Below, in pieces: positions 1 to 64,000 of a DNA stretch of 64,000 nucleotides (position 1 is its first letter; each line of letters opens with the position of its first letter). Under the pieces are notes generated by a model. That model did no database searches and was not told the DNA's origin. It was given only the letters and a program-made list of their open reading frames with translations. This stretch comes from Stackebrandtia nassauensis DSM 44728 (GTDB lineage: Bacteria; Actinomycetota; Actinomycetes; Mycobacteriales; Micromonosporaceae), in NCBI RefSeq assembly GCF_000024545.1, contig NC_013947.1, positions 4,278,001-4,342,000 on the forward strand, in the 5' to 3' direction. Both the position numbers and the translations under genes were made by a program.

Positions 1-702
1 GGCGCCGATGACGTGCAGGACCTGGGCCCCGGAACCGGTGAGCGAGGCGGCGGCCCCGGCCACGGCCTGGTTGATGGAGTTGGCGCCCTGCGAGGCGCCG
101 AACACGAACAGCGTGGTGCGGTCGGGGTCGAGTCCGAGTTTGGCGCGGGCCTCGGCCTTGCGGGCGGCGCGGTCCAGCTGCGAGATGCCGGTGCGCAGCG
201 GCACGCCGGTCACGGTGCCGTCCTTGAGGCCCGGGACCTGCTGCGGCAGGTGCGGGAAGCCGACGGCGAGCTTGTGGTCGAAGCGCATGCCCAGCCGGTT
301 GGCGACGCCGATCGGGTCGTTGAACTCGAAGATCACCATCGGGGTCTTGCGGCGCCACGCGCCCAGGTAGGCCGGAACCGAGACGTAGCCGCCGAAACCG
401 ACGACGGCCTGGGCGTCGACCTCGTCCATGATGCCGCGGGTCACCTTGGTGGCGCGCATCATCCGCGGGCCGGTCTTGATGAGGTCGAGGTTGACCTTGC
501 GGGGCAGCTGGTGGGCCGGGACCATGCGCAGGTCGTAACCGGCGGCCGGGACGAGGTCCTTCTCCAGCCCCTTCTCGGTGCCCAGACAGGTGATCCGCAC
601 GTCGGGTTCGTGTCGCCGTAGACAGTCGGCGAAGGCCAGCAGTGGGTATACGTGGCCACCGGTACCGCCACCGGCGAGTACCACCGAACGCAGCTGAGTC
701 AA
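1..702 (-). CDS. murG: MurG, UDP-GlcNAc:lipid I GlcNAc transferase (3' end outside window)
   Basis: Transfers GlcNAc from UDP-GlcNAc to lipid I to make lipid II on the inner face of the membrane. The first 234 codons are visible. The N-terminus reads TQLRSVVLAGGGTGGHVYPL, with the GGGTGGH glycine-rich loop typical of MurG near residues 11-17, followed by the GYDLRMVPA and VGFGGYVS segments of the family. The start is TTG, chosen because AAGGAG lies 9 nt upstream and because the TTG overlaps the ftsW stop as TTGA, which implies translational coupling. It is the last visible gene of the murE-to-murG run. The C-terminal UDP-GlcNAc-binding domain is beyond the left edge. Confidence 0.93.
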   Translation of the reverse strand, partial: MTQLRSVVLAGGGTGGHVYPLLAFADCLRRHEPDVRITCLGTEKGLEKDLVPAAGYDLRMVPAHQLPRKVNLDLIKTGPRMMRATKVTRGIMDEVDAQAVVGFGGYVSVPAYLGAWRRKTPMVIFEFNDPIGVANRLGMRFDHKLAVGFPHLPQQVPGLKDGTVTGVPLRTGISQLDRAARKAEARAKLGLDPDRTTLFVFGASQGANSINQAVAGAAASLTGSGAQVLHVIGA

Positions 703-1982
703 TTCCTGTCACTCCTTGTCGTAGCGGGCCGCTCGCGGGGTCGGGGCGGCATGGGCGCCCACAGCAGACTGGCCAGTCGCTTCGAGCCGCGGGCGCGCAA
801 CGCGCGGGCGGCATCGGGTTCGGCGCGCGCGAATGAGGCCAGCATGCCGATGGCTGCGAGCACGACGACGAGCGCGGTTCCGCCGTCGGAGATCAACGGT
901 AGCGGTAGCCCCGTGATGGGCATCAGGCCCACCACGCCGCCGATGTTGATGATCGCCTGTACCGAGATCCACACCGACAGTCCGGCCGCGACCAGTCGGC
1001 GGAACGGATCGGCGACGCGCCCGGCGATCCGGAAACCGGAGTAGGCCAGCACCATGAACAGCACCAGCACGACCGTGCAGCCGACGACGCCCAGTTCCTC
1101 GGCGATGAGGGCGAAGATGAAGTCGTTGTGGCCGTTGGGAAGCCATTCCCATTTCTGGCGGCTCTCCCCCAGTCCGACGCCGAACCAGCCGCCGTCGCCG
1201 ATGGCGAAGTAACCCTGGATGGCCTGGTAGCCCCAGTCGTCGGCGTAGTTCTCGGGGCTGCCGAAGGAGACGATGCGTTCCATGCGGTAGCTGGCGACCA
1301 TGGTCAGGGTGAGCGCGCCGACGGCGGCGACGCCGAGCATCGCGGCGAACACCCGCAGCCGCACCCCGGCCGTCCACAGCAGACCGAAGAACATGGCGAC
1401 CAGGCACAGCATGCTGCCCAGGTCGTTGTAGCCGACCAGCAGGAACACCAGGGCCGCGACCGGGAACAGCGGCACGGCCAACTCCCGCCACAGGCCGATC
1501 TTGGCGCCGGTCTTGACCAGGACGCCGGCGGCGTACAGCAGGAACGCGAACTTCATGATCTCGGCGGGCTGGAACTGGATCTGGCCGACGCCGATCCACA
1601 GGCCGTCGGTGCGCAGCGCGCCGCTTCCGGCGGCGGGGAACAGCAGCAGCACGCCCAGAAGCAGGCAGGCGATGATGATGAGCGGTTTGCCGAGTTTGCG
1701 GTAGGTGCGCACCGGCAGTCGCTGCGCGATCCAGAACGCGACCAGACCGACGACGGCCCACAGGCTCTGCCGCACGATGGCGGCGAAGGCGTTGCCCTCC
1801 TCCTCGTAGGCCTTGACCATGGTCGCGGAGAACACCATGACCAGACCGATGAGCAGCAGCATCCCGGCCGAGGCCAGCAGCAGGTAGTACGAGGCCAGCG
1901 GCCGGTCGAGCAGGCCGCGCAGCGCGGACAGGATCGGCAGGTCCGCGAACGGGACCCGTCGTCGCTGCGTGCTGGCCGTCAT
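699..1982 (-). CDS. ftsW: FtsW/RodA-family lipid II polymerase (SEDS protein)
   Basis: Polytopic membrane peptidoglycan glycosyltransferase of the SEDS family, acting at the division septum with a partner class B PBP. The 427 aa contain about ten hydrophobic segments. Family signatures seen include FQPAEIMKFAFLLYAAG (the QPSE/K-like region), NDFIFALIAEELG, and near the end GLMPITGLPLPLISDGGTA, the hallmark SEDS motif. I start at ATG 1982 (MTASTQRRR), which overlaps the murD stop as ATGA; the longer open frame upstream is a shadow of murD. The position between murD and murG is the classic dcw position for ftsW rather than rodA. A hydrophilic Arg-rich C-terminal tail follows the last helix. Confidence 0.95.
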   Translation of the reverse strand: MTASTQRRRVPFADLPILSALRGLLDRPLASYYLLLASAGMLLLIGLVMVFSATMVKAYEEEGNAFAAIVRQSLWAVVGLVAFWIAQRLPVRTYRKLGKPLIIIACLLLGVLLLFPAAGSGALRTDGLWIGVGQIQFQPAEIMKFAFLLYAAGVLVKTGAKIGLWRELAVPLFPVAALVFLLVGYNDLGSMLCLVAMFFGLLWTAGVRLRVFAAMLGVAAVGALTLTMVASYRMERIVSFGSPENYADDWGYQAIQGYFAIGDGGWFGVGLGESRQKWEWLPNGHNDFIFALIAEELGVVGCTVVLVLFMVLAYSGFRIAGRVADPFRRLVAAGLSVWISVQAIINIGGVVGLMPITGLPLPLISDGGTALVVVLAAIGMLASFARAEPDAARALRARGSKRLASLLWAPMPPRPRERPATTRSDRN

Positions 1983-3346
1983 CAGCTCACCGGTCCGGGG
2001 CCATCGTCCAGTTCGGCCACCGCCGCCGCGAACCGGCGCCCCCGGTCGGGGTAGCCGGTGAACATGTCGTAGGAGGCTCCGGCCGGCGACAGCAGCACCG
2101 TGTCGCCGGGACGCGCCATCGCCGCGGCGGCGGTGACGGCGTCGGTCATGGCCTCGGGGTCGGTGCGGTCGATCGTGACGACCGGGACGTCGGGCGCGTG
2201 CTTGGCCAGCAGCCCGGCCAGGATCGCGCGGTCGACGCCCAGCAACACGGCTCCCCGCAGTCGCGGAGCCGCCCGTTCCACCAGGGTCTCCACGTCCACC
2301 CCCTTCAACTGTCCACCGGCGATCCAGACTATCGGGTCGTATGCCTCGATCGCGGCAGCCGTCGCGTGTGGATTCGTGCCTTTGCTGTCGTCGACGTATC
2401 GGACGCCGCCGACGGTGGCGATCTCGACGTTGCGGTGGGGTTCGGGGACATAGGACGCGAATCCGGCGGCCACGGCTTCGGCCGGTACGCCGAAGGCGCG
2501 GGCGACGGCGGTCGCGGCCAGCGCGTTGGCGACATTGTGGATGCCGGTGGGGCGGATCGCGGCGACGTCGCACAGTGCGACGGGGGCCGTACCGGTGTTG
2601 TCGACGAGTTTGCCGTCGCGGACACCGAACTGGCCCGGCGAGGGTTCGCCGAGGGTGAAGGTGATCGGGGTGTCGCCGGGTGCGTCCTTCAGCAGTGCCG
2701 ACACCCGGGGGTCGTCGGCGTTGCCGATGTGGACGTCGCCGCGCCAGATCGCGGTCTTGGCGTGGGAGTAGGCGTCGAAGTCGCCGTGCCAGGACAGGTG
2801 GTCGTCGGCGAGGTTGAGCAGCGCGCCCACCCGGGGGCTCAGCTGTTTCGACCAGTGCAGTTGCTGGCTGGACAACTCCACGGCCAGGACGTCGTAGTCG
2901 GCGGTGACGGCGTCGACCAGCGGGGTACCGATGTTGCCGAGCGCCGCGGTCTTGAGCCCGGCTGCGGTCAGTATGGACGCCAGCATCGTCACGGCGGTGG
3001 TCTTGCCGTTGGTGCCGGTGATCGCCAGCCACGGTGCCGCGTCGGCGGGCCGCAGCCGCCAGGCCAGTTCGGGTTCACTGTAGACCTCGAGGCCCGCGTC
3101 CTGGGCGGCCAGCACCAGCGGGTGGTGCGGCGGGATGCCCGGCGACACGACGACCTCGTCGACGCGGGCCAGGGCCTCGCGCGGCGGGTCCTCGCCGGAC
3201 ACGGTGTCGGTGACCAGCGGCGCCAGCGCCGCCAGGCCGTCGGATTCGACGCGGTCGTAGACGATGACCTCGTGGCCGCGCGCGGCCAGTGCCCTGGCGG
3301 CGCCCGCACCGGCGATGCCGGTGCCGACGACTAGATAATGTCCCAC
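1982..3346 (-). CDS. murD: MurD, UDP-MurNAc-L-Ala:D-Glu ligase
   Basis: Cytoplasmic ATP-dependent ligase that adds D-glutamate to UDP-MurNAc-L-alanine. The 454 aa match the family length. An N-terminal Rossmann-like UDP-binding domain begins HYLVVGTGIAGAGAA. The central Mur ligase domain has the ATP loop ITGTNGKTTAVTML, then NLADDHLSWHGDF and EPHRNVEIA. The C-terminal domain carries the DDSKGTNPHA motif and a LLSPAGASYDMF segment, both MurD-typical. The start is GTG, 6 bp after the mraY stop. Its stop overlaps ftsW, so the pair is probably coupled. Confidence 0.95.
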   Translation of the reverse strand: MGHYLVVGTGIAGAGAARALAARGHEVIVYDRVESDGLAALAPLVTDTVSGEDPPREALARVDEVVVSPGIPPHHPLVLAAQDAGLEVYSEPELAWRLRPADAAPWLAITGTNGKTTAVTMLASILTAAGLKTAALGNIGTPLVDAVTADYDVLAVELSSQQLHWSKQLSPRVGALLNLADDHLSWHGDFDAYSHAKTAIWRGDVHIGNADDPRVSALLKDAPGDTPITFTLGEPSPGQFGVRDGKLVDNTGTAPVALCDVAAIRPTGIHNVANALAATAVARAFGVPAEAVAAGFASYVPEPHRNVEIATVGGVRYVDDSKGTNPHATAAAIEAYDPIVWIAGGQLKGVDVETLVERAAPRLRGAVLLGVDRAILAGLLAKHAPDVPVVTIDRTDPEAMTDAVTAAAAMARPGDTVLLSPAGASYDMFTGYPDRGRRFAAAVAELDDGPGPVS

Positions 3347-3352
3347 CTCGCG

Positions 3353-4450
3353 TCAGCCCACCACTTTGAGGAAGTCGGCGTAGAACAGGCCCAGGCCGAT
3401 GGCCACGCCGATACCGGCGATGATCCAGAACCGGACCACGATGTTGACCTCGCTCCAGCCCGCCAGTTCGAAGTGGTGTTGCAGCGGCGCCATCCGGAAG
3501 ACCCGGCGGCCGGTCATCTTGAACGAGGTGATCTGGATGATCACCGAGAAGGTGATGATGACGAACAGCGCGCCCAGGATCGGCAGCAGCATGATGGTCT
3601 TGGTGGCCAGCGCCAGGCCGCCGATCAGGCCGCCCAGGCCCAGGGCGCCGGTGTCGCCCATGAAGATCTGCGCTGGAGACGTGTTCCACCACAGGAACCC
3701 GAAACAGGCCCCGGCGGCGGCCCCGGCGATGAGCGCGATCTCCAGTGGGTCGCGCACGTCGTAGCAGTAGTCGGTGAGCTTCTCCGGGCCCAGGCACCAG
3801 TGCCGGTACTGCCAGAACGCGATCATGACGTAGGCCGACAGCGCCATGATGGACGCGCCGGTGGCCAGGCCGTCGAGGCCGTCGGTGAGGTTGACGCCGT
3901 TGGAGGTGGCCATCACGACCAGCACGAACATGATGACCGCGCCGATCTTGGACAGTTGCAGCCAGTCGATGTCGCGTACGAACGACAGCCGGTCGCTGGC
4001 GACGGTCTTGCCGATGGAGCCGGTGTAGTACAGGGCCAGCCATCCGAAACCGGCGGCGACCACGATCTGGCCGATGAGTTTGCCGCGTTTGTTGAGGCCG
4101 CCGGAGTTCTTACGGCGCACCTTGAGGAAGTCGTCGATGAAACCGACGAGACCCAGGCACACGAACAGTCCCAACAGGACGATACCGGTGGCGGTGAAGC
4201 CCTGCGGCCGTTCGTATCCCTCGGGCATCACCATCAGGACGCCGTGTCCGGCCACGTAGGCGATGACGGTGGCCACGATGAAGACCACCCCGCCCATGGT
4301 GGGCGTGCCCTTCTTGCCCAGGTGGGTCTGGGGGCCGTCGGTGCGGATGGGCTGGTCGGCCTTGAGCCGCCGGAAACCCTTGACCGCCAACGGGGTGAAG
4401 AACAGGGATATCGCGAAGGCCACGAACGCCGCGACAATGACGGACCTCAC
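3353..4450 (-). CDS. mraY: MraY, phospho-MurNAc-pentapeptide translocase
   Basis: Integral membrane enzyme that moves phospho-MurNAc-pentapeptide from UDP onto undecaprenyl phosphate to form lipid I. The 365 aa have about ten transmembrane segments. Diagnostic motifs include [11 protein letters not shown] near residue 60, GFIDDFLKV, the catalytic stretch [13 protein letters not shown], and [11 protein letters not shown] and [23 protein letters not shown] near the C-terminus. The GTG start overlaps the murF stop as GTGA. A longer open frame upstream is only a shadow of murF. It sits between murF and murD, as in most dcw clusters. Confidence 0.96.
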
Positions 4451-5838
4451 GCCTTGGCCTCCTTTGTCGAGTTGCGGGTTTCTCGAAGATAGTCGGCGAC
4501 CTTCCAGGTCCGGTAACGCGATCCCTTGACGAGGACCACGTCGCCGACATCCAGCAGTTCGTCCAGTTTGGCTATCGCCTCGGCCTGGTCGTCGACCCCG
4601 TAGGCGATGGACCCGGCCAGACCGGCGCCTTCGGCGATCGCCGCGGCCACCTCCTCGACGGAGATGACGATGTCGATGTCGTTGCGGGCGGCCAGTTCGC
4701 CGACCTGGAGGTGCGCGGCCTCGGTCTCGTCGCCCAGTTCGGCCATGTAGCCCAGGACCGCGATCTTGCGGGATTCCTTGCCCAGGTCGGCCAGCGCGTT
4801 GATGGCGGCGGCCATCGACGACGGGTTGGCGTTGTAGGAGTCGTCGATGACGGTGGTGCCGTCGGCGCGGGTGAACACGTCCATGCGCCGGGGCGACAGC
4901 GACAGCGGGCCGCTGACGACCGAGGCGATGGCCTCGGCGGCCATGCCCAGTTCGACGGCGACCGCGGCGGCGGCCAGGGTGTTGGACACGTGGTGGGCGC
5001 CGTACAGCTTCAGCGCCACCGGCGCCGAGCCGTTCGGGGTGTGCAGGGTGAAGCGAGGCTGCCCGGCCTCGCTGACCACGTCGGTGGCGCGGATGTCGGC
5101 GGACTCGGCCTCGCCGAATGTGACCACCCGGGCGCGGGCGCGGTCGCGCATCGCGGCGACCCGGGCGTCGTCGGCGTTGAGGATGACGACACCGCCGGGG
5201 GCGACCGCTTCGGCCAGTTCGCCCTTGGCGCGGGCGATGCCGTCCACGGTGCCGAACTCCCCCATGTGGGCGGTGCCGACGTTGATGACGACGGCGATGC
5301 CGGGCGGGGCGATGCCGCACAGGTAGTCGATGTGCCCGATGCCGCGGGCGCTGTACTCCAGGACCAGGTAGCGGGTGGTCTCGTCGACCTTCAGCACCGT
5401 GTAGGGCAGCCCGATCTCGTTGTTGAGGGTGCCCTCGGGGGCGACGGTCGGTCCCAGCGCCCGGCACAGTTCGGCCATGACGTCCTTGGTGGAGGTCTTG
5501 CCGGCGGAGCCGGTGACGCCGATGATCTTCAGCTCCGGCAGCCGGTCGACCACGGCGCGGGCCAGTTTCCCGAAGGCCAGCTGCACGTCGTCGACGAGGA
5601 TCGACGGGGCGTCGACCTCGCGGGACACCAGGGCCGCCACGGCGCCGTCGGCCACCGCGGCGGCGGCGAAGTCGTGGCCGTCGGCGTGTTCACCGGTGAA
5701 GGCGACGAACAGGCTGCCGGGTTCGATCTTGCGGGAGTCGTGCTCCACCGGACCGGTGACCCGGGTTTCGGGATTGGCGGTGTCGGACAGGCGGCCACCG
5801 ACGGCCTCGGCGATCTCGGCCAGGGACATCGCGATCAC
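4447..5838 (-). CDS. murF: MurF, UDP-MurNAc-tripeptide:D-Ala-D-Ala ligase
   Basis: Adds D-Ala-D-Ala to the UDP-MurNAc tripeptide, finishing the soluble precursor. The 463 aa show the three Mur ligase domains: an N-terminal UDP-binding part ([24 protein letters not shown]), an ATP loop [13 protein letters not shown] near residue 110, and [10 protein letters not shown], a MurF signature. The C-terminal domain contains [11 protein letters not shown], the MurF version of the family motif. The GTG start at 5838 is preferred to the in-frame ATG three codons later because AAAGGAG ends 10 nt before the GTG. It lies 15 bp downstream of murE and overlaps mraY by 4 bp. Confidence 0.95.
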
Positions 5839-5853
5839 GAGTAACGGGCTCCT

Positions 5854-7341
5854 TTACGGGCGGGCGGCGGACAGGGCGTCGGCGAGGACACGCCGGTCGT
5901 CGAAGGGCAGGACCCGGTCGGCGAGTTCCTGGCCCGATTCATGGCCTTTTCCAAGCAGCGCGATGGTATCGCCTGGCTTCGCGCGGGCTACGGCCTCATC
6001 GATGGCGGTGGCGCGGTCGGCCACTTCCAGGTGCGGCCGGTCGCCGACTCCGGCCAGGACCCCGGCGCGTACCGCCGCCGGGTCCTCGGTGCGCGGGTTG
6101 TCGTCGGTGACGATGACCAGGTCGGCGGCGCGGGCCGCGGCGTCGCCCATCAGGGTGCGTTTGGACGGGTCGCGGTCGCCGCCGGCGCCGATGACGGCGA
6201 TGAGGGAGCCGGAGGTGATGGGGCGCAGGGCTTCCAGCACCGCGGTGATCGCGTCGGGTTTGTGGGCGTAGTCGACGACGCCGTGCACCGGGTTGTCCTC
6301 GGAGACCAGTTCCATCCGGCCCGGGACCCCGGCGCAGTCGGCGACCCCGGCGATGGCGGTCTCGACCGGGACGCCCACGGCGGTCAGGCAGCCGTAGGCC
6401 AGCAGCGCGTTGGCGATGTTGTGGCGGCCGGGCAGCCGCACCGAGCCGTGGTGGCGGCCGTGCGGGCTGGTGACCTCGAAGGACTGGTCGAAGCCGGAAC
6501 CGGTGATGGAGTCCACCGACCAGGTGGCGTTGGCGTCGACGAGCGAGTAGGTGACGGTGTCGGGTGTGACCAGGCGTTTGGCCCAGGCGTCGTCGGCGTT
6601 GACGACCTCGACGCGGCAGCGGCCGTCGAACAGTTTCGCCTTGGCGGCGAAGTATTCGTCCACTGTGGGGTGGAAGTCGAGGTGGTCGAGGCCGAACATG
6701 GTGAAGCCGCCCACGGCGAAGGAGATGCCCTCGGCGCGGTGCAGGGTCAGCGCGTGGCTGGAGACCTCCATGACGATGTCGGTGACGCCCTGTTCCAGGG
6801 CGTAGGCGAACAGCGCCTGCAGTTCGGTGGCCTCGGGGGTGGTGCGTTCGGAGACGATGGTCTCGGCGCCGATGCGGGTCTCGACGGTGCCGATCAGGCC
6901 GGTGACGCGTCCGGCGGCCTTGAGTCCGGCCTCGACGAGGTAGGCGGTGGAGGTCTTGCCGCTGGTGCCGGTGATGCCGATGACCGACAGCCGTTTCGTG
7001 GGTTCGCCGTACACGGCCGAGGACACGACCCCGGCGGCGGCGCGCGGGTCGGGGTGGTGCAGCGCGGGCAGGCCGTGTTCGACGGCGGCCTCGACCCCCC
7101 AGGAGTCGGACAGCACCGCCACGGCGCCGCGTTCGACGGCCTCGGCGAGGAACTCGGCGCCGTGTCGTCGGGCACCGGGCACCGCCACGTACAGGTCACC
7201 GGGGCGTACCCGTGCCGAGGCCAGACTGACGCCGGTCACCTCGACCCGGCCCGGCTCGGCGTCGACCGGGACCGACAGCAGCCGCGCCAGGGCGGCCAGC
7301 GGTATCGGTGTCACGGTCTCGGGGCGCGGGAATCCAAGCAC
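5854..7341 (-). CDS. murE: MurE, UDP-MurNAc-dipeptide:meso-DAP ligase
   Basis: Adds the third residue of the stem peptide. The 495 aa have an N-terminal domain, an ATP loop ITGTSGKTSTAYLVEAGL, ERTTPEATELQ, and VMEVSSHAL (the VMEVSSH motif of MurE). The C-terminal domain carries VTDDNPRTEDP; DNPR is the recognised meso-diaminopimelate-binding motif, so the wall is predicted to be DAP-type. The GTG start (VLGFPRPETV) is plausible but unmarked by a strong Shine-Dalgarno sequence; an in-frame GTG lies nine codons further in. It is the first gene of this dcw run: no ftsI/pbpB, mraZ or mraW lies upstream, and the next gene is a divergent SARP-type regulator. Confidence 0.94.
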   Translation of the reverse strand: MLGFPRPETVTPIPLAALARLLSVPVDAEPGRVEVTGVSLASARVRPGDLYVAVPGARRHGAEFLAEAVERGAVAVLSDSWGVEAAVEHGLPALHHPDPRAAAGVVSSAVYGEPTKRLSVIGITGTSGKTSTAYLVEAGLKAAGRVTGLIGTVETRIGAETIVSERTTPEATELQALFAYALEQGVTDIVMEVSSHALTLHRAEGISFAVGGFTMFGLDHLDFHPTVDEYFAAKAKLFDGRCRVEVVNADDAWAKRLVTPDTVTYSLVDANATWSVDSITGSGFDQSFEVTSPHGRHHGSVRLPGRHNIANALLAYGCLTAVGVPVETAIAGVADCAGVPGRMELVSEDNPVHGVVDYAHKPDAITAVLEALRPITSGSLIAVIGAGGDRDPSKRTLMGDAAARAADLVIVTDDNPRTEDPAAVRAGVLAGVGDRPHLEVADRATAIDEAVARAKPGDTIALLGKGHESGQELADRVLPFDDRRVLADALSAARP

Positions 7342-7361
7342 TCGGCGACATTACCCCGCCG

Positions 7362-7549
7362 GTGTGGTGGCCACACGGGTGTGGCACACACAAGCGGCGC
7401 CCGAACTTGCGCGAACCCTGGTCGGGCGGAGGTGGAATCCGTGAGAATGGCCTTTGCCACGGGACGCAAATAATGTCGCGATATGCGAGGTATACGCGGA
7501 AAACATAACCTACGCATTCGTAGGTTAGAGATTATTTTCGAAAGCTTTC
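7362..7549. other. murE/SARP divergent intergenic region with several inverted repeats
   Basis: The 299 bp between murE and the SARP-type gene contain several perfect dyads. GTGTGG/CCACAC (7362-7376, 3-nt loop) sits next to GTGTG/CACAC (7379-7389). AACCTACG/CGTAGGTT has 8-bp arms and a 4-nt loop (7507-7526). GAAAGCTTTC is a 10-bp palindrome (7540-7549). The right half is AT-rich compared with the genome and is a plausible promoter/operator zone for the regulator gene. No coding sequence is supported here. Confidence 0.4.
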
Positions 7550-7640
7550 ATGTTCCAGGTCTTGCCACCAACATTCATAGCTGTATATAAATGCTCTACA
7601 AGCCCGAAAAACCCCCGACAACTGAGAAGAGGAACCCACA

Positions 7641-9248
7641 ATGCCCGAGTTCGAATTTGGTCTTTTAGGAGCCCTAACGGCGCGGGTGAACGGCCATGAC
7701 GCACCCTTGGGAGGCCTCAAGCCCCGCCGGATGCTCGCCACCTTCCTGTTGATGCCCGGTGAACAGCTGCCACTGGACCGGTTCATCGACGTGGTGTGGG
7801 GTGCCCAGCCCCCCAAATCGGCGAGCGCGAACCTTTATTCCTATGTGACCGTCCTGCGGCGTGCGCTGCACGGACGACTGAACCGGCTGCGTAGCGGGTA
7901 TGTGCTGCACGTCAAACCGGGCGAGCTCGACGTCCAGGTCTTCACCGACCTGCTCGTGGAGGCCCGCAGCGAGGCCGCCGCCGGCCACGTCGCCGATTCG
8001 CTGGGTGCCTATGACCGTGCGTTGAAATTGTGGCGTGGTGAGCCGCTGGCCGATATCAAAGGGCCACCGCCATGGATTCCATATATCCAAAAGTTGATAG
8101 ACACACGCCTTGACGCTCTTGAGGAACGTGCCGCTCTTTATGTTCATAACGGACAGCAGAATGAGGCGGTCGCGGAACTTCGTGGTCTGATCGCGGAACA
8201 TCCGCTCCGAGAAAGTCTATGGCGGCAGTTGATGACCGCATTGGCCAGTGCCGGGCAGCGTGCCGAAGCCATCGACACGTACGGGCGATTGCGCTCGACA
8301 CTCGCCGACGAACTGGGCATCGAACCCAGCGAGGAGTCACAGCAGGTACATCGCAAACTACTCGGCGCACCCACAGCCCGATCCCGGCATACGGACGTGC
8401 GCACCGCCGAGTTGAAACGCCGGTGCACCGACATGGAGGCCATGGTCCGCGCGGCCGCGGCCACCCTGCCGGTCAGCGCGATGTCCATGACCACCCCGGG
8501 ACAGACCGACGCCGACATACCGGCGCCGGACAACCCGGGGGCCTGGCTCGAGGACAACGTGGACGACATCCTGGCGCTGGTGCGTCAGGCCGCCACGGCG
8601 GGTCTGGCGTCCTCGGCGTGGCGGCTGAGCGCGGCCATGCTGCCGTTCCTGGATTTCCGGATGCGGCTCGAGGACTGGCGGCGGTGCGTGCGGATCGCGC
8701 TGGTCGCGGCCCGCAAGTGCGGTGACACCGAGGGCGAGGCCACGATGTTGCGCAGTCTCGGTCAGTGGCACATCTACCACGACCACTTCGAGGCGGCCGA
8801 GGAGTGCTTCAACGTGGCCCGGGTGCTGACCCGGGCGCTGGGCAACGAACGCGAGACCGCCCTGGCGGTCTACGGACTGGGCGCCGTGGCCCGGTTCACC
8901 GGGCGCACGCCCGAGGCGGCCTCGTTGTTCCGCGACTCCGCCAACGCCCTGCACTCCATTGGAGACGCCTACGGTGAGAGCTACGCCCGCTGGGCGCTGG
9001 CCGGGGCCTTCATCGAGCTGGGCAACATCGACGGCGCCGAGGAGCAGCTCAACACCGCGCTGAAGTCGGCGCGTTCGGTCGGCGACCGGCACCGCGAAGG
9101 CCATGTGCTGGAGCGGTTCGCGGCGGTCTACCGGGCCCGCGGCAACGATTCCGAGGCGATCTCCTGTCTGGAGGACGCGCTGGAGATTTTCACTGAACTG
9201 GGCGACGTGCCCTGTACGACCGGGGTCAAGGAGGCCCTGGCGGTGTGA
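7641..9248 (+). CDS. SARP/AfsR-type regulator (wHTH-BTAD plus TPR region, no NB-ARC)
   Basis: Probable transcriptional activator of 535 aa. Residues about 1-95 form an OmpR-like winged helix (FGLLGALTARVNG, LKPRRMLATFLLMPGE, LYSYVTVLRRAL). Residues about 100-245 form a bacterial transcriptional activation domain, with SLGAYDRALKLWRGEPLADI and ELGIEPSEE, the classic BTAD features. The P-loop NB-ARC domain of AfsR is absent. The C-terminal third (about 330-520) is made of helical TPR-like repeats with regular spacing of A-x-x-Y/F and G-x-A motifs. The ATG is preceded by GAGGAA. It is divergent from murE. The target is unknown: SARP proteins often control antibiotic clusters, but the only cluster in the window is 35 kb away. 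Confidence 0.85.
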   Translation: MPEFEFGLLGALTARVNGHDAPLGGLKPRRMLATFLLMPGEQLPLDRFIDVVWGAQPPKSASANLYSYVTVLRRALHGRLNRLRSGYVLHVKPGELDVQVFTDLLVEARSEAAAGHVADSLGAYDRALKLWRGEPLADIKGPPPWIPYIQKLIDTRLDALEERAALYVHNGQQNEAVAELRGLIAEHPLRESLWRQLMTALASAGQRAEAIDTYGRLRSTLADELGIEPSEESQQVHRKLLGAPTARSRHTDVRTAELKRRCTDMEAMVRAAAATLPVSAMSMTTPGQTDADIPAPDNPGAWLEDNVDDILALVRQAATAGLASSAWRLSAAMLPFLDFRMRLEDWRRCVRIALVAARKCGDTEGEATMLRSLGQWHIYHDHFEAAEECFNVARVLTRALGNERETALAVYGLGAVARFTGRTPEAASLFRDSANALHSIGDAYGESYARWALAGAFIELGNIDGAEEQLNTALKSARSVGDRHREGHVLERFAAVYRARGNDSEAISCLEDALEIFTELGDVPCTTGVKEALAV

Positions 9249-9249
9249 G

Positions 9250-9286
9250 GCGCCAGCCTGGACGGCTCTGGCTGCTAGGCTGGCGC
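9250..9286 (+). terminator. Hairpin directly after the SARP-type gene
   Basis: GCGCCAGCCT (9250-9259) pairs perfectly with AGGCTGGCGC (9277-9286) across a 17-nt loop, starting one base after the stop codon. There is no U-tract, so this is a candidate actinomycete-type terminator or transcript-end stabiliser separating the regulator gene from the riboswitch that follows. Confidence 0.5.
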
Positions 9287-9336
9287 GCGACGCTGCGGAC
9301 CAGCACGGTCCACCGTCGCCACTCGGTGGCGGATAG

Positions 9337-9475
9337 CGTCCCGCCGAATCGCCCGTATGGGCGAACCGGGGACCCAACTGGTCCGTGTGTGTCACGAACC
9401 CGGGGTGAATCCGCGCGTAGCGCGGTAGGGCGTCTTCGGCCCGAACCCGTCAGCTAACTCGGTAGGCGGCCGACG
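9337..9475 (+). promoter_or_regulatory. Probable cyclic-di-AMP riboswitch (ydaO/yuaA class)
   Basis: The leader of the next gene carries conserved blocks of the ydaO/yuaA RNA in order: a closing stem CCGCC (9341-9345) with GGCGG (9465-9469), extended by CGTC (9337-9340) with GACG (9472-9475); CCGGGGACCCAA (9366-9377); GGGGTGAATCC (9402-9412) followed by a GCGCG/CGCGC hairpin; and the highly conserved CCGTCAGCTAAC (9447-9458) with GGTAGGCGG. The element ends 16 nt before the GTG start. Known actinobacterial members of this class sit before cell-wall hydrolase genes, which fits the downstream product. The assignment is from memory of the consensus; no covariance model was run. Confidence 0.85.
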
Positions 9476-9491
9476 AAGAAGGACGAAGTTC

Positions 9492-10487
9492 GTGACGCGA
9501 CAGTCCACAAAGCGCCGTGCGTTCGCGCCGGTGGCGGTCGGTGTTGCCGTTTTCACGGTGCTGGCGGCGGGGCCGGTGCCCGCCTTCGCCGACCCCGAGG
9601 TCAACGAGAAGGACGTCGACGGGGAACTGCAGGAGGCCATCGAGGAGTACCTGGACGCCAAGGAGACCCTCGAGACCACCGACGACCGCCAGGACAAGAT
9701 CAAATCCGAGATCGCCGACAGCAAGAAGCAGGTCAAACGGCTCGGGATCCAGGCCGGTGACTTCGCCGCCGCCGCGTACACCAGCGGCGGTGACCTGCGT
9801 GCCTCCACGATCGTGCTCACCGCCGGTTCCCCGCGCACCGCGATCCAGACGCTGGCGCTGGTCAGCTACCTGGGTGAGCAGACCGGGGCCAAGATCGACG
9901 AGCTGACCGAGGCCCGCGAGGACCTGGAGGCCGAGAAGAAGTCGCTGTCCGACGAGAAGGACAAGGCCGAGAAGGCGCTCGGCAAGCTGGAGTCCGCTCG
10001 CGACAAGGCGGCCCGCGCGGTGGCCTCGGGCGGCGGCAACTCGGCCCAGGGCCCCTCGGCGTCCGACGCCCCCGCCGCCGAACCGGCCCCGGCGGGGTTG
10101 AGCGGCGGCTGCACCGAGGACGACCCCACCCCCGCCGACGGGTGTCTCACGCCCCGCACCCTGCACGCCCTCGAACAGGCCCAGATCGCCGGATTCCAGC
10201 GCTACGTCTCGTGTTACCGGGGCGGTGGTAACGGCGAGCACCCGCAGGGCAGAGCCTGCGACTTCTCCGCCGAACCGGGCGGTTTCGGCGGTGACGCCAC
10301 CGGAGCCGCCAAGGCCTACGGCGACAACCTGGCCGCGTGGCTCGTCGACAACGCCGACGCGCTGGGGGTGATGTACGTGATCTGGTACCGGCAGTTCTGG
10401 GACCCGTCCCAGGGCTGGACCACCTATTCGGGTGGTGGCGGCCCCTCGGGCGCCCACACCAACCACGTTCACCTGTCCATGGTTTGA
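9492..10487 (+). CDS. Secreted coiled-coil protein with M15-like/ARB_07466-type C-terminal metallopeptidase domain
   Basis: 331 aa. An N-terminal signal peptide (KRRAFAPVAVGVAVFTVLAA, cut near AFA-DPEV) is followed by two charged helical coiled-coil stretches (about 35-80 and 130-180), a Ser/Pro/Ala linker and a C-terminal domain from about residue 205. That domain has an HxxGxAxD-like pattern (H250, D257) and a terminal HVH (H325, H327), the ligand layout of M15-type D-Ala-X or L,D-peptidases, so it is probably a zinc cell-wall peptidase exported to the envelope. The layout resembles RipA/RpfB-type envelope proteins that pair coiled coils with lytic domains. The GTG start follows GAAGGACGAA. 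Activity is inferred. Confidence 0.8.
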   Translation: MTRQSTKRRAFAPVAVGVAVFTVLAAGPVPAFADPEVNEKDVDGELQEAIEEYLDAKETLETTDDRQDKIKSEIADSKKQVKRLGIQAGDFAAAAYTSGGDLRASTIVLTAGSPRTAIQTLALVSYLGEQTGAKIDELTEAREDLEAEKKSLSDEKDKAEKALGKLESARDKAARAVASGGGNSAQGPSASDAPAAEPAPAGLSGGCTEDDPTPADGCLTPRTLHALEQAQIAGFQRYVSCYRGGGNGEHPQGRACDFSAEPGGFGGDATGAAKAYGDNLAAWLVDNADALGVMYVIWYRQFWDPSQGWTTYSGGGGPSGAHTNHVHLSMV

Positions 10488-10644
10488 CGAGACTCACCCT
10501 TGTCCATTCAGGCGTCAATCCCGTAACGGAAGGCTCAGGTTCAACCGACAAAATTCGCGTTCACAACTTTTTTGGGAGATTTCGCTCGCGTCGACCCGCC
10601 TCCAAAGACGCGGGCGCGGTGGGCGCTGTGTACCGTTGCTACCC

Positions 10645-11892
10645 ATGGGCACCCCGTTTTATCGGCGAACTGGCTTGACGGCTTTTGTTGGCGTGCTGGC
10701 GCTTGCCGTTTCGGCAGCTTGCGGCGGCGGCTCGGCGAAATTCGTCGATCCTGACAAATCCGTCGTCGAGATCAGCAGCGTCACTCCCAAGAAGGACGCC
10801 AAAGACGTACCCGTGACCACCGAGCTCGAATGGAAGATCGAGAAGGGCGAGCTGATCGATGTTCAGCTGCTCGATCCCAAGGGCAAGAAGGTCAAGGGAG
10901 ACCTGGCCAAGGACAAGAAGTCCTGGATACCCGCCGAACGACTGGAATGGGGCACCAAGTACTCCATCAAGGTCACCGGCACCGACAAGAACAAACTCGA
11001 CAAGACCAGCAAGTCCACATTCACCACCATGGACAAGCCGGGCAACTTCATCAGCGCCTCGCTGTTCAACGGGGACGGCCGCTCCTACGGCAAGGCCATG
11101 CCGGTGATCATGGACTTCCCGCGTGAGTTCTCGGTGCCCGAGGACCAGCGCGCCTCGGTGGAGAAGCGGCTGCGGGTCACCACCGAACCCGAGCAGCCCG
11201 GCGCCTGGCACTGGTTCAGCGGCAACCACCTGGAGTACCGGGCCAAGGAGTTCTGGAAACCCGGCACCAAGATCAACGTCGAACTGGCGCTGGCGGGACA
11301 CCCGCTGGGCGGCGACGTCTACGGTGGCGAAGACGTCAAGATGTCGATGAACATCAACGACGACGACCGCGAGATCAAGGTCAGCAACGAGAAGAAGTCC
11401 ATGACCGCCTTCGAGAACGGCAAGAGCGTCAAGAGCATGGACATCAGTCTCGGCAAGAAGGGCAACGAGTCCTACTCCGGAACCATGACCGTCATGGAGA
11501 AGCTGGAGAAGACGGAGTTCAACACCTTCGACGAGCCGCAGTGCAAGGGCAAGAAGGAAGGCGAGGACGACGACTGCTACAAGACGAAGATCAAGTACGC
11601 CCAGCGTCTGACCTGGAGCGGGCAGTTCATCCACTCGGCGCCGTGGTCGGTGGCCGACCAGGGCAAACGCAACGTCTCGCACGGCTGCGTCAACGTCTCG
11701 GAGAAGAACGCCAAATGGATCTTCGAGTTCGCCTCGGTGGGCACTCCGGTCATCGTGGAGGGCACCGGATTCGAGCTGCCCGCGCAGGATGGCTTCACCG
11801 CCTACAACCTGAGCTGGGAGGACTTCCTCAAGGGCAGTTACCTGTCGCCGCCCGGTGAGGGCGACGACAAGAAGGACGACGAGAAGGACTAA
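10645..11892 (+). CDS. L,D-transpeptidase (YkuD domain), probable lipoprotein
   Basis: 415 aa from ATG 10645. The N-terminus is a signal sequence ending in a possible lipobox before Cys25 (VSAACGGG); Ser at -3 is atypical. Ig-like domains follow (about 35-140 and 145-245), then the catalytic YkuD domain with H330 in FIHSAPWS and SHGCVNVS, whose Cys348 is the nucleophile (the HX(n)SHGCxN signature). The two Ig-like domains before YkuD match mycobacterial LdtMt2-type enzymes, which make 3-3 cross-links in peptidoglycan. It stands alone, 157 bp after the peptidase gene. The C-terminus is highly charged (DDKKDDEKD). A longer open frame upstream lacks a start signal. Confidence 0.92.
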   Translation: MGTPFYRRTGLTAFVGVLALAVSAACGGGSAKFVDPDKSVVEISSVTPKKDAKDVPVTTELEWKIEKGELIDVQLLDPKGKKVKGDLAKDKKSWIPAERLEWGTKYSIKVTGTDKNKLDKTSKSTFTTMDKPGNFISASLFNGDGRSYGKAMPVIMDFPREFSVPEDQRASVEKRLRVTTEPEQPGAWHWFSGNHLEYRAKEFWKPGTKINVELALAGHPLGGDVYGGEDVKMSMNINDDDREIKVSNEKKSMTAFENGKSVKSMDISLGKKGNESYSGTMTVMEKLEKTEFNTFDEPQCKGKKEGEDDDCYKTKIKYAQRLTWSGQFIHSAPWSVADQGKRNVSHGCVNVSEKNAKWIFEFASVGTPVIVEGTGFELPAQDGFTAYNLSWEDFLKGSYLSPPGEGDDKKDDEKD

Positions 11893-11915
11893 CGCTTCTC
11901 ATCGCGAAGACTGAC

Positions 11916-11948
11916 ACCGCCCGGCCGGATACTCGGCCGGGCGGTTTT
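11916..11948. terminator. Rho-independent terminator between convergent genes
   Basis: ACCGCCCGGCCG (11916-11927) and CGGCCGGGCGGT (11934-11945) form a perfect 12-bp stem with loop GATACT, followed by TTTT on the plus strand. It ends the L,D-transpeptidase transcript and abuts the stop codon of the convergent kinase gene, so it may also work in the minus direction. Confidence 0.9.
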
Positions 11949-13283
11949 CTATCCCCGGCGGTGGGTGCGGGCCCGTCGGCCGTTGCCGTTGTCCTGCGGC
12001 TCCCGGTAGACCGCGTCGCCGAAGGTCCACACGATCCGGGCACCGCCCAGCGCGCTGCGGCCGATGTGCAGCCGGCCCCCGGCCGCCTTCGATATCCGGG
12101 CCACGATGTCCAGGCCCAGGCCGCTGGAGCCCGCGCCGCTCTCGCCGCGGGTCAGGGCGGTCATCGGGTCGGCGATGCCGGGTCCGCCGTCCTCGACGAT
12201 GAACCGGCCGGTGGCGGAGTTGAGTTCCAGCGAGAACGGGGCGTCCTGCGGCGTGTGCGCGAAGACGTTGCCGACCAGCGCGTCCACGCAGGACATGACG
12301 TCGTCGCGGGAGATGTTGACCCACAGGCTGTCGCGCAACCCGACCACCCGGTAGCGGCGGCCGTGGTCCTCGGCCAGGACGCTCCACATCGAGATCCGTT
12401 CCCGGACCACCTCGGCGACGTCGCAGCGCTGCCCGGAGCGGTCGGTGATGGAGCGGCGGGCTCCGGCGATCACGGCGTCGACCTCGGCCTCCAGCGCGTC
12501 CACCGAGGCCCGCATCCGGCGGGCGTCGGCTCCCCCGCCCAGCGACTCGGCGTCCAGGCGCAGCGCCGTCAGCGGGGTGCGCAGCCGGTGCGACATGTCG
12601 GCGGCCAGTTCGCGTTCGCCGTCCACCAGCCGCACCACCTTGTCGGCCATCATGTTGAAGGCCAGGCCCGCGTCCTGGAGTTCGTCGGGGCCCGACGGGT
12701 CGACCCGCACCGACAGGTCACCGGCGCCGAACCGGGAGGTGGCGTCGGCCAGGGTCCGGGTGGAGCGGACCACCCTGGCGCCCAGCCGATCGGCCATCAG
12801 CACCGAGACGCCCACCAGGGCCACCGCGATGCCCGCCAGCGTCAGCCAGGCGGTGTTGACGCCCTTGGTGAGCAGCTTGTCGGGGACGTAGACCTCGATG
12901 ACGGCGACCCGGTCCTCGGGCAGCAGGACGGTGCGCAGGTAGGCCACCCCGTCGGGGAGGGTCTCGGTGGAGGTGCGGGCCTGTCGGGCGACCTTGCGGA
13001 TCAGCGACGTCTCCACATGGGACTTGCCGATGACCTGTTCCCCGTTGAGGTGCACGGCGATGCGTTTGCCGACGCCGGAGGACTCACTGGACACGGCCCG
13101 GCGCAGCACCACCGGGTCCTCGGTGGCGGCCAGCACCGTCACCATCGCCCCGGCGGCGTCGCGGGCCTGACTGAGCGCCCGTTCCTCGGCGACCTGCCGC
13201 ACCACCATGCCCAGCGGAATGCAGAAGGCGAGCGCCACCATCAGCGTCGAGGCGATGGCGACCTTCGCCAGCGCCCATCTCAT
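11949..13283 (-). CDS. Sensor histidine kinase
   Basis: 444-aa membrane kinase. There is a TM segment at about 5-27, an extracytoplasmic sensor region of about 115 residues, and a second TM at about 145-165 (WLTLAGIAVALVGVSVLMA), followed by a HAMP linker (RTLADATSRFGAGDLSVRV). The dimerisation/phosphoacceptor helix has H232 in ADMSHRLRTPLTALRLD. The ATPase part retains VEDGGPGIADP (G1/N-box region) and SSGLGLDIVARI (G2). The N-box is weak (GNVFAHTP). The ATG start overlaps the stop of the upstream response regulator gene, so the two are coupled. The signal is unknown. Confidence 0.92.
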   Translation of the reverse strand: MRWALAKVAIASTLMVALAFCIPLGMVVRQVAEERALSQARDAAGAMVTVLAATEDPVVLRRAVSSESSGVGKRIAVHLNGEQVIGKSHVETSLIRKVARQARTSTETLPDGVAYLRTVLLPEDRVAVIEVYVPDKLLTKGVNTAWLTLAGIAVALVGVSVLMADRLGARVVRSTRTLADATSRFGAGDLSVRVDPSGPDELQDAGLAFNMMADKVVRLVDGERELAADMSHRLRTPLTALRLDAESLGGGADARRMRASVDALEAEVDAVIAGARRSITDRSGQRCDVAEVVRERISMWSVLAEDHGRRYRVVGLRDSLWVNISRDDVMSCVDALVGNVFAHTPQDAPFSLELNSATGRFIVEDGGPGIADPMTALTRGESGAGSSGLGLDIVARISKAAGGRLHIGRSALGGARIVWTFGDAVYREPQDNGNGRRARTHRRG

Positions 13284-13987
13284 CTATGGCCCGGCTGCGT
13301 CACGGGCTCGTCGGACAGCATGATGCCGACACCGCGTACGGTGCGCAGCAGCCGGGGTTTGGCGGCGGTCTCGCCGAGTTTGCGGCGCAGCCAGGAAACG
13401 TGGACGTCCACTGTGGCTTCGGCACCGATGTACGGCTGCCGCCACACCTGCTCGACGAGTTCCTGTTTGGACACGACGCGCCCGGCGTGTCGGGCCAGAT
13501 AGGTCAACAGCGAGAACTCGCGCCGGGTCAGCTCCAGTTCGTTCCCGTCCAGCGCGGCCACATGCCGGGACTGGTCGACACTCAGCGGCCCCACTGTGAT
13601 GAGCACCGACTTGGCCGTGTCGGAGGACTCGTGCCGCCGCAGCACCGCCGCGATGCGCGCCAGCAGGTGCGCCGCCGAGAACGGTTTGGTGACGTAGTCG
13701 TCGGCTCCGGCGTTGAGCAACTTGATGATGTCGGTCTCGCCGCGCCGGGCGCTGGCGATGATCACCGGGACGTTGGAGACCCCGCGCAACATGCGCAACG
13801 CGTCCGCACCGTCCAAATCGGGCAACCCGAGGTCCAGAATGACCACATCGGGTGGATCGGCGGTGACTTTCCGCAACGCTTCCAGGGCCGTGGATTCAGC
13901 CCGCACATGATGCCCGGCTTTCGACAGGGCTCGGGTCAGCGCGGCACTGACGTTCGCGTCGTCTTCGATCAGCAAAACCGTGGCCAC
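13280..13987 (-). CDS. OmpR/PhoB-family response regulator
   Basis: 235 aa. The receiver domain (about 1-115) has acidic pocket E8-D9-D10, phospho-acceptor D52 in ILDLGLPD, and the conserved Lys in YVTKPF. The C-terminal winged helix (about 135-228) contains LELTRREFSLLTYLARHAG, QPYIGAEATVDVHVSWLRRKLG and LRTVRGVGIML, standard OmpR-type features. The GTG start at 13987 lies just inside the divergent small membrane protein region. It is co-transcribed with the kinase (4-bp overlap) and is its likely cognate regulator. Confidence 0.95.
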   Translation of the reverse strand: MATVLLIEDDANVSAALTRALSKAGHHVRAESTALEALRKVTADPPDVVILDLGLPDLDGADALRMLRGVSNVPVIIASARRGETDIIKLLNAGADDYVTKPFSAAHLLARIAAVLRRHESSDTAKSVLITVGPLSVDQSRHVAALDGNELELTRREFSLLTYLARHAGRVVSKQELVEQVWRQPYIGAEATVDVHVSWLRRKLGETAAKPRLLRTVRGVGIMLSDEPVTQPGHR

Positions 13988-14033
13988 GACGGCACCCTAC
14001 CGAAACGGCGTTGCTTCTGACAAGATGGCGAGC

Positions 14034-14531
14034 ATGTCTGCCAAGCCCGCCTGGTTGCGGAGCCTCGCCGCGACGGTCGCCTGGGGAGGCGTCACCGCGG
14101 TCGCGGCGGTCGGATCCTGGCTGGGCATGTCGACGGTGCTGACCGGCGACCCCTCCCCCGCGGCGGCGGCCACCGTGGTCACGCCCGACGGCGACACCAG
14201 TCCCTCGGAGAAGTCCTCCAACCCCCGTTCCCGCGACGATCCCCCCGACGAGGGTTCGAGCTCGCCACGGGACGAATGGAACGGCTGGAGCGCGGTCGGC
14301 GACGGCGCCTACGAACGGGCCTTCGACACCGACGGCGGCACGGCGGTGGTCCGGCTGCTGCCCGGCGAGGCGGTCTTCGTGTCGGCCAGCCCCGCCGAGG
14401 GCTACACCGCGCGCCGGGAATGGCCCTCCGACGAGCATCTGGTGGTGACGTTCCACGCCACCGACTCGAAGGTGACCATCGACACCATGTGGCGCGACGA
14501 CCAGCCCTACGCCGACGTCTCGGAGACCTGA
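14034..14531 (+). CDS. Small anchored or secreted protein of unknown function
   Basis: Not recognised. From ATG 14034 the protein is 165 aa: a short cationic N-terminus, a hydrophobic segment at about 8-30 (LAATVAWGGVTAVAAVGSWLGM), a Ser/Pro/Asp-rich linker (about 45-80), and a compact domain of about 80 residues (WNGWSAVGDGAYERAFDTDGG to MWRDDQPYADVSET) that should lie outside the cell. An alternative in-frame ATG is at 14025. A still longer reading would start inside the response regulator gene and is less likely. It diverges from the two-component system and could be a partner or target. Its 3' end overlaps the DUF3817 gene by 25 bp. Confidence 0.6.
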   Translation: MSAKPAWLRSLAATVAWGGVTAVAAVGSWLGMSTVLTGDPSPAAAATVVTPDGDTSPSEKSSNPRSRDDPPDEGSSSPRDEWNGWSAVGDGAYERAFDTDGGTAVVRLLPGEAVFVSASPAEGYTARREWPSDEHLVVTFHATDSKVTIDTMWRDDQPYADVSET

Positions 14532-14857
14532 GGCTCTTCCTGCTCGGCCAGCACCTGACGGGTGGTCCACCGTTCGGTCACAAAGGACACGACTGGCACG
14601 GTTCCGGCCAGCAGCAACAACACCGTGCGCGGCCACAGCGACCAACCCATCCGGCGGGCGAGGTCGAAGGCGAAGGCCAGGTACACCATGTACCCGAAAC
14701 CGTGGATCGGCGAGATGATCGCCGACAGCACCGGTTCACCACCGATGTAACGCACCGGCATCGCCACGAAGAACAGCGCGACGAGGAAGACACTCACGAT
14801 CCACGCGGTCACCTGGTAGCGGCGCAGCGCGGCGCCTATCTCTGGTTTTGCGTCCAT
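14507..14857 (-). CDS. DUF3817 small membrane protein
   Basis: 116 aa with three hydrophobic segments (AWIVSVFLVALFFVAMP, IHGFGYMVYLAFAFDLARR, TVLLLLAGTVPVVSFVTE). The RYIGGEP and PIHGFGYMVYLAF motifs are typical of DUF3817, a small integral membrane family common in actinobacteria and of unknown role. The C-terminal tail is acidic and overlaps the end of the convergent gene. It lies 9 bp after another small membrane protein gene, a neighbour pairing I recall from other actinomycetes. Confidence 0.85.
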   Translation of the reverse strand: MDAKPEIGAALRRYQVTAWIVSVFLVALFFVAMPVRYIGGEPVLSAIISPIHGFGYMVYLAFAFDLARRMGWSLWPRTVLLLLAGTVPVVSFVTERWTTRQVLAEQEEPQVSETSA

Positions 14858-14866
14858 GGTGTTGTC

Positions 14867-15244
14867 CTAACCGGGGTATTCGCCGGGGCGGCGGTTCGGG
14901 TTGGCCGCCAGCCACGACAGGTAGCGATTGTAGGCGTCGGTGGCGTCGTCACCGGTGGCCTTGTCGGGCGCGGGCACCGAGAACGGCGACGACAGCGGCT
15001 CCTCGGTCGGCGCGTCGACACTCGTCGAACCCGCGGCCCGCTTGAGCTCGGCGCGCACCTCCCGGATCCACAGCGCCACCACGAAGGCGGCGAACAGGGG
15101 CCACTGGAAGGTATAACCCCAGCTCAGCATGTTGCCCTCCTGAGCGCGGTTCCACTGCCACCAGCCCAGGCCGAGAAAGGCCAACGTCAGCACCACGCCG
15201 ATCGCGTGCCGAAGCAGCCAAGCTGGAGTCAGGAAGCGGCCCAC
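14867..15244 (-). CDS. Conserved actinobacterial membrane protein
   Basis: 125 aa with two transmembrane helices (AIGVVLTLAFLGLGWWQW and WPLFAAFVVALWIREVRAEL). The conserved LGWWQWNRAQ after helix 1 resembles the membrane start of SURF1-like proteins, but the SURF1 body is missing. The C-terminal half is polar and ends NPNRRPGEYPG. The GTG start at 15244 has no Shine-Dalgarno sequence, suggesting a leaderless transcript. Function unknown. It is probably co-transcribed with the DUF3817 gene. Confidence 0.75.
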   Translation of the reverse strand: MGRFLTPAWLLRHAIGVVLTLAFLGLGWWQWNRAQEGNMLSWGYTFQWPLFAAFVVALWIREVRAELKRAAGSTSVDAPTEEPLSSPFSVPAPDKATGDDATDAYNRYLSWLAANPNRRPGEYPG

Positions 15245-15310
15245 GCCGATGAGGGTAATTGTTGGCGAACCGACATTGACGCTCAGGTACGCGTCGGGTG
15301 GAATGGGTCG

Positions 15311-16303
15311 ATGCCTCGTCTCACCGATGTCCGAAGCCGTCTCGGGCTGCCCGATTCCGCCGCAAGCTGGTACGACACCTGGGAGCGGCTCGGGCCGCCG
15401 GAGGGGCCGGTGCCGTTGCCGTCGGCGGCCGAGCTCGATTCGCTGCTTACCGGCAGGCTGGGTTGTGATCCGATCGACGCCGCGGCGGTCGCCGCCGCTC
15501 GTCCCGATCCCGACGCGGACCCGGAGCTGTGGTGGGTCATGGAGCGCTGTTATCGGCACCTGTTGGCCGATATGGGTGGGATTGAGATGCTGCTGTGGCC
15601 CCAGCTGCCCGACAAGTGGGGTGCGACGGGGCGGTTCGTGCACCTGTACGCGCTGCTGGCCGCGATTCCCGAAACGTTGGCGTACAACCGGAGTCGGGGT
15701 ATCGAGGACGAGATCACCTGGGCGACATTGTCCAATGTGGCGGAGAAGTTGCGGTTGAACCGGGCCCGGTTCGGGGTTCCGGGGCTTGAGGTGGCGCACT
15801 GGTTCACGTTGCATTTTCGGGGGGCGATTCACAGGTTGGGGCGGCTGGAGTTCGCGCCCGAGCGGGCCGGGGAGGGTTTTCCGGACGTGGACGCCGGGGA
15901 TCTGGTGTTGGGGGTGCACATTCCGCAGGACGGCGGGCCGATGTCGCCCGACGCGTGCGCGGCGTCGATCGCGTGGGCGCGGGAGTTCTTCCCGCACCAT
16001 TTCGGGGACCGGTTCGCGTCGCGGCCGCTGTTCGTGTGCTCGTCGTGGCTGCTGGACCCGAAGCTGGCCGAGGTGCTGCGGCCGGACGCGAACATCGTGG
16101 CGTTCCAGAAGCTGTTCGAGCTGCTCCCGGCCGGTGAGGACGCTAGTGAGCTGGGCGAGAAGGACGTGCTGCGGTTCGTGTTCGACCAGGTCGGGGACAC
16201 CGACCTGGCGAGCCTGCCGCGCGATTCGACGCTGCGGCGAGTGCTGGCGGAGGGGTTCGCGGAGCCGCGCGGCTGGCAGGTACGCACGGGCTGGTTTCGC
16301 TAG
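15311..16303 (+). CDS. GNAT-type acyltransferase domain protein (actinobacterial two-domain family)
   Basis: 330 aa. The N-terminal half is helical (RLGLPDSAASWYDTWERLG) and the C-terminal half resembles acyltransferase proteins of the DUF5596/GNAT-like family (LEVAHWFTLHFRGAIHRLGRLEF, LGVHIPQDGGPMSPDAC, VCSSWLLDPKLAEVL, FQKLFELLP). This family is annotated as N-acyltransferase, but I know of no assigned substrate. The ATG at 15311 is the first in-frame start after the divergent gene. Its stop overlaps the convergent hydrolase gene by 4 bp. The frame stays open far upstream only because of GC bias. Confidence 0.75.
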   Translation: MPRLTDVRSRLGLPDSAASWYDTWERLGPPEGPVPLPSAAELDSLLTGRLGCDPIDAAAVAAARPDPDADPELWWVMERCYRHLLADMGGIEMLLWPQLPDKWGATGRFVHLYALLAAIPETLAYNRSRGIEDEITWATLSNVAEKLRLNRARFGVPGLEVAHWFTLHFRGAIHRLGRLEFAPERAGEGFPDVDAGDLVLGVHIPQDGGPMSPDACAASIAWAREFFPHHFGDRFASRPLFVCSSWLLDPKLAEVLRPDANIVAFQKLFELLPAGEDASELGEKDVLRFVFDQVGDTDLASLPRDSTLRRVLAEGFAEPRGWQVRTGWFR

Positions 16304-17136
16304 CGGGCGGTCAGTCCGGCCGAGTCGGCCAGTGTGGCCACGCCGTCGATGACCTCGGCGCCGCCGACGAGTTCGAGCTCGTTGTGGTCGGCGCCGTCGA
16401 TGGCCAGTTTCGTGACCTCAGCCCCGGAGTTCTCGGCGGACTCGGCCACCCGTTTGCTCAGGTCGGGCGGCACGATGGAGTCGCCGGTGCCGTAGGCGAC
16501 CAGCAGCGGCACCCCGGTTTTGGTTACATTGGACTCGACCGGGTAGGTCTCGGTCAGCAGCAGCCGCACCGGCAGGTACGGGTAGTGCCGCTGCCCCACG
16601 TCGGGCAGCGAGGTGAACGGCGAGCGCAGCACCATCGCGGCGGGCGGGTGGTCGAGCGCCAGTTTGCTGACGACCCCACAGCCCAGGCTCTCCCCGAAGT
16701 AGACGATGCGATCGGTGTCGAATCCGGCCGGGCCGGTCAGGTGGTCCAGCGCGGCCTTCGCGTCAGCGTACAGGCCGTCCTCGTCGGGCGAGCCGGGATT
16801 GCCGCCGTAGCCCCGGTAGTCGAAGACCAGGACGGTGAACCCCTTGGCGGTCAACGCTTCGGCGAGGCCGATGCGGTTGAGCCGGTTGCCGCCGTTACCG
16901 TTGGCCACCAGGACGGCGGTCTTCCGGTCAGCTCCGGTCGGTGCGAACTGCCACGCGGCCAGTTTCAGATCGTCCGAAGTGCGCAGTTCGACCTCGGTGG
17001 CGGAGTCGGGGACCGGCGGCGCGGAGGTGTCGGGGAAATAGATCAGCTGCCGCTGGAACCACCAGGCCATGGTCAACAATAGAACGATCACGGCCACCGC
17101 GACCAGGACGGTGCGCAGGAACCGGCGTTTCACCAT
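16300..17136 (-). CDS. Membrane-anchored alpha/beta hydrolase
   Basis: 278 aa. An N-terminal helix (LRTVLVAVAVIVLLLTMAWWF) anchors an extracytoplasmic alpha/beta hydrolase. The nucleophile elbow is GESLGCG (Ser), the oxyanion region is NGNGGNR, FDYRGYGGNPG precedes it, and the acid/base pair is probably Asp in YGTGDSIVPP and His in IDGADHNELE. The overall layout matches bacterial homologues of the Bem46/ABHD13 family (YfhR-like). Substrate unknown. The ATG at 17136 is chosen because the protein then begins just before the TM helix; the extension upstream is out of context. Confidence 0.85.
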   Translation of the reverse strand: MVKRRFLRTVLVAVAVIVLLLTMAWWFQRQLIYFPDTSAPPVPDSATEVELRTSDDLKLAAWQFAPTGADRKTAVLVANGNGGNRLNRIGLAEALTAKGFTVLVFDYRGYGGNPGSPDEDGLYADAKAALDHLTGPAGFDTDRIVYFGESLGCGVVSKLALDHPPAAMVLRSPFTSLPDVGQRHYPYLPVRLLLTETYPVESNVTKTGVPLLVAYGTGDSIVPPDLSKRVAESAENSGAEVTKLAIDGADHNELELVGGAEVIDGVATLADSAGLTAR

Positions 17137-17159
17137 CCCCGCATTATCGCCGAACCGGG

Positions 17160-18323
17160 TCAGGTGCCGCAGGTCCAGGTGACGGCGCTGGTGGGCTGCC
17201 CCATGTCGCCTCCCGGCCGGGGCAGCGATTCTCCGGTGAGGACCGAACCGTCGCGGCTGGCGTCCTGGACGAGCCCGTGGTCGAGCCCCTTCGGGGCGTC
17301 CAATGTGGGTAGCTTGACGAGCTCGTCGCCGTCGTCCTGGCGGGTGGGGATCGGCCAGTCGCCCGGGTGCGAGACCCCGTAGACCCGGCCCTCGTCGTCG
17401 ATCGCTTTGGGCATCAGGTCGGGGCTGAGCCGCTGCATCCGCCCCGGATCCGACAGTCGCCACCGCAGGTGTGGTATCTCGACACCACCCGACAGCACCC
17501 AGTCTCCGGCGACATCGATCGGCAGCGCGTTCGTGACCGGCTCGGGCAACTTCCATCCCTTGCCGTCCGATCGCCACAGCCACGGTTCGCCCACTCCGCC
17601 GGAGTCCTCCTGGTCCTTGCTGGGTCGGTACTGGTAGCCCAGGGCCATGCCGCCGTCGGTGATCGCGGTGACGGTGCCCCGCATACCTTCGCGCACCTGA
17701 AGTTCGACAGGTGTGGAGGATCCGGCCTTCCACAGCAGCGGGGTGGGAAGCTGCGGCGTTACGTACTCCTCCGTCGTGGTGACACGCTTGCCGTACGTGA
17801 TCGCGTTGCCGACGACCTCACCGGAGTCATTGACGTCCACGAGCCGCACGAACTCGGCGCCGGGATAGTTCACTGTGGTCTTTTTGCCGACGTACAGCCA
17901 GCTCGTCTCGCCCCCGTCACTGACGAAATCACCGACCACGGCACCGTTGGAGTTGACGTCGCCGTTCTGCAACGTCTCAGCGGAGAGGGTCTCGCGGTCG
18001 CCGTCGCGCCACAGGACGGTCTGGGAGTCGTAGTCCTCGTCGGTCAGCTCACCGACGACGTTTTCTCCGTCGGGGCTGATCTTGAGCCCGGTGGCGTCCT
18101 TGCCGTCTCCGGGCAGTTCGGCGATCTCGCACTCGCCGGTCGGCGGTTTCACGCCCAGCGATGACACCACCTCGGCGTTGAGGGGAGGTGAGGTGCTGAC
18201 CTCGTCCAGCGGCGACGGGTTCGAGTCACCAGTGACCACCACGACCAAGACCGCTGTGATGCCCGCCAGCGCCGCGATCACCGACGCCCAACGGATGAAA
18301 CGCTTGCGGGGAAACAACTCCAT
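17160..18323 (-). CDS. Secreted/anchored beta-propeller-like repeat protein
   Basis: 387 aa. The N-terminal anchor (RFIRWASVIAALAGITAVLVVVVTG) is followed by a repetitive extracellular domain. Recurring units of the type D-x-N/D-x-x-G-x-VVG-x-x (KISPDGENVVGEL, VNSNGAVVGDF, VNDSGEVVGNA, ITDGGMALGYQ, IDDEGRVYGVS) resemble HAF/WD40-like propeller repeats. ATG 18323 is preceded by AAGGAAGG. No catalytic residues are recognisable; binding or sensing is possible. It lies 23 bp upstream of the hydrolase gene on the same strand, so the two are probably co-transcribed. Confidence 0.7.
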   Translation of the reverse strand: MELFPRKRFIRWASVIAALAGITAVLVVVVTGDSNPSPLDEVSTSPPLNAEVVSSLGVKPPTGECEIAELPGDGKDATGLKISPDGENVVGELTDEDYDSQTVLWRDGDRETLSAETLQNGDVNSNGAVVGDFVSDGGETSWLYVGKKTTVNYPGAEFVRLVDVNDSGEVVGNAITYGKRVTTTEEYVTPQLPTPLLWKAGSSTPVELQVREGMRGTVTAITDGGMALGYQYRPSKDQEDSGGVGEPWLWRSDGKGWKLPEPVTNALPIDVAGDWVLSGGVEIPHLRWRLSDPGRMQRLSPDLMPKAIDDEGRVYGVSHPGDWPIPTRQDDGDELVKLPTLDAPKGLDHGLVQDASRDGSVLTGESLPRPGGDMGQPTSAVTWTCGT

Positions 18324-18482
18324 GACGCCTTCCTTGCCGCGGCAAAACATGAATCCTAGACGCAGAAATCCACGTTTACCAATATTCGACGGCTGTGGAC
18401 GAGCATTGGCGGTAAGACGCCACCGGCCCGGTCCGCTCACCTGCCGCGATCGAGACCACCCCACCCTCTAAACTCCGAGAAC

Positions 18483-19211
18483 GTGGCCAGGTATAGCGAA
18501 CTGTCGTCCCTTGACCAATCCGAGCTGACCGACTGGTACGCCCCGTCTGCGCCCGACTGGCTGCGGGTCAACTTCGTGTCCAGCGCCGACGGCGCCGTCG
18601 AGGTGAACGGCGACTCCAAGGCGCTGTCCGGCGAGGACGACATGCGGGTGTTCCGGATCCTGCGGATGCGCTGCGATGTGCTGGTCGTGGGCGCGGGAAC
18701 CGTGCGCACCGACGGGTATCGGGCGCTGCGGTTGAGCCAGGACCGGGTGGAGTGGCGCCGGGCGGCCGGGCTGCCGGATCACCCCGTGATGGCGGTGGTG
18801 TCGCGCAGCGGGATCCTGGACCTCGACACGCCGCTGTTCCGGGAGGCGCCGGTGCGGCCGATCGTCATCACGCCGGAGGACCTGGACGCCAAACGGCTCG
18901 CCGAACTGTCCGATGTGGCTGACGTCGTCGCGGCGGGTACCGGGAGTGTCGACTTCGCTGAGGCGTTCGAGCGGTTGCGGCAGCGGGGACTGCGGCAGAT
19001 CCTGTGCGAGGGCGGGCCGCACGTCTTCGGTGAGATCACCGCCGCCGGGCTGGTCGACGAGCTGTGCCTGACGCTGTCGCCGCACCTGGCCGGGGCCGGT
19101 TCGGGGCGCATCACCGCCGGTCCCCCGTCACCGCTCAAGCGCATGCATCTGGCGCACTGCCTGCACGCCAACGGGAATCTGCTGCTGCGGTACACGCGTG
19201 TCCAAGGGTGA
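18483..19211 (+). CDS. RibD C-terminal-like/DHFR-fold reductase
   Basis: 242 aa. The RibD C-terminal (pyrimidine reductase) fold signature is present: RVNFVSSADGAVEVNG near residue 30, RCDVLVVGAGTVRTDGY, PVMAVVSRSG, and QILCEGGPHVFGEITAAGLVDELCLTLSP. These are the NADPH and ribityl-substrate regions of the family. No riboflavin genes are nearby, so this is more likely one of the stand-alone actinobacterial paralogues of unassigned substrate. The GTG start has no clear Shine-Dalgarno sequence (ctctaaactccgagaac upstream) and may be leaderless. Confidence 0.85.
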   Translation: MARYSELSSLDQSELTDWYAPSAPDWLRVNFVSSADGAVEVNGDSKALSGEDDMRVFRILRMRCDVLVVGAGTVRTDGYRALRLSQDRVEWRRAAGLPDHPVMAVVSRSGILDLDTPLFREAPVRPIVITPEDLDAKRLAELSDVADVVAAGTGSVDFAEAFERLRQRGLRQILCEGGPHVFGEITAAGLVDELCLTLSPHLAGAGSGRITAGPPSPLKRMHLAHCLHANGNLLLRYTRVQG

Positions 19212-19267
19212 CTTTCGAACAGCGGGCTTGACCGGGATGTCATACGTGTGATGCGAAGATAGTCCGC

Positions 19268-21010
19268 ATGGCCGACGCCGAGACAACCGATGATGTCGTG
19301 GGACGGGTACTGGGGACCGAGGACGCCACGCCGCTGACCTTCTGGGTGGCGGTGTCCGAGGACGCGTATCTCCAGCTCGACGACGTGGTGGTGACCCAGC
19401 GCCAGGTGCCCGGCAGGGAGCCGGTGACCGTGTCGGGTGTCGTGACCTCGGTGCGGGCCCGACACGAGGGCGCCCAGTTCGACTCCGACGTGTTCGCGAT
19501 CTCCGACGGGCACCTGCCCGCGCAGGTGCAGGAGGCCGCCGAGGTGACCGTGACCCGGGTCGAGCCGGAGGTGTTCGTGCCGCCGTGCCCCGGCGACCAG
19601 GTGCGCCGGGCCCGGGGCGAGGAGCGCGACTCGGCGCTGTACTTCGACCAGATGACCCGGCAGGTGCCGCTGGGCTTCAGCCGCGACGGTGAGCCGGTGT
19701 TCCTCAACGCCGACTTCCTGGACGGCACCCGGGGCGCGCACGTGTCCATTTCGGGCATCTCCGGGGTGGCGACCAAGACGAGCTTCGCGACCTGGCTGTT
19801 GTACTCAATGTTGCGTTCCAAGGCGCTGGGGCCCGAGGCGGTCAACACCAAGGCGCTGATCTTCAACGTCAAGGGCGAGGACCTGCTGCTGCTCGACCAC
19901 GACAACACCAAACTGGACGACCAACTGCGGGAATCCTATGCCCGGCTGGGTATCGAGGCCGGGGCCTTCGGTTCGGTGACGGTGCTGGCGCCGCCGCGCG
20001 CCGGGGACAAGAACGGGGTCCCGGACGTGGCGTGCCGATCCACCGGTGTGGACGCTTTCTATTGGACGGTGGCGGAGTTCTGCGAGCAGCGGCTGCTGCC
20101 GTTCGTGTTCGCCGACGCCGACGACGAGCGGCAGCAGTACACGATGGTGGTGCACCAGGTGACGGCGAAGCTGTACCGGGAGGCCAAACCCAAGGACGAC
20201 GGCGGCGCGGTCATCGACGGGCAACTGGTGTCGTCCTATGGCGACCTGGTGGACCTGTTGTGCGACAGGCTTTCCGACGACGAGACCCGGGGTACCTGGG
20301 GCGGTACCGCGGTGGGGCTTGGCACCGTCAACGCGTTCATCCGCAGGCTGATCTCGTCCACTCGCGACATCGGGCGGCTGGTGCGCGGCGATCTGCCGCC
20401 CAGGCGCGCCCACGGCGTCGGCACCGACAAGGACGCCCAGGTCACGGTGGTGGACCTGCACAACCTGCCCGACCGGGCGCAGCGCTTCGTCGTCGGCGTG
20501 ACGCTGCGGGCCGAGTTCGAGCGCAAGGAGAAGGCCGGTACCGCGCGGCCGTTGCAGTTCGTGGTGCTGGACGAGCTCAACAAGTACGCGCCGCGCGACG
20601 GCACCAGCCCGATCAAGGAGATCCTGCTGGACATCGCCGAACGCGGCCGTTCGCTGGGTGTCATCCTCATCGGCGCGCAGCAGACGGCCAGCGAGGTGGA
20701 GCGCCGCATCGCCGCCAACAGCGCGATCCGGGTGGTGGGTCGGCTGGACCCGGCCGAGGCGGGACGGCCCGAGTACGGGTTCCTGTCGTCCTCGCAGCGG
20801 CAGCGGGCCCTGATGGCCAAGCCGGGCACCATGTTCGTGGCGCAGCCGGAGCTGCCGGTGCCGCTCGTGGTGAACTTCCCGTTCCCGTCCTGGGCCACCC
20901 GCCCGGCCGAGGCGGGGGCGGCGCCCGCGTCGGCGCTGCGGTCGGCCACCCAGAAGGTCGATCCCTTCGACCTGGCCGCCAACGACGACGATGACGACAT
21001 CCCCTTCTAG
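19268..21010 (+). CDS. herA: HerA-like hexameric DNA-pumping ATPase
   Basis: 580 aa. An N-terminal HAS-barrel-like beta domain (about 10-100) is followed by a FtsK/HerA RecA-type motor. The P-loop region is GISGVATKTS (163-172, Lys170), a variant without the last glycine of the canonical loop. Walker B is FVVLDELNKYAP (D435, E436). Later motifs include AERGRSLGVILIGAQQTASEVERRIAANSAIRVVGR, typical of the HerA sensor/arginine-finger region. HerA translocates DNA and, with NurA, resects double-strand ends. It is the first gene of a tight operon with sbcD (9 bp), sbcC and nurA, strongly supporting that role. ATG start 56 bp after the preceding gene. Confidence 0.85.
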   Translation: MADAETTDDVVGRVLGTEDATPLTFWVAVSEDAYLQLDDVVVTQRQVPGREPVTVSGVVTSVRARHEGAQFDSDVFAISDGHLPAQVQEAAEVTVTRVEPEVFVPPCPGDQVRRARGEERDSALYFDQMTRQVPLGFSRDGEPVFLNADFLDGTRGAHVSISGISGVATKTSFATWLLYSMLRSKALGPEAVNTKALIFNVKGEDLLLLDHDNTKLDDQLRESYARLGIEAGAFGSVTVLAPPRAGDKNGVPDVACRSTGVDAFYWTVAEFCEQRLLPFVFADADDERQQYTMVVHQVTAKLYREAKPKDDGGAVIDGQLVSSYGDLVDLLCDRLSDDETRGTWGGTAVGLGTVNAFIRRLISSTRDIGRLVRGDLPPRRAHGVGTDKDAQVTVVDLHNLPDRAQRFVVGVTLRAEFERKEKAGTARPLQFVVLDELNKYAPRDGTSPIKEILLDIAERGRSLGVILIGAQQTASEVERRIAANSAIRVVGRLDPAEAGRPEYGFLSSSQRQRALMAKPGTMFVAQPELPVPLVVNFPFPSWATRPAEAGAAPASALRSATQKVDPFDLAANDDDDDIPF

Positions 21011-21019
21011 GAGTGAGCT

Positions 21020-22183
21020 TTGCGGATCCTGCACACCTCGGACTGGCACATCGGTGCCACCCTCAAGGGACAGTCGCGGATGGCCGAACAGATCGCGGTG
21101 TTCGGTGAGCTCGTCGAGCTGGCCAAGACCGAACGGCCCGATCTGATCATCGTCGCCGGGGACCTGTTCGAGACCGCGGCGCCCTCGGCGGCGGCGCAGA
21201 AGCTGCTGGTGCGGACGCTGTCGGCGTTGCGCGGCACCGGGGCCGAGGTGATCGCGGTGGCCGGGAACCACGACCACGGCGCCGCGATCGACGCGCTGCG
21301 CGGCTGGGCCGACGCAGCCGGGATCACGCTGCGCGGCACCGTCGGCAAGGCCGCCGACCACCTGATCCGGGGCGAGACCCGCGACGGCGAGGCGTGGCGG
21401 TGCGCGGCGCTGCCGTTCGTGTCGCAGCGGTACGCGGTGCGCGCCACCGAACTGTTCGACCTGACCTCCGCCGAGACCGGACAGTCCTATGCCGACCATC
21501 TGCGGCGGCTGGTCGCGGCGCTGTCGGCGGGTTTCAGCGACGACGCGGTCAACCTGGTCACGGGCCACCTGACCGTGGTGGGCGGCAAGGTCGGCGGCGG
21601 CGAACGCGAGGCCCACACGGTGGCCGACTACGCGGTACCGGCGACGATCTTCCCGCCGACCGTCCACTATGCGGCGCTGGGGCACCTGCACCGGCATCAG
21701 CGCATCAACGGCGGCTGCCCGATCCGTTACAGCGGCGCCCCGATCGCGGTGGACTTCGGCGAGGAGTCCTACACGCCGGGCGTGGTGCTGGTGGACGTCA
21801 CCGCCACGACCCCGGCCACGGCGCGGCACGTGCCGCTGACCTCGGCCCGGTCGCTGAAGACGCTGCGCGGCACCCTGGAGGAGCTGCGAGAGGCCACCAT
21901 GGACGACGAGGCGTGGATCCGGGTGTACGTCAAGGAACACCCGCGCGCCGGGCTGCGCGAGGAGGTCCAGGAACTGTTCCCCAACGCGCTGGCCGTCCAC
22001 ATCGACCCGACGATGACGCGGGAGGGCGAGACGCCCCGGGTGCGGCGGGCGGGCCGCAGCCCCCGGCAGCTGTTCGGCGACTACCTGGACGAACGCGGTC
22101 ACGAGGATCCGGCGGTGGCCGAACTGTTCGACCGGCTCTACGACCAGGTGTCCACGGTTCCGGTCCCGACGGAAGGTGAGTGA
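21020..22183 (+). CDS. sbcD: SbcD/Mre11 nuclease subunit
   Basis: 387 aa. All five metallophosphoesterase motifs of SbcD/Mre11 are present in order: LHTSDWHIG, VAGDLFE, AGNHDHGAAID, VTGHLTVVGG and GHLHRHQ, binding two Mn ions. The C-terminal capping region includes RNA-independent Mre11-type segments such as IRYSGAPIAVDFGEE. It acts as a DNA end exonuclease/endonuclease with SbcC. The TTG start (LRILHTSDWH) is supported by GGAG 6 nt upstream and by the position of the first catalytic motif. It is the second gene of the herA operon and lies 3 bp before sbcC. Confidence 0.95.
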   Translation: MRILHTSDWHIGATLKGQSRMAEQIAVFGELVELAKTERPDLIIVAGDLFETAAPSAAAQKLLVRTLSALRGTGAEVIAVAGNHDHGAAIDALRGWADAAGITLRGTVGKAADHLIRGETRDGEAWRCAALPFVSQRYAVRATELFDLTSAETGQSYADHLRRLVAALSAGFSDDAVNLVTGHLTVVGGKVGGGEREAHTVADYAVPATIFPPTVHYAALGHLHRHQRINGGCPIRYSGAPIAVDFGEESYTPGVVLVDVTATTPATARHVPLTSARSLKTLRGTLEELREATMDDEAWIRVYVKEHPRAGLREEVQELFPNALAVHIDPTMTREGETPRVRRAGRSPRQLFGDYLDERGHEDPAVAELFDRLYDQVSTVPVPTEGE

Positions 22184-22186
22184 CCG

Positions 22187-24619
22187 ATGCGTCCGCTTCG
22201 CCTGGACATGGAGGGCTTCGGCACCTTCTCCAAACCCACCACGGTGGACTTCACCGGCGCCGACTTCTTCGCCCTGATCGGACCGACCGGCGCCGGGAAG
22301 TCCACGGTGCTGGACGCGATCTGTTTCGCCCTGTACGGCCGGGTGCCGCGCTGGGGTTCGGGCATCGAGTACGCGCTGGCCCCGTCGGCGACCTCCGGCA
22401 AGGTGCGGCTGGTGTTCTCCGCCGACGGCGCCTGCTACGTCGCGACCCGGCTGGTCAAGCGGGGCGGCAAGGGCAAGGTGACCACGGCCAGCGCGGCGCT
22501 GGAGAAGCTGCCTCCTGACATCGATCCGTCGAGTCTGGACAATGTCTCGGAGCTGATCGGCACGGCGCTGGCGGCCTCGGCCAAGGCGGTCGGCGAGCAG
22601 GTCGAGCGCATCATCGGGCTGCCGTTCGACCAGTTCACGAAGTGTGTGCTGCTGCCGCAGGGCGCGTTCGCGGAGTTCCTGCACTCCTCCGGTGCCGAGC
22701 GGCGCAAGATCCTGGAGAACCTGCTGGGTTACTCGGTGTACCGCGACATCCAGACCGCCGCCGGTGAGGAGCAGAAGTCCGCCGAGGCGGTGTTGACGCG
22801 CATCGAGCAGGAGTTGTCGAGGGTCGCCCCGGTGACCGACGAGGCCATCGCCGCCGCCGACGCGCGGGTGCGGACGCTGAGTGCGGTCGGCGAGAAGGTG
22901 CGCGCCAAGGTACCCCGGCTGGACGAGCTGACCCGGCGCGCCGCCGAGGCCGCCGACGCGCTCAAGACCGTCGACGCCGAGCACGCGCTGCTGACCTATA
23001 TCCGCCGTCCTGACGATGTGGACGCCACCGTGCGGCAGGTGGCCGAGGCCGCCGCGGCCGTGGAGACGGCGCGGAGCGCCATGACCGAGGCCGAGCAGGC
23101 CGAGGAACGGCTGCGGGCCGAAGCCGCCGATGTGGACACCGCACGCATCGATCTGCTGCTGGGCAAGCATGCCGAGCTGGTCGACACCGACACCAAGCTC
23201 GCCAAGGGCACCACCCTGACCGAGGACGCCGAGGCCGCGCTGGCCGAGGCCAAGTCGGCGCAGGCGCAGCGCGCCGAACAGGTCGCCGACGCCGAGCGGG
23301 CCCTGGACGCGGCCCGTACCGCCGATCTGGCGGCGGCGGTACGCGAGCACCTGGAACCCGGCAAGCCGTGTCCGGTGTGCACCCAGACAGTGCGCGCGCT
23401 GCCGGAGCACACCGGCCACGCCACCGTCGCCACCGCCCGGCAGCACCTGGACACGGCCAAGGCGGCGTTGAAGCAGTCCGAGGACGAGTTCGTCAAGTTG
23501 CAGGGCATCGCGCACAAGTACCGGGCCCGGGTGGACCAGCTGCTGGAGTCGCGGGCCGCGCTGGCCGAGGCACTGGCGGATTCGCCGGGGCCGCAGCGGC
23601 TTCAGGCCGACAAGGAGGCCGCCTCGACCCGGCGGGCCGCGTTGGCACAGGCCAGTGCCCGGGTCCGCGAGACCCGGGACACGGTGCGGCGCGCCGAGAC
23701 GGCGCACGCCAACGCCGCCGACAAGCAGGCCATCGCGTGGCGCACCTTCGACCACCACCGCGACCGGGTGGCGGCGCTGGCTCCTCCCCCGGCCGACCGG
23801 GGTGACCTGGACGCCGCCTGGCGGTCGCTGGCGGACTGGGCGGCCGAACAGCTGTCGCTGCGGGCGATCCAGCGCGGCGAGCACAACGCGGCGGTGGCCA
23901 AACTGGACGAGGAGACCCGCATCGTCCGCAATGAACTGTCGGTGAGCCTGACCGAGGCCGGGGTGAACCTGGGCCGCGAGGCCAGCGGCACCGATTTCGT
24001 CGAGGCGGCGGCCGTCGGTCTGCGGCAGGCCGAGGACGACCACCGCAGGCTGCTGGAGCAGCGCGACATCTTCGTGCGGTTGACCGCCGATCGCGCCGAG
24101 AAGTCGCGCGAGGCGCAGGTCGCCAAGCAGCTGCACGAACACCTGGGCACCCGCAAGTTCGTCAACTGGCTGCTGGAGGAGGCGCTGCGCGAACTCGTCG
24201 CGGGGGCCTCGGACATCCTGCGCCGCTTGACGTCGGGACAGTACGACCTGGACTACATCGACTACGAGTTCTACGTGATCGACCACCACGACGCGGATCT
24301 GCCGCGTCCGGTCAAGACCCTGTCGGGCGGCGAGACCTTCGCGGCGGCGCTGGCACTGGCGTTGGCCATGTCGGAGCAGCTGGCCGGGATGTCCTCGCAG
24401 GGCGCGAGTCTGGAGTCGATCCTGCTGGACGAGGGCTTCGGCACCCTGGACGCGGCGACGCTGGACCAGGTGGCGGCGAACCTGGAGTCGCTGGCGACCT
24501 CCGGCAACCGCTTGGTGGGTGTGGTCACGCACGTGGCGGGACTGGCCGAGCGGATTCCGGTGCGGTTCGAGGTGTCCAAGGACGCGCACGGTTCCCACGT
24601 CGAGCGAGTCGAACTCTAG
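22187..24619 (+). CDS. sbcC: SbcC/Rad50 SMC-like ATPase subunit
   Basis: 810 aa. N-terminal Walker A GPTGAGKSTVLDAI (about 38-50), Q-loop region LPQGAFAEFLHSS, and two long coiled-coil arms with a zinc hook CPVC near residue 397. The C-terminal half has the ABC signature LSGGETFAAALALALA and Walker B LLDEGFGTLD, then the H-loop VTHV. It is shorter than the roughly 1,050-aa E. coli SbcC, mainly through shorter coiled coils. It forms the bridging ATPase of the SbcCD (Mre11-Rad50) complex. Start ATG, 3 bp after sbcD, with AAGGTGAG upstream. Confidence 0.95.
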   Translation: MRPLRLDMEGFGTFSKPTTVDFTGADFFALIGPTGAGKSTVLDAICFALYGRVPRWGSGIEYALAPSATSGKVRLVFSADGACYVATRLVKRGGKGKVTTASAALEKLPPDIDPSSLDNVSELIGTALAASAKAVGEQVERIIGLPFDQFTKCVLLPQGAFAEFLHSSGAERRKILENLLGYSVYRDIQTAAGEEQKSAEAVLTRIEQELSRVAPVTDEAIAAADARVRTLSAVGEKVRAKVPRLDELTRRAAEAADALKTVDAEHALLTYIRRPDDVDATVRQVAEAAAAVETARSAMTEAEQAEERLRAEAADVDTARIDLLLGKHAELVDTDTKLAKGTTLTEDAEAALAEAKSAQAQRAEQVADAERALDAARTADLAAAVREHLEPGKPCPVCTQTVRALPEHTGHATVATARQHLDTAKAALKQSEDEFVKLQGIAHKYRARVDQLLESRAALAEALADSPGPQRLQADKEAASTRRAALAQASARVRETRDTVRRAETAHANAADKQAIAWRTFDHHRDRVAALAPPPADRGDLDAAWRSLADWAAEQLSLRAIQRGEHNAAVAKLDEETRIVRNELSVSLTEAGVNLGREASGTDFVEAAAVGLRQAEDDHRRLLEQRDIFVRLTADRAEKSREAQVAKQLHEHLGTRKFVNWLLEEALRELVAGASDILRRLTSGQYDLDYIDYEFYVIDHHDADLPRPVKTLSGGETFAAALALALAMSEQLAGMSSQGASLESILLDEGFGTLDAATLDQVAANLESLATSGNRLVGVVTHVAGLAERIPVRFEVSKDAHGSHVERVEL

Positions 24620-24628
24620 GAGACGAAC

Positions 24629-25561
24629 GTGCGCATCAGTGTCAGCGCTTGGGATCCCGGCTACGCCGACACCGGCGAGAAGACCGGCGAGGCCGCACAG
24701 GCCAAGATGGACCTCGACGTCGAAGTACCGGCGGTGAAGTGGGAGCCCATCGGTTCGGACGTGCCCGCGCCGCCCCGGGTGCTGTTGGTGGACGGGGTCC
24801 GGCGCCTCGACGCCAGAGTGGACATCGCCGTCGAGGGGCAGCCGCCGGTGCCGGGCATCTGCGCGTCCTACGGCGCCGGAGTGGTGGAGTGCGATCCCGG
24901 TGGCGGCTCGACGGCGACGATCCCGGTCAGCCGCATCGAGAGGGGCCTGTTCAGCGCGGTCCCGGACGCGGGGCTGACGGCCGGACGCACCGCCGCGTAC
25001 GTCGCGCACCGGTCGAGGGCCAGCGAACCCGGTGACCTGCTCAACGCGGTGCAGGACCGGCTCACGGCGCTGGAGATCGAGGTGGCCACCGAAGCCGAAC
25101 CGGGTCGCGACGACCTGCTGGTGATCGACGGGGCGCTGCGGCGCCGCACCCACCTGCCGCGCGCGGTGGGGTTCATCAAGTCGCACCAGCGGCGCTACCT
25201 GCCCGACCATCTGTCGTCCATCATCGACAAACTGGAGCCGGGCCAGCGGACCCCGGTGTTCGTGCTGGGCACGTCCTGGCAGCGGCACACCTGGTACCTG
25301 CGGCTGCCGGGCGGCGGCGACGGTTCCTGGGCGGGCATCGCCCGGCTGGAGGCGGCCGACGACCTGACGATCGCCGAGGTTGTGGCGCTGGCCGATTCCG
25401 CCAGCGCGGTGCTGCCGAGGCTGGCATCGGTGGCGCACAAGGATCCTCGCGCCCCGCAGAACCTGACCCCGATCGCCGGGCTGGAGCGGCGGTTGCGGGC
25501 GAAGCTGGGTGATCCGCGGTTGTTGTTGCGGGGCTTGCGAACCGGGGCGCGGGCGTTTTAG
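24629..25561 (+). CDS. nurA: NurA-like 5'-3' nuclease
   Basis: 310 aa. The NurA pattern can be read: motif I RVLLVDGVRRLDARV (D55), a central LLVIDGALRRR followed by VGFIKSHQRRYLPD (the conserved Lys-containing strand), and a C-terminal HKDPRAPQNLTPIAGLERRLR segment, whose HxDPRxPQNLxPI pattern is characteristic of bacterial NurA-domain proteins. NurA forms a dimer that docks on the HerA hexamer and degrades the strand HerA feeds it. Position as the last gene of herA-sbcD-sbcC supports this. It starts GTG, 9 bp after sbcC, and its stop overlaps the convergent 2H phosphoesterase gene by 4 bp. Confidence 0.8.
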   Translation: MRISVSAWDPGYADTGEKTGEAAQAKMDLDVEVPAVKWEPIGSDVPAPPRVLLVDGVRRLDARVDIAVEGQPPVPGICASYGAGVVECDPGGGSTATIPVSRIERGLFSAVPDAGLTAGRTAAYVAHRSRASEPGDLLNAVQDRLTALEIEVATEAEPGRDDLLVIDGALRRRTHLPRAVGFIKSHQRRYLPDHLSSIIDKLEPGQRTPVFVLGTSWQRHTWYLRLPGGGDGSWAGIARLEAADDLTIAEVVALADSASAVLPRLASVAHKDPRAPQNLTPIAGLERRLRAKLGDPRLLLRGLRTGARAF

Positions 25562-26091
25562 TCGGCCAGCGGGAAGCTGTCCGACGGGTTCCAGCGACTG
25601 CCGTCGAAGACCACCAGGTCCACGGTGGATACGCGGACGCGCAGCGGCAGCCCGGGTTCGAGTTCGGCGCGCACGGCCTCGCCGACGGCGGGGTCCTCGG
25701 TGAACGCGACCGACAGGTGTGGCGTCGGTTTGCCGTACTTGCCTTGGTAGGGAACGAGGTCCGGCCAGCGCGAGATGACGGCACCGGTCAGCGCGTCGAA
25801 GCGGTCGACAGGCTCGGCGGCCAGGTACACCAGGCCGGGGAACCGGCCGCAGGCGGCGAAGGTCGCCTCGAAAGCCGTGGACTCGCCGAACATGGTGGCC
25901 AGCGTGCCGCGTACGTCGGGGTTGACGTTGCTGGCGGGCAGGAACGGGTACATCACCGACACGTGCGGGCCGACGCCGTAGGCCACCGACGGGTCGTGCC
26001 TTGCCCTGGCGGGGCCGACGACGGGCTCGGCCTCGGGTACGCCGATCACCAGCGCCGACAGACCGGCGGTGAAGCGCGAACGCTGTGACAT
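25558..26091 (-). CDS. 2H phosphoesterase (2'-5' RNA ligase/CPDase-like)
   Basis: 177 aa. Two H-x-[ST] motifs, H43-V-S (GPHVSVMYPF) and H125-L-S (TPHLSVAFTE), define the LigT/2H phosphoesterase fold, which hydrolyses cyclic or 2'-5' phosphodiester bonds. Spacing of 82 residues is usual for the family. The C-terminal strand DLVVFDGSRWNPSDSFPL is also typical. Substrate unknown. Its promoter region is shared with the HTH/Clp-N pair, which carries palindromic operators. The 4-bp overlap with nurA is tail to tail. Confidence 0.85.
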   Translation of the reverse strand: MSQRSRFTAGLSALVIGVPEAEPVVGPARARHDPSVAYGVGPHVSVMYPFLPASNVNPDVRGTLATMFGESTAFEATFAACGRFPGLVYLAAEPVDRFDALTGAVISRWPDLVPYQGKYGKPTPHLSVAFTEDPAVGEAVRAELEPGLPLRVRVSTVDLVVFDGSRWNPSDSFPLAD

Positions 26092-26106
26092 GACCCCATG
26101 GTGCCC

Positions 26107-26153
26107 GTCAACTTAAGTTGACGATCGGCGGGTTGTCAATGTAGGTTGACAAC
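26107..26153 (+). promoter_or_regulatory. Two palindromic operators around a probable leaderless promoter
   Basis: GTCAACTTAAGTTGAC (26107-26122) is a perfect 16-bp palindrome, and GTTGTCAA/TTGACAAC (26132-26139 and 26146-26153) is a perfect 8-bp inverted repeat with a 6-nt spacer. Both are built on TTGAC/GTCAA half-sites. A candidate -35 TTGACG (26118-26123) and -10 TAGGTT (26142-26147), 18 bp apart, would start transcription at about the A of ATG 26154, giving a leaderless mRNA. The operators cover both promoter elements, so repression by the small HTH protein encoded next is likely. The first palindrome also lies upstream of the divergent gene. Confidence 0.65.
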
Positions 26154-26363
26154 ATGAGTGAAGCTACCGATCTCGCCGTCGCGGCGGGCAACTCCGACCC
26201 CACCGTGGGACTGCGAGCCGTCTCAGCCCTGCGGCGGCTACTGGAACGCCTGGAGGCCGCCCAGGTCCGCAACGCCCGGCGCCAGGGCTGGACCTGGCAA
26301 CAGATAGCCACCGCCCTCGGGGTCACCCGGCAAGCCGTCCACAAAAAGTACAAAGGGGAATGA
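26154..26363 (+). CDS. Small HTH protein, likely autoregulator
   Basis: 69 aa. A helical N-terminal half (LRAVSALRRLLERLEAAQVRNARRQG) leads to a helix-turn-helix WTWQQIATALGVTRQAVHKKYKGE, of the type found in small actinobacterial DNA-binding proteins that accompany Clp-N proteins. The ATG directly follows a palindromic operator with no room for a Shine-Dalgarno site, so translation is probably leaderless. Its stop is 1 bp from the next gene's ATG, so the two are made together. Targets other than its own promoter are unknown. Confidence 0.8.
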   Translation: MSEATDLAVAAGNSDPTVGLRAVSALRRLLERLEAAQVRNARRQGWTWQQIATALGVTRQAVHKKYKGE

Positions 26364-26364
26364 C

Positions 26365-26892
26365 ATGTTCGAGAAGTTCAGCAAGGACACGGTTCGGGCC
26401 GTCCACGCCGCCGTGGCCCAGGCCAAGGAATCCCGGGCCCGCAACATCGACGAGGAGCACATCGTCTACGCCCTGTTCCGGGAACCGGGCACGCTGGCCA
26501 GCCAGCTCACCCGCGGCGCCCTGACCCTGTCGGCACTGCGCGAGTCCTACGCCCGAGCCCATCGCCGGGGCGGAGTCAGCCAGGCCGACGCCGACACGCT
26601 GCGGGACATCGGCATCGACGTCGACGAGGTCATCGCGACGGTCGAGACACAGCTGGGCGAACAAGCGTTGGCGCCCAAGCCGTCCACGGCCAAACCGAAG
26701 CGCCATCTGCCGTTCACCCCGGCGGCCAAGGACGTGCTGGCGGGGGCACTACGCGAGGCGGTCAAGCGCCGGGACAAGCGGATCGGTGACGACCACCTGC
26801 TGCTGGCGCTGCTGGGCCGAGGCGGCCTCGCGGCCGGGGTGCTGGCGGAACTGGGTGCCACGTACGAGGAGGTCTCGGCACGGGTGGACTGA
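26365..26892 (+). CDS. Clp R-domain (ClpA/ClpC N-domain) stand-alone protein
   Basis: 175 aa made of two Clp N-repeats: MFEKFSKDTVRAVHAAVAQAKESRARNIDEEHIVYALF (first) and HLPFTPAAKDVLAGALREAVKRRDKRIGDDHLLLALLG (second). The F-[ST]-x-x-[AV]-[KR] and I-x-x-[ED]-H-[IL]-L-x-A-L motifs that bind adaptors or phosphoarginine in ClpC are recognisable. There is no AAA+ ATPase module, so it cannot unfold proteins alone; it may act as an adaptor, decoy or partner of a Clp protease. It is paired with the HTH gene and read from the same leaderless promoter. Confidence 0.88.
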   Translation: MFEKFSKDTVRAVHAAVAQAKESRARNIDEEHIVYALFREPGTLASQLTRGALTLSALRESYARAHRRGGVSQADADTLRDIGIDVDEVIATVETQLGEQALAPKPSTAKPKRHLPFTPAAKDVLAGALREAVKRRDKRIGDDHLLLALLGRGGLAAGVLAELGATYEEVSARVD

Positions 26893-26940
26893 GGATCGTC
26901 AGCTTGACGGCCGCGCCGTCGCCGCAGCGCGGCAAGCCGT

Positions 26941-28341
26941 TCAGCTCAGCATCGTCGCGCGCCAGTCGTGCCGCAGCCGCTGTAGCTCCGCGAGCTTGTC
27001 GGGGTGAGCGTCGGCGAGGTTGCGGGTCTCGGCGGGGTCATCATCCAGGTTGTACAGGAACAGTCCGGCGCCCAGGTCGGTGTGCTCGTACTGAAGCAGC
27101 CCCCGCACCTCGTCGGACTCGCCGTCGGCGTAGCGCAGCTTCCAGGCCCCGCTTCTGGTCGCGTACTGGAAACCGCAGTCCCAGTGCAGCGCTTCATGTC
27201 CCGCGTCGGTCTCGCCGCGCAGCATGGCCCACTGGTCGACGCCGTGGCCGTCGCCGGGATCTCCCCCGGCGGCGGCCAGCAGGCTCGGGTACAGGTCCAA
27301 CGCGGAGATCAAGCCGTCGCGGTGTTCGCCAGCGGGGACGCCGCCGCCGGGCCAGCGCACCAGGAACGGCACCCGGATCCCGCCCTCGAACAGCGTGTAC
27401 TTGGAACCGGCCAGCGGCGTGTTGTCGCCGTGGTTGCAGTGCGAGCCGCCGTTGTCGGTCAGGTAGACCACGATGGTGTCCTCGCGCAGACCGTTGGCGT
27501 CCACGGTGTCCATCAGACGACCGATCTCGGCGTCCATCAGTTCCAGTTGCGCCAGATAGTACTCCCGGCCTTTGTCCAGATTGGGCGCCACGACGTCGTC
27601 GTACCAGTCGAAGTAGCTTCGGGTCTCGGGGTCCCAGTCGTGGTACTCGGACAGGCCGCGTTTACGCCGTTCGGCCTCGGGCAGCTGCCAGCAGAAGTTG
27701 TGGACGGCGTTGAAGGCCAGCATCAGGAAGAACGGGTTCGCGTCCCCGGCGTGGCCTGTGACGAAGTCGCGGGCCCGCTGACCGAGATCCCAGGTCAGGA
27801 AGTCCTCGGTCTCGTACTCGTCGTCGCCCTCCAGCAGCGGCTGGGTGCCCATCCGCCAGCCCGCCTCGCCGCGCGCCTCGTATTCGGCGCGCGAGTGCCG
27901 CAGGTAGTGCAGCCGCCCCTGGGACTGTCCGGCCAGGCCGTACCGGGTCTCGTCGAAGCCGTGGTGCGGTGGGCAGGCGTGGTCACCGAGCTGCTCGGGT
28001 CCGTAGTGGACTTTGCCGAAGTAGCCGGTGGTGTAGCCGCGCTCCTTGAAGCGCTCGGCGAGCGTCGGTGAGTCGTCGGGGAGCCGCGAGTTGTCGAACC
28101 ACGTGGTGCCGAACGACAACGGGTAGCGCCCCGACATGAGCCCGGCCCGCGACGGGCTGCAGATCGGCGCGGCGACGTAGGCGTTGTCGCAGGACACGCC
28201 CTCGGCGGCCAGCCGGTCGAGGGCCGGGGTGTGGACGTTGTCGTGGACGCCGAGCGCGGAGCGGTCGGCGTAGCCGTGGTCGTCGGACAGGATCACGATG
28301 ACGTTCGGTCGGCGGGACACGGCACCCCCATCAGCTGGCAA
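26941..28341 (-). CDS. Arylsulfatase-type sulfatase
   Basis: 466 aa. The formylglycine signature CSPSRAGLMSGR gives C61 as the residue converted to FGly by a sulfatase-modifying factor. The calcium site is DDHGYAD at the N-terminus, with TDNGG and GSKYTLFEGGIRVPFLVRWPG later, the latter a hallmark of the family. No signal peptide is visible, so it is predicted cytoplasmic. The TTG start at 28341 is uncertain; an in-frame GTG at 28320 (VSRRPNVIVI) has a GGGGG stretch upstream and is equally possible. It is 68 bp upstream of the ABC transporter gene on the same strand. The sulfate ester is unknown and the activating enzyme is not in the window. Confidence 0.92.
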   Translation of the reverse strand: MPADGGAVSRRPNVIVILSDDHGYADRSALGVHDNVHTPALDRLAAEGVSCDNAYVAAPICSPSRAGLMSGRYPLSFGTTWFDNSRLPDDSPTLAERFKERGYTTGYFGKVHYGPEQLGDHACPPHHGFDETRYGLAGQSQGRLHYLRHSRAEYEARGEAGWRMGTQPLLEGDDEYETEDFLTWDLGQRARDFVTGHAGDANPFFLMLAFNAVHNFCWQLPEAERRKRGLSEYHDWDPETRSYFDWYDDVVAPNLDKGREYYLAQLELMDAEIGRLMDTVDANGLREDTIVVYLTDNGGSHCNHGDNTPLAGSKYTLFEGGIRVPFLVRWPGGGVPAGEHRDGLISALDLYPSLLAAAGGDPGDGHGVDQWAMLRGETDAGHEALHWDCGFQYATRSGAWKLRYADGESDEVRGLLQYEHTDLGAGLFLYNLDDDPAETRNLADAHPDKLAELQRLRHDWRATMLS

Positions 28342-28409
28342 GCGATTTCCCGGACGCTACCAGCCGCGCCCGCCGACGGAACTGTGCGGCGGGCGGCGGC
28401 TCGGCGGGG

Positions 28410-30185
28410 TCAGTGGCTGTCGGCCGTCAGCAGCTGGGAGGCCGCCAGGTCGCGGTACAGCTCGTCGGTGGCGACCAGTTCGGTGTGGGAGCCCACCGCT
28501 CGCACTCGGCCAGCGTCCAGGACCACGATCTGGTTGGCGCTGGTCACCGTCGAGAGTCGGTGTGCCACAACGATGACGTTGGTGCGGTCGGCGGCGTCCA
28601 ACATCGTCTGTTTGAGCGCGGCCTCGTTGGCGGCGTCCAGTTGCGAGGTCGCCTCGTCGAGCAGCAGCAGCCGGGGTTTGCGCAGCAGTGCCCGCGCGAT
28701 GGCCACCCGCTGGCGCTCGCCGCCGGACAGGGTCATGCCCCGGTAGCCGATCGCGGAGTCCAGCCCGTCGGGCAGTGAGGCGACCAGCTCGGTCAGCCTG
28801 GCCCGCTTGACGATCTCGGCCAGCTCGGCCTCGGTCGCGTCGGGTGCCGCCATCAGCAGGTTCTCGCGCAGCGTGCCGTGCAGCACCGGAGCGTCCTGTT
28901 CGACGTAGCCGATCATGCCGCGCAGCGCCGCCAGCGGCCAGTCCTCGACCCGGGTCCCGTCGACCCGCACCTCGCCGGACGTGACCGGGTAGAAGCGTTC
29001 GATGAGGGAGAACACGGTGGTCTTGCCCGCGCCGGACGGTCCGACCAGCGCGGTCAGGCCGGTGCCGCTGGCCTCGAAGCTGACGCCGTGGTGCACCTGC
29101 GGCAGGCCGGGGCCGTAGCCGAAGGTGACGTTGTCGAAGGACAGCAGGGCCGGGCCGTTGTTCGCCGAGATGCTCGCGCCGTTGGAGGGTTGCTCGTGGG
29201 CGAGGTCGGCGACGGTCTCGACGCGTCGGATCGCCGCCAGCCCCGTCTGGAGTTGCGACAGCGCCGCGACCAGCGAGCTGATCGGCCCCATCAGGTAGAA
29301 CAGCAACAGCAGGAACCCGATCAGCGACGAGATGGTCATCGTTCCGGCGGCGACGCGGGCTCCGCCGACGCCCAGCACGATCAGGAACGCGACGTTGACC
29401 GGCAGCCAGGCCATCACCCCGGCCAGGGCCTCCCACACCGCGACCATGACGCCCTTGTCGCGGGCTTCGCGGGCGGCGACGTCGAGTTTGCCGATCTCGA
29501 TGTCCTCGGCGCCGCTGGCCTTGACCGTCCGGAAGGCGCTGAAGATGCGCTCCAGTATGGAGCCCATCTCGCCGAGCGCGGCCTGCGAGGCGGTGGTGGC
29601 GTTGCGGATGCGGGGCATGATCAGCGTCATGATGATCGACACCAGCACGATCATCGCCATGGTGGTGCCGAACAGCACCAGGTCGATCCAGGCCATCAGG
29701 GCGATCCCGCCCAGCAGCATGAACACCGCGGTGGTGCCGCCGATGACGGTGGTGGACGCGACGGTGCGCAGCAGGTTGGTGTCGGAGGTGAGGCGCGAGA
29801 CCAGGTCACCGGGTTTGAGCCGGTCGACCTCGGCGATGGTGAGCCGCACCAGGCTGCCGACCAGGCGGCGCCGGACGGTCAGCACGATGTCCTGTCCGGT
29901 GCGCTGCATCAGGTAGGGCCCGAAGGCTTCCAACGCGCCCCCGACCAGTACCGCCGCGACCAGGATCAGCAGCGGGTTGCGCAGCGATTCGCCGGTCTCC
30001 AGCGACTCGATCACGTCCATGGCGACGATCGGCTGGACCAGCCCGATCAGGCCGCCCAGGAACGCCAGGGTGCCACCGGTGATCAGCAGCGGCAGGTGCT
30101 GGCGGGCGTAGAACCACAGTCGGCGAAGCGGTGCCCGGCCCTCGTCGGCGGGGGCTTCGGCGGGTGTCTCGATGGCGTCGGTCAT
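28410..30185 (-). CDS. ABC exporter, fused TMD-NBD (LmrA/MsbA-like)
   Basis: 591-aa half-transporter. The membrane domain (about 25-320) has six predicted helices (LLITGGTLAFLGGLIGL, PLLILVAAVLVGGAL and others). The ATPase domain has Walker A GPSGAGKTT (about 385), Q-loop YVEQDAPVLHGTLREN, signature LSGGERQRVAIARALL, Walker B LLLLDEATSQLD and H-loop AHRLST, all intact, so it can function as a homodimer. ATG 30185 follows AAGAG. It lies 90 bp downstream of a TetR gene and an MFS gene on the same strand, suggesting a regulated efflux locus. Substrate unknown. Confidence 0.93.
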   Translation of the reverse strand: MTDAIETPAEAPADEGRAPLRRLWFYARQHLPLLITGGTLAFLGGLIGLVQPIVAMDVIESLETGESLRNPLLILVAAVLVGGALEAFGPYLMQRTGQDIVLTVRRRLVGSLVRLTIAEVDRLKPGDLVSRLTSDTNLLRTVASTTVIGGTTAVFMLLGGIALMAWIDLVLFGTTMAMIVLVSIIMTLIMPRIRNATTASQAALGEMGSILERIFSAFRTVKASGAEDIEIGKLDVAAREARDKGVMVAVWEALAGVMAWLPVNVAFLIVLGVGGARVAAGTMTISSLIGFLLLLFYLMGPISSLVAALSQLQTGLAAIRRVETVADLAHEQPSNGASISANNGPALLSFDNVTFGYGPGLPQVHHGVSFEASGTGLTALVGPSGAGKTTVFSLIERFYPVTSGEVRVDGTRVEDWPLAALRGMIGYVEQDAPVLHGTLRENLLMAAPDATEAELAEIVKRARLTELVASLPDGLDSAIGYRGMTLSGGERQRVAIARALLRKPRLLLLDEATSQLDAANEAALKQTMLDAADRTNVIVVAHRLSTVTSANQIVVLDAGRVRAVGSHTELVATDELYRDLAASQLLTADSH

Positions 30186-30238
30186 GGCTCTTTTCCTGTC
30201 TGGGGATCGCGACGCTACCAGCGCCTTACGACGCTCGC

Positions 30239-30256
30239 CTCGGTCTCAATACCGAG
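30239..30256 (-). promoter_or_regulatory. Inverted repeat before the ABC exporter gene
   Basis: CTCGGT (30239-30244) and ACCGAG (30251-30256) form a perfect 6-bp dyad with 6-nt spacer in the 90-bp gap between the tetR-family stop and the exporter start. It could be an operator for the TetR protein encoded just upstream or a small hairpin; nothing distinguishes these. Confidence 0.35.
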
Positions 30257-30275
30257 CTGTCCTCAGTCTCTGGTC

Positions 30276-30854
30276 CTAGGCCTCGGGGGCGGGCCATGGC
30301 AGCAGGATCCGCAGCGCGGCCTCGAAGTCGGCGGCGGTGTATTCGCGGTTCGCCAACAGCGCCCGCAGCAGCAGGCCGTCGAAGGCGGACACGAACAGGT
30401 CGACCCGCACGGGGTCGGTGGTGAAGCGGCGGGCGAACTCGGCCGCGGCGGCGGCCCACAGTTCGGTGGACTCGCGCAGTTCCGGCCGCCGGGCCGCCAG
30501 CAGGAACAGCTCGTATTCGGCCAGCAGGTGCCCGTCGGGTTTGGCGACCAGGTCGGCCATCATCGCCGCGATCGCGGGGCGGCAGTCGACGTCGTCGGGC
30601 AGCGAGTCGGCGATGACGCGCAGTTTCTCGGCGTCCTCGCGCATGCAGGTGGACAGCGCGTCGCACAGCAGGTCGTCGATGCTGGCGAAGTAGTAGGTGG
30701 ACGCGGTGGTGGGCACGTCGGCCTCCCGCGCGACCGTCCGATGTGTGACGCCGGAGACGCCGTCGCGCGCGACCACCCGCAGCGTGGCGTCGATGAGCGC
30801 GCGGCGACGGCGTTCGCCCTTGGCCCGGCGTCCGTCGATGGTGGACTCAGACAG
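30276..30854 (-). CDS. TetR-family repressor, probable CTG start
   Basis: 192 aa when read from CTG 30854. The helix-turn-helix is complete only with this extension: GRRAKGERRRRALIDATLRVVARDGVSGVTHRTVAREADVPTTASTYYF. The first ATG/GTG inside the gene would remove helix 1. A perfect AGGAGG ends 5 nt before the CTG, and no ATG, GTG or TTG is available at that distance. The C-terminal ligand domain is helical and of the TetR_C type. It lies between an MFS transporter gene (28 bp) and an ABC exporter gene, and probably represses one or both. Confidence 0.8.
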   Translation of the reverse strand: MSESTIDGRRAKGERRRRALIDATLRVVARDGVSGVTHRTVAREADVPTTASTYYFASIDDLLCDALSTCMREDAEKLRVIADSLPDDVDCRPAIAAMMADLVAKPDGHLLAEYELFLLAARRPELRESTELWAAAAAEFARRFTTDPVRVDLFVSAFDGLLLRALLANREYTAADFEAALRILLPWPAPEA

Positions 30855-30882
30855 TGTCGCCTCCTGTGTTCGGCGACCGAGC

Positions 30883-32112
30883 CTACCCGGCGGCGCTGGT
30901 CACCGGCATCCTTTCGGTGGCCCCTGGTCGCGAGCGCAGCGCCCTGGTCAGCATCCGCAGGCCGACGGTCGCCGCGGCCAGGGCCAGCACGCCGCCGCAC
31001 AGGGCGACGGTGAAGCCGGTGGTGGCGCCGAAGGCGTCCACGACGAAGCCCGACGCCCCGGCTCCGGCAGCCATGCCGATACTGACGCCGGTGGCGGCCC
31101 AGGTCAATCCCTCGGTGAGCTGGGCCGGTGGCACCAGTTTCTCGATGAGGCTCATGACGATGATCATCGTGGGCGCGAAGAAGGCTCCGGCGACGAACAC
31201 GGCGGCCGACAGGCTCGCGATGTCGGCGGCCAGCAGGAACGGCAGCGTGGTGGCGGCGGTTCCGGCCGCGCCGATGACGAGCTGTTTCGGCAGCGCGATG
31301 CGGGGCTTCCAGGCACCGAAGGCCAAACCGGCGATGCCGGAGCCCAGCGCGTAGCAGGTGGCGACGATTCCGGCGGCGGCGGTGATGCCCTGCTGTTCGG
31401 CGAAGGCGACGCTGACGACGTCGACGGTGCCGACCACCACTCCCCCGGCGAACAGGACGAACACCAACAGCCGCAAGGGTGCGCGCCGGATCGCCGAGCC
31501 GCCGCCGGTCTCGGCGGGGCGGGGTGCGGGTTCGGTGCGGCGCTGTACTGCGAAGGCCGCGACCCCGGCGACCAGCAGCACGATGGCCAGCAGCGGCCCG
31601 GCCTGCGGGAACACGGCGGTGGACAGCAGGATCGACACCGCCGGTCCGGTGACGTAGGTCAGTTCGTCCACGACGGACTCGAAGGAGTGGGTGGTGGTCA
31701 TGGCGTCGCTGCCCCGGTAGATCTCGGTCCAGCGCGCCCGGACCATGGCGCTCATGGTCGGCAGGGTTCCGGCCGGGACGGCGAAGGCGAACAGGGTCCA
31801 GGCGGGCGCTCCGAAGTGGGCGCTCAGCAGGACGCCGGTGATGGACGCGGCGCTGACGGCCATGGCGGGCACCAGGATCCGGCGTTGTCCGTGCCGGTCG
31901 ACCAGTCGCGACACCAGCGGGCTCAGCAGCGCCATCGACAGCGTGAACGTGGCCGAGACGGCTCCGGCGAGGCCGTACTGGCCGCGCAGTTCGGACAGCA
32001 TCGCGACCAGGCCGATGGGCAGCATCGACTGCGGCATCCGGGCGACGAATCCGGCGAGACTGAAGCGCAGACTGCCTGGGGCGGCGAAGATCTCGCGGTA
32101 GGGCTTGAGCAC
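30883..32112 (-). CDS. MFS transporter
   Basis: 409 aa with twelve predicted transmembrane segments and the MFS signature in the 2-3 loop (SRLVDRHGQRRILVP, analogous to GxxxDRxGRRK). The central loop is Pro/Arg-rich. The GTG start at 32112 is supported by GGGAGG 5 nt upstream. Transport direction and substrate cannot be read, but the neighbours (TetR, ABC exporter) suggest efflux. The divergent promoter is shared with the PfpI/MarR pair, where tandem GACA-N6-TGTC sites lie. Confidence 0.9.
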   Translation of the reverse strand: MLKPYREIFAAPGSLRFSLAGFVARMPQSMLPIGLVAMLSELRGQYGLAGAVSATFTLSMALLSPLVSRLVDRHGQRRILVPAMAVSAASITGVLLSAHFGAPAWTLFAFAVPAGTLPTMSAMVRARWTEIYRGSDAMTTTHSFESVVDELTYVTGPAVSILLSTAVFPQAGPLLAIVLLVAGVAAFAVQRRTEPAPRPAETGGGSAIRRAPLRLLVFVLFAGGVVVGTVDVVSVAFAEQQGITAAAGIVATCYALGSGIAGLAFGAWKPRIALPKQLVIGAAGTAATTLPFLLAADIASLSAAVFVAGAFFAPTMIIVMSLIEKLVPPAQLTEGLTWAATGVSIGMAAGAGASGFVVDAFGATTGFTVALCGGVLALAAATVGLRMLTRALRSRPGATERMPVTSAAG

Positions 32113-32211
32113 GAAGTCCTCCCTTCAAGAAACTGGGACTATCGTTCAAGTTTTTATCACGCGGACGCGAGCCCGCCCAGACATCCGAAGGGTGGGGTCC
32201 ATCACCATCAA

Positions 32212-32248
32212 TTGACAACATGCTGTCGATATGACAGACTTCTGTCAT
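32212..32248 (+). promoter_or_regulatory. Tandem GACA-N6-TGTC operators at the pfpI-marR promoter
   Basis: Two copies of GACA-N6-TGTC occur (GACA 32214-32217 with TGTC 32224-32227; GACA 32233-32236 with TGTC 32243-32246), centred 19 bp apart, nearly two helical turns. The second sits within the perfect dyad ATGACAGA/TCTGTCAT (32231-32248). The first overlaps a TTGACA -35-like hexamer (32212-32217). Two near-phased sites suggest cooperative binding by the MarR dimer encoded downstream. Confidence 0.65.
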
Positions 32249-32267
32249 AACAATCAGGAGGAATGAA

Positions 32268-32882
32268 ATGACCAAGTCAGTGCACGTCGCGATCTACGAC
32301 ACCCTCGCGGACTGGGAGATCGGGCACATCACGGCCCACATCAACAACGGCGAGTTCCAGCGCGAACCCGGCCAGTACCAGATCGTCACGGTCGGCGAGA
32401 CCGCCGAACCGATCACGACCATGGGCGGGCTGCGCGTCACCCCGGACACCACACTGGACCAGGTCTCGGCGGCCGACAGCGCCATGCTGATCCTGCCCGG
32501 CGCGGCGACCTGGGTTCCCGAGGGCAACAAGGCTTTCCGGGCCAAGGCCCGCGAGTTCGCCGAAGCCGGGGTGCCGGTGGCGGCGATCTGCGGCGCCACC
32601 TTCGGCATGGCCGCCGAGGGCCTGCTGGACGAGCGCGCCCACACCAGCAACGCCCCCCAGTTCCTCACCATGAGCGGCTACAAGGGAGCGTCGAACTACC
32701 GCGACGAACTCGCCGTCACCGACGGCAACCTCATCACCGCCAGCGGCATCGCGCCGGTCCACTTCGCCCGCGAGGTCTTCGCGCTGCTGGGCGTCTACGA
32801 ACCGTCGGTACTGGAGTCCTGGTACAAACTGTACGGTCAGCAGGACCCGTCCGGATACTTCGAACTCATGGAGTCGGCGTGA
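32268..32882 (+). CDS. DJ-1/PfpI-family protein
   Basis: 204 aa, a single DJ-1/PfpI (class I glutamine amidotransferase-like) domain. The nucleophile-elbow cysteine is C108 in VAAICGATFG. The N-terminal strand (VHVAIYDTLADWEIG) and the segment ILPGAATW match the family. The usual catalytic His after Cys is not obvious, so protease, glyoxalase or deglycase activity is unassigned. The ATG follows AGGAGG at 32256-32261. The gene overlaps a MarR gene (GTGA) and is under tandem operators, so it is probably an inducible stress-response unit. Confidence 0.9.
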   Translation: MTKSVHVAIYDTLADWEIGHITAHINNGEFQREPGQYQIVTVGETAEPITTMGGLRVTPDTTLDQVSAADSAMLILPGAATWVPEGNKAFRAKAREFAEAGVPVAAICGATFGMAAEGLLDERAHTSNAPQFLTMSGYKGASNYRDELAVTDGNLITASGIAPVHFAREVFALLGVYEPSVLESWYKLYGQQDPSGYFELMESA

Positions 32883-33325
32883 CACAAGAAGAACAGGACC
32901 TGTTGAGCGGTGCGGCCTTGACCTCGTTCCGGCTCAGTGGCCAGTTTCTCGCGGTGGCCGAGAAACTGGCCCGCCCGGTGGGGCTGACGGCGGCCTGGTG
33001 GCAGGTCCTGGGCGCGGTGCTGCGGGAACCGCTGCCGGTGGCCGGGATCGCCCGCGCCATGGGCATCACCCGCCAGAGCGTGCAGCGCATCGCCGACCGG
33101 CTGGTGAACGACGGCCTGGCCGAGTACCTCCCCAACCCGGCCCACCGCCGCGCCCAGCTGGTGCGCCCCACCCAGGCCGGTTACGACGCCGTCCGAAAGA
33201 TCGACCCCGCCCACGCCGCCTTCGCTCACCGCCTCACCCAGGCGATGGGGGCCGAGGAACTGGAAGCGGCGCTCAAGGCGATGACCACCCTGTCGCGTGT
33301 GCTGGACGACCTCGACGCCGAGTAA
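32879..33325 (+). CDS. MarR-family regulator
   Basis: 148 aa with a central winged helix (PLPVAGIARAMGITRQSVQRIADRLVNDGLAEYLPNPAHRRAQLVRPT), in which HRRAQLV forms the wing. Flanking helices give the dimer interface. The GTG start overlaps the PfpI stop, so it is coupled. It is the natural candidate to bind the two palindromes at 32212-32248 and to repress its own operon, and possibly the divergent MFS gene. Confidence 0.9.
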   Translation: MTQEEQDLLSGAALTSFRLSGQFLAVAEKLARPVGLTAAWWQVLGAVLREPLPVAGIARAMGITRQSVQRIADRLVNDGLAEYLPNPAHRRAQLVRPTQAGYDAVRKIDPAHAAFAHRLTQAMGAEELEAALKAMTTLSRVLDDLDAE

Positions 33326-33363
33326 CCCCACTGGTGTCGCCACCCTTGGCTAGGGTTCGCAGC

Positions 33364-34455
33364 ATGACCGACCGACGCCAGGTACTGCGATTTCGCGTCC
33401 ACGCCCAGCAGCTCGACCGCACCAGCGGCGGACTGGCCGACACCACCGTCCTCGACTTCGGCGTCCAGGAGACCGGCCCCGACGGAGCGGGCTGGGCGCT
33501 GGCGATCCGTGGCGTCGACGTCGCCAACCTCGCCGCGACGGATCTCATCACACTGTGGACCCTGCGGGGAGCGCCCCACCGCTACCGCCGCGCCGATGCC
33601 CCCGACGTGGCCGCGGCGGTGGCCCCGTACTCCGACGCCGACGCGGGCAAACGCATCTTCGACGCCTCGAAACCGTTGAAGGCGGCCGGAATCGGCAACG
33701 TGGAGGCACTGGACGAAGTGGCCGGACAACTGCGCCGCCTCGTCACCGAACCGATGGTCAAGGGAGACGTGTCGGGACGGCTCAACAAGGTTCTGGACGA
33801 GCCGTATCTGCGGTTCTGCCGCCCTTGCGACGCGATCCACATCTACGAGCAGCCGTTTCGGCTGGCGGCGATCCGCGCCGGGCTGGAGCTGCGACCGGGG
33901 ACCTCGCCGCCGGTACTGGAGCCGATCCCCGGGTTCAAGCCGTCGGCCACGGCGGACGAACGCTTCGACCTGGTGCGCTGCTACCTGCGACTGCTGGGCC
34001 CGGCGACACCGAAACAGGTCGCCGAGTTCCTGGACGCGCCGGTCAAGGACGTGAAGGCGCACTGGCCCGAGGACGTCGTGGCGGTGACGGTGGACGGCGA
34101 GGAGCGCTGGCTGCTGGCGTCCGATGAGGAGGCTCTGCGATCGGCGGCGGGTAAGGCGACGCGGCTGCTCGGGCCATACGACCTGTTCCTACAGGGACGG
34201 GACCGCGCCACGATCCAGCCGGACAAGGCGCGGGCCAAGGAGCTGTGGCCGGTACTGGGACGGCCGGGCGCGGTGCTGGTGGACGGCGAGCTCGTCGGGG
34301 CGTGGCGGCCCCGTAAGTCCGGCAAGCGGATGAGCGTAACCGTCAAACCGTGGCAGACCATCGCCGCCGCCACCCGCAAGGCCATCAGCGAGCAGGCCGA
34401 GCGGCTGGCGGCGAATCGCGGGGCGGAACTGTCCACGATCGAGTTCGACGACTGA
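33364..34455 (+). CDS. Winged-helix DNA-binding protein of the HTH_42/AlkZ-like family
   Basis: 363 aa. Tandem winged-helix modules are recognisable: ITLWTLRGAPHRYRR (the R-G-x-x-H motif of AlkZ-like proteins), DLVRCYLRLLGPATPKQVAEFL and the C-terminal GPYDLFLQGRDRATIQP followed by PGAVLVDGELVGAWR. The family includes DNA glycosylase AlkZ/YcaQ, which excises alkylated or cross-linked bases; the catalytic QxQ pair is represented by FGVQ here, so activity is uncertain. ATG 33364 is chosen as it follows a short gap after marR; the frame upstream is a shadow. Confidence 0.75.
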   Translation: MTDRRQVLRFRVHAQQLDRTSGGLADTTVLDFGVQETGPDGAGWALAIRGVDVANLAATDLITLWTLRGAPHRYRRADAPDVAAAVAPYSDADAGKRIFDASKPLKAAGIGNVEALDEVAGQLRRLVTEPMVKGDVSGRLNKVLDEPYLRFCRPCDAIHIYEQPFRLAAIRAGLELRPGTSPPVLEPIPGFKPSATADERFDLVRCYLRLLGPATPKQVAEFLDAPVKDVKAHWPEDVVAVTVDGEERWLLASDEEALRSAAGKATRLLGPYDLFLQGRDRATIQPDKARAKELWPVLGRPGAVLVDGELVGAWRPRKSGKRMSVTVKPWQTIAAATRKAISEQAERLAANRGAELSTIEFDD

Positions 34456-34468
34456 AGCGCGGCCGGGT

Positions 34469-34487
34469 GCCGCGACTGCGTCGCGGC
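34469..34487. terminator. Hairpin after the AlkZ-like gene
   Basis: GCCGCGAC (34469-34476) and GTCGCGGC (34480-34487) form a perfect 8-bp stem with a 3-nt loop, 14 bp after the stop codon and just before the heptamer array. There is no T-run. It could end the transcript. Confidence 0.45.
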
Positions 34488-34490
34488 AGT

Positions 34491-34560
34491 CGGGCCACGG
34501 GCCACGGGCCACGGGCCACGGGCCACGGGCCACGGGCCACGGGCCACGGGCCACGGGCCA
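34491..34560. repeat. Ten perfect tandem copies of a 7-bp unit (CGGGCCA)
   Basis: The heptamer CGGGCCA is repeated exactly ten times without mismatch. The unit is not a multiple of three and all six frames remain open through it, so the ORFs crossing it are artefacts. It lies in the 147-bp gap between the AlkZ-like gene and the convergent C39-like gene. Perfect copies suggest recent expansion by slippage. Nothing else is seen in the gap except the hairpin. Confidence 0.95.
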
Positions 34561-34602
34561 CGACGAGCGTGCCTCAACCGGCCTGGCTGACCACAGTTCT
34601 GG

Positions 34603-35520
34603 CTACAGCGCTGCGGCCAGCTCGAAATAGGTCGGGGCCAATCGGCGCATCGTTGCCGCCGCGCTCTTGTTGTTCCCCGCGACGAGGTCGTACTGCAACC
34701 TTCCTACTAGTCGCGACTGCCGCGCCGCGATCCTCGCGGCTGCTGGCTGGTCGATATCGGACAGAGCCACGGCGGCATCATTGAGACGGCGCGCGCCCAC
34801 ACGCACCGCGAAGTGAACCAGGTGCCCCCTGGTCTCCTCGTCCAGGCCACTCTCGGTCAGCTCGGCCAGACGATGAAGGGCCGCTTCGGTTCCCAGCGTT
34901 CCGGGTGGCACCGTGCCGTCGTACGCGTTGGTCAGCCATCGAACGGCACCAGGCAGCGCCGCGCGAAGAGCCTCGCGCACATCCACGTCCCGCTCCTTGA
35001 CGAAGTCGGTGCGCATCACGAACGGCGGGTCAACCCATGGCACCAGTTCGGCGCGCCAGGCTTTGGCGAACTGGGCGACGGGAAGGGTGGCATAGGGGTG
35101 CCCATGCGGATCGTGCATGACGACGACGTCATCGTCGACCTCGAGCACGACGACCCAGTGGTCGGCCCCGATCGCACCCGTCATGGTGGGCTGATGCGAC
35201 AGCAGCCCCATCTCGACCGGCCCGACCATGACGGGGCCACGCTTCACCGCCTCCCGCAACATCGCTACAGCGGTATCCGCGTCACCGCCGACGTTGCGCT
35301 CGCACCGCCAGCCCAGCAGTCGCAGGGCGTCGTCGATGCCGAGGTCCGGGTCCCAGCCGTAGGGGTCGAACAGCGGCAGCTTTCCGCCCAGCAATTGCAT
35401 CCCGAACGGGGAACCGGTGAGCACTTCAAGCCGCGACGGACCGGGAGTCTCCGGCCCGAGCATCATCGACAAACTGTTGGCGTAGCAATACGGTCCGGAA
35501 CCGGTGTAGGGCAGGCTCAT
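34603..35520 (-). CDS. Papain-like/C39-type cysteine peptidase-like protein (BtrH-N-like)
   Basis: 305 aa. The N-terminus SLPYTGSGPYCYANSLSMMLG holds a Cys in the position of C39/BtrH N-terminal peptidases. The central part has GADHWVVVLEVDDDVVVMHDPHGHPY, with the candidate catalytic His in DHWVVV and Asp in HDP. The remaining half is helical. No signal peptide is present, so the protein acts inside the cell. The ATG follows AAGGAG. It lies 37 bp after a merR-family gene and is probably regulated by it. Function unknown; acyl transfer as in BtrH is an alternative to proteolysis. Confidence 0.7.
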   Translation of the reverse strand: MSLPYTGSGPYCYANSLSMMLGPETPGPSRLEVLTGSPFGMQLLGGKLPLFDPYGWDPDLGIDDALRLLGWRCERNVGGDADTAVAMLREAVKRGPVMVGPVEMGLLSHQPTMTGAIGADHWVVVLEVDDDVVVMHDPHGHPYATLPVAQFAKAWRAELVPWVDPPFVMRTDFVKERDVDVREALRAALPGAVRWLTNAYDGTVPPGTLGTEAALHRLAELTESGLDEETRGHLVHFAVRVGARRLNDAAVALSDIDQPAAARIAARQSRLVGRLQYDLVAGNNKSAAATMRRLAPTYFELAAAL

Positions 35521-35557
35521 CTGCCATCTCCTTACTGTGAGGGGTGTCGAACGGTCG

Positions 35558-36373
35558 TCAGTGTTCAGCCGTAATGGATTCCTGCAGTTCTGTCACCCAC
35601 TGCGCCGGGTCGGGCGGGCACTCCAGGTTGACCTCCCGCGCGTAACCGGTGCTGCGATACCCGTTGGCGTCGATCCACCGGGCCAGCAGCTGCAACGAGG
35701 CGTCCGACTCGTCCATCGCACCGTGGTGGATCACCGTCGCCGCCTCGATCGCGGGCAACGTCACCACCGACAACTCCGAACGCTCCGACGCCTCGGCGGG
35801 CACCGGAAACGCCGCGTGCACCAGCACCCCGTCACCCCGATCCTCATACGACGCGACCGCCGGACCCACCGGCGTCACACCCGCGTCATCGAGCAACCGG
35901 CACAACCGCGAGTACAACGGCCTGATCACGGGGGTGATGTCGACCGACGCGTAACTGTCAGCCGGTGCCGTCAGCTCCGCGACCCGGGTGGCAGCGACCC
36001 GTTTGACCACGACCTCGCCGCTGGGCAACCGCCCCTCGGCCTCGATCGCCGACAACCGCGCCTCGATACCGGTGAGCCGATCCCGGGCGGCGGCCAGTTC
36101 GGCCGCCGCCTCGGCCCGACGCAACCGCAGCATGCCCCGCAGCTCGACCGTGCTGACCTGCTCGTCCAGGAACGTCGCGACCTGCTCCAGCGTGAACCCC
36201 AGGTCCTTCAGCGCGACGATCCGGTTGAGCCGCGCAAGCTGCGCGGCCTCGTAGTGCCGATAGCCGGTACCGGCGTCGACACGGGCCGGACGCAGCAGCC
36301 CGAGCGCGTCGTAGTGGCGCAGCATCCGCACCGACACGCGGCCCATCCGGGCGAAGTCTCCAATGGCAAACAT
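35558..36373 (-). CDS. MerR-family regulator with GyrI-like effector domain
   Basis: 271 aa. The N-terminal MerR winged helix is FAIGDFARMGRVSVRMLRHYDALGLLRPARVDAGTGYRHY, followed by a coiled-coil dimerisation helix. The C-terminal domain (about 120-270) resembles GyrI-like/SOUL-type ligand-binding domains found in BmrR/TipA-like regulators (VIHHGAMDESDASLQLLARWID, YRSTGYAREVNLECPPDPAQW). The ATG at 36373 is preceded by a MerR-type promoter with 19-bp spacer and central dyad, so the gene is autoregulated. It drives the C39-like gene downstream. Confidence 0.92.
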   Translation of the reverse strand: MFAIGDFARMGRVSVRMLRHYDALGLLRPARVDAGTGYRHYEAAQLARLNRIVALKDLGFTLEQVATFLDEQVSTVELRGMLRLRRAEAAAELAAARDRLTGIEARLSAIEAEGRLPSGEVVVKRVAATRVAELTAPADSYASVDITPVIRPLYSRLCRLLDDAGVTPVGPAVASYEDRGDGVLVHAAFPVPAEASERSELSVVTLPAIEAATVIHHGAMDESDASLQLLARWIDANGYRSTGYAREVNLECPPDPAQWVTELQESITAEH

Positions 36374-36383
36374 GACGCCCCCA

Positions 36384-36414
36384 GTAGTAGTGGCTGACAC
36401 CGTGTCACAGTCAA
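36384..36414 (-). promoter_or_regulatory. MerR-type promoter with 19-bp spacer and central palindrome
   Basis: On the minus strand, -35 TTGACT (36409-36414) and -10 TACTAC (36384-36389) are separated by 19 bp rather than the usual 17. The spacer contains a perfect palindrome, TGACAC-C-GTGTCA on the plus strand (36395-36407). A long spacer with a dyad between the hexamers is the defining architecture of MerR-activated promoters. The predicted start lies only a few bases before the ATG at 36373, so the transcript is close to leaderless. Confidence 0.75.
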
Positions 36415-36476
36415 CCGCTGTGACCCAGGTCATGACCTGCGAATGCTCGCAAAAGTCGGAACGACCACGAAGTCCA

Positions 36477-36505
36477 TTGACATAGCTGAATACGCGGAAT
36501 ATCGT
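36477..36505 (+). promoter_or_regulatory. Sigma-70-like promoter for the beta-lactamase-like gene
   Basis: TTGACA (36477-36482) and TATCGT (36500-36505) are 17 bp apart. The predicted start, about 36512, falls after the upstream in-frame ATG (36443) and before ATG 36545, which supports the latter as the true start. Confidence 0.55.
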
Positions 36506-36544
36506 CCGAATGCGATACTGCCCCCGCTTGAAGGATCCGCCCCC

Positions 36545-37396
36545 ATGAGATTGCCCGCCGCCGTCGTGACCGGCGTCGTCGCTGTCGTCGCCGTGTCCAG
36601 TGTGATCACCGGTACCACCCTGGCCATCGCCGACGGCAACGAGACCGACGCCCCGAAGCTGAAGAACCCGACCAGCTGTGTGTCCTCCGATCCGGAGCTG
36701 GCCGAGCGGCTGGCCAGCCAGCTGGATGCCGCCGTGGCCGCCAAACCCGACGGGATCGGTTTCAGCATCAGTGATCCGGTGACCCAGACCGCCTGTCACT
36801 TCGGGTCCGACCGGGTCATCAAGACGGCCAGCACCATCAAGGTGACCCTGGTGGCCGCCCTGCTGCACCTCGCGCAGGAGGAGGGGCGAGAGCTGACCCA
36901 GAAGGAGAAGGACAACAGTCACGCCGCCATCACCGTGTCGGACAACAAGGCCGCCACCGCGATCTACGAGCAGCTGGGGGCCGAGCGCATCGAGGCTTTC
37001 GTGGCGACTCTGGGCATGGTCAGCACGCAGGTGCGGCCGACCTGGGGTTCGTCGTCGACGACCAGTGCCGATCAGGAGATCCTGTTGCGCACCCTGACGA
37101 ACCCGGGTGAGATCCTCACCGACCCCAACCGGGCGTACCTGCTGGACCTGATGGCCAATGTGGTGCCCGAACAGGCTTGGGGCACCACCGACGGGGCCCC
37201 GGACACCGTCACCAAGCACGTCAAGAACGGCTGGGTCGAGGAATACGGCTGGACCAGCAGTCTGGGCACTTTCGACGGTGCCGACCGCAACTACGTGATG
37301 GCGGTGCTGACCAACAACAGCACCACATTGGACGAGGGCATCGAGCGCATCGCCAAGGTGTCGCGGGTGGTCCACACCGAACTCAACGCCGTCTAG
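36545..37396 (+). CDS. Secreted class A beta-lactamase-like serine hydrolase
   Basis: 283 aa. The signal/anchor helix (AAVVTGVVAVVAVSSVITG) is at about 5-25. The catalytic elements are S96-T-I-K99 (SxxK), S132-D-N (SDN loop) and K227-N-G (in place of KTG). The Omega-loop Glu is not obvious. A smaller penicillin-interactive or esterase role is possible, as the KTG box has an Asn in place of Thr. The ATG at 36545 has GAAGGA upstream and lies after the predicted promoter. The stop overlaps the convergent regulator gene by 4 bp. Confidence 0.8.
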   Translation: MRLPAAVVTGVVAVVAVSSVITGTTLAIADGNETDAPKLKNPTSCVSSDPELAERLASQLDAAVAAKPDGIGFSISDPVTQTACHFGSDRVIKTASTIKVTLVAALLHLAQEEGRELTQKEKDNSHAAITVSDNKAATAIYEQLGAERIEAFVATLGMVSTQVRPTWGSSSTTSADQEILLRTLTNPGEILTDPNRAYLLDLMANVVPEQAWGTTDGAPDTVTKHVKNGWVEEYGWTSSLGTFDGADRNYVMAVLTNNSTTLDEGIERIAKVSRVVHTELNAV

Positions 37397-38376
37397 CCGA
37401 CCGTGGTGCCCCGGAACGTCTGCCGGTAGGCGCGGGGCGAGACGCCCAGTACCGTCCGGAAGTGTTGCCGCAGTGAGGTTCCGGTACCGAATCCGGCTTC
37501 GCGGGCGATCCGGTCGACGGGTGTGTCGGTTTCCTCCAGCAGTTGCCGGGCCCGGTCGAGGCGCTGGTTGGACAGCCACTGGCCCGGCGAGATTCCCATC
37601 TCCTGCCGGAACCGGCGGGTGAAGTTGCGGGGGCTCATGGATTCCCGGGCGGCCAGTTCGCGCAGGGTGAGTGGACGGTGCAGGTGCCGCAGCGCCCAGT
37701 CGCGGGCGTTCTTCGTGGACGACTGCCTCGGTTCGGGTACCGGGCGGCGGATGTACTGGGCCTGACCGCCCTCACGGTGGGGTGGCACGACGGTGCGGCG
37801 GGCGACTTCGCCCGCGACCGCCGAGCCGTGGTCGCACCGGATCATGTGGAGGCACAGGTCGATGCCGGACGCCTCCCCCGCCGCCGTGAGGATCCGGCCC
37901 TGGTCGACGTAGAGGACGTCGGGGTCGACGTCGATGTCGGGGTACATGCGCTGGAAGCAGTCGACGCAGTTCCAGTGGGTGGTGGCGCGGCGTCCGTCCA
38001 GCAGTCCCGCCGCCGCCAGCACGAAGGCGCCGGTGCAGATGGAGGCGATGCGGGTCTCGGGACTGACCCGGCGCAGGGCTTCGACCAGCCAGGGTTCCAC
38101 CGTGGGTGAGAGTTGGTGGTCGGCGTCGGCGGCCGGGACGACGATGGTGTCGGCCGCACCCAGGATGGTGATGTCGTGGGCGACGTTGATGGTGAACTCG
38201 GTGTTGGTGGTGACCACGCCGGGTTCGCGGGTGCAGGTCAGGACCTCGTACAGCGGTTCGCCGGTGGCGGAGCGGGCGCCGCCGAACAGTTCGTGCACGA
38301 TTCCCAGTTCCATGGGCAGCACTCCGGCGCGGACCAGGACGGCGACCCGGTGGCGTTGTGTCGTGAATCCGGACAT
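37393..38376 (-). CDS. GlxA/FtrA-type AraC regulator with DJ-1/PfpI domain
   Basis: 327 aa. The N-terminal DJ-1/PfpI-like domain (about 10-185) has the ICTGAFVLAAAGLLDGRRATTHW segment, typical of GlxA-type regulators. The C-terminal AraC domain (about 225-322) has two HTH motifs, TLRELAARESMSPRNFTRRFRQE and PVDRIAREAGFGTGTSLRQHF. Such regulators respond to small metabolites or stress. The divergent NAD(P)H:quinone oxidoreductase-like gene starts 98 bp away and is its most likely target. Confidence 0.92.
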   Translation of the reverse strand: MSGFTTQRHRVAVLVRAGVLPMELGIVHELFGGARSATGEPLYEVLTCTREPGVVTTNTEFTINVAHDITILGAADTIVVPAADADHQLSPTVEPWLVEALRRVSPETRIASICTGAFVLAAAGLLDGRRATTHWNCVDCFQRMYPDIDVDPDVLYVDQGRILTAAGEASGIDLCLHMIRCDHGSAVAGEVARRTVVPPHREGGQAQYIRRPVPEPRQSSTKNARDWALRHLHRPLTLRELAARESMSPRNFTRRFRQEMGISPGQWLSNQRLDRARQLLEETDTPVDRIAREAGFGTGTSLRQHFRTVLGVSPRAYRQTFRGTTVG

Positions 38377-38473
38377 GGCTCGATTCTTGCACTTGTTGGC
38401 AATCGAGCCAGTGGTTCGTGAGCGGGATAACCCGCAGGATCGAAGCCGTCATCCGGTTTCGAAAGGACGCGAC

Positions 38474-39244
38474 ATGAAAACACTGTGGATCTACGCCCAC
38501 CCCGAACCCCGTTCCCTCAACGGATCGCTGCGCGACGAGGGGGTGCGGACGCTGCGCGGGCTGGGGCACGAGGTGCGTGAGTCCGACCTGTACGCGATGA
38601 ACTGGCGGCCGGTGGTGGCCGAGGATGACTTCCCCGGACGCCAGGCTGGCCGACTGTGGGTGGGCGACGCGCAGCAGACCGCCTACGCCGAGGGCACGCT
38701 CAGCCCCGACATCCTCGCCGAGCAGGAGAAGGTGCTCTGGGCCGACACCATCGTGATCCAGTTCCCGTTGTGGTGGTTCGGGATGCCTGCCATCCTCAAG
38801 GGATGGTTCGACCGGGTGTTCCTACAGGGCTTCGCCTTCGGCCTGGCGAACCCCGCCACCGGCAGGCAACGGCGCTACGGCGACAACGCCCTGTCGGGCA
38901 AGCGGGCGCTTGTCGTGACGACCTTCGGCGCCCGTGAGTCCAGTATGGGTCCGCGCGGCATCCACGGCGCCATCGACGATCTGCTGTTCCCGCTCCAGCA
39001 CGGGATCCTGTGGTACGCGGGCATCGCCGCGCTGCCACCGTTGGCGATCGACGGGGCGAACCGGATGTCCGACGACGAGTACCAGCTGGCCGCCAAGCGG
39101 CTGCGCGAACGGCTGCGGAACCTGCCGGAGCAGACCGCGGTGCCGTTCCGCTACCAGGATCACGGCGACTACGACGCCGACCTGGTGCTGCGCCCGGAGC
39201 TTGCCCCGGGCGAGACCGGATTGAGCATCCACACCAGCCGATAA
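38474..39244 (+). CDS. NAD(P)H:quinone oxidoreductase-like flavoprotein (flavodoxin-like fold)
   Basis: 256 aa. The flavodoxin-like NQO family signature is present: LWIYAHPEPRSLNGSL at the N-terminus (FMN/FAD phosphate site), ADTIVIQFPLWWFGMPAILKGWFDRVF (active-site loop) and ALVVTTFGA. This corresponds to the NQO1/MdaB group that carries out two-electron reduction of quinones. The ATG at 38474 has GAAAGGA upstream. It is divergent from a GlxA-type regulator. Confidence 0.92.
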   Translation: MKTLWIYAHPEPRSLNGSLRDEGVRTLRGLGHEVRESDLYAMNWRPVVAEDDFPGRQAGRLWVGDAQQTAYAEGTLSPDILAEQEKVLWADTIVIQFPLWWFGMPAILKGWFDRVFLQGFAFGLANPATGRQRRYGDNALSGKRALVVTTFGARESSMGPRGIHGAIDDLLFPLQHGILWYAGIAALPPLAIDGANRMSDDEYQLAAKRLRERLRNLPEQTAVPFRYQDHGDYDADLVLRPELAPGETGLSIHTSR

Positions 39245-39285
39245 TCCGATCGTCCGCGTAGTCGTGACCGGTTACCCTCGTCGCC

Positions 39286-40065
39286 GTGGAGACCTGGGAA
39301 ACGACCGACAAGATCTACGCGGCCCTCGACCGGTTCGAGGATGCCATCGACGGCTGGCAGCGTCCGGCCGCCTATGGCATCCTCCGGTCCGACGGCTGCG
39401 AGATCGAACCGGTCCGGGTGAACCTCAACGAGCACTACCTTCCCGCCGTCATTCTCGCGACGGTGTGCGGACATTCCAGCGGCACCAAGTCCTATGACTT
39501 CGACGATGTGATGCTGGATCGGGCGATCGAGCTGCTCGCGCCCGCTGGAGCGTGTCCCGACTTCGACCACCCCAACCTGGCGGCCCTGCGCCGGGTGCGC
39601 GAGCACGGCAGTCCCTCCGATCTGATCGGAGTCGTCTTCGTCGATGACCTGGACGTCGTCCCCGCCGACGACTACATCCGCCATACCATTGGGGCGGCCC
39701 TGGACGGGCGGTGCGAGAACCCGGACGGGACGACGACTCTGTGGCGTCCGACCGGCCCACAGGAACTGGCCCTTGTAGAGCAGAGCGGCTGGCGGGCTTG
39801 GCCGCCGCGGCTGGCGGACCAGCCGATCTTCTACCCGGTCCTCAACGAGAACTACGCGGTCCGGATCGCCAGGGAGTGGAACGTCCCGGCCAGCGGCTCG
39901 GGCTTCGTCACGAAATTCCACATTGACACGCCTTACGCCCGCACCCTTCCGACGCAGCGGGCGGGTGGCAACAACGAACGGGAACTGTGGGTACCGGCTG
40001 AACGGCTGACCGAGTTCAATGAGCACATCGTCGGCACCATCGAGGTGACCCACCGGTTCAGCTGA
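39286..40065 (+). CDS. Conserved actinobacterial hypothetical (ADP-ribosylation/crystallin J1-annotated type)
   Basis: 259 aa, not confidently recognised. The C-terminal part FVTKFHIDTPYARTLPTQRAGG...ELWVPAERLTEFNEHIVGTIEV matches a family of Streptomyces-type proteins that are often annotated as ADP-ribosylation/crystallin J1 proteins, but I see no catalytic residues of an ADP-ribosylhydrolase. No signal peptide or TM segment. The GTG start at 39286 has no strong Shine-Dalgarno sequence. It stands 41 bp after the quinone reductase gene and ends 3 bp before the convergent DsbA-like gene. Confidence 0.6.
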   Translation: METWETTDKIYAALDRFEDAIDGWQRPAAYGILRSDGCEIEPVRVNLNEHYLPAVILATVCGHSSGTKSYDFDDVMLDRAIELLAPAGACPDFDHPNLAALRRVREHGSPSDLIGVVFVDDLDVVPADDYIRHTIGAALDGRCENPDGTTTLWRPTGPQELALVEQSGWRAWPPRLADQPIFYPVLNENYAVRIAREWNVPASGSGFVTKFHIDTPYARTLPTQRAGGNNERELWVPAERLTEFNEHIVGTIEVTHRFS

Positions 40066-40068
40066 GCC

Positions 40069-40689
40069 TCAGGCGTAGTCGGGCGGTTTCGGGGCGGTGG
40101 TCTTCAGCTCGTGGAATCCGTCGAACCCGGCCAGCGGCACGACGAGGTCCCACAGTCGCCCCGCCTCCTCGCCGCGCGGGATCCGCGAGATCACCGGGCC
40201 GAAGAACGCCACCGGCTCGTCCGACGGGCCGGTGGCGGCGATGACCGGGGTGCCGACGTGGTCGCCGACCAGGCCGATGCCGCGCTCGTGGGAGGCGCGC
40301 ACGTCGACGTCCAGGTCGTCCGAGGTCGCGGCCTTGGCCAGTTCGACGGGCAGACCGGCCTCGGTGAGGGCGTCGGTGAACACGTTGTCGTCCCACTGTG
40401 GCTGGTCTTTGTGGAGCCGGTTGCCCAGCGCGGTGTAGAACGCCGCGAGCTTGGTCTTGCCCCGGTGCCGTTCGACGGCCGCGCACACCCGGACCGGGTA
40501 CCACAGGTATCCCTCGGTGTCGCCCTCCGGATCGACCTCGCGGCCCTCGTTGAGCACCGCCAGACTCATGATGTGCCAGCGGATCTCGATCGGCCGTACC
40601 GTCGCGGCCTCGATCAGCCACCGCGAGGTCAGCCACGTGTACGGACACGACGGGTCGAACCAGAACTCGACCGGTTTCGCCTGCGTCAT
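40069..40689 (-). CDS. DsbA-fold oxidoreductase, mycothiol-dependent nitroreductase (Rv2466c) type
   Basis: 206 aa. The thioredoxin-like active site is FDPSCPYTW: one cysteine, with Thr where DsbA has its second cysteine. This DPxCPxxW arrangement plus WHIMSLAVLNEGRE matches the mycothiol-dependent group typified by Rv2466c, which reduces substrates with mycothiol. The cis-Pro loop is VGTPVIAA. ATG 40689 is selected since GAGGAGG ends 5 nt upstream; an in-frame ATG at 40713 is less well placed. It lies 48 bp after the tetR-like gene on the same strand. Confidence 0.85.
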   Translation of the reverse strand: MTQAKPVEFWFDPSCPYTWLTSRWLIEAATVRPIEIRWHIMSLAVLNEGREVDPEGDTEGYLWYPVRVCAAVERHRGKTKLAAFYTALGNRLHKDQPQWDDNVFTDALTEAGLPVELAKAATSDDLDVDVRASHERGIGLVGDHVGTPVIAATGPSDEPVAFFGPVISRIPRGEEAGRLWDLVVPLAGFDGFHELKTTAPKPPDYA

Positions 40690-40737
40690 CAACGCCTCCT
40701 CAGTCCCGGCCAACAGTAGAACCGCCGCCGAGCAAGG

Positions 40738-41403
40738 TTAACGCCAGCCGTCGCGGTGCCGCCGCAGTCCATCCAGGACCAGGTCGAGTCCGATGTCGAA
40801 CTCGTCGGTGACCGCGTAGCCGGGTTTCATGACGTGGCCGAACATCTCGGCGAAGTGCGGGTATTCCTCGCGAGGCAGCTGTTCCAGGATCGCGTCGGCG
40901 ACGTCTTCGAGTTCGTCGCTCGACGTGAACGGCAGGCTCAGGTGCTGGAGCGTGAACCCGTAGATATAGGCGTCCAGTACCGAGAACGCGTGCGCCGCAC
41001 CGGCGATCGTGAAACCGCCGTTGCGCAGGCAGCCGATCACCGCGTCGTGGTGGCGCATCGTCGCGGGGCCGGGGTTCTTGCGCGAGTCCATCAGGCTGAT
41101 CGCCCACGGGTGCCGGGTCAGCGCGTCGCGCATCGAGGTGGCGCGCCGCCGCATCGCGGGCTGCCAGTCCTCGTCGCCGGGCAGTTCGATCTCGGCGAAG
41201 ACGAGGTCGACCATGCCGTCGAGGATGTCGTCCTTGTTGCGGAAGTGGTGGTACAGCGCCATCGCCTCGACGCCGAGCCGTTTGGCCAGGCCTCGCATGC
41301 TCGGCACGCCGTCGCCGGTCTCGTCGGCCAGCGCGATCGCGGTGCGCAGCACCGATTCCTTGCTGAGCGGGTCGCGGCGGGTGGTGGGGCCGGACGGGGT
41401 CAC
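40738..41403 (-). CDS. TetR-family repressor
   Basis: 221 aa from GTG 41403. The HTH is SVLRTAIALADETGDGVPSMRGLAKRLGVEAMALYHHFRNKDDILDGMVD, and the C-terminal half resembles the TetR_C_1 group of tetracycline-type repressors (PWAISLMDSRKNPGP). GGAGG lies 5 nt before the GTG. The longer open frame upstream includes the operators and is not coding. It is divergent from the NmrA-like and DUF4386 genes, with two identical 15-bp palindromes between, which it presumably binds. Confidence 0.92.
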   Translation of the reverse strand: MTPSGPTTRRDPLSKESVLRTAIALADETGDGVPSMRGLAKRLGVEAMALYHHFRNKDDILDGMVDLVFAEIELPGDEDWQPAMRRRATSMRDALTRHPWAISLMDSRKNPGPATMRHHDAVIGCLRNGGFTIAGAAHAFSVLDAYIYGFTLQHLSLPFTSSDELEDVADAILEQLPREEYPHFAEMFGHVMKPGYAVTDEFDIGLDLVLDGLRRHRDGWR

Positions 41404-41442
41404 AAGGTCCTCCTTTTTAGGTCCGTTCGGACGACTAGTCGA

Positions 41443-41478
41443 CTTTACACCGTAAAGGCTACGCTTTACACCGTAAAG
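41443..41478. promoter_or_regulatory. Two identical TetR-type operators (CTTTACACCGTAAAG)
   Basis: The same 15-bp dyad, CTTTAC-ACC-GTAAAG, occurs at 41443-41457 and 41464-41478, 21 bp centre to centre, about two helical turns. A further palindrome GTCCGTTCGGAC (41421-41432) lies nearer the tetR gene. The sites lie between divergent genes and are the expected binding sites of the TetR repressor encoded to the left. Confidence 0.85.
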
Positions 41479-41506
41479 CTGACGGTTATGGATCGAGGAG
41501 AGACTC

Positions 41507-42232
41507 ATGGAACAGCGAAACGGAAACGACACATCCGGTACCGGCAAACGGATCTGCGTCGTGGGCGCGTCCGGCAAACTCGGGCGCTACATGGTGCGGC
41601 ACGCCCTGGAGCGGGGTTACGAGGTCGTGGGCGTGTGCCGGGCGAAGAGCGTCGACAAGCTCGCCGAGTTCGCCGGACGGATCACGGTGATCCCCGGCCA
41701 GACCAACGATCGCGAGATCATCGCCCGGGCGGTGAAGGGCTGCGACGCCGTGCTGACGGTGCTGGTGCCGTGGGGAATGCAGAACTATTCGTCCGGCACC
41801 GCCCAGGCCGTGCTGGACTTCGCCGAACCGGGCGCGCGGCTGGTGTTCTCCTGCGGCTGGCACATCACCCGCGACGGCCAGGACGTGTACGGCTGGAAAC
41901 TGCGGCTGTTGGAGACCGTGATGCGCAAGACGGCGAAGCTGATCCGGTTCGTGGACCTCAACGACCAGGTCGAGGCCTGCCGCCGGATCTTCGCCAGCGA
42001 CACCGCCTGGACGGTGGTGCGCGGCAGCGACCTGGAGGAGGGCGAGTCGCAGGGCCTGCCGGTGTGGAGCCGCCACGTCGGCGATCCCGTCCTGGCCAGC
42101 AACATCACCCGCCGGGTGGACTACGCGCTGTTCATGGTCGAGGCGGCCACCGACGACGACCTCATCCAGGAGGCCCCGGCCATCGTCGGCCGGCTGACCC
42201 CCTCGGCCCTGGCCCACGCGGGTCGGCGATGA
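41507..42232 (+). CDS. NmrA/atypical SDR NAD(P)-binding protein
   Basis: 241 aa. The N-terminal Rossmann motif ICVVGASGKLGRYMVRHAL is an atypical SDR GxxGxxG. The rest (VLTVLVPWGMQNYSSGT, AWTVVRGSDLEEG) fits the NAD(P)H-binding/NmrA-like group. No classical YxxxK dyad is seen, so it may act as a redox sensor or a reductase. The ATG start at 41507 follows GAGGAGAG. It is coupled to the DUF4386 gene (ATGA) and is controlled by the TetR operators. Confidence 0.85.
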   Translation: MEQRNGNDTSGTGKRICVVGASGKLGRYMVRHALERGYEVVGVCRAKSVDKLAEFAGRITVIPGQTNDREIIARAVKGCDAVLTVLVPWGMQNYSSGTAQAVLDFAEPGARLVFSCGWHITRDGQDVYGWKLRLLETVMRKTAKLIRFVDLNDQVEACRRIFASDTAWTVVRGSDLEEGESQGLPVWSRHVGDPVLASNITRRVDYALFMVEAATDDDLIQEAPAIVGRLTPSALAHAGRR

Positions 42233-42942
42233 CCTCGCCGAGGACCCTCGCGCGGATCGCGGGCGGCCTCTACCTGGCCGTCGCCGTGTTCACCAGCCTG
42301 GCCGGGCTGGTGAACACGGGCATCGTCACACCGGACGACGCGACCGCCACGACCCGCGACATCGCGGAGTCGGCGACGCTGTTTCGGCTCGCTTTCGCGG
42401 CCGAGCTCGTCGGCGCCGTCTTCTTCCTGCTGACGGGCGTGGCCCTGTACCGGCTGCTCAACCACGTCGGCAGGCTCACCGCCGCCGTCATGGTCGGCTT
42501 CGTCGCGATCGGTGTCGCGATCCAGACGCTGAACCTGGTCAACCAGCAGGCGGCGCTGCGGATCGCGACCGGTCCCGGCCACGCCGAAGCCTTCGGCGAA
42601 GCCGGGACCCGACAGCTGACCATGCTGTTCGCCGACCTGCAACACGACGGGTACCTCATCGCCCAGACCTACTTCGGCCTGTGGCTGCTGCCGCTGGGCT
42701 ACCTGGTCCACCGCTCGGGGTACTTCCCCAAGGCACTGGGCGTCCTGCTGGTCATCGGCTGCCTCGGTCACCTGACCGACGTGTTCACGCGCTTCCTCGC
42801 GCCGGAGTTCGGCGCGCGGATCTCGCTGTTCGCCCTGACACCCGCGGCGATCGCGGAACTGTCGTTCGTCGCGTGGCTGCTCGTCAAGGGCGCCAAGGCG
42901 TCTACGGCAGTCCGTTCAGGTACGGCTCATGCGCGTTCATGA
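42229..42942 (+). CDS. DUF4386 membrane protein
   Basis: 237 aa with six predicted transmembrane segments. The SPRTLARIAGGLYLAVAVFTSLA start and the FGLWLLPLGYLVHRSGYFPKALGVLLVIGCLGH segment are characteristic of the DUF4386 family. Function unknown. It overlaps the NmrA-like gene by 4 bp and probably forms a two-gene operon. Its 3' end overlaps the convergent chitinase gene by 41 bp, the longest tail-to-tail overlap in the window. Confidence 0.88.
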   Translation: MTSPRTLARIAGGLYLAVAVFTSLAGLVNTGIVTPDDATATTRDIAESATLFRLAFAAELVGAVFFLLTGVALYRLLNHVGRLTAAVMVGFVAIGVAIQTLNLVNQQAALRIATGPGHAEAFGEAGTRQLTMLFADLQHDGYLIAQTYFGLWLLPLGYLVHRSGYFPKALGVLLVIGCLGHLTDVFTRFLAPEFGARISLFALTPAAIAELSFVAWLLVKGAKASTAVRSGTAHARS

Positions 42943-44032
42943 ACTCCCACTTGTAGTAGTTGTCCCAGTTGATCGACCAGGTCATCAGGCCGCGGATCGC
43001 GGGTGACGGGCCGCCGCGCAGTTCGTAGCCGCCGCAGTCCTCCCCTGTGGCCAGACAGCCGAGGGCCTGCTGCACCGCCTCGGGTGAGGTGTGGCCGTTT
43101 CCGGCGCTGGTGGCGGCCGGGACGCCGAAGCCGATCTGGTCCTCGCGCAGGCCCGGGAAGGTCTTTCCGGTGCTGGCCACCGGGAAGCCCGCCTTGACCA
43201 TGTCGGTCATCGCGATGTGGAAGTCGGCGTTGCCCATGTTGTGGTACTGGCCGTCCAGTCCCATCACGGGACCGGAATTGTAGTCCTGTACATGCAGGAC
43301 GGTCAGGTAGTCGCGCACCGCGTGGATCACCGGAAGGTAAGCGCCGGTGCGGTTGTCGCCGCCGCCCGCTCCGCCGTAGAACTGGTGTCCCACCTGGACG
43401 AAGAAGGTCTCGGGTGCCATGGTGAGGGTGAAGGCGTCGCCGTAGCGGGCCTTGAGCGCGTCCAGGGCGTCGATCAGGTTGACGATGACCGGGGTCTTGG
43501 GGTTCTCGAAGTCGGTGTCGCCGGAGTCGAGGTACAGCGAGTGTCCCTCGAAGTCGACGTCGAGACCGTCCAGGCCGTACTCGTCGATGATGCCGCCCAC
43601 GGATTCGACGAACTTGTCCCGGGCGGCGGCGGTGGTCAGCTGGACCTGGCCGTTCTGGCCGCCGATGGACAGCAGCACCTTCTTTCCCTTGGCCTGCTTG
43701 TCCTTGATCGCGGCCTTGAACTCGTCCTCGGTTTCCACATTCGGACATTCCTCCTTGGGACACAGGTCGAACTGGATGTCGCCGGAGGTGACGGAGGTGG
43801 GTTCGCCGAAGGCGAGGTTGATGATGTCCCATTCGTCGGGGACCTCGGACATCGGCAGGTAGCCGGATCCGTTGGCGAAGCTGGAGTGCAGGTAGCCGAT
43901 GAGGGCGTGCTTCGGCAGTTCGGCCCGGTCGGGCGGGTTGGGGTCGGCGTGTCCGGCCGAGGTGGTGGTGATGGCCAGCCCGGCCGCGAGTACCGGGATC
44001 GCGGCGAGGCTGAGGACGCGGGTTCGTTTCAT
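42902..44032 (-). CDS. Secreted GH18 chitinase
   Basis: 376 aa. A signal peptide ends near AGHA-DPNPP. The GH18 active site DGLDVDFEG gives catalytic E162 with D155, D158 and D160. The substrate-binding SIGGQNG strand is at about 122-128 and LTMAPETFFVQ follows. The C-terminal TWSINWDNYYKWEF is the family's last strand. No carbohydrate-binding domain is attached. ATG 44032 lies 30 bp after the predicted transcript start; an upstream GTG at 44068 would be untranscribed. It likely degrades chitin outside the cell. Confidence 0.93.
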   Translation of the reverse strand: MKRTRVLSLAAIPVLAAGLAITTTSAGHADPNPPDRAELPKHALIGYLHSSFANGSGYLPMSEVPDEWDIINLAFGEPTSVTSGDIQFDLCPKEECPNVETEDEFKAAIKDKQAKGKKVLLSIGGQNGQVQLTTAAARDKFVESVGGIIDEYGLDGLDVDFEGHSLYLDSGDTDFENPKTPVIVNLIDALDALKARYGDAFTLTMAPETFFVQVGHQFYGGAGGGDNRTGAYLPVIHAVRDYLTVLHVQDYNSGPVMGLDGQYHNMGNADFHIAMTDMVKAGFPVASTGKTFPGLREDQIGFGVPAATSAGNGHTSPEAVQQALGCLATGEDCGGYELRGGPSPAIRGLMTWSINWDNYYKWEFMNAHEPYLNGLP

Positions 44033-44068
44033 GACGGGCTCCGGGGAGAGGGTCTGACGGACACCCAA

Positions 44069-44097
44069 TCGTAAAGTTACTTAATTGCATACGTCAA
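44069..44097 (-). promoter_or_regulatory. Promoter of the chitinase gene
   Basis: Minus strand -35 TTGACG (44092-44097) and -10 TTACGA (44069-44074), 17 bp apart, place transcript start at about 44062 and support the chitinase start at 44032. Confidence 0.6.
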
Positions 44098-44621
44098 TAC
44101 GTTCGGACGCGGCATCCGCTCCCGAAACCCCTGCGTAGCCGCCGAAGCGGTAACCACCGCATAACACAAATGCCATGAAACTGGTAGTGGCCCCCATACT
44201 ACGTTTTTAATCCTTTCACGACCCATAACCAGCCAACTCGGCCCACTCTCACAGATCCGTTGTGGCCCAAAGGTAGTGTATTGTCGCTCCTATCCGAAGT
44301 CAGTGGGATTGTGAGGGAGAGACACGAAGAGCCGCTGAGTTGCAACGGAAGTCGCCATGAGCCCCGGGAGGCACTCGCGACGACCACCCCCAGGTGCTTT
44401 CGGCAAGCGCCCATTGCCCAGGCCTGTTACCGCAGCATGCGGTAGGTGTGTACAGGTTTGTAGTCCCTTTTAGAGAAACTTTGACAATTCGTTCGGGCTG
44501 CCCAAAAACAGCCGTCCATAACGAATTGCGTCGGTCGACGACGAAACAACCCCTCCTCAATGGATGATGCCTTGACAATGCCTGCGCGCCGTTCATTGAG
44601 GTTTCCCGGAAGGACCCGAAC
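44098..44621. other. Non-coding leader/intergenic region before the biosynthetic operon
   Basis: About 520 bp with no supported gene. GC is lower than in the neighbours. It holds two TTGACAAT octamers (44481-44488 and 44572-44579), the first of which could be a -35 element although no good -10 follows. It also holds two long inverted repeats (separate entry). Two 60-70 aa ORFs here lack ribosome-binding sites and coding-type codon use and are rejected. Confidence 0.5.
44485..44601 (+). promoter_or_regulatory. Two inverted repeats in the leader of the NRPS-PKS operon
   Basis: CAATTCGTT (44485-44493) pairs with AACGAATTG (44520-44528), and the inner CGGGCTG pairs with CAGCCG (44509-44514), forming a long interrupted hairpin. 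CCTCAATG (44555-44562) pairs with CATTGAGG (44594-44601), a perfect 8-bp dyad with a 31-nt gap, ending 20 nt before the NRPS start codon. The first overlaps a TTGACAAT element, so it could be an operator. The second could expose or hide the ribosome-binding region. No known riboswitch is recognised. Confidence 0.5.
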
Positions 44622-47600
44622 ATGGATCAAAACAACACCGACAACTCCGCGAACGACGCCGATTCCAGTCTCATCGAGCAATTCGAGGCTCAGGTCAAAC
44701 TGAACCCCACCACGGTGGCGGTCGAGGTCGGCGACACCCGGCTCAGCTACCGCGAACTCAACGACCGCGCCGACCAGGTCAGCGCCGCCCTGCAACTGCG
44801 CGGCGCCGGACCCGACACGGTGGTGGCCACGTTGCTGCCCAGGGGAATCGACCTCACCGTCGCCATGGTCGGCGTCATCAAGGCCGGTGCGGCCTACCTG
44901 ACGATGGACACCTCGGCCCCGGCACAGCGGCTGGCGACCATGATCACCGCCGCGGGGGCTCCCTGGCTGCTGACCGACGCGGCTCACTGCCCCGAGGGGC
45001 TGACCGACGCGGTCGATGCCGAGCCGATCCTGATGGACTCCCCGGACCTGCACGGCGCCGGGCTGGTGCCACCGGCCACCGCGGGGCACCCCGACGACCT
45101 GGCCTATGTGGTCTTCACCTCCGGATCCACCGGGGATCCCAAGGGGATCATGGTCTCGCACGCCAGCCTCGCCGACATCGTCGCCTGGCATCGCGGCTCG
45201 CACGCCATCTCCCCCGGCGACCGGCTCAGCATGATGATGTCGCCCAGCTTCGACGCCTTCGTCACCGAGATCTGGCCCGCGCTGACCAGCGGCGCCACCA
45301 TCTGCGTCGTCGACGACGCGGTCCGCACCGATCCGCCGCGCATGCGCGACTGGCTGCTGCGCAACGAGATCAACGTCGCCGCGCTGCCGACTCCGCTGGC
45401 CGACGCCCTGGTGGGGCTGGACTGGCCCGCCACGGCGAGTCTGCGCATCGCGCACACCGGCGGCGACCGGCTCACCAAACGTCCGCATCCGGACGCGCCG
45501 TTCACGCTCGTCAACTGCTACGGCCCCAGCGAGACGACCGTGGACGCGACCGCCGGGGCCGTGACACCGGAACCGGCCGACGGGAGGCTGCCGTCCATCG
45601 GCCGGGAGTTGCCCGGCGTCACCGCCCACCTCCTCGACGCAGAGCTGCGCCCGGTGGAGCCGGGCCAGGCCGGGGAGCTGTACCTGGGCGGGGTGAGCCT
45701 GGCGCGTGGCTATATCGGACAACCGGCGCTGACCGCCGACCGTTTCGTCCCCGATCCCTTCGACAGCCGCGGCGGGCGACGGCTGTACCGGACCGGCGAC
45801 CTGGTGCGGCGGCTGCCGGACGGACGGCTGGAGTTCGTCAACCGCAACGACGCCCAGATCCAGGTGCGCGGGCACCGGGTCGAACCGGCCGAGGTGGCCG
45901 CGGCGCTGTTGACCCATCCCGATCTGGAGCAGGCCTTCGTCCACGGGCTCGACCAGCCCGGCGGGCCACTGTTGGCCGCGCACGTGGTACCCCGCGATCC
46001 CCGCCGGGTGCCGACGGTGAAGGCGCTGCGCGAGCACCTGCGGCACCGGCTGCCCGACTACATGGTCCCGGCCGTGTTCGTCACCGTCGACGCGCTGCCG
46101 CTGCTGGCCACCGGCAAGGTGGACGTGTCGCTGCTGAGCAAGGTCGGCACCGGAAAACCGCTGACCGACACCCCGTACCGCGCGCCCCGCGACGGGCTCG
46201 AGACCCGGCTGGCCGCGATCTGGTGCGAGGTCCTGAATCTGGAGCGGGTCGGCATCGACGACGACCTGTTCCTCCTGGGTGGACATTCGCTGACCGCCAC
46301 CACCATCGCCGCCCGCATCCGCACCGACGAGGGCGTGGAGGTGTCGGTCGCCGACATCCTGACCACGACGACGATCGCGGCGCTGGCGGAACTGGTGACC
46401 GGGCGCCGGGGCACCCCGGGCACGCTGCCCAGTCTCACCGCGACCGAACGCACCCGCGCGCCGATGTCGCGGCAGCAGGAGCAGGTGTGGTTCCTGGAGA
46501 AGCTCAACCCCGACAGCATCGCGTACCACGCGCAGGCCACGATCCGGGTCGTCGGTGAACTGGACCTTGACGTCCTGGACCGGGTGCTGACCGAGATCGA
46601 CCGGCGGCACGCGATCTTCCGTACCACCTATGTGGAGGACGAGACCGGTCGCTGGCAGGTCATCCACCCACCCGCGCCGACCACGGCCCGGCGCATCGAC
46701 CTGTCCGGTCTGCCCGAGCCGAAGCGCTCGCAGCGCTGCGAGGAACTGGTCGCCACCGAGATGCGCCGCCGCTTCGACCTGGCGAAACTGCCGCTGTGCC
46801 GCTGGACGGCGGTGCGGCTGTCCGACGACGAGCACGAACTGATCTTCGTGGAGCACCACCTGGTCCACGATGGCTGGTCGTCCTCGCTGGTGGTGCGGGA
46901 GCTCAAGGAGCTGTACGGCGCCTTCCTCGCGGGCGAGGAGTCGCCGCTGCCGGAGCTGCCCGCCCAATACCACGACTTCGCGGTGTGGCAGCACGACGAG
47001 CTGGAGAACGGGGGTCCACTGTCGAAACAGCTGGACTTCTGGCGGGAGCGGATGGCCGACCCGCCCGACCCGTTGACGATCCACCCCGACCGGCCGCGTC
47101 CGGCGGTCAGCGCCAACCAGGGCAACATGTTGCGCGTCGACCTGCCCGCCTCGCTGCCGAGCGCGCTGCGCGAGTTCTGCCGCGACCAGCGGGTGACGCT
47201 GTTCTCGGCGATGTTCGCGGGCTTCGCGGCCCTGCTGCACCGCTACACCGCGCTGTCGGACCTGTGCATCGCCTCGGCCTACGCCAACCGCCGCATCCCC
47301 GACACGCAGGCCATGATCGGCATGTTCGTCAACCCGGTGCTGCTGCGCTGCCGCGTCGAACCCGGCGACGACTTCGCCGCGCTGGTAAGGCAATCGGCGA
47401 ACCTGCTGGCCGAGGCCTCCGACTACCAGGAGTACCCGTTCCCGGAGCTGGTGCGGGCGCTCAATCCGGAGCGGGACACCTCGACGCAACCGCTGACCCA
47501 GGTCATGTTCAGCGCGCACGATTCGGCGGTCCCCGAGCTGGATCTGGGTCCGGCTTCGGCGACGGTCTTCGAACGCGGCAACGGTTCGGCCAAGATGGAC

Positions 47601-49694
47601 CTGGACGTGGTGGTGCTGCCGCGCGCCGAAAGCCAGGCCCGCGACTCCGAGGCCGTCGACGAGCGCATCACCCTGTTGTGGGAGTACAACTCCGAACTGT
47701 TCGACACCGAAACGATGCACCGCATGGCGGGGCACTACATCCGCCTGCTCGAACTGGCCGTTGCCGAGCCGGACTCCCCCATCACTCGGCTGCCGTTGGC
47801 TTCCCGTGGCGAGGTCCAGCGGGCCCTGGCGGAGTGGAATCCGCCGTCGCGTCCGCATCAGCCGCCGCTGGTTCCCGATGAGGTGTTCGCTCGCGCGGCC
47901 GAGCACCCCGAGGCGATCGCCGTCGCCGCCGACGCGTCCACATTGACGTACGGACGGCTGGCGGAACGCGCGACCGCGCTGGCGGGACGGCTTCCCGACA
48001 GCGGCGTCGTCGGGGTGCTGCTGCCACGCGGTGCCGACCTCGCGGTGGCCGAACTGGGGGTCATGGCCAGCGGGGCGGCGTTCGTGCCCATCGACGTCGG
48101 CGCGCCCGGCGCGCGCATCGCCTACCTGTGCGAGGACGCCGCGATCACGACGGTCGTGACGACGGCCCAGCACGCGGCCAAGCTCCCCGAAACCGTTACG
48201 GCCGTGCTGATCGAGCAGCTGTCGATGGCCGAGGCCGTCGAGCGTCGGTCGCCGGGGCCGGACGATCCGGCCTACGTCATCTACACGTCCGGTTCGACCG
48301 GCGCCCCCAAGGGGGTCGTCGTCAGCCACGGCGCGATGGCCAACCTGGTGGCCTGGCACCGCGAACAGCTCGCGCTGTCCGCTGAGGACCGGTTCACGAT
48401 GGTGGCCTCACCGGCCTTCGACGTGTCGATCGGCGAGATCTGGCCCGCGCTGGCCAGCGGGGCGTCGCTGTCCATCCCGGACGACAGCGTCCGGCTGGTC
48501 CCCGAGCGGCTGCGGGACTGGCTGTGCGACAACCGCATCACCGTCACCGACCTGCCGGTCGCACTGGTGGAGTCACTGCTGAGTGTGGACTGGCCGAAGC
48601 CGAACGCGTTGCGGCTGATGCTGACCGGCGGCGACCGGCTCACCAAGCGTCCACCAGGGTCACTTCCGTTCCAGGTTCTCAACGCCTACGGCCCCACCGA
48701 AGCCACCGTCACCGCCACCAGCGGCGTCGTCGGCACGGACGGGTCCTCACTGCGGCCGCCGTCCATCGGACGGCCGATCACCGGCGCCCGCGCCTACGTA
48801 CTGGACGGCGAACTCGAACCGTGCGTCGTCGGCGTCCCCGGCGAGCTCTACCTCGGCGGGGCCGGGGTGGCGTTGGGGTACCTGAACCGGCCCGGCCTCA
48901 CCGCCGACCGGTTCGTCCCCGACCCGTTCGCCGCGACACCGGGCCAGCGGCTGTACCGCACCGGCGACCTGGTCCGGCAGCTGCCGGACGGGCGGCTGGA
49001 GTTCTTGGAGCGCAACGACTCCCAGATCAAACTGCGGGGCCACCGCATCGAGCCCGCCGAGATCGCCGCCGCGCTGCGCGAACACGACGCGGTCGAGCAG
49101 GCGCACGTCACGCTGCGGTCGCGCACCCGCACCGGCTCGGCCGGGGCCGCCGATCAGCTCGTGGCGTTCCTGACCGCCGCCGGTTCCGATCGGCCGGAGG
49201 CCGCGCGGTTGCGCGAGCACCTCGCCGATCGGCTGCCGAGCTACATGGTCCCCGCCGCCTTCGCCTGGATCGACACCCTGCCGCTGAACCAGAACGGCAA
49301 AGTGGACACCTCCCGGCTGACCGCGCCGGAACCCGAGACCGCCACCGCCGCCACGGCACTGGCACCCGACAACGACCTGGAACAGCGACTCGTCCAACTG
49401 TGGAAAGAGGTCCTGGAACGCGACGAGGTCGGCGTCGGCGACAACTTCTTCGACCTCGGCGGGCATTCGCTGCTGCTGGGGCATCTCCACCACCGCATGA
49501 CCACCGAGCTGGACATCGACCTGCCGATCGTGGCGCTGTTCCAGCACACCTCTATCCGCGCCGTGTCCCGCCACCTGTCGGGCGCCGGACCCACCAACGG
49601 CACCACCCCGGTTCAGGCCCGCGCGCGCCGCGCCGGAAACGCCAGGTTGAACCGCCGCCGCAACCAAAGACGATCCAGTGAGGAGTCACAGTGA
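44622..49694 (+). CDS. Bimodular NRPS (A-T-C-A-T)
   Basis: 1,690 aa without a thioesterase or epimerase. A1 (about 15-505) has TSGSTGDPKG and a C-terminal TGKVD lysine. T1 carries Ser556 in LGGHSL. C (about 590-1035) has intact HHLVHDG (745-751). A2 (about 1055-1545) has TSGSTGAPKG and NGKVD. T2 carries Ser1616 in LGGHSL. Pocket residues read by eye: A1 D,A,T,A,H,G,C,V,D and A2 D,V,G,D,L,G,A,V,T; I cannot match them to known amino acids. The first module lacks a C domain, so it is a loading module, giving a dipeptide on T2. It starts the operon and lies directly before the PKS gene. Confidence 0.95.
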   Translation: MDQNNTDNSANDADSSLIEQFEAQVKLNPTTVAVEVGDTRLSYRELNDRADQVSAALQLRGAGPDTVVATLLPRGIDLTVAMVGVIKAGAAYLTMDTSAPAQRLATMITAAGAPWLLTDAAHCPEGLTDAVDAEPILMDSPDLHGAGLVPPATAGHPDDLAYVVFTSGSTGDPKGIMVSHASLADIVAWHRGSHAISPGDRLSMMMSPSFDAFVTEIWPALTSGATICVVDDAVRTDPPRMRDWLLRNEINVAALPTPLADALVGLDWPATASLRIAHTGGDRLTKRPHPDAPFTLVNCYGPSETTVDATAGAVTPEPADGRLPSIGRELPGVTAHLLDAELRPVEPGQAGELYLGGVSLARGYIGQPALTADRFVPDPFDSRGGRRLYRTGDLVRRLPDGRLEFVNRNDAQIQVRGHRVEPAEVAAALLTHPDLEQAFVHGLDQPGGPLLAAHVVPRDPRRVPTVKALREHLRHRLPDYMVPAVFVTVDALPLLATGKVDVSLLSKVGTGKPLTDTPYRAPRDGLETRLAAIWCEVLNLERVGIDDDLFLLGGHSLTATTIAARIRTDEGVEVSVADILTTTTIAALAELVTGRRGTPGTLPSLTATERTRAPMSRQQEQVWFLEKLNPDSIAYHAQATIRVVGELDLDVLDRVLTEIDRRHAIFRTTYVEDETGRWQVIHPPAPTTARRIDLSGLPEPKRSQRCEELVATEMRRRFDLAKLPLCRWTAVRLSDDEHELIFVEHHLVHDGWSSSLVVRELKELYGAFLAGEESPLPELPAQYHDFAVWQHDELENGGPLSKQLDFWRERMADPPDPLTIHPDRPRPAVSANQGNMLRVDLPASLPSALREFCRDQRVTLFSAMFAGFAALLHRYTALSDLCIASAYANRRIPDTQAMIGMFVNPVLLRCRVEPGDDFAALVRQSANLLAEASDYQEYPFPELVRALNPERDTSTQPLTQVMFSAHDSAVPELDLGPASATVFERGNGSAKMDLDVVVLPRAESQARDSEAVDERITLLWEYNSELFDTETMHRMAGHYIRLLELAVAEPDSPITRLPLASRGEVQRALAEWNPPSRPHQPPLVPDEVFARAAEHPEAIAVAADASTLTYGRLAERATALAGRLPDSGVVGVLLPRGADLAVAELGVMASGAAFVPIDVGAPGARIAYLCEDAAITTVVTTAQHAAKLPETVTAVLIEQLSMAEAVERRSPGPDDPAYVIYTSGSTGAPKGVVVSHGAMANLVAWHREQLALSAEDRFTMVASPAFDVSIGEIWPALASGASLSIPDDSVRLVPERLRDWLCDNRITVTDLPVALVESLLSVDWPKPNALRLMLTGGDRLTKRPPGSLPFQVLNAYGPTEATVTATSGVVGTDGSSLRPPSIGRPITGARAYVLDGELEPCVVGVPGELYLGGAGVALGYLNRPGLTADRFVPDPFAATPGQRLYRTGDLVRQLPDGRLEFLERNDSQIKLRGHRIEPAEIAAALREHDAVEQAHVTLRSRTRTGSAGAADQLVAFLTAAGSDRPEAARLREHLADRLPSYMVPAAFAWIDTLPLNQNGKVDTSRLTAPEPETATAATALAPDNDLEQRLVQLWKEVLERDEVGVGDNFFDLGGHSLLLGHLHHRMTTELDIDLPIVALFQHTSIRAVSRHLSGAGPTNGTTPVQARARRAGNARLNRRRNQRRSSEESQ

Positions 49695-52615
49695 ACACCG
49701 AGGTCGACGCGACCCACATAGCCGTCATCGGGATGGCCGGACGTTTCCCCGGAGCCGTTGACCTGGAACAGTTCTGGGACAACCTCGCCGAGGGCGTCGA
49801 GTCCGTGCGACAGCTTCCGGCACCCGAGGGCGGCTCCCACCAGCCCGCCTGCGGCGTCCTGGACGAGGCCGAGTACTTCGACTGCGACTACTTCGGATAC
49901 GCGCCCCGCGAGGCGATGCTCATCGACCCGCAGCACCGACTGTTCATGGAGTGCGCCGTGGAGGCGCTGGAATACGCCGGTGAGGATCCGGCGCGCTACC
50001 CCGGACCGATCGGTGTCTACGGTGGAGCCAGCCAGTCCCTGTACCGGGAGACGCTGCGCCCGTACCGGGATCTGTTGGGCGGCCCCAGTTCCTTCCAGAT
50101 GCACCTGGGTTCGGGCAGCGACTTCCTGACCACCCGTACCTCGTACCAGCTGAACCTGCGCGGCCCCGCCGTGTCGGTGCAGACCGCCTGTTCCACGTCG
50201 CTGGTGGCGATCCACCAGGCGGTGCAGGCGCTGCTGGCCGGTGAATGCGACATCGCGCTGGCAGGGGGCGCGGGCGTTCAGGTGCCGGTCTACCCGGGCG
50301 AGTACACCGAGGGCGGCGTCCTGGCCGCCGACGGGCACTGCCGGGCCTTCGACGCGAAGGCCAGCGGGATGATCAGCGGTGACGGCGTCGGCATCGTGGT
50401 CCTGAAGCGACTGTCCGACGCCGTCGCCGAGGGCAACACCGTGCACGCGGTGCTGCTGGGCACCGCCGTCAACAACGACGGCAGCGCCAAGATCGGTTTC
50501 ACCGCGCCCAGTGTCGCGGGTCAGGCCGAGGTGATGCGCACGGCGCTGGAACTCACCGAGATCGAACCCGACACCGTCGACTACATCGAGGCGCACGGCA
50601 CCGGGACGCCCTTGGGCGACCCGATCGAGATCGCCGCGTTGACCGAGGCTTACGGCAACGCGGCGACCCGGTCGCGGACCGGCTGGGTCGGTTCGGTGAA
50701 GACGAACATCGGCCACACCGACGCGGCGGCGGGCGTCGCCGGGTTCATCAAGGTGGTGCTGGCGCTGCGGAACCGGCAGCTGCCGCCGAGCCTGAACTTC
50801 GACACCCCGAACCCGAAGATCGACTTCGCCGCGTCCCCGTTCCAGGTCAACACGAGCTTGCGTGACTGGGACACGGACGACCGGCCGCGCCGCGCGGCGG
50901 TCAACTCGCTGGGGCTGGGCGGCACCAACGCCCACGCGATCCTCGAGGAGGCCCCCGATCCGGGTCCGGTCGAGGCGTCGGCGCCGTGGCAGTTGGTCGT
51001 CGTGTCGGCGCGCACCGAGTCGGCGCTGGCGGCGGCCCGGACCCGGCTGGCCGGGCATCTGGACCGCCACCCGGACCTCGCGCTCGCCGACGTCGCCTGG
51101 ACCACACAGGCCGGACGCACCGAACACCCGCACCGGCAGTCCTTCGTGGCCAGCAGTGCGGCGGAGCTGGTCGAGCGGCTCACCGAGCCCGCCGCCGAGC
51201 GGGTCGACGCCATCGAGGACGTCAAACGTCCCGTGGTGATGGTGTTCCCGGGCCAGGGCGGGCAGCGGATCGGGATGGCGCGCGACCTGTACCGGCACGT
51301 CCCGGTGTTCCGGGACGGGTTCGACGAGTGCGCGAAGCTGTTCGCCGAGCAGCTCGGCATCGACCTGCGTGACGTCCTGTACCCGGAACCGGGCGAGCGC
51401 GACTGGGCCGAGTCCGAGTTGGCGACGATGCCGGTGAGCCACGCGGCGATCTTCGCCGTCGAGCACTCGCTGTACCGACTGTGGACACACTGGGGTGTCG
51501 AGCCGGACGCCGTGGCCGGGCACAGCCTCGGCGCCTACGCGGCGGCCTGCGCCGCCGGGGTGTTCTCGCTGACCGACGCGACGGCCATCGTGGCCGAACG
51601 CAGCCGGATCCTGGGCAGCCTGCCCGAGGGCGCGATGCTCGCGGTCCCGTTGCCGGAGCAGGCGGTCGCGGCGATACTGCCGGTTGAGTTGTCCATCGCC
51701 GCCATCAACGGGCCGGGCCAGTGCGTCGTGTCCGGACCGGCCGAGGCCATCATGGACTTCGCCAGGCGGATGGACGGCGACGGCGTCGACGTGCGCCGCC
51801 TGCACATCCCCAGCGCGGCCCACTCCTCGCTGATCGAGCCCCGGTTGCCGGGCTTCCGCGAGTTCATGAACACGATGAGCTGCGGCGATCCCCGGATCCC
51901 GATCGTGTCGGACCGCACCGGTGTCTTCCTGACCGCCGAGCAGACCGGCGACCGCGGCTACTGGACCGGCCACCTGCGCGACACGGTCCGGTTCGGACAG
52001 ACCCTGTCCACGATGCTGGAACGCGACAACGTGACCATCGTGGAGGCCGGGCCGGGACACACGCTGACCACACTGGCGCAACGGCACCCGGAGTTCCGGG
52101 ACGGACAGCTGGCCGTTCCCAGCCTGCCGCACCCCTCCGACCCCGGCTCCAGCCTGGCCCACACCCTGGCCGCCGTCGGTTCACTGTGGAGCGCCGGGCA
52201 CGGGATCGACTGGGCCAACGTCCACTCCGGTGCCCGCAGGCGCCGGATCCCGCTGCCGGGTTATCCCTTCGAGCGCACCCGGTTCAAGGTCGACCCCTCG
52301 GCCGACCCTCCGGTGGCGATCGAACCGAGCACGGCCGCCGCGGCCCGCTCGCAGGCGTCCGAGGCACCGGTCACCGGCACCGAGGTCGCCGTGGCGGCGG
52401 TGTTCCAGGAGATCCTCGGCGTTCCCGCCCCGGGACGGCAGGGGCACTTCTTCAAGCTGGGCGGCGACTCGCTGCTGGCGACCCAGTTGACCACGTGGAT
52501 CCGCGAGACCTACGACGTGAAGGTCCCGATCAGCCGGGTCTTCCGCAGTCCCACCGTCGCGGCGCTGGCCGAACTCATCGACGACGACCGCACGGAAACC
52601 GAAACCAGGAGGTAA
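49691..52615 (+). CDS. Single-module type I PKS (KS-AT-ACP)
   Basis: 974 aa. KS: C167 in TACSTS, H302 in EAHGTGT and H342 in KTNIGHT. AT: S612 in AGHSLGAY and H711 in IPSAAHSS; the L after the GHS motif suggests malonyl-CoA rather than methylmalonyl (GHSQG), although the usual HAFH is SAAH. ACP: S927 in LGGDSL. KR, DH, ER and TE are absent, so the beta-keto group is not reduced in line. The KS should accept the dipeptide from NRPS T2 and add one malonate. The ATG overlaps the NRPS stop (ATGAA), indicating coupling. No recognisable docking helices. Confidence 0.95.
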   Translation: MNTEVDATHIAVIGMAGRFPGAVDLEQFWDNLAEGVESVRQLPAPEGGSHQPACGVLDEAEYFDCDYFGYAPREAMLIDPQHRLFMECAVEALEYAGEDPARYPGPIGVYGGASQSLYRETLRPYRDLLGGPSSFQMHLGSGSDFLTTRTSYQLNLRGPAVSVQTACSTSLVAIHQAVQALLAGECDIALAGGAGVQVPVYPGEYTEGGVLAADGHCRAFDAKASGMISGDGVGIVVLKRLSDAVAEGNTVHAVLLGTAVNNDGSAKIGFTAPSVAGQAEVMRTALELTEIEPDTVDYIEAHGTGTPLGDPIEIAALTEAYGNAATRSRTGWVGSVKTNIGHTDAAAGVAGFIKVVLALRNRQLPPSLNFDTPNPKIDFAASPFQVNTSLRDWDTDDRPRRAAVNSLGLGGTNAHAILEEAPDPGPVEASAPWQLVVVSARTESALAAARTRLAGHLDRHPDLALADVAWTTQAGRTEHPHRQSFVASSAAELVERLTEPAAERVDAIEDVKRPVVMVFPGQGGQRIGMARDLYRHVPVFRDGFDECAKLFAEQLGIDLRDVLYPEPGERDWAESELATMPVSHAAIFAVEHSLYRLWTHWGVEPDAVAGHSLGAYAAACAAGVFSLTDATAIVAERSRILGSLPEGAMLAVPLPEQAVAAILPVELSIAAINGPGQCVVSGPAEAIMDFARRMDGDGVDVRRLHIPSAAHSSLIEPRLPGFREFMNTMSCGDPRIPIVSDRTGVFLTAEQTGDRGYWTGHLRDTVRFGQTLSTMLERDNVTIVEAGPGHTLTTLAQRHPEFRDGQLAVPSLPHPSDPGSSLAHTLAAVGSLWSAGHGIDWANVHSGARRRRIPLPGYPFERTRFKVDPSADPPVAIEPSTAAAARSQASEAPVTGTEVAVAAVFQEILGVPAPGRQGHFFKLGGDSLLATQLTTWIRETYDVKVPISRVFRSPTVAALAELIDDDRTETETRR

Positions 52616-52619
52616 TCCC

Positions 52620-52826
52620 ATGTTCGAAGACAATGACGGCCGCGAGTACGTCGTGGTGCGCAACGATGTCAACCAGTACTCGATCTGGCCCAGCGACCGG
52701 CAGCCGCCCACCGGCTGGGCCCCGGCGGGCCGCACCGGTTCCAAGGCCGACTGCCTGGCCGAGATCGCCGAGGTGTGGACCGACATGCGTCCGGCCCCCC
52801 GAACCGGGACCGATGCCCATGTTTGA
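52620..52826 (+). CDS. MbtH-like protein
   Basis: 68 aa. The family core is present: MFEDNDGREYVVVRNDVNQYSIWPSDRQPPTGW and SKADCLAEIAEVWTDMRP, with NxxxQYSIWP and the conserved GW. MbtH-like proteins bind A domains and are needed for folding or activity of many NRPS. It lies 4 bp after the PKS gene and overlaps the thioesterase start. Its presence supports one or both A domains being MbtH-dependent. Confidence 0.96.
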   Translation: MFEDNDGREYVVVRNDVNQYSIWPSDRQPPTGWAPAGRTGSKADCLAEIAEVWTDMRPAPRTGTDAHV

Positions 52827-53598
52827 CCCCACCGGATGGCTCGCCAACCGGCGAGCGAACCCCGCCGCCCCGACGCGGCTCTACTGTTTCCCGCACAGCG
52901 GCGGCTCCCCCGGCGAATACCTGCGCTGGACCGACCGGATCGCGGGCGTCGAGCTGTGGGCGGTGCAGTATCCCGGCCGTGGCTCCCGTATGGACGAGGA
53001 ACCGGTGCGGGACCTGGACACGCTGATCCTGCGACTGTCGGCCGACGCCGACTTCGACGGCCGGTTCGGGTTCTTCGGGCACAGCCTGGGAGCACTGGTC
53101 GCCTACGAGACCGCCCACAAGCTGCGCGAACTGGGCCACGTCACACCACAGTGGCTGTTCGTGTCGGCTTATCCGGCACCGCACCTGACCGTGATGCAGG
53201 ACCGCGAGCCGCTGCATCTGTCCTCGGACGCCGAACTCACCGAACGGCTGCTGGCCGACTTCGGCGAATCCGCCGAGCAGGTGCGCGAGGATCCCGAGTT
53301 CCTCAAGACGCTGCTCAACACCAACCGGGCCGACTACTCGATGGTCGAGACCTACAAGTACCGGCAACGGCCGCCGCTGGAGTCGGCGATCCACGTCGTC
53401 GGCGGCCTGGACGACGAGATCCCCCCGGACGAGCTCGTCGCGTGGCAGCGGCACACGTCCCGCGAGTTCGCGGTGCACCTGCTGCCCGGCGGCCACTTCT
53501 ACTTCCGGGACAACCCGCGACAGCTGCTCGACCTACTGGCGGTGGCGGCCGGGCATCCCTCCCGGCCGCTGCCCAAGCCCGCGAAGGGAACGCCATGA
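52813..53598 (+). CDS. Type II thioesterase
   Basis: 261 aa. The GHSLG elbow gives nucleophile S91; D200 in GGLDDEIPP and H228 in PGGHFYF complete the triad. The N-terminal LYCFPHSGGSPGEYLRW and VQYPGRGSRMDEEP are hallmark type II thioesterase features. It probably clears stalled or misprimed carriers, but since neither synthase ends in a TE, it may also release the product. The ATG at 52813 overlaps mbtH by 14 bp (a second ATG is at 52819). Confidence 0.95.
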   Translation: MPMFDPTGWLANRRANPAAPTRLYCFPHSGGSPGEYLRWTDRIAGVELWAVQYPGRGSRMDEEPVRDLDTLILRLSADADFDGRFGFFGHSLGALVAYETAHKLRELGHVTPQWLFVSAYPAPHLTVMQDREPLHLSSDAELTERLLADFGESAEQVREDPEFLKTLLNTNRADYSMVETYKYRQRPPLESAIHVVGGLDDEIPPDELVAWQRHTSREFAVHLLPGGHFYFRDNPRQLLDLLAVAAGHPSRPLPKPAKGTP

Positions 53599-55256
53599 CC
53601 ACGTTGATGACCGCCACCTCGTCGCTGCCGAGCCTGTTCGACGAGCTGTGCCTGGGCCGGATCCGCTGGGATCTGTTGCGGCCCTTCCCGATCCAGGGCG
53701 CCACCGACCGCGCCCACGGCGAGGCCGTCACCGGCGAACTGAACCGGGTGCTGGCCAAGTACGGCGAACCCCACCACACCGACACCTCGGCGCTGATCAC
53801 CAAGGAACTGCTGTGTGACCTGGCGGCCCCGGAACTGCTGGGGCCGCGCCCCGCCGAGACCGAACTGTCGGACACGAACCTGTTCCGGCTGCTGGAGACC
53901 GCCGCCGACTGGACCCCGGCGCTGGGTACGGCCACGGCCGTCAACCGGCTGCTGGGTGCCTGGTCGTATCTGCCGTTGACGCAGGACGGGCGGCTGCGCG
54001 AGTTCATCCTCGCCAACACGCCGGGCCGTGTCGGCGCCGGAGCCGACACCGACCTGTCCGGCGCGGGCAGCCGGTTGCGGTCCGTCACCGCCACCCCGGT
54101 TGACGACGGCTCCGCGTTCCTTCTCAACGGCACCAAGGCTTTCGTCACCAACGCCCCGATCGCCGACATCATCGACGTCTCGGCGACCGTCGTCGACGAC
54201 GCCCAGCCGCGGGTGGTGTTGTTCTTCCTCACCACCGACACGCCGGGCGTCGAGATCGGACACCGGCACGACCTGACCGGCCCCGACGGGCTGCCCAACG
54301 GCATGGTCCGGCTGACCGACGTGCGGGTGCCGAGGGAACACATCCTCGGCGACGCCGACCTCGGTTGGCAGTCCATACCGGACCTGACGTCGCTGATGGT
54401 GCGGGCGCGGTTCTTCGTCGTCTCGGCGCCGTCGCTGTCGCTCATCAAGCACTGTGTCCGGTCGGCGGCCGAGTTCGCCGCCCGCAGGCTGGTGGACCAG
54501 GTTCCGCTGGTCGAGTACGACTACATCGAGCACCTGCTGGCCGGGATCGGCGCCGAGCGCTTCGCCGCACAGAGCCTCGTCGACTGGTGCACCCTGGCCA
54601 CCGGCCGCGCCAACACGATCCCCGAGCAGCGGGTGGCCAAGAACCTGATGTCGATGGCCTGCTGGCGGGTCGCCGACCAGGCGACGTCCATCATGGGCGC
54701 CCAGGGAGTCGAGACCGCCGCCGGGAAACGGGACCGGGGCGCGCCCGCCGCCGGGTCCGTCGAACACGCCCTGCGGACGGCCCGGGCCATGCGGGTCGCG
54801 GGCGGGGTGGACTTCCTGGTCGACTACCTGGCCGGTTGCGCCGGGGTGTTCCCGCTCCACTACGACGCGGCACAGCCGGTCGGTTCCTCGACGGTGATCC
54901 CCGCCGATCTTCCCGATCCGCTGCGCGGTCACGCCGAGTTCCTCACCTGGGAGGTGCACCGGTTCGCCGAGCGGGCCCGCGCCTTCGTCAGGCGCTACCC
55001 CGATCCGGCGCAACTGCATGAGCGGCAGGCGATCCCGATCCTGATGAACCGGATCGCCTCGGAGCTGCTGGCGATGGTCCTGACCGTCGCGCGCGCCGGT
55101 GACCCCGGCACCGACCCGCTGCCGGTGGACCTGGCCAACACCTACTGCGCGCGGGCACGACGCCGGATCGCCGACGCGTTCCGGGAACTCAACGACGGCA
55201 CGCCCCCGGGGCGGCGCCGGATCGTCCGGGAACTCCTGAAGGGAGTGTCCAAATGA
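53595..55256 (+). CDS. Acyl-CoA dehydrogenase-like flavoenzyme
   Basis: 553 aa, longer than the usual 380-400. The ACAD middle domain is seen (AFLLNGTKAFVTNAPIADIIDV, the FAD/substrate GxKxxxTNA motif, and VRVPREHILGDADLGWQSI), followed by the helical C-terminal domain (SLVDWCTLATGR, SIMGAQGVETAAG). A C-terminal extension of about 120 aa is unexplained. In NRPS-PKS clusters such enzymes oxidise carrier-bound aminoacyl or acyl groups to the unsaturated form. The catalytic Glu is not certain. The ATG overlaps the TE stop and the LanB-like gene overlaps its stop by ATGA. Confidence 0.85.
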   Translation: MTTLMTATSSLPSLFDELCLGRIRWDLLRPFPIQGATDRAHGEAVTGELNRVLAKYGEPHHTDTSALITKELLCDLAAPELLGPRPAETELSDTNLFRLLETAADWTPALGTATAVNRLLGAWSYLPLTQDGRLREFILANTPGRVGAGADTDLSGAGSRLRSVTATPVDDGSAFLLNGTKAFVTNAPIADIIDVSATVVDDAQPRVVLFFLTTDTPGVEIGHRHDLTGPDGLPNGMVRLTDVRVPREHILGDADLGWQSIPDLTSLMVRARFFVVSAPSLSLIKHCVRSAAEFAARRLVDQVPLVEYDYIEHLLAGIGAERFAAQSLVDWCTLATGRANTIPEQRVAKNLMSMACWRVADQATSIMGAQGVETAAGKRDRGAPAAGSVEHALRTARAMRVAGGVDFLVDYLAGCAGVFPLHYDAAQPVGSSTVIPADLPDPLRGHAEFLTWEVHRFAERARAFVRRYPDPAQLHERQAIPILMNRIASELLAMVLTVARAGDPGTDPLPVDLANTYCARARRRIADAFRELNDGTPPGRRRIVRELLKGVSK

Positions 55257-57790
55257 GTGCCGAACACCTGATCCCGCTGCCGGGCTCGGACTGGAAGTTG
55301 TGGCGCGAGTGTTCGCTGCGCAGCGCCGGGTTCCCGGTCGAACTCGCGTCGCGGTTCTCGGATCCGGCGATCGTTCGCGAGGCCCTGGCCGAGGAGTCCG
55401 GAGGTGACTTCGTCGACCGGTACACGGAAGCGGTCGACCGCTCGGTCAAGGCACTGCGCTCGTTCGTGGAGCTGCCCGGGTTCCGGGAGGCCGTCGCCTG
55501 GCAGAACCCGGCGATCCTGCACAACTGGCTGACGAAGATGGCGCATTCGGGCGACGACCGCAAACTGCGCAAGAACCGGTACATGAAGGCGGTGGCGTCG
55601 TACGCGCAGCGCTACTTCACCAAGAACGACACCATCGGCTTCTTCGGGCCGGTCGGCTGGGCCACCTGGGACGACGACGTCGCGGAGCTTCAGGTGACCA
55701 CGGGCGCGAAGCTGCTACGCCGTCGGGCCACGTACTTCGAGACCTGGGCGATCGAGGCGCTGGCGGGCGTGCTGGCGGAGGATCCCCGGTTGCGGCCGTG
55801 GCTGCGGCCCCGGCTGGTGGCCGGATGCTGGCGCGACGCGTCCAGTGTGAACCGTCCCTACGCCGCGCCGTTCCCGCTGGACGCCGAACAGGCCGCACTG
55901 CTCGACGCCTGCGACGGATCCCGGACCGTACGCCAACTGGCGCAGGCGTTCGAGACCTCGCAGCGGTGGGACGAGCCGGAGATCATCTCGCAGCTGACGA
56001 CGTGGTGCGACCAAGAGCTGGTCGAGCTCGATTTCGCCGGGCCGATCGAGGCCCGGCCGGAGCTGCGGTTGCGTCAGCAACTGGAGTCCATTGGTGACGA
56101 TGAGGCGCGGCTTCACGCGCTGGAGCAGCTGACCCGGTTGGAGGCGGCCCGGTACCGGGTGACGCTGAGCCGGGGCGACCCCGAGGGGGTGGCCGACGCG
56201 TGCGTGAATCTGGCGCGGGTCTTCGAGGACATCACCAAACGCAAGTCGAGCCGCAACGACGGCAAGATGTACGCGGGCCGGACTCTGGTCTATGAGGACA
56301 CTCGCCGCGATGTCGATGTCACCCTGGGGGCGTCGGTGCTGGCGGAGTTGGCGCCGCCGCTGCGGATCGTGCTGGACTCGGCCGCGTGGCTGATCGCGCG
56401 GGCCGGTGAGGTGCTGCACGATCGGCTGCGCGATCTGGTGCGGGCCTACCAGTCCGACACCGGTGGCAGCGGCATGCCGCTGCCGGAGCTGCTGGCCCGG
56501 TCGACGCCGATCCTGCATCCGTGGAACCCCGGCGACTCGCCGCTGGGCGCGGTGCGCGAGGAGTTCCAGAGCCGCTGGGCGCGGGTGCTCGGTGAACCCG
56601 AGTGGGTGCAAAGCTGGCAGACCGATCCGGAACCGGCCGACGCGCCGCCACCGGACGATCCGGAGGAGCCGGACACCGTCAAGCCGAGGCCGCCGCCGCG
56701 CGGCCCCGACGACGCGGGCACGGTCAAGCCGAAGCCACCCCCGCGTGGCCCCGACGAGGCCACGCTGGCCGACGGGGAGACCGCCTCGGGGCACCGGCCG
56801 GACGAGGTCGCCATCGGCGAAGCGCGGGCGCCGCGGCGACAGTTCGCGTCGCGCGATCTCGTCGAGCGGGCCGCGCGGTTGTTCCCGCCCGCGCCCGCAC
56901 CGTGGGCCGGGGCCATGCACCTGTCCCCCGACATCATGATCGCCGCCCGCGACGCGCAGGCCGTCAACGATGGCGACTTCGCGTTCGTGCTCGGCGAACT
57001 GCACCTGGCCAACAACACCCTCCAGGCCCGGCCGTTCGTCGAGATGCACGACGATCCCGACGCCCTGCTGGCCGCCACCGAGTCCGACTTCGGCGACGAA
57101 CGTGTCTACTATGTCCCGACCCGCAAGTCGCCGCAGGTCAACTCGCGCGCCTACCCGTCGGCGATCCTGCCGCCGTCCTACACCTACTGGTGTCTGCACG
57201 ACGACTCCGGCGGCGCGGCGGGCCCGGTGATCCCGGCCGGAACCATGACCGTGTTCCTCGACGGCGACCGGCTGCGGGTCCGCGACCGCGACGGCCGCGA
57301 GTTCGGCCTGCTCGCCGTCCTGGACGAGCAGCTGGCCTGGCCGATCGCCGACATCTTCGCCCCGATCCCGAAACGTCGGCACCAGCCGCGCTTCTCGATC
57401 GACAAGCTCGTGCTGCACCGCGAGAGCTGGCACTTCCTCGCCGACGAGCTCGACTGGGCCTTCGCCTCGACCCCGGCCGAGCGGTTCCGCGAAGCCCAGC
57501 ACTGGTGCCGCGAGCAGGCCATCCCCTCCCGGGTGTTCTACAAACTGTCCACGGAGGAGAAACCCTGCTTCGGCGACCTGTCCAGCGTCGCGCTCGTCGA
57601 ATGCCTGGCCCAGGCCATCCGGGCCGCCGTCGAGCAGGACGAGACCGCCACCGTCGGCCTCAGCGAGATGCTGCCCGACCTGCACCAGGCCTGGCTGCCC
57701 GGGCCGGACGGCGAAATGTACACATCGGAACTTCGATTCGTGGCCGTGAACCCGCACGGCACCGACAACATCCTCGACACCCCTTCCTAA
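55253..57790 (+). CDS. LanB-type lantibiotic dehydratase N-terminal domain protein, no elimination domain
   Basis: 845 aa. The N-terminal glutamylation-type domain of LanB is recognisable: KNRYMKAVASYAQRYFTKNDTIGFFGPVGW, AGRTLVYEDTRRDVDVTLG and IPSRVFYKLSTEEKPCFGDLSSVALVECLAQAI. The SpaB_C elimination domain expected after it in full LanB enzymes is not visible, which is the layout of tRNA-dependent peptide ligases (PEARLs). Inserted at about 457-530 is a Pro/Asp-rich linker with a 15-residue repeat, TVKPRPPPRGPDD (475-487) and TVKPKPPPRGPDE (490-502). No precursor peptide gene is seen in the operon. Role is inferred only. Confidence 0.75.
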   Translation: MSAEHLIPLPGSDWKLWRECSLRSAGFPVELASRFSDPAIVREALAEESGGDFVDRYTEAVDRSVKALRSFVELPGFREAVAWQNPAILHNWLTKMAHSGDDRKLRKNRYMKAVASYAQRYFTKNDTIGFFGPVGWATWDDDVAELQVTTGAKLLRRRATYFETWAIEALAGVLAEDPRLRPWLRPRLVAGCWRDASSVNRPYAAPFPLDAEQAALLDACDGSRTVRQLAQAFETSQRWDEPEIISQLTTWCDQELVELDFAGPIEARPELRLRQQLESIGDDEARLHALEQLTRLEAARYRVTLSRGDPEGVADACVNLARVFEDITKRKSSRNDGKMYAGRTLVYEDTRRDVDVTLGASVLAELAPPLRIVLDSAAWLIARAGEVLHDRLRDLVRAYQSDTGGSGMPLPELLARSTPILHPWNPGDSPLGAVREEFQSRWARVLGEPEWVQSWQTDPEPADAPPPDDPEEPDTVKPRPPPRGPDDAGTVKPKPPPRGPDEATLADGETASGHRPDEVAIGEARAPRRQFASRDLVERAARLFPPAPAPWAGAMHLSPDIMIAARDAQAVNDGDFAFVLGELHLANNTLQARPFVEMHDDPDALLAATESDFGDERVYYVPTRKSPQVNSRAYPSAILPPSYTYWCLHDDSGGAAGPVIPAGTMTVFLDGDRLRVRDRDGREFGLLAVLDEQLAWPIADIFAPIPKRRHQPRFSIDKLVLHRESWHFLADELDWAFASTPAERFREAQHWCREQAIPSRVFYKLSTEEKPCFGDLSSVALVECLAQAIRAAVEQDETATVGLSEMLPDLHQAWLPGPDGEMYTSELRFVAVNPHGTDNILDTPS

Positions 57791-57798
57791 GGACTGCC

Positions 57799-59511
57799 AT
57801 GTCAAGTGTTCCCTTTCACGACCCCGGCGAACCCAATACCGCCAGCCCACTGCGATATCTACTGTGGCTGACGGCCCGGCAGCCACTGCGGGTCTTCGCG
57901 GTCGCCGCGCTGACCAGCCTGTCGATCACCGGCATGATCCTGGCGCCGTTCTTCGTCGCCCACGCCATCGACGACGGTCTGGTCCCGCGTGACTGGACCC
58001 CGCTTTTGTGGTGGTCGGCCGGGGTGATCGGCCTCGGCCTGGTCACCGCCGCCGCGATCGTCTACCAGCAGCGCACTCTCACCTTCGCCAAGCTCGACTC
58101 GATGTACCGGACGGTCGCGGTGACCACCCGGCAGATCGCCCGGCTGGGCGCCACCCTCCCCAAGCGAGTATCCACAGGGGAGATCGTCAACGTCGGCGGC
58201 ATGGACGTCGCGGCCATCGGCGAGGCGATGAGCGTCGCCGGACCCGGGATCGGTTCGATCGCGGCGCTGGTCGTGGTCGGGGTGCTGCTGTTCTCGATCT
58301 CGCCGATCCTGGGCGCGGTCGTGTTCGTCGGCACGCCGCTGATGGTGCTGGCGGTCGGCCCGCTGCTGGAACGGTTGCAGAGCCGCGAGTCCGACTACCG
58401 TGACCACCAGGGCGAACTGACCGCCCGCTCGGCCGACATCGTCGCCGGGCTGCGGGTGCTGCGCGGCGTCGGCGGCGAGCGCGCGTTCGCCGACCGCTAC
58501 CGCGCCCGCTCGGCCGCGCTGTTGCGCGAGGGCTACAAGGTCGGCGCCGTCACCAGCTGGGTGCGGTCCTTCGAGACCGCGCTGCCGGGCCTGTTCCTGG
58601 CGGCGGTGGTGTGGATCGCGGCCCGGCTGGCGGCCTCGGGAGCCATCAGCATCGGCGAGATGGTCGCCGTCTACGGCTACACCGCGATGCTGATGCTGCC
58701 CATGAACTGGATCCTGGGTTCGGTCATCAACGCGATCCGCGGCCTGGTGGCGGCCAAACGCGTCATCACGGTACTGCGGTTGCGCCCCAACGTGTCCGAC
58801 GGCACCGAGACCAAACCGGGACCGACGGCACCGTCCAGTCTGCACGACCCCGGCTCGGGACTGACCGTCCCGGCGGGGACCATGCTGGTGCTGGCCGCCG
58901 CCGACCCGGCCGAGTCACGGGCGCTGGCCGACCGGCTGGGCCGCCACGAGGACTCCGACGTCAGCTTCGGCGACGTCCGACTGTCCGACATGGCGCTGTC
59001 GGAGGTGCGGGAGCGGATCCTGGTCGCCGACAACGACGCCTTCCTGTTCGCCGGAACCGTTCGCCAGATCGTCAGGGGCGGCGCCGAACCCGACGACGCG
59101 GGCGTCACCAGCGCATTGCGCGCGGCTGTGGCCGAGGACATCGTCACCGCGTTGCCCGAGGGCATCGACACCAGAATGGACACCCAGGCGCGCGAACTGT
59201 CCGGCGGTCAACGGCAACGGCTGCGGCTGGCCCGCGCGATCCACGCCGACCCCGAGGTGCTGATCCTCGTCGAACCGACCTCGGCCGTGGACGCCCACAC
59301 CGAGGCCACCATCGCCGAACGGTTGCGCGAGGCCCGAAGCGGCCGCACCACGATCGTCGTCAGTTCCTCCCCGCTGCTGGCCGACCGCGCCGACAGCGTC
59401 GCCTTCCTCGCCGACGGCAAGATCGCCGCGACCGGCAACCACCAAGACCTCATGGACGAAAGCCCCGAGTACCGGGCGCTGGCCGGACGCAGCATAGGAG
59501 TGCGGGCATGA
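57799..59511 (+). CDS. ABC exporter subunit 1 (TMD-NBD) with degenerate ATP site
   Basis: 570 aa. Six TM helices (about 25-320) are followed by an NBD with an intact signature LSGGQRQRLRLARAI but lost nucleotide-site residues: the P-loop region reads VLAAADPAES (about 364-375, no GKS/T), Walker B is VLILVEPTSAVD (VE instead of DE) and the H-loop is VSSSPLL (no His). With the next gene it should form a heterodimer. It starts 8 bp after the LanB-like gene, and its stop overlaps the partner's start (ATGA). It is the likely exporter or self-resistance system for the product. Confidence 0.92.
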   Translation: MSSVPFHDPGEPNTASPLRYLLWLTARQPLRVFAVAALTSLSITGMILAPFFVAHAIDDGLVPRDWTPLLWWSAGVIGLGLVTAAAIVYQQRTLTFAKLDSMYRTVAVTTRQIARLGATLPKRVSTGEIVNVGGMDVAAIGEAMSVAGPGIGSIAALVVVGVLLFSISPILGAVVFVGTPLMVLAVGPLLERLQSRESDYRDHQGELTARSADIVAGLRVLRGVGGERAFADRYRARSAALLREGYKVGAVTSWVRSFETALPGLFLAAVVWIAARLAASGAISIGEMVAVYGYTAMLMLPMNWILGSVINAIRGLVAAKRVITVLRLRPNVSDGTETKPGPTAPSSLHDPGSGLTVPAGTMLVLAAADPAESRALADRLGRHEDSDVSFGDVRLSDMALSEVRERILVADNDAFLFAGTVRQIVRGGAEPDDAGVTSALRAAVAEDIVTALPEGIDTRMDTQARELSGGQRQRLRLARAIHADPEVLILVEPTSAVDAHTEATIAERLREARSGRTTIVVSSSPLLADRADSVAFLADGKIAATGNHQDLMDESPEYRALAGRSIGVRA

Positions 59512-61247
59512 ACGAACGATTCCCAGTGGCCGACCGCAACCAGGTCCGCCAAGCCCTGTGGCGACTGATCAAACTGGAACGCAGCGCCGTGGCGGGACTG
59601 CTGGTGCTGTACCTGGCCGCCGCGGTCGTCGGCGTCGCCGCGCCGGTACTGCTCGGCGAGATCGTCGACCGGGTCAGCGCGGGCGACGGCGGCGTCGACG
59701 TGCTGGCGGGCCTGATCGTCGCCTCGATCGCGGCACAACTGGTGCTGGTGCGCTATTCCCGCTACGTGGGGCACCGCTTCGGCGAACGGGCACTGGCCCG
59801 GATGCGGGAACAGTTCGTCGACCGGATCCTGAAGCTCCCGCTGTCGAAGGTGGAGCGAGCCGGTACCGGTGACCTGATGACCCGCAACTCGCTGGACGTG
59901 TCCACGGTGGGCACGATGCTGCGCGACGCGATCCCGGAGATCTTCATCAGCCTCGTCAACGCGGCGATCATCCTCGCGGCCGTGTTCTACCTGCATCCGC
60001 TGCTGGGGCTGTGCGTGTTCCTGATGGTTCCCACCGTCTACGCCGGAACCCGCTGGTACCTGAAGCGGGCCCGCGACGGCTATCTGGCCGAGGGCGACGC
60101 CAACACCGAGCTCACCGAGACGCTGGCGGCCACGGCCGACGGGGCCAGGACACTGGAGATCCACCGGATGGAGTCCGAACGGGTAGCCGCCGGGGCCGAG
60201 ACCATCCGGCACGCCTACAAGACCCGGCGCTACACGCTCTTCCTGCGCAGCATCCTGTTCCCGTCCCTGGACGGGTCCTATCCGCTGCCGATCGCGGGCA
60301 TGCTGATCGTGGGCGGTGTCCTGTACTTCAACGACGCCATCAGTCTCGGCGTCATCGTCGCGGCCACCATGTTGAGCCGCCAGTTCGTCGAACCCTTCGA
60401 CATGGTGCTGCTGTGGGTGGAGAAACTCCAGCTGGGCAACGCCTCCCTTGCTCGCGTCGAGGGCGTCGGTCTGGTGGAGGGCAACGGAAAGGCCCGCGAC
60501 GCCGAACCCGACGGCGACCGCCTCAAAGCCTCCGATGTGTACTACACCTACGACGGTGACCGCGACGTCCTGCACGGCGTCAGCCTGGACGTGACCCCCG
60601 GCGAACGCCTGGCGATGGTCGGACCGTCGGGCGCCGGGAAGTCCACTCTGGGCCGGATCCTTGCCGGAATCGACGCCCCCCGCTCCGGCGACATCGCACT
60701 GGGCGGCGTCCCGGTCACAAAACTACCGTTGGAGCGACTGCGCGGCCTGATCATGCTGGTCACCCAGGAACACCACGTTTTCCGGGGCACGCTGCGCGAC
60801 AATCTCGCGCTGGCCGACGAATCCGCCACCGACGCCAAGATGCTCGGCGCGCTGTCGGTCGTCAACGCCGACTGGGTCAACGACCTGCCCGAGGGCCTCG
60901 ACACCGAACTGGGCAACGACACCCTCGAACTCGACGCCGCCCAGGCCCAGCAACTGGCGCTGGCCCGCGTCGTGTTGGCCGACCCGCACACGGTGATCCT
61001 GGACGAGGCCACATCCATGCTGGACCCGACCGTCGCCCGCCACGCCGAGTCGGCGCTGGCGGCGGCCCTGGCGGGCCGCACCGTGATCGCGATCGCGCAC
61101 CGGCTGCACACCGCGCACGACGCGCAGCGGGTGGCCGTCATCGAGAACGGTCGCCTCGTCGAACTGGGCAGCCACGGCGAACTCACCGCCGCCGGCGGCT
61201 CCTACGCCGCGCTGTGGCACAGCTGGCGCGGCGACTCGAAGAACTGA
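59508..61247 (+). CDS. ABC exporter subunit 2 (TMD-NBD), catalytic partner
   Basis: 579 aa. Six TM helices (about 25-310) and an NBD with intact Walker A GPSGAGKSTLGRIL (about 371-382), Q-loop VTQEHHVFRGTLRDN, Walker B VILDEATSMLD and H-loop IAHRLHT, but the ABC signature is degenerate: LELDAAQAQQLALARV in place of LSGGQ. It therefore complements subunit 1, which keeps LSGGQ but lost the P-loop. Together they make one consensus and one dead ATP site. Last gene of the cluster. Confidence 0.93.
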   Translation: MNERFPVADRNQVRQALWRLIKLERSAVAGLLVLYLAAAVVGVAAPVLLGEIVDRVSAGDGGVDVLAGLIVASIAAQLVLVRYSRYVGHRFGERALARMREQFVDRILKLPLSKVERAGTGDLMTRNSLDVSTVGTMLRDAIPEIFISLVNAAIILAAVFYLHPLLGLCVFLMVPTVYAGTRWYLKRARDGYLAEGDANTELTETLAATADGARTLEIHRMESERVAAGAETIRHAYKTRRYTLFLRSILFPSLDGSYPLPIAGMLIVGGVLYFNDAISLGVIVAATMLSRQFVEPFDMVLLWVEKLQLGNASLARVEGVGLVEGNGKARDAEPDGDRLKASDVYYTYDGDRDVLHGVSLDVTPGERLAMVGPSGAGKSTLGRILAGIDAPRSGDIALGGVPVTKLPLERLRGLIMLVTQEHHVFRGTLRDNLALADESATDAKMLGALSVVNADWVNDLPEGLDTELGNDTLELDAAQAQQLALARVVLADPHTVILDEATSMLDPTVARHAESALAAALAGRTVIAIAHRLHTAHDAQRVAVIENGRLVELGSHGELTAAGGSYAALWHSWRGDSKN

Positions 61248-61258
61248 GACCCACCCCG

Positions 61259-61288
61259 GGACTGGCCCGCCGAACGGCGGGTCAGTCC
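61259..61288. terminator. Hairpin at the end of the cluster
   Basis: GGACTG-G-CCCGCC (61259-61271) pairs with GGCGGG-T-CAGTCC (61276-61288) around loop GAAC, 11 bp after the exporter stop. There is no U-tract. It overlaps the stop codon of the convergent carbonic anhydrase gene and may terminate transcription from both sides. Confidence 0.6.
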
Positions 61289-61983
61289 ACCAGGGTCACC
61301 TTGCCGGTGTCGAGGTCGTAGCGGGCACCGACCACCGTCAGCTCGCCGGCCTCGACCTTCTCGGCCACGATGTCGCTGCGCCGCTGCAACTGCTCGACGA
61401 CGTCGACGATGTTGGCGCGGACACCGTTCTCCACCTTGTCGCCCGGTTCGTCGAGCACGGGCTCCACGACCGGCCGCAGGGCCTCCACGATCGCGGCGAT
61501 GTGGCCGGGCGGTTCGGTCCCGCTCTCGATCGCGTCGATGGTGGCGGTGATCGCCCCGCACCGCTCGTGGCCCAACGCCATCAACAGCGGCGGCGCGAAC
61601 TCCTCGATGGCGAACTCGATGCTGCCCAGCAGCAGTTCGTCGGGGATGTTGCCCGCGATGCGGTGGTCGAAGACGTCGCCGAGCCCCTGATCGAACAGGA
61701 TCTCCGGCGGCACTCGCGAATCCGCGCACCCGATGGTGATCGCGAACGGGTGCTGCCCCTTGGCCACCTCGTGCAGGTACTCCAACGACTGGTGCGGGTG
61801 CCGGGAATGCCCCTTGATGTATCGACGGTTGCCGCGCATCAACCGGTCGAGCGCCGCGTCGGGGCTGGCGGCCTGGTCCTCGGCGATCGCCGAGGGAGCC
61901 AGCGCGACGGTCCCGGCGGTACCGGCGACGGCCAGGCCCGCGGTGGTGAGCAGAGTTCTGCGATGGACAGGTTTGAGCCGCAT
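61282..61983 (-). CDS. Beta-carbonic anhydrase with Tat-like signal
   Basis: 233 aa. Zinc ligands C86, H139 and C142 with the D88-R90 dyad (CADSRVPPE and GHERCGA) define a beta-class carbonic anhydrase. The N-terminus HRRTLLTTAGLAVAGTAGTVALA has a twin-arginine RRxLL pattern and hydrophobic core with cleavage near AIA-EDQ, so it is probably exported folded with its zinc. ATG 61983 has GGAG upstream; the longer open frame is not supported. It hydrates CO2 outside the membrane. Confidence 0.93.
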   Translation of the reverse strand: MRLKPVHRRTLLTTAGLAVAGTAGTVALAPSAIAEDQAASPDAALDRLMRGNRRYIKGHSRHPHQSLEYLHEVAKGQHPFAITIGCADSRVPPEILFDQGLGDVFDHRIAGNIPDELLLGSIEFAIEEFAPPLLMALGHERCGAITATIDAIESGTEPPGHIAAIVEALRPVVEPVLDEPGDKVENGVRANIVDVVEQLQRRSDIVAEKVEAGELTVVGARYDLDTGKVTLVD

Positions 61984-62213
61984 GGAATCTCCGATGGGGT
62001 TTGCGGAGCAGGGTGTGAGTTCCGTGTCCGCCAGGGGAAGTGGCGGGCGCCCCGTCCACACTACTCCCGCCGGAACGGGTCTGTTTCGGAGGTTTCTCAC
62101 GTACGCGAGGTTCGCGACCACCCCCACCCGAATCTCACTGGATACGATGAGGTTCCCGGCACGATCCCCATTGCCCACTCCATTGCCCCAGCACAACCCC
62201 GAACGGAGCCCCC

Positions 62214-63422
62214 GTGCCGCACGAACGTGTCCTCATCTCCGGTGCCGGAATCGCCGGTATCACCCTCGCCCACTGGCTGCACCACCACGGCTTCTCCCCC
62301 ACCGTCGTCGAACGCGCCCCCGCCCCACGCGCGGGCGGTTACAAGGTCGACATTCGCGGAGCGGCCCTGTCCGTCGTCGAACGCATGGGCCTCACCGACG
62401 CCATCCGCGCGGCCTGCACCGACATCCAGGGCGGCTCGGTCGTCACCGCCTCCGGCAAACGCGTCGCCAGCATGGACGGCGACTCCTTCGGCGGCCGCGA
62501 ACACGAGGACAGCGAACTGCCCCGTGGCGAACTGGGCCGTCTCCTCTACGAGGCCACCGAGAAGAAGGCCGACTTCCGTTTCGGTGACTCGATCACCGCC
62601 CTCGACCAGACCGGCGACGACGTCGAGGTCACCTTCGCCAGCGGCACCACCGAACGCTTCGACCTGGTCGTGGGCGCCGACGGACTCCACTCCGCGACCC
62701 GCGCGCTCGCCTTCGGCCCGGAGGACCAGTACGTCCGCGACCTGGGCTACTACGTATCGGTGTACACCGTCCCCAACCACCTCAACCTCGACCGCGAGGA
62801 ACTGACCTACGTGGGCCCGGGCCGCACCGCCCTCATGTACAGCACCGCCGGTGACCCCAACGCCCGCGCGATGTTCCTGTGGTCCTCCCCGTCCCTCGAA
62901 TACGACCGCGGCGACGCCAACGCGCAACGCGAACTGTTGCGAAGCGCCTACGCCGACGAGGGCTGGGAAGTCCCCACGCTCCTGGAAGCCGCCGAAACCA
63001 CTCCCGACTTCTACTTCGACACCCTCAGCCAGGTCCACATGGACCACTGGTTCACCGGAAAGGTCGCACTCGTCGGCGACGCGGCCCACTGCGCCTCAGC
63101 GGCGTCGGGCCAGGGAACCAGCCTGGCGCTCGTCGGCGGCTACGTCCTGGCGGGAGAACTCTCACGCGCCAAGGACCCCACCGCGGCCTTCGCGGCCTAC
63201 GAACAACGCATGCGGGGCTTCGCCGAAACCAACCAGGCCCTCGGCCCGGCCAACATCAAACGCATGGTGTTGCGCGGCAAGGGCCAGATCCGGGTCGCGA
63301 TGACGATGCTCGCGCTGATGTCACGCATGCCGGGCAAGGAGCGCATGATGGCCCGCGTCGCGGCCACCATCCACAAGGCAGCCACGGCGATCGACCTGCC
63401 CGACTACGAAGCGGCCGACTAG
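62214..63422 (+). CDS. FAD-dependent monooxygenase (TetX/PHBH-like)
   Basis: 402 aa. FAD-binding GxGxxG (LISGAGIAGITLAHWLHHHG) at the N-terminus, the ERAP motif after it, DLVVGADGLHSATR (the DG motif), and GKVALVGDAAHCASAASGQGTSLAL for FAD ribityl contact. This is a class A flavoprotein monooxygenase of the PHBH/TetX type, able to hydroxylate aromatics or modify antibiotics. GTG 62214 has CGGAG upstream. A CCATTGCCC direct repeat (12-bp period) lies upstream at 62168-62188. It is outside the biosynthetic operon and is separated by the carbonic anhydrase gene, so a tailoring role is possible but unproven. Confidence 0.9.
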   Translation: MPHERVLISGAGIAGITLAHWLHHHGFSPTVVERAPAPRAGGYKVDIRGAALSVVERMGLTDAIRAACTDIQGGSVVTASGKRVASMDGDSFGGREHEDSELPRGELGRLLYEATEKKADFRFGDSITALDQTGDDVEVTFASGTTERFDLVVGADGLHSATRALAFGPEDQYVRDLGYYVSVYTVPNHLNLDREELTYVGPGRTALMYSTAGDPNARAMFLWSSPSLEYDRGDANAQRELLRSAYADEGWEVPTLLEAAETTPDFYFDTLSQVHMDHWFTGKVALVGDAAHCASAASGQGTSLALVGGYVLAGELSRAKDPTAAFAAYEQRMRGFAETNQALGPANIKRMVLRGKGQIRVAMTMLALMSRMPGKERMMARVAATIHKAATAIDLPDYEAAD

Positions 63423-63532
63423 AGCTGTCGCGGGCGGTCACGCCGCTGTCAGCCCGGCGCGCGTCGGCCCGGTTGCTCGGCCTAACGGCCCCGCTCCCGC
63501 AGCTCAGCCGAAGGGGCGACGCGGAGCCGCGC

Positions 63533-64000
63533 CTATTGCTGTCCCGCTTCCCTCAACGCGGCTGACAGCTCGTGTACTCGGCTCAGTGCTGGGTACAGCT
63601 CGCGGTAGATGCGGTAGCGGCGGTTGTAGTCGCGATGGTGGTCGGGGTTGGGTTCGATGCGTTCGGCGATGCTGAACCGGGCGCGGGCGGTCGCGGTGAG
63701 ATCGTCGATGAGCCCGACCCCGGCCGCCGCCACCAACGCTGTGCCCACGGGTGCGCCCATGCAGTGGTCCGGCAGCTCCACCGGCAGGCCGGTGACGTCG
63801 GCTTTGATCCGGTTCCAGGTGTGACCTTGGGCACCGCCGCCGACGATGCGCAGCGTGTCGGGGCGGATTCCGGCTCGCGCCAGCTGTTCCAGATTGTGGG
63901 CCAGCCCGTAGGCGGTGCCCTCCAGGATCGCTCGGACGAGGTCGGCGCGGGTGCTGGCCATGGACAGGCCGACGACGGCGCCGCGCGCTTGCGGGTCCCA
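63533..64000 (-). CDS. FGGY-family carbohydrate kinase, C-terminal part
   Basis: The last 155 residues of a sugar kinase; the 5' part is beyond the right edge. Visible are ILEGTAYGLAHNLEQL, RIVGGGAQGHTWNRIKADVTGLPVELPDHCMGAPVGTALVAAAGVGLI, the FGGY_C ATP-binding signature of xylulokinase/gluconokinase-type enzymes. Which sugar is used cannot be read from this part. It is convergent with the monooxygenase gene; the 110-bp gap shows no clear terminator. Confidence 0.92.
   Translation of the reverse strand, partial: WDPQARGAVVGLSMASTRADLVRAILEGTAYGLAHNLEQLARAGIRPDTLRIVGGGAQGHTWNRIKADVTGLPVELPDHCMGAPVGTALVAAAGVGLIDDLTATARARFSIAERIEPNPDHHRDYNRRYRIYRELYPALSRVHELSAALREAGQQ

Follow-up and report, generated by a model that had tools for sequence, protein, structure and literature searches.

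Gene content and organization of the locus

The window analysed here is a stretch of 64,000 nucleotides from Stackebrandtia nassauensis DSM 44728 (NC_013947.1, positions 4,278,001 to 4,342,000), and eight co-directional + strand genes occupy its positions 44622-61247 in the order snaA-snaB-snaC-snaD-snaO-snaE-snaT1-snaT2, as delimited by Pfam matches and open reading frame starts. The first, snaA (44622..49694), encodes a bimodular nonribosomal peptide synthetase (NRPS) of 1690 aa with an A-T-Curea-A-T architecture, assigned from two AMP-binding, one condensation and two carrier domains in Pfam together with its motif and residue numbering. It is followed by snaB (49691..52615, 974 aa), a PKS module of KS-AT-ACP type by Pfam and motifs in which Pfam gave no methyltransferase match, by snaC (52620..52826, 68 aa), an MbtH-like protein (PF03621), and by snaD (52813, alternatively 52819, to 53598; 261 aa), a stand-alone thioesterase (PF00975) with a GHSLG motif. 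The next gene, snaO (53595..55256, 553 aa), encodes an acyl-CoA-dehydrogenase-like enzyme of EpxF/EpnF type with matches to the middle and C-terminal acyl-CoA dehydrogenase domains, and snaE (55253..57790, 845 aa; PF04738, E 4.8e-25) encodes a PEARL-like ligase annotated as a lantibiotic dehydratase. Two ABC transporter genes complete the set, snaT1 (57799..59511) and snaT2 (59508..61247), each with PF00664 and PF00005 matches within a longer open reading frame (56602-59511 and 58611-61247, respectively). These domain matches are far beyond chance, and they bear out the full gene content listed in a preliminary description of this DNA: the A-T-C-A-T NRPS, KS-AT-ACP PKS, MbtH, thioesterase, acyl-CoA dehydrogenase (ACAD), LanB N-terminal protein and two exporter genes.

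Adjacent genes are tightly coupled. Four of the seven junctions are 4-base overlaps, one a GTGA (snaA/snaB) and three an ATGA (snaD/snaO, snaO/snaE and snaT1/snaT2), and the others are a 4-base gap (snaB/snaC), a 14-base overlap (snaC/snaD) and an 8-base gap (snaE/snaT1). Downstream of snaT2 lies a strong hairpin (61259..61288) with a 13-bp stem and a 4-base loop (MFE -37.5 kcal/mol, z -4.81; 0 of 200 shuffles as stable), which is the probable transcription end. Because of the overlaps and this very stable hairpin, the eight genes likely form a single transcription unit, and the operon-like layout agrees with the earlier claim that all of them belong together. A beta-carbonic anhydrase gene follows on the - strand (61282-62196; PF00484, E 1.2e-35), and the hairpin overlaps the 3' end of this convergent frame.

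Identity of the cluster and the published pathway

We consider it virtually certain that the locus is the S. nassauensis sna cluster for threopeptin biosynthesis, published in 2024 by Yu and van der Donk (PMC11212132), where the proteins are given as GenBank ADD43706.1 and following and where the first bioinformatic description is credited to Singh et al. 2017. The identification rests on the host genome (LLR-40K-21T; 6,841,557 bp, one replicon; PMC3035245), on the residue numbering of SnaA and on gene order. The order A-B-C-D-O-E-T1-T2 is the same as in PMC11212132, and SnaA residues E744, H746, H749 and S753 fall at exactly the published positions; its condensation motif EHHLVHDG (residues 744-751) is the EHHXXHDG of ureido-forming condensation (Curea) domains. 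The best solved relative of SnaO is EpxF (9gn5, E 1.6e-85), with full-length similarity over residues 12-541, which further supports the identity, since this is the enzyme type invoked in PMC11212132. No difference between the published cluster and that of the window appeared in the features compared. Literature searches under 'threopeptin' returned only this paper and its preprint, and no further papers on the sna cluster were found among the matches listed. The sequence finding is thus sound but the pathway is not new: where the preliminary description recognized no characterized cluster with such content, this set of genes already belongs to a published pathway, for which PMC11212132 describes structures and gene inactivations.

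Expression of snaABCDOET1T2 in Streptomyces albidoflavus yielded threopeptin, a bis-arginyl ureidopeptide enone, and the products were assigned to genes as follows: compounds 1/4 require SnaA, compounds 2/5, with one extra Thr, require SnaA and SnaE, and compounds 3/6, with an alkene, require SnaA, SnaE and SnaO (PMC11212132). In vitro, SnaA with SnaC gave a ureido-joined bis-arginyl intermediate in which the carboxylate of the first arginine is free, labelled propionate was incorporated into the product, and only the enone is reported (PMC11212132).

SnaA activates Arg twice and forms the ureido link (PMC11212132). In the pathway proposed there, bicarbonate is the suggested source of the ureido carbon, and SnaB would use methylmalonyl-CoA. 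SnaE, by analogy with other PEARLs, would use ATP and Thr-tRNA to join Thr to the free carboxylate, and SnaO may decarboxylate and dehydrogenate the chain to a vinyl ketone. The product would then be carried out by SnaT1/T2 and is suggested to block the proteases of competitors. A PEARL-like ligase adds a residue opposite to the direction of an assembly line, a notable piece of biology published in 2024 from the sna cluster itself (PMC11212132). The dipeptide-ketide scaffold previously envisaged for this locus is accordingly nonribosomal as proposed, though not a plain dipeptide-ketide: two arginines are ureido-joined through their amines and carry one propionate-derived unit. The accompanying idea that the LanB-like protein performs an aminoacyl-tRNA-dependent transfer onto a nonribosomal scaffold was right in kind and is published for SnaE, where dependence on tRNA and ATP was drawn from homology and the snaE deletion (PMC11212132).

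Counterparts of PEARL residues in SnaE

We assessed whether the sequence of SnaE agrees with this role. SnaE covers positions 3-287 of 649 in Lant_dehydr_N (PF04738), or to 329 in the whole-genome search. The PF14028 elimination domain is absent from SnaE and from the sna cluster, and genome-wide it occurs only in two full LanB genes elsewhere, which are also the genes with strong PF04738 matches. Searching SnaE by sequence against solved structures gave no match up to E 1. Counterparts of functional residues were assigned by motif and spacing rather than by alignment to TglB.

In TglB, the ATP site comprises Asp542, Glu564, a conserved His, Glu801 and Arg803, of which Asp542 and Arg803 are conserved only in PEARLs (PMC11117183); residue 542 is Asp in that source and Glu in PMC11962472. 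The corresponding residues of SnaE would be D560, E582, H584, E826 and R828, with spacings equal to those of TglB (22 residues from D to E, 2 from E to R), whereas in BhaBC-Trp 17 residues separate Asp558 from Glu575 (PMC11962472, PMC11117183). When SnaE was aligned with 80 relatives, D560, E582 and H584 proved identical in all 81 sequences, and E826 and R828 in 77, with gaps in the remaining 4; three of the relatives have fewer than 700 residues and were apparently cut at contig ends. The two full LanBs of the genome differ from SnaE at D560, E582 and H584. Both also have E and R in the E826/R828 columns, in a long gapped stretch that we read as misalignment, so the LanB control is uninformative at these two positions.

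Contacts of BhaBC-Trp with the tRNA 3'-CCA are made by Arg197, Gln201, Tyr205 and Arg208 (PMC11962472). By spacing, R109, Y117 and R120 of SnaE would correspond to Arg197, Tyr205 and Arg208, with Ala113 in place of Gln201; R120 is present in 81 of 81 aligned sequences and Y117 in 79, and R109, at a variable position, in only 9. Taken at the level of sequence, the ATP-site residues of SnaE, among them the counterparts of the two reported as PEARL-specific, are consistent with a PEARL-type step.

Related clusters and alternative readings

A complete orthologous eight-gene cluster in the same order was found in Phytomonospora endophytica YIM 65646 (G026; L028, L037), with the condensation motif EHHMVHDG and a SnaE homologue of 60 percent identity (L028). 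Two other genomes, G007 (L033) and G019 (L035), have SnaA, SnaB, SnaC, SnaD and SnaO homologues with the motif EHHLVHDG. No SnaE homologue turned up when the two genomes were searched by profile, an absence that is weaker for G019, whose contig ends ~0.7 kb past snaO in an assembly of 490 contigs. Shorter products would be expected from such SnaE-less clusters. Within a class-wide draw of 197 genomes, SnaE was matched in at least 6, S. nassauensis included, the count being a lower bound since up to four candidates were scored per genome.

The occurrence of related clusters that combine a ureido NRPS, PKS, MbtH, thioesterase and ACAD in G007 and, subject to its fragmentation, G019 could suggest that SnaE is a passenger, dispensable for the product of the cluster; products 1/4 do form in its absence (PMC11212132). 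We regard this as extremely unlikely: SnaE is kept in the orthologous cluster of P. endophytica, and for threopeptin the reading is refuted by the published snaE deletion, which abolishes 2/5 and 3/6 (PMC11212132). The prospect raised in the preliminary description, that the LanB-like gene is not needed for the product, is likewise contradicted by the loss of the Thr-containing products. The same deletion bears on a different reading, in which SnaE would be a genuine dehydratase-type enzyme that glutamylates a ribosomal precursor peptide encoded within the cluster or close to it; the PF04738 match and the two full LanBs elsewhere in the genome might speak for this. This we hold to be almost certainly wrong, given the lack of a PF14028 domain near the sna cluster, the PEARL-type ATP-site residues of SnaE and the report of PMC11212132 that such clusters show no identifiable precursor peptide; for the known products it is refuted by the deletion.

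A further question concerns the extent of the cluster, as the beta-carbonic anhydrase gene adjoins it and bicarbonate is the proposed carbon source (PMC11212132), so that this enzyme might supply the ureido carbon as the product of a ninth cluster gene. However, the gene lies on the opposite strand, convergent with snaT2 and with the strong hairpin at the junction, and it is outside the published construct (PMC11212132), though such an enzyme may be encoded by the expression host itself. In three of three related genomes, carbonic anhydrase genes were on contigs other than that of the ureido cluster (weak evidence for G019, with its 490 contigs), and no literature was found that brings carbonic anhydrase together with ureido groups and NRPS gene clusters. 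On these last two grounds the ninth-gene candidate was rejected, and we judge it very unlikely.

SnaE-like proteins across genomes

While a contig scan with the SnaE sequence alone gave no relative, a scan with an alignment (A1) detected 402 encoded SnaE relatives. The 80 best loci among these were examined, in stretches of up to ~24 kb that in some cases were truncated by the end of a contig. Matches to NRPS adenylation or condensation domains occurred at 68 of these 80 loci and KS-AT matches at 33, with one or the other at 71. SnaO-like proteins were matched at only two, one of them weakly (24 percent over 238 residues). With one S. nassauensis LanB as query, the elimination domain was matched at 0 of the 80 loci. 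This test has too little power to establish that the domain is missing: the N-terminal region of that LanB, whose superfamily includes the SnaE relatives, likewise matched 0 of 80.

A condensation match was present at 61 of the best 80 loci, and the motif, taken by a strict HHxxxDG pattern, was readable at 52 and not at the other 28. EHHxxHDG was found at eight loci (L036, L037, L044, L046, L047, L069, L076, L078) and other condensation motifs only at 44. SnaE-like ligases thus occur with ureido-type NRPSs at a minority of the best 80 of 402 loci. Since the ureido motif was seen at only 8 of 80 loci, yet all 81 aligned sequences keep D560, E582 and H584, ureido chain reversal may mostly play no part in how SnaE-like ligases of NRPS/PKS clusters operate. 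They would then be a general off-line, tRNA-fed means of extending carboxylates of nonribosomal products (released chains or side-chain carboxylates) that lie out of reach of thioester chemistry. We put this forward tentatively, at somewhat short of an even chance; a broader class was already suggested in PMC11212132. Our additions to the published work are small, namely the P. endophytica cluster, the two related clusters from genomes in which no SnaE homologue was detected, the PEARL-type ATP-site residues of SnaE and of 80 related sequences, and the ureido motif at 8 of 80 loci.

Comparison with known systems

Among systems with a similar gene set, the clusters of epoxyketone proteasome inhibitors (EpxF/EpnF) share with sna the combination of an EpxF-type ACAD, an NRPS and a PKS module. 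The sna PKS differs in having no methyltransferase domain match, the sna cluster adds a ureido group and a PEARL, and its reaction ends at the enone, unlike that of epoxyketone clusters (PMC11212132). With class I lantibiotic dehydratases (LanB), SnaE has the PF04738 domain in common, but it lacks the PF14028 elimination domain, no precursor peptide is reported for it (PMC11212132) and its chemistry is another. With the PEARLs TglB and BhaBC-Trp, SnaE shares a PF04738-type domain without an elimination domain, the ATP-site D and ExH, and a C-terminal ExR; whereas those enzymes act on a ribosomal carrier peptide, the substrate of SnaE is a small nonribosomal ureido compound (PMC11212132).

Related clusters and genes flanking the sna cluster

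Two related loci, L033 and L035, hold clusters that combine a ureido-NRPS with a PKS, MbtH, a thioesterase and an acyl-CoA-dehydrogenase-like enzyme, and a profile search of both genomes found no homologue of SnaE, the PEARL-like ligase of the threopeptin (sna) cluster. In L035, an additional gene sits between those for MbtH and the thioesterase; by visual inspection it is exporter-like.

Immediately 3' of the sna cluster, on the opposite strand to it, lies a beta-carbonic anhydrase gene (window 61282-62196, - strand). Its product was a tempting candidate for supplying the ureido carbon in the form of bicarbonate. However, carbonic anhydrase genes are located away from the cluster's contig in all three related genomes with the ureido cluster. 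An FAD-dependent monooxygenase gene (62214-63422, + strand) also adjoins the cluster; it resembles the tetracycline destructase subfamily model, albeit under that model's cut-off (303 versus 550 bits). Upstream of snaA, an open frame of 387 codons and putative gene (42927-44090, - strand) had no match at E 0.001 in Pfam or NCBIfam.

SnaE, its relatives and full LanB genes in Stackebrandtia

Outside the cluster, the S. nassauensis contig carries two full-length LanB genes with both PF04738 and PF14028, at contig positions 3827329-3830046 and 5748936-5751617. One SnaE relative is in a Candidatus Stackebrandtia excrementipullorum MAG (L039; 32 percent), where a nearby condensation domain reads SHHAVLDG, not the ureido motif. 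Another genome of the genus (G046) has a relative too, and the open frame that holds it is unusually long, at 2258 codons.

Within snaE, a 45-base tandem repeat in two copies (window 56670-56757) encodes a proline-rich linker at about residues 473-502, which is absent from the three aligned homologues.
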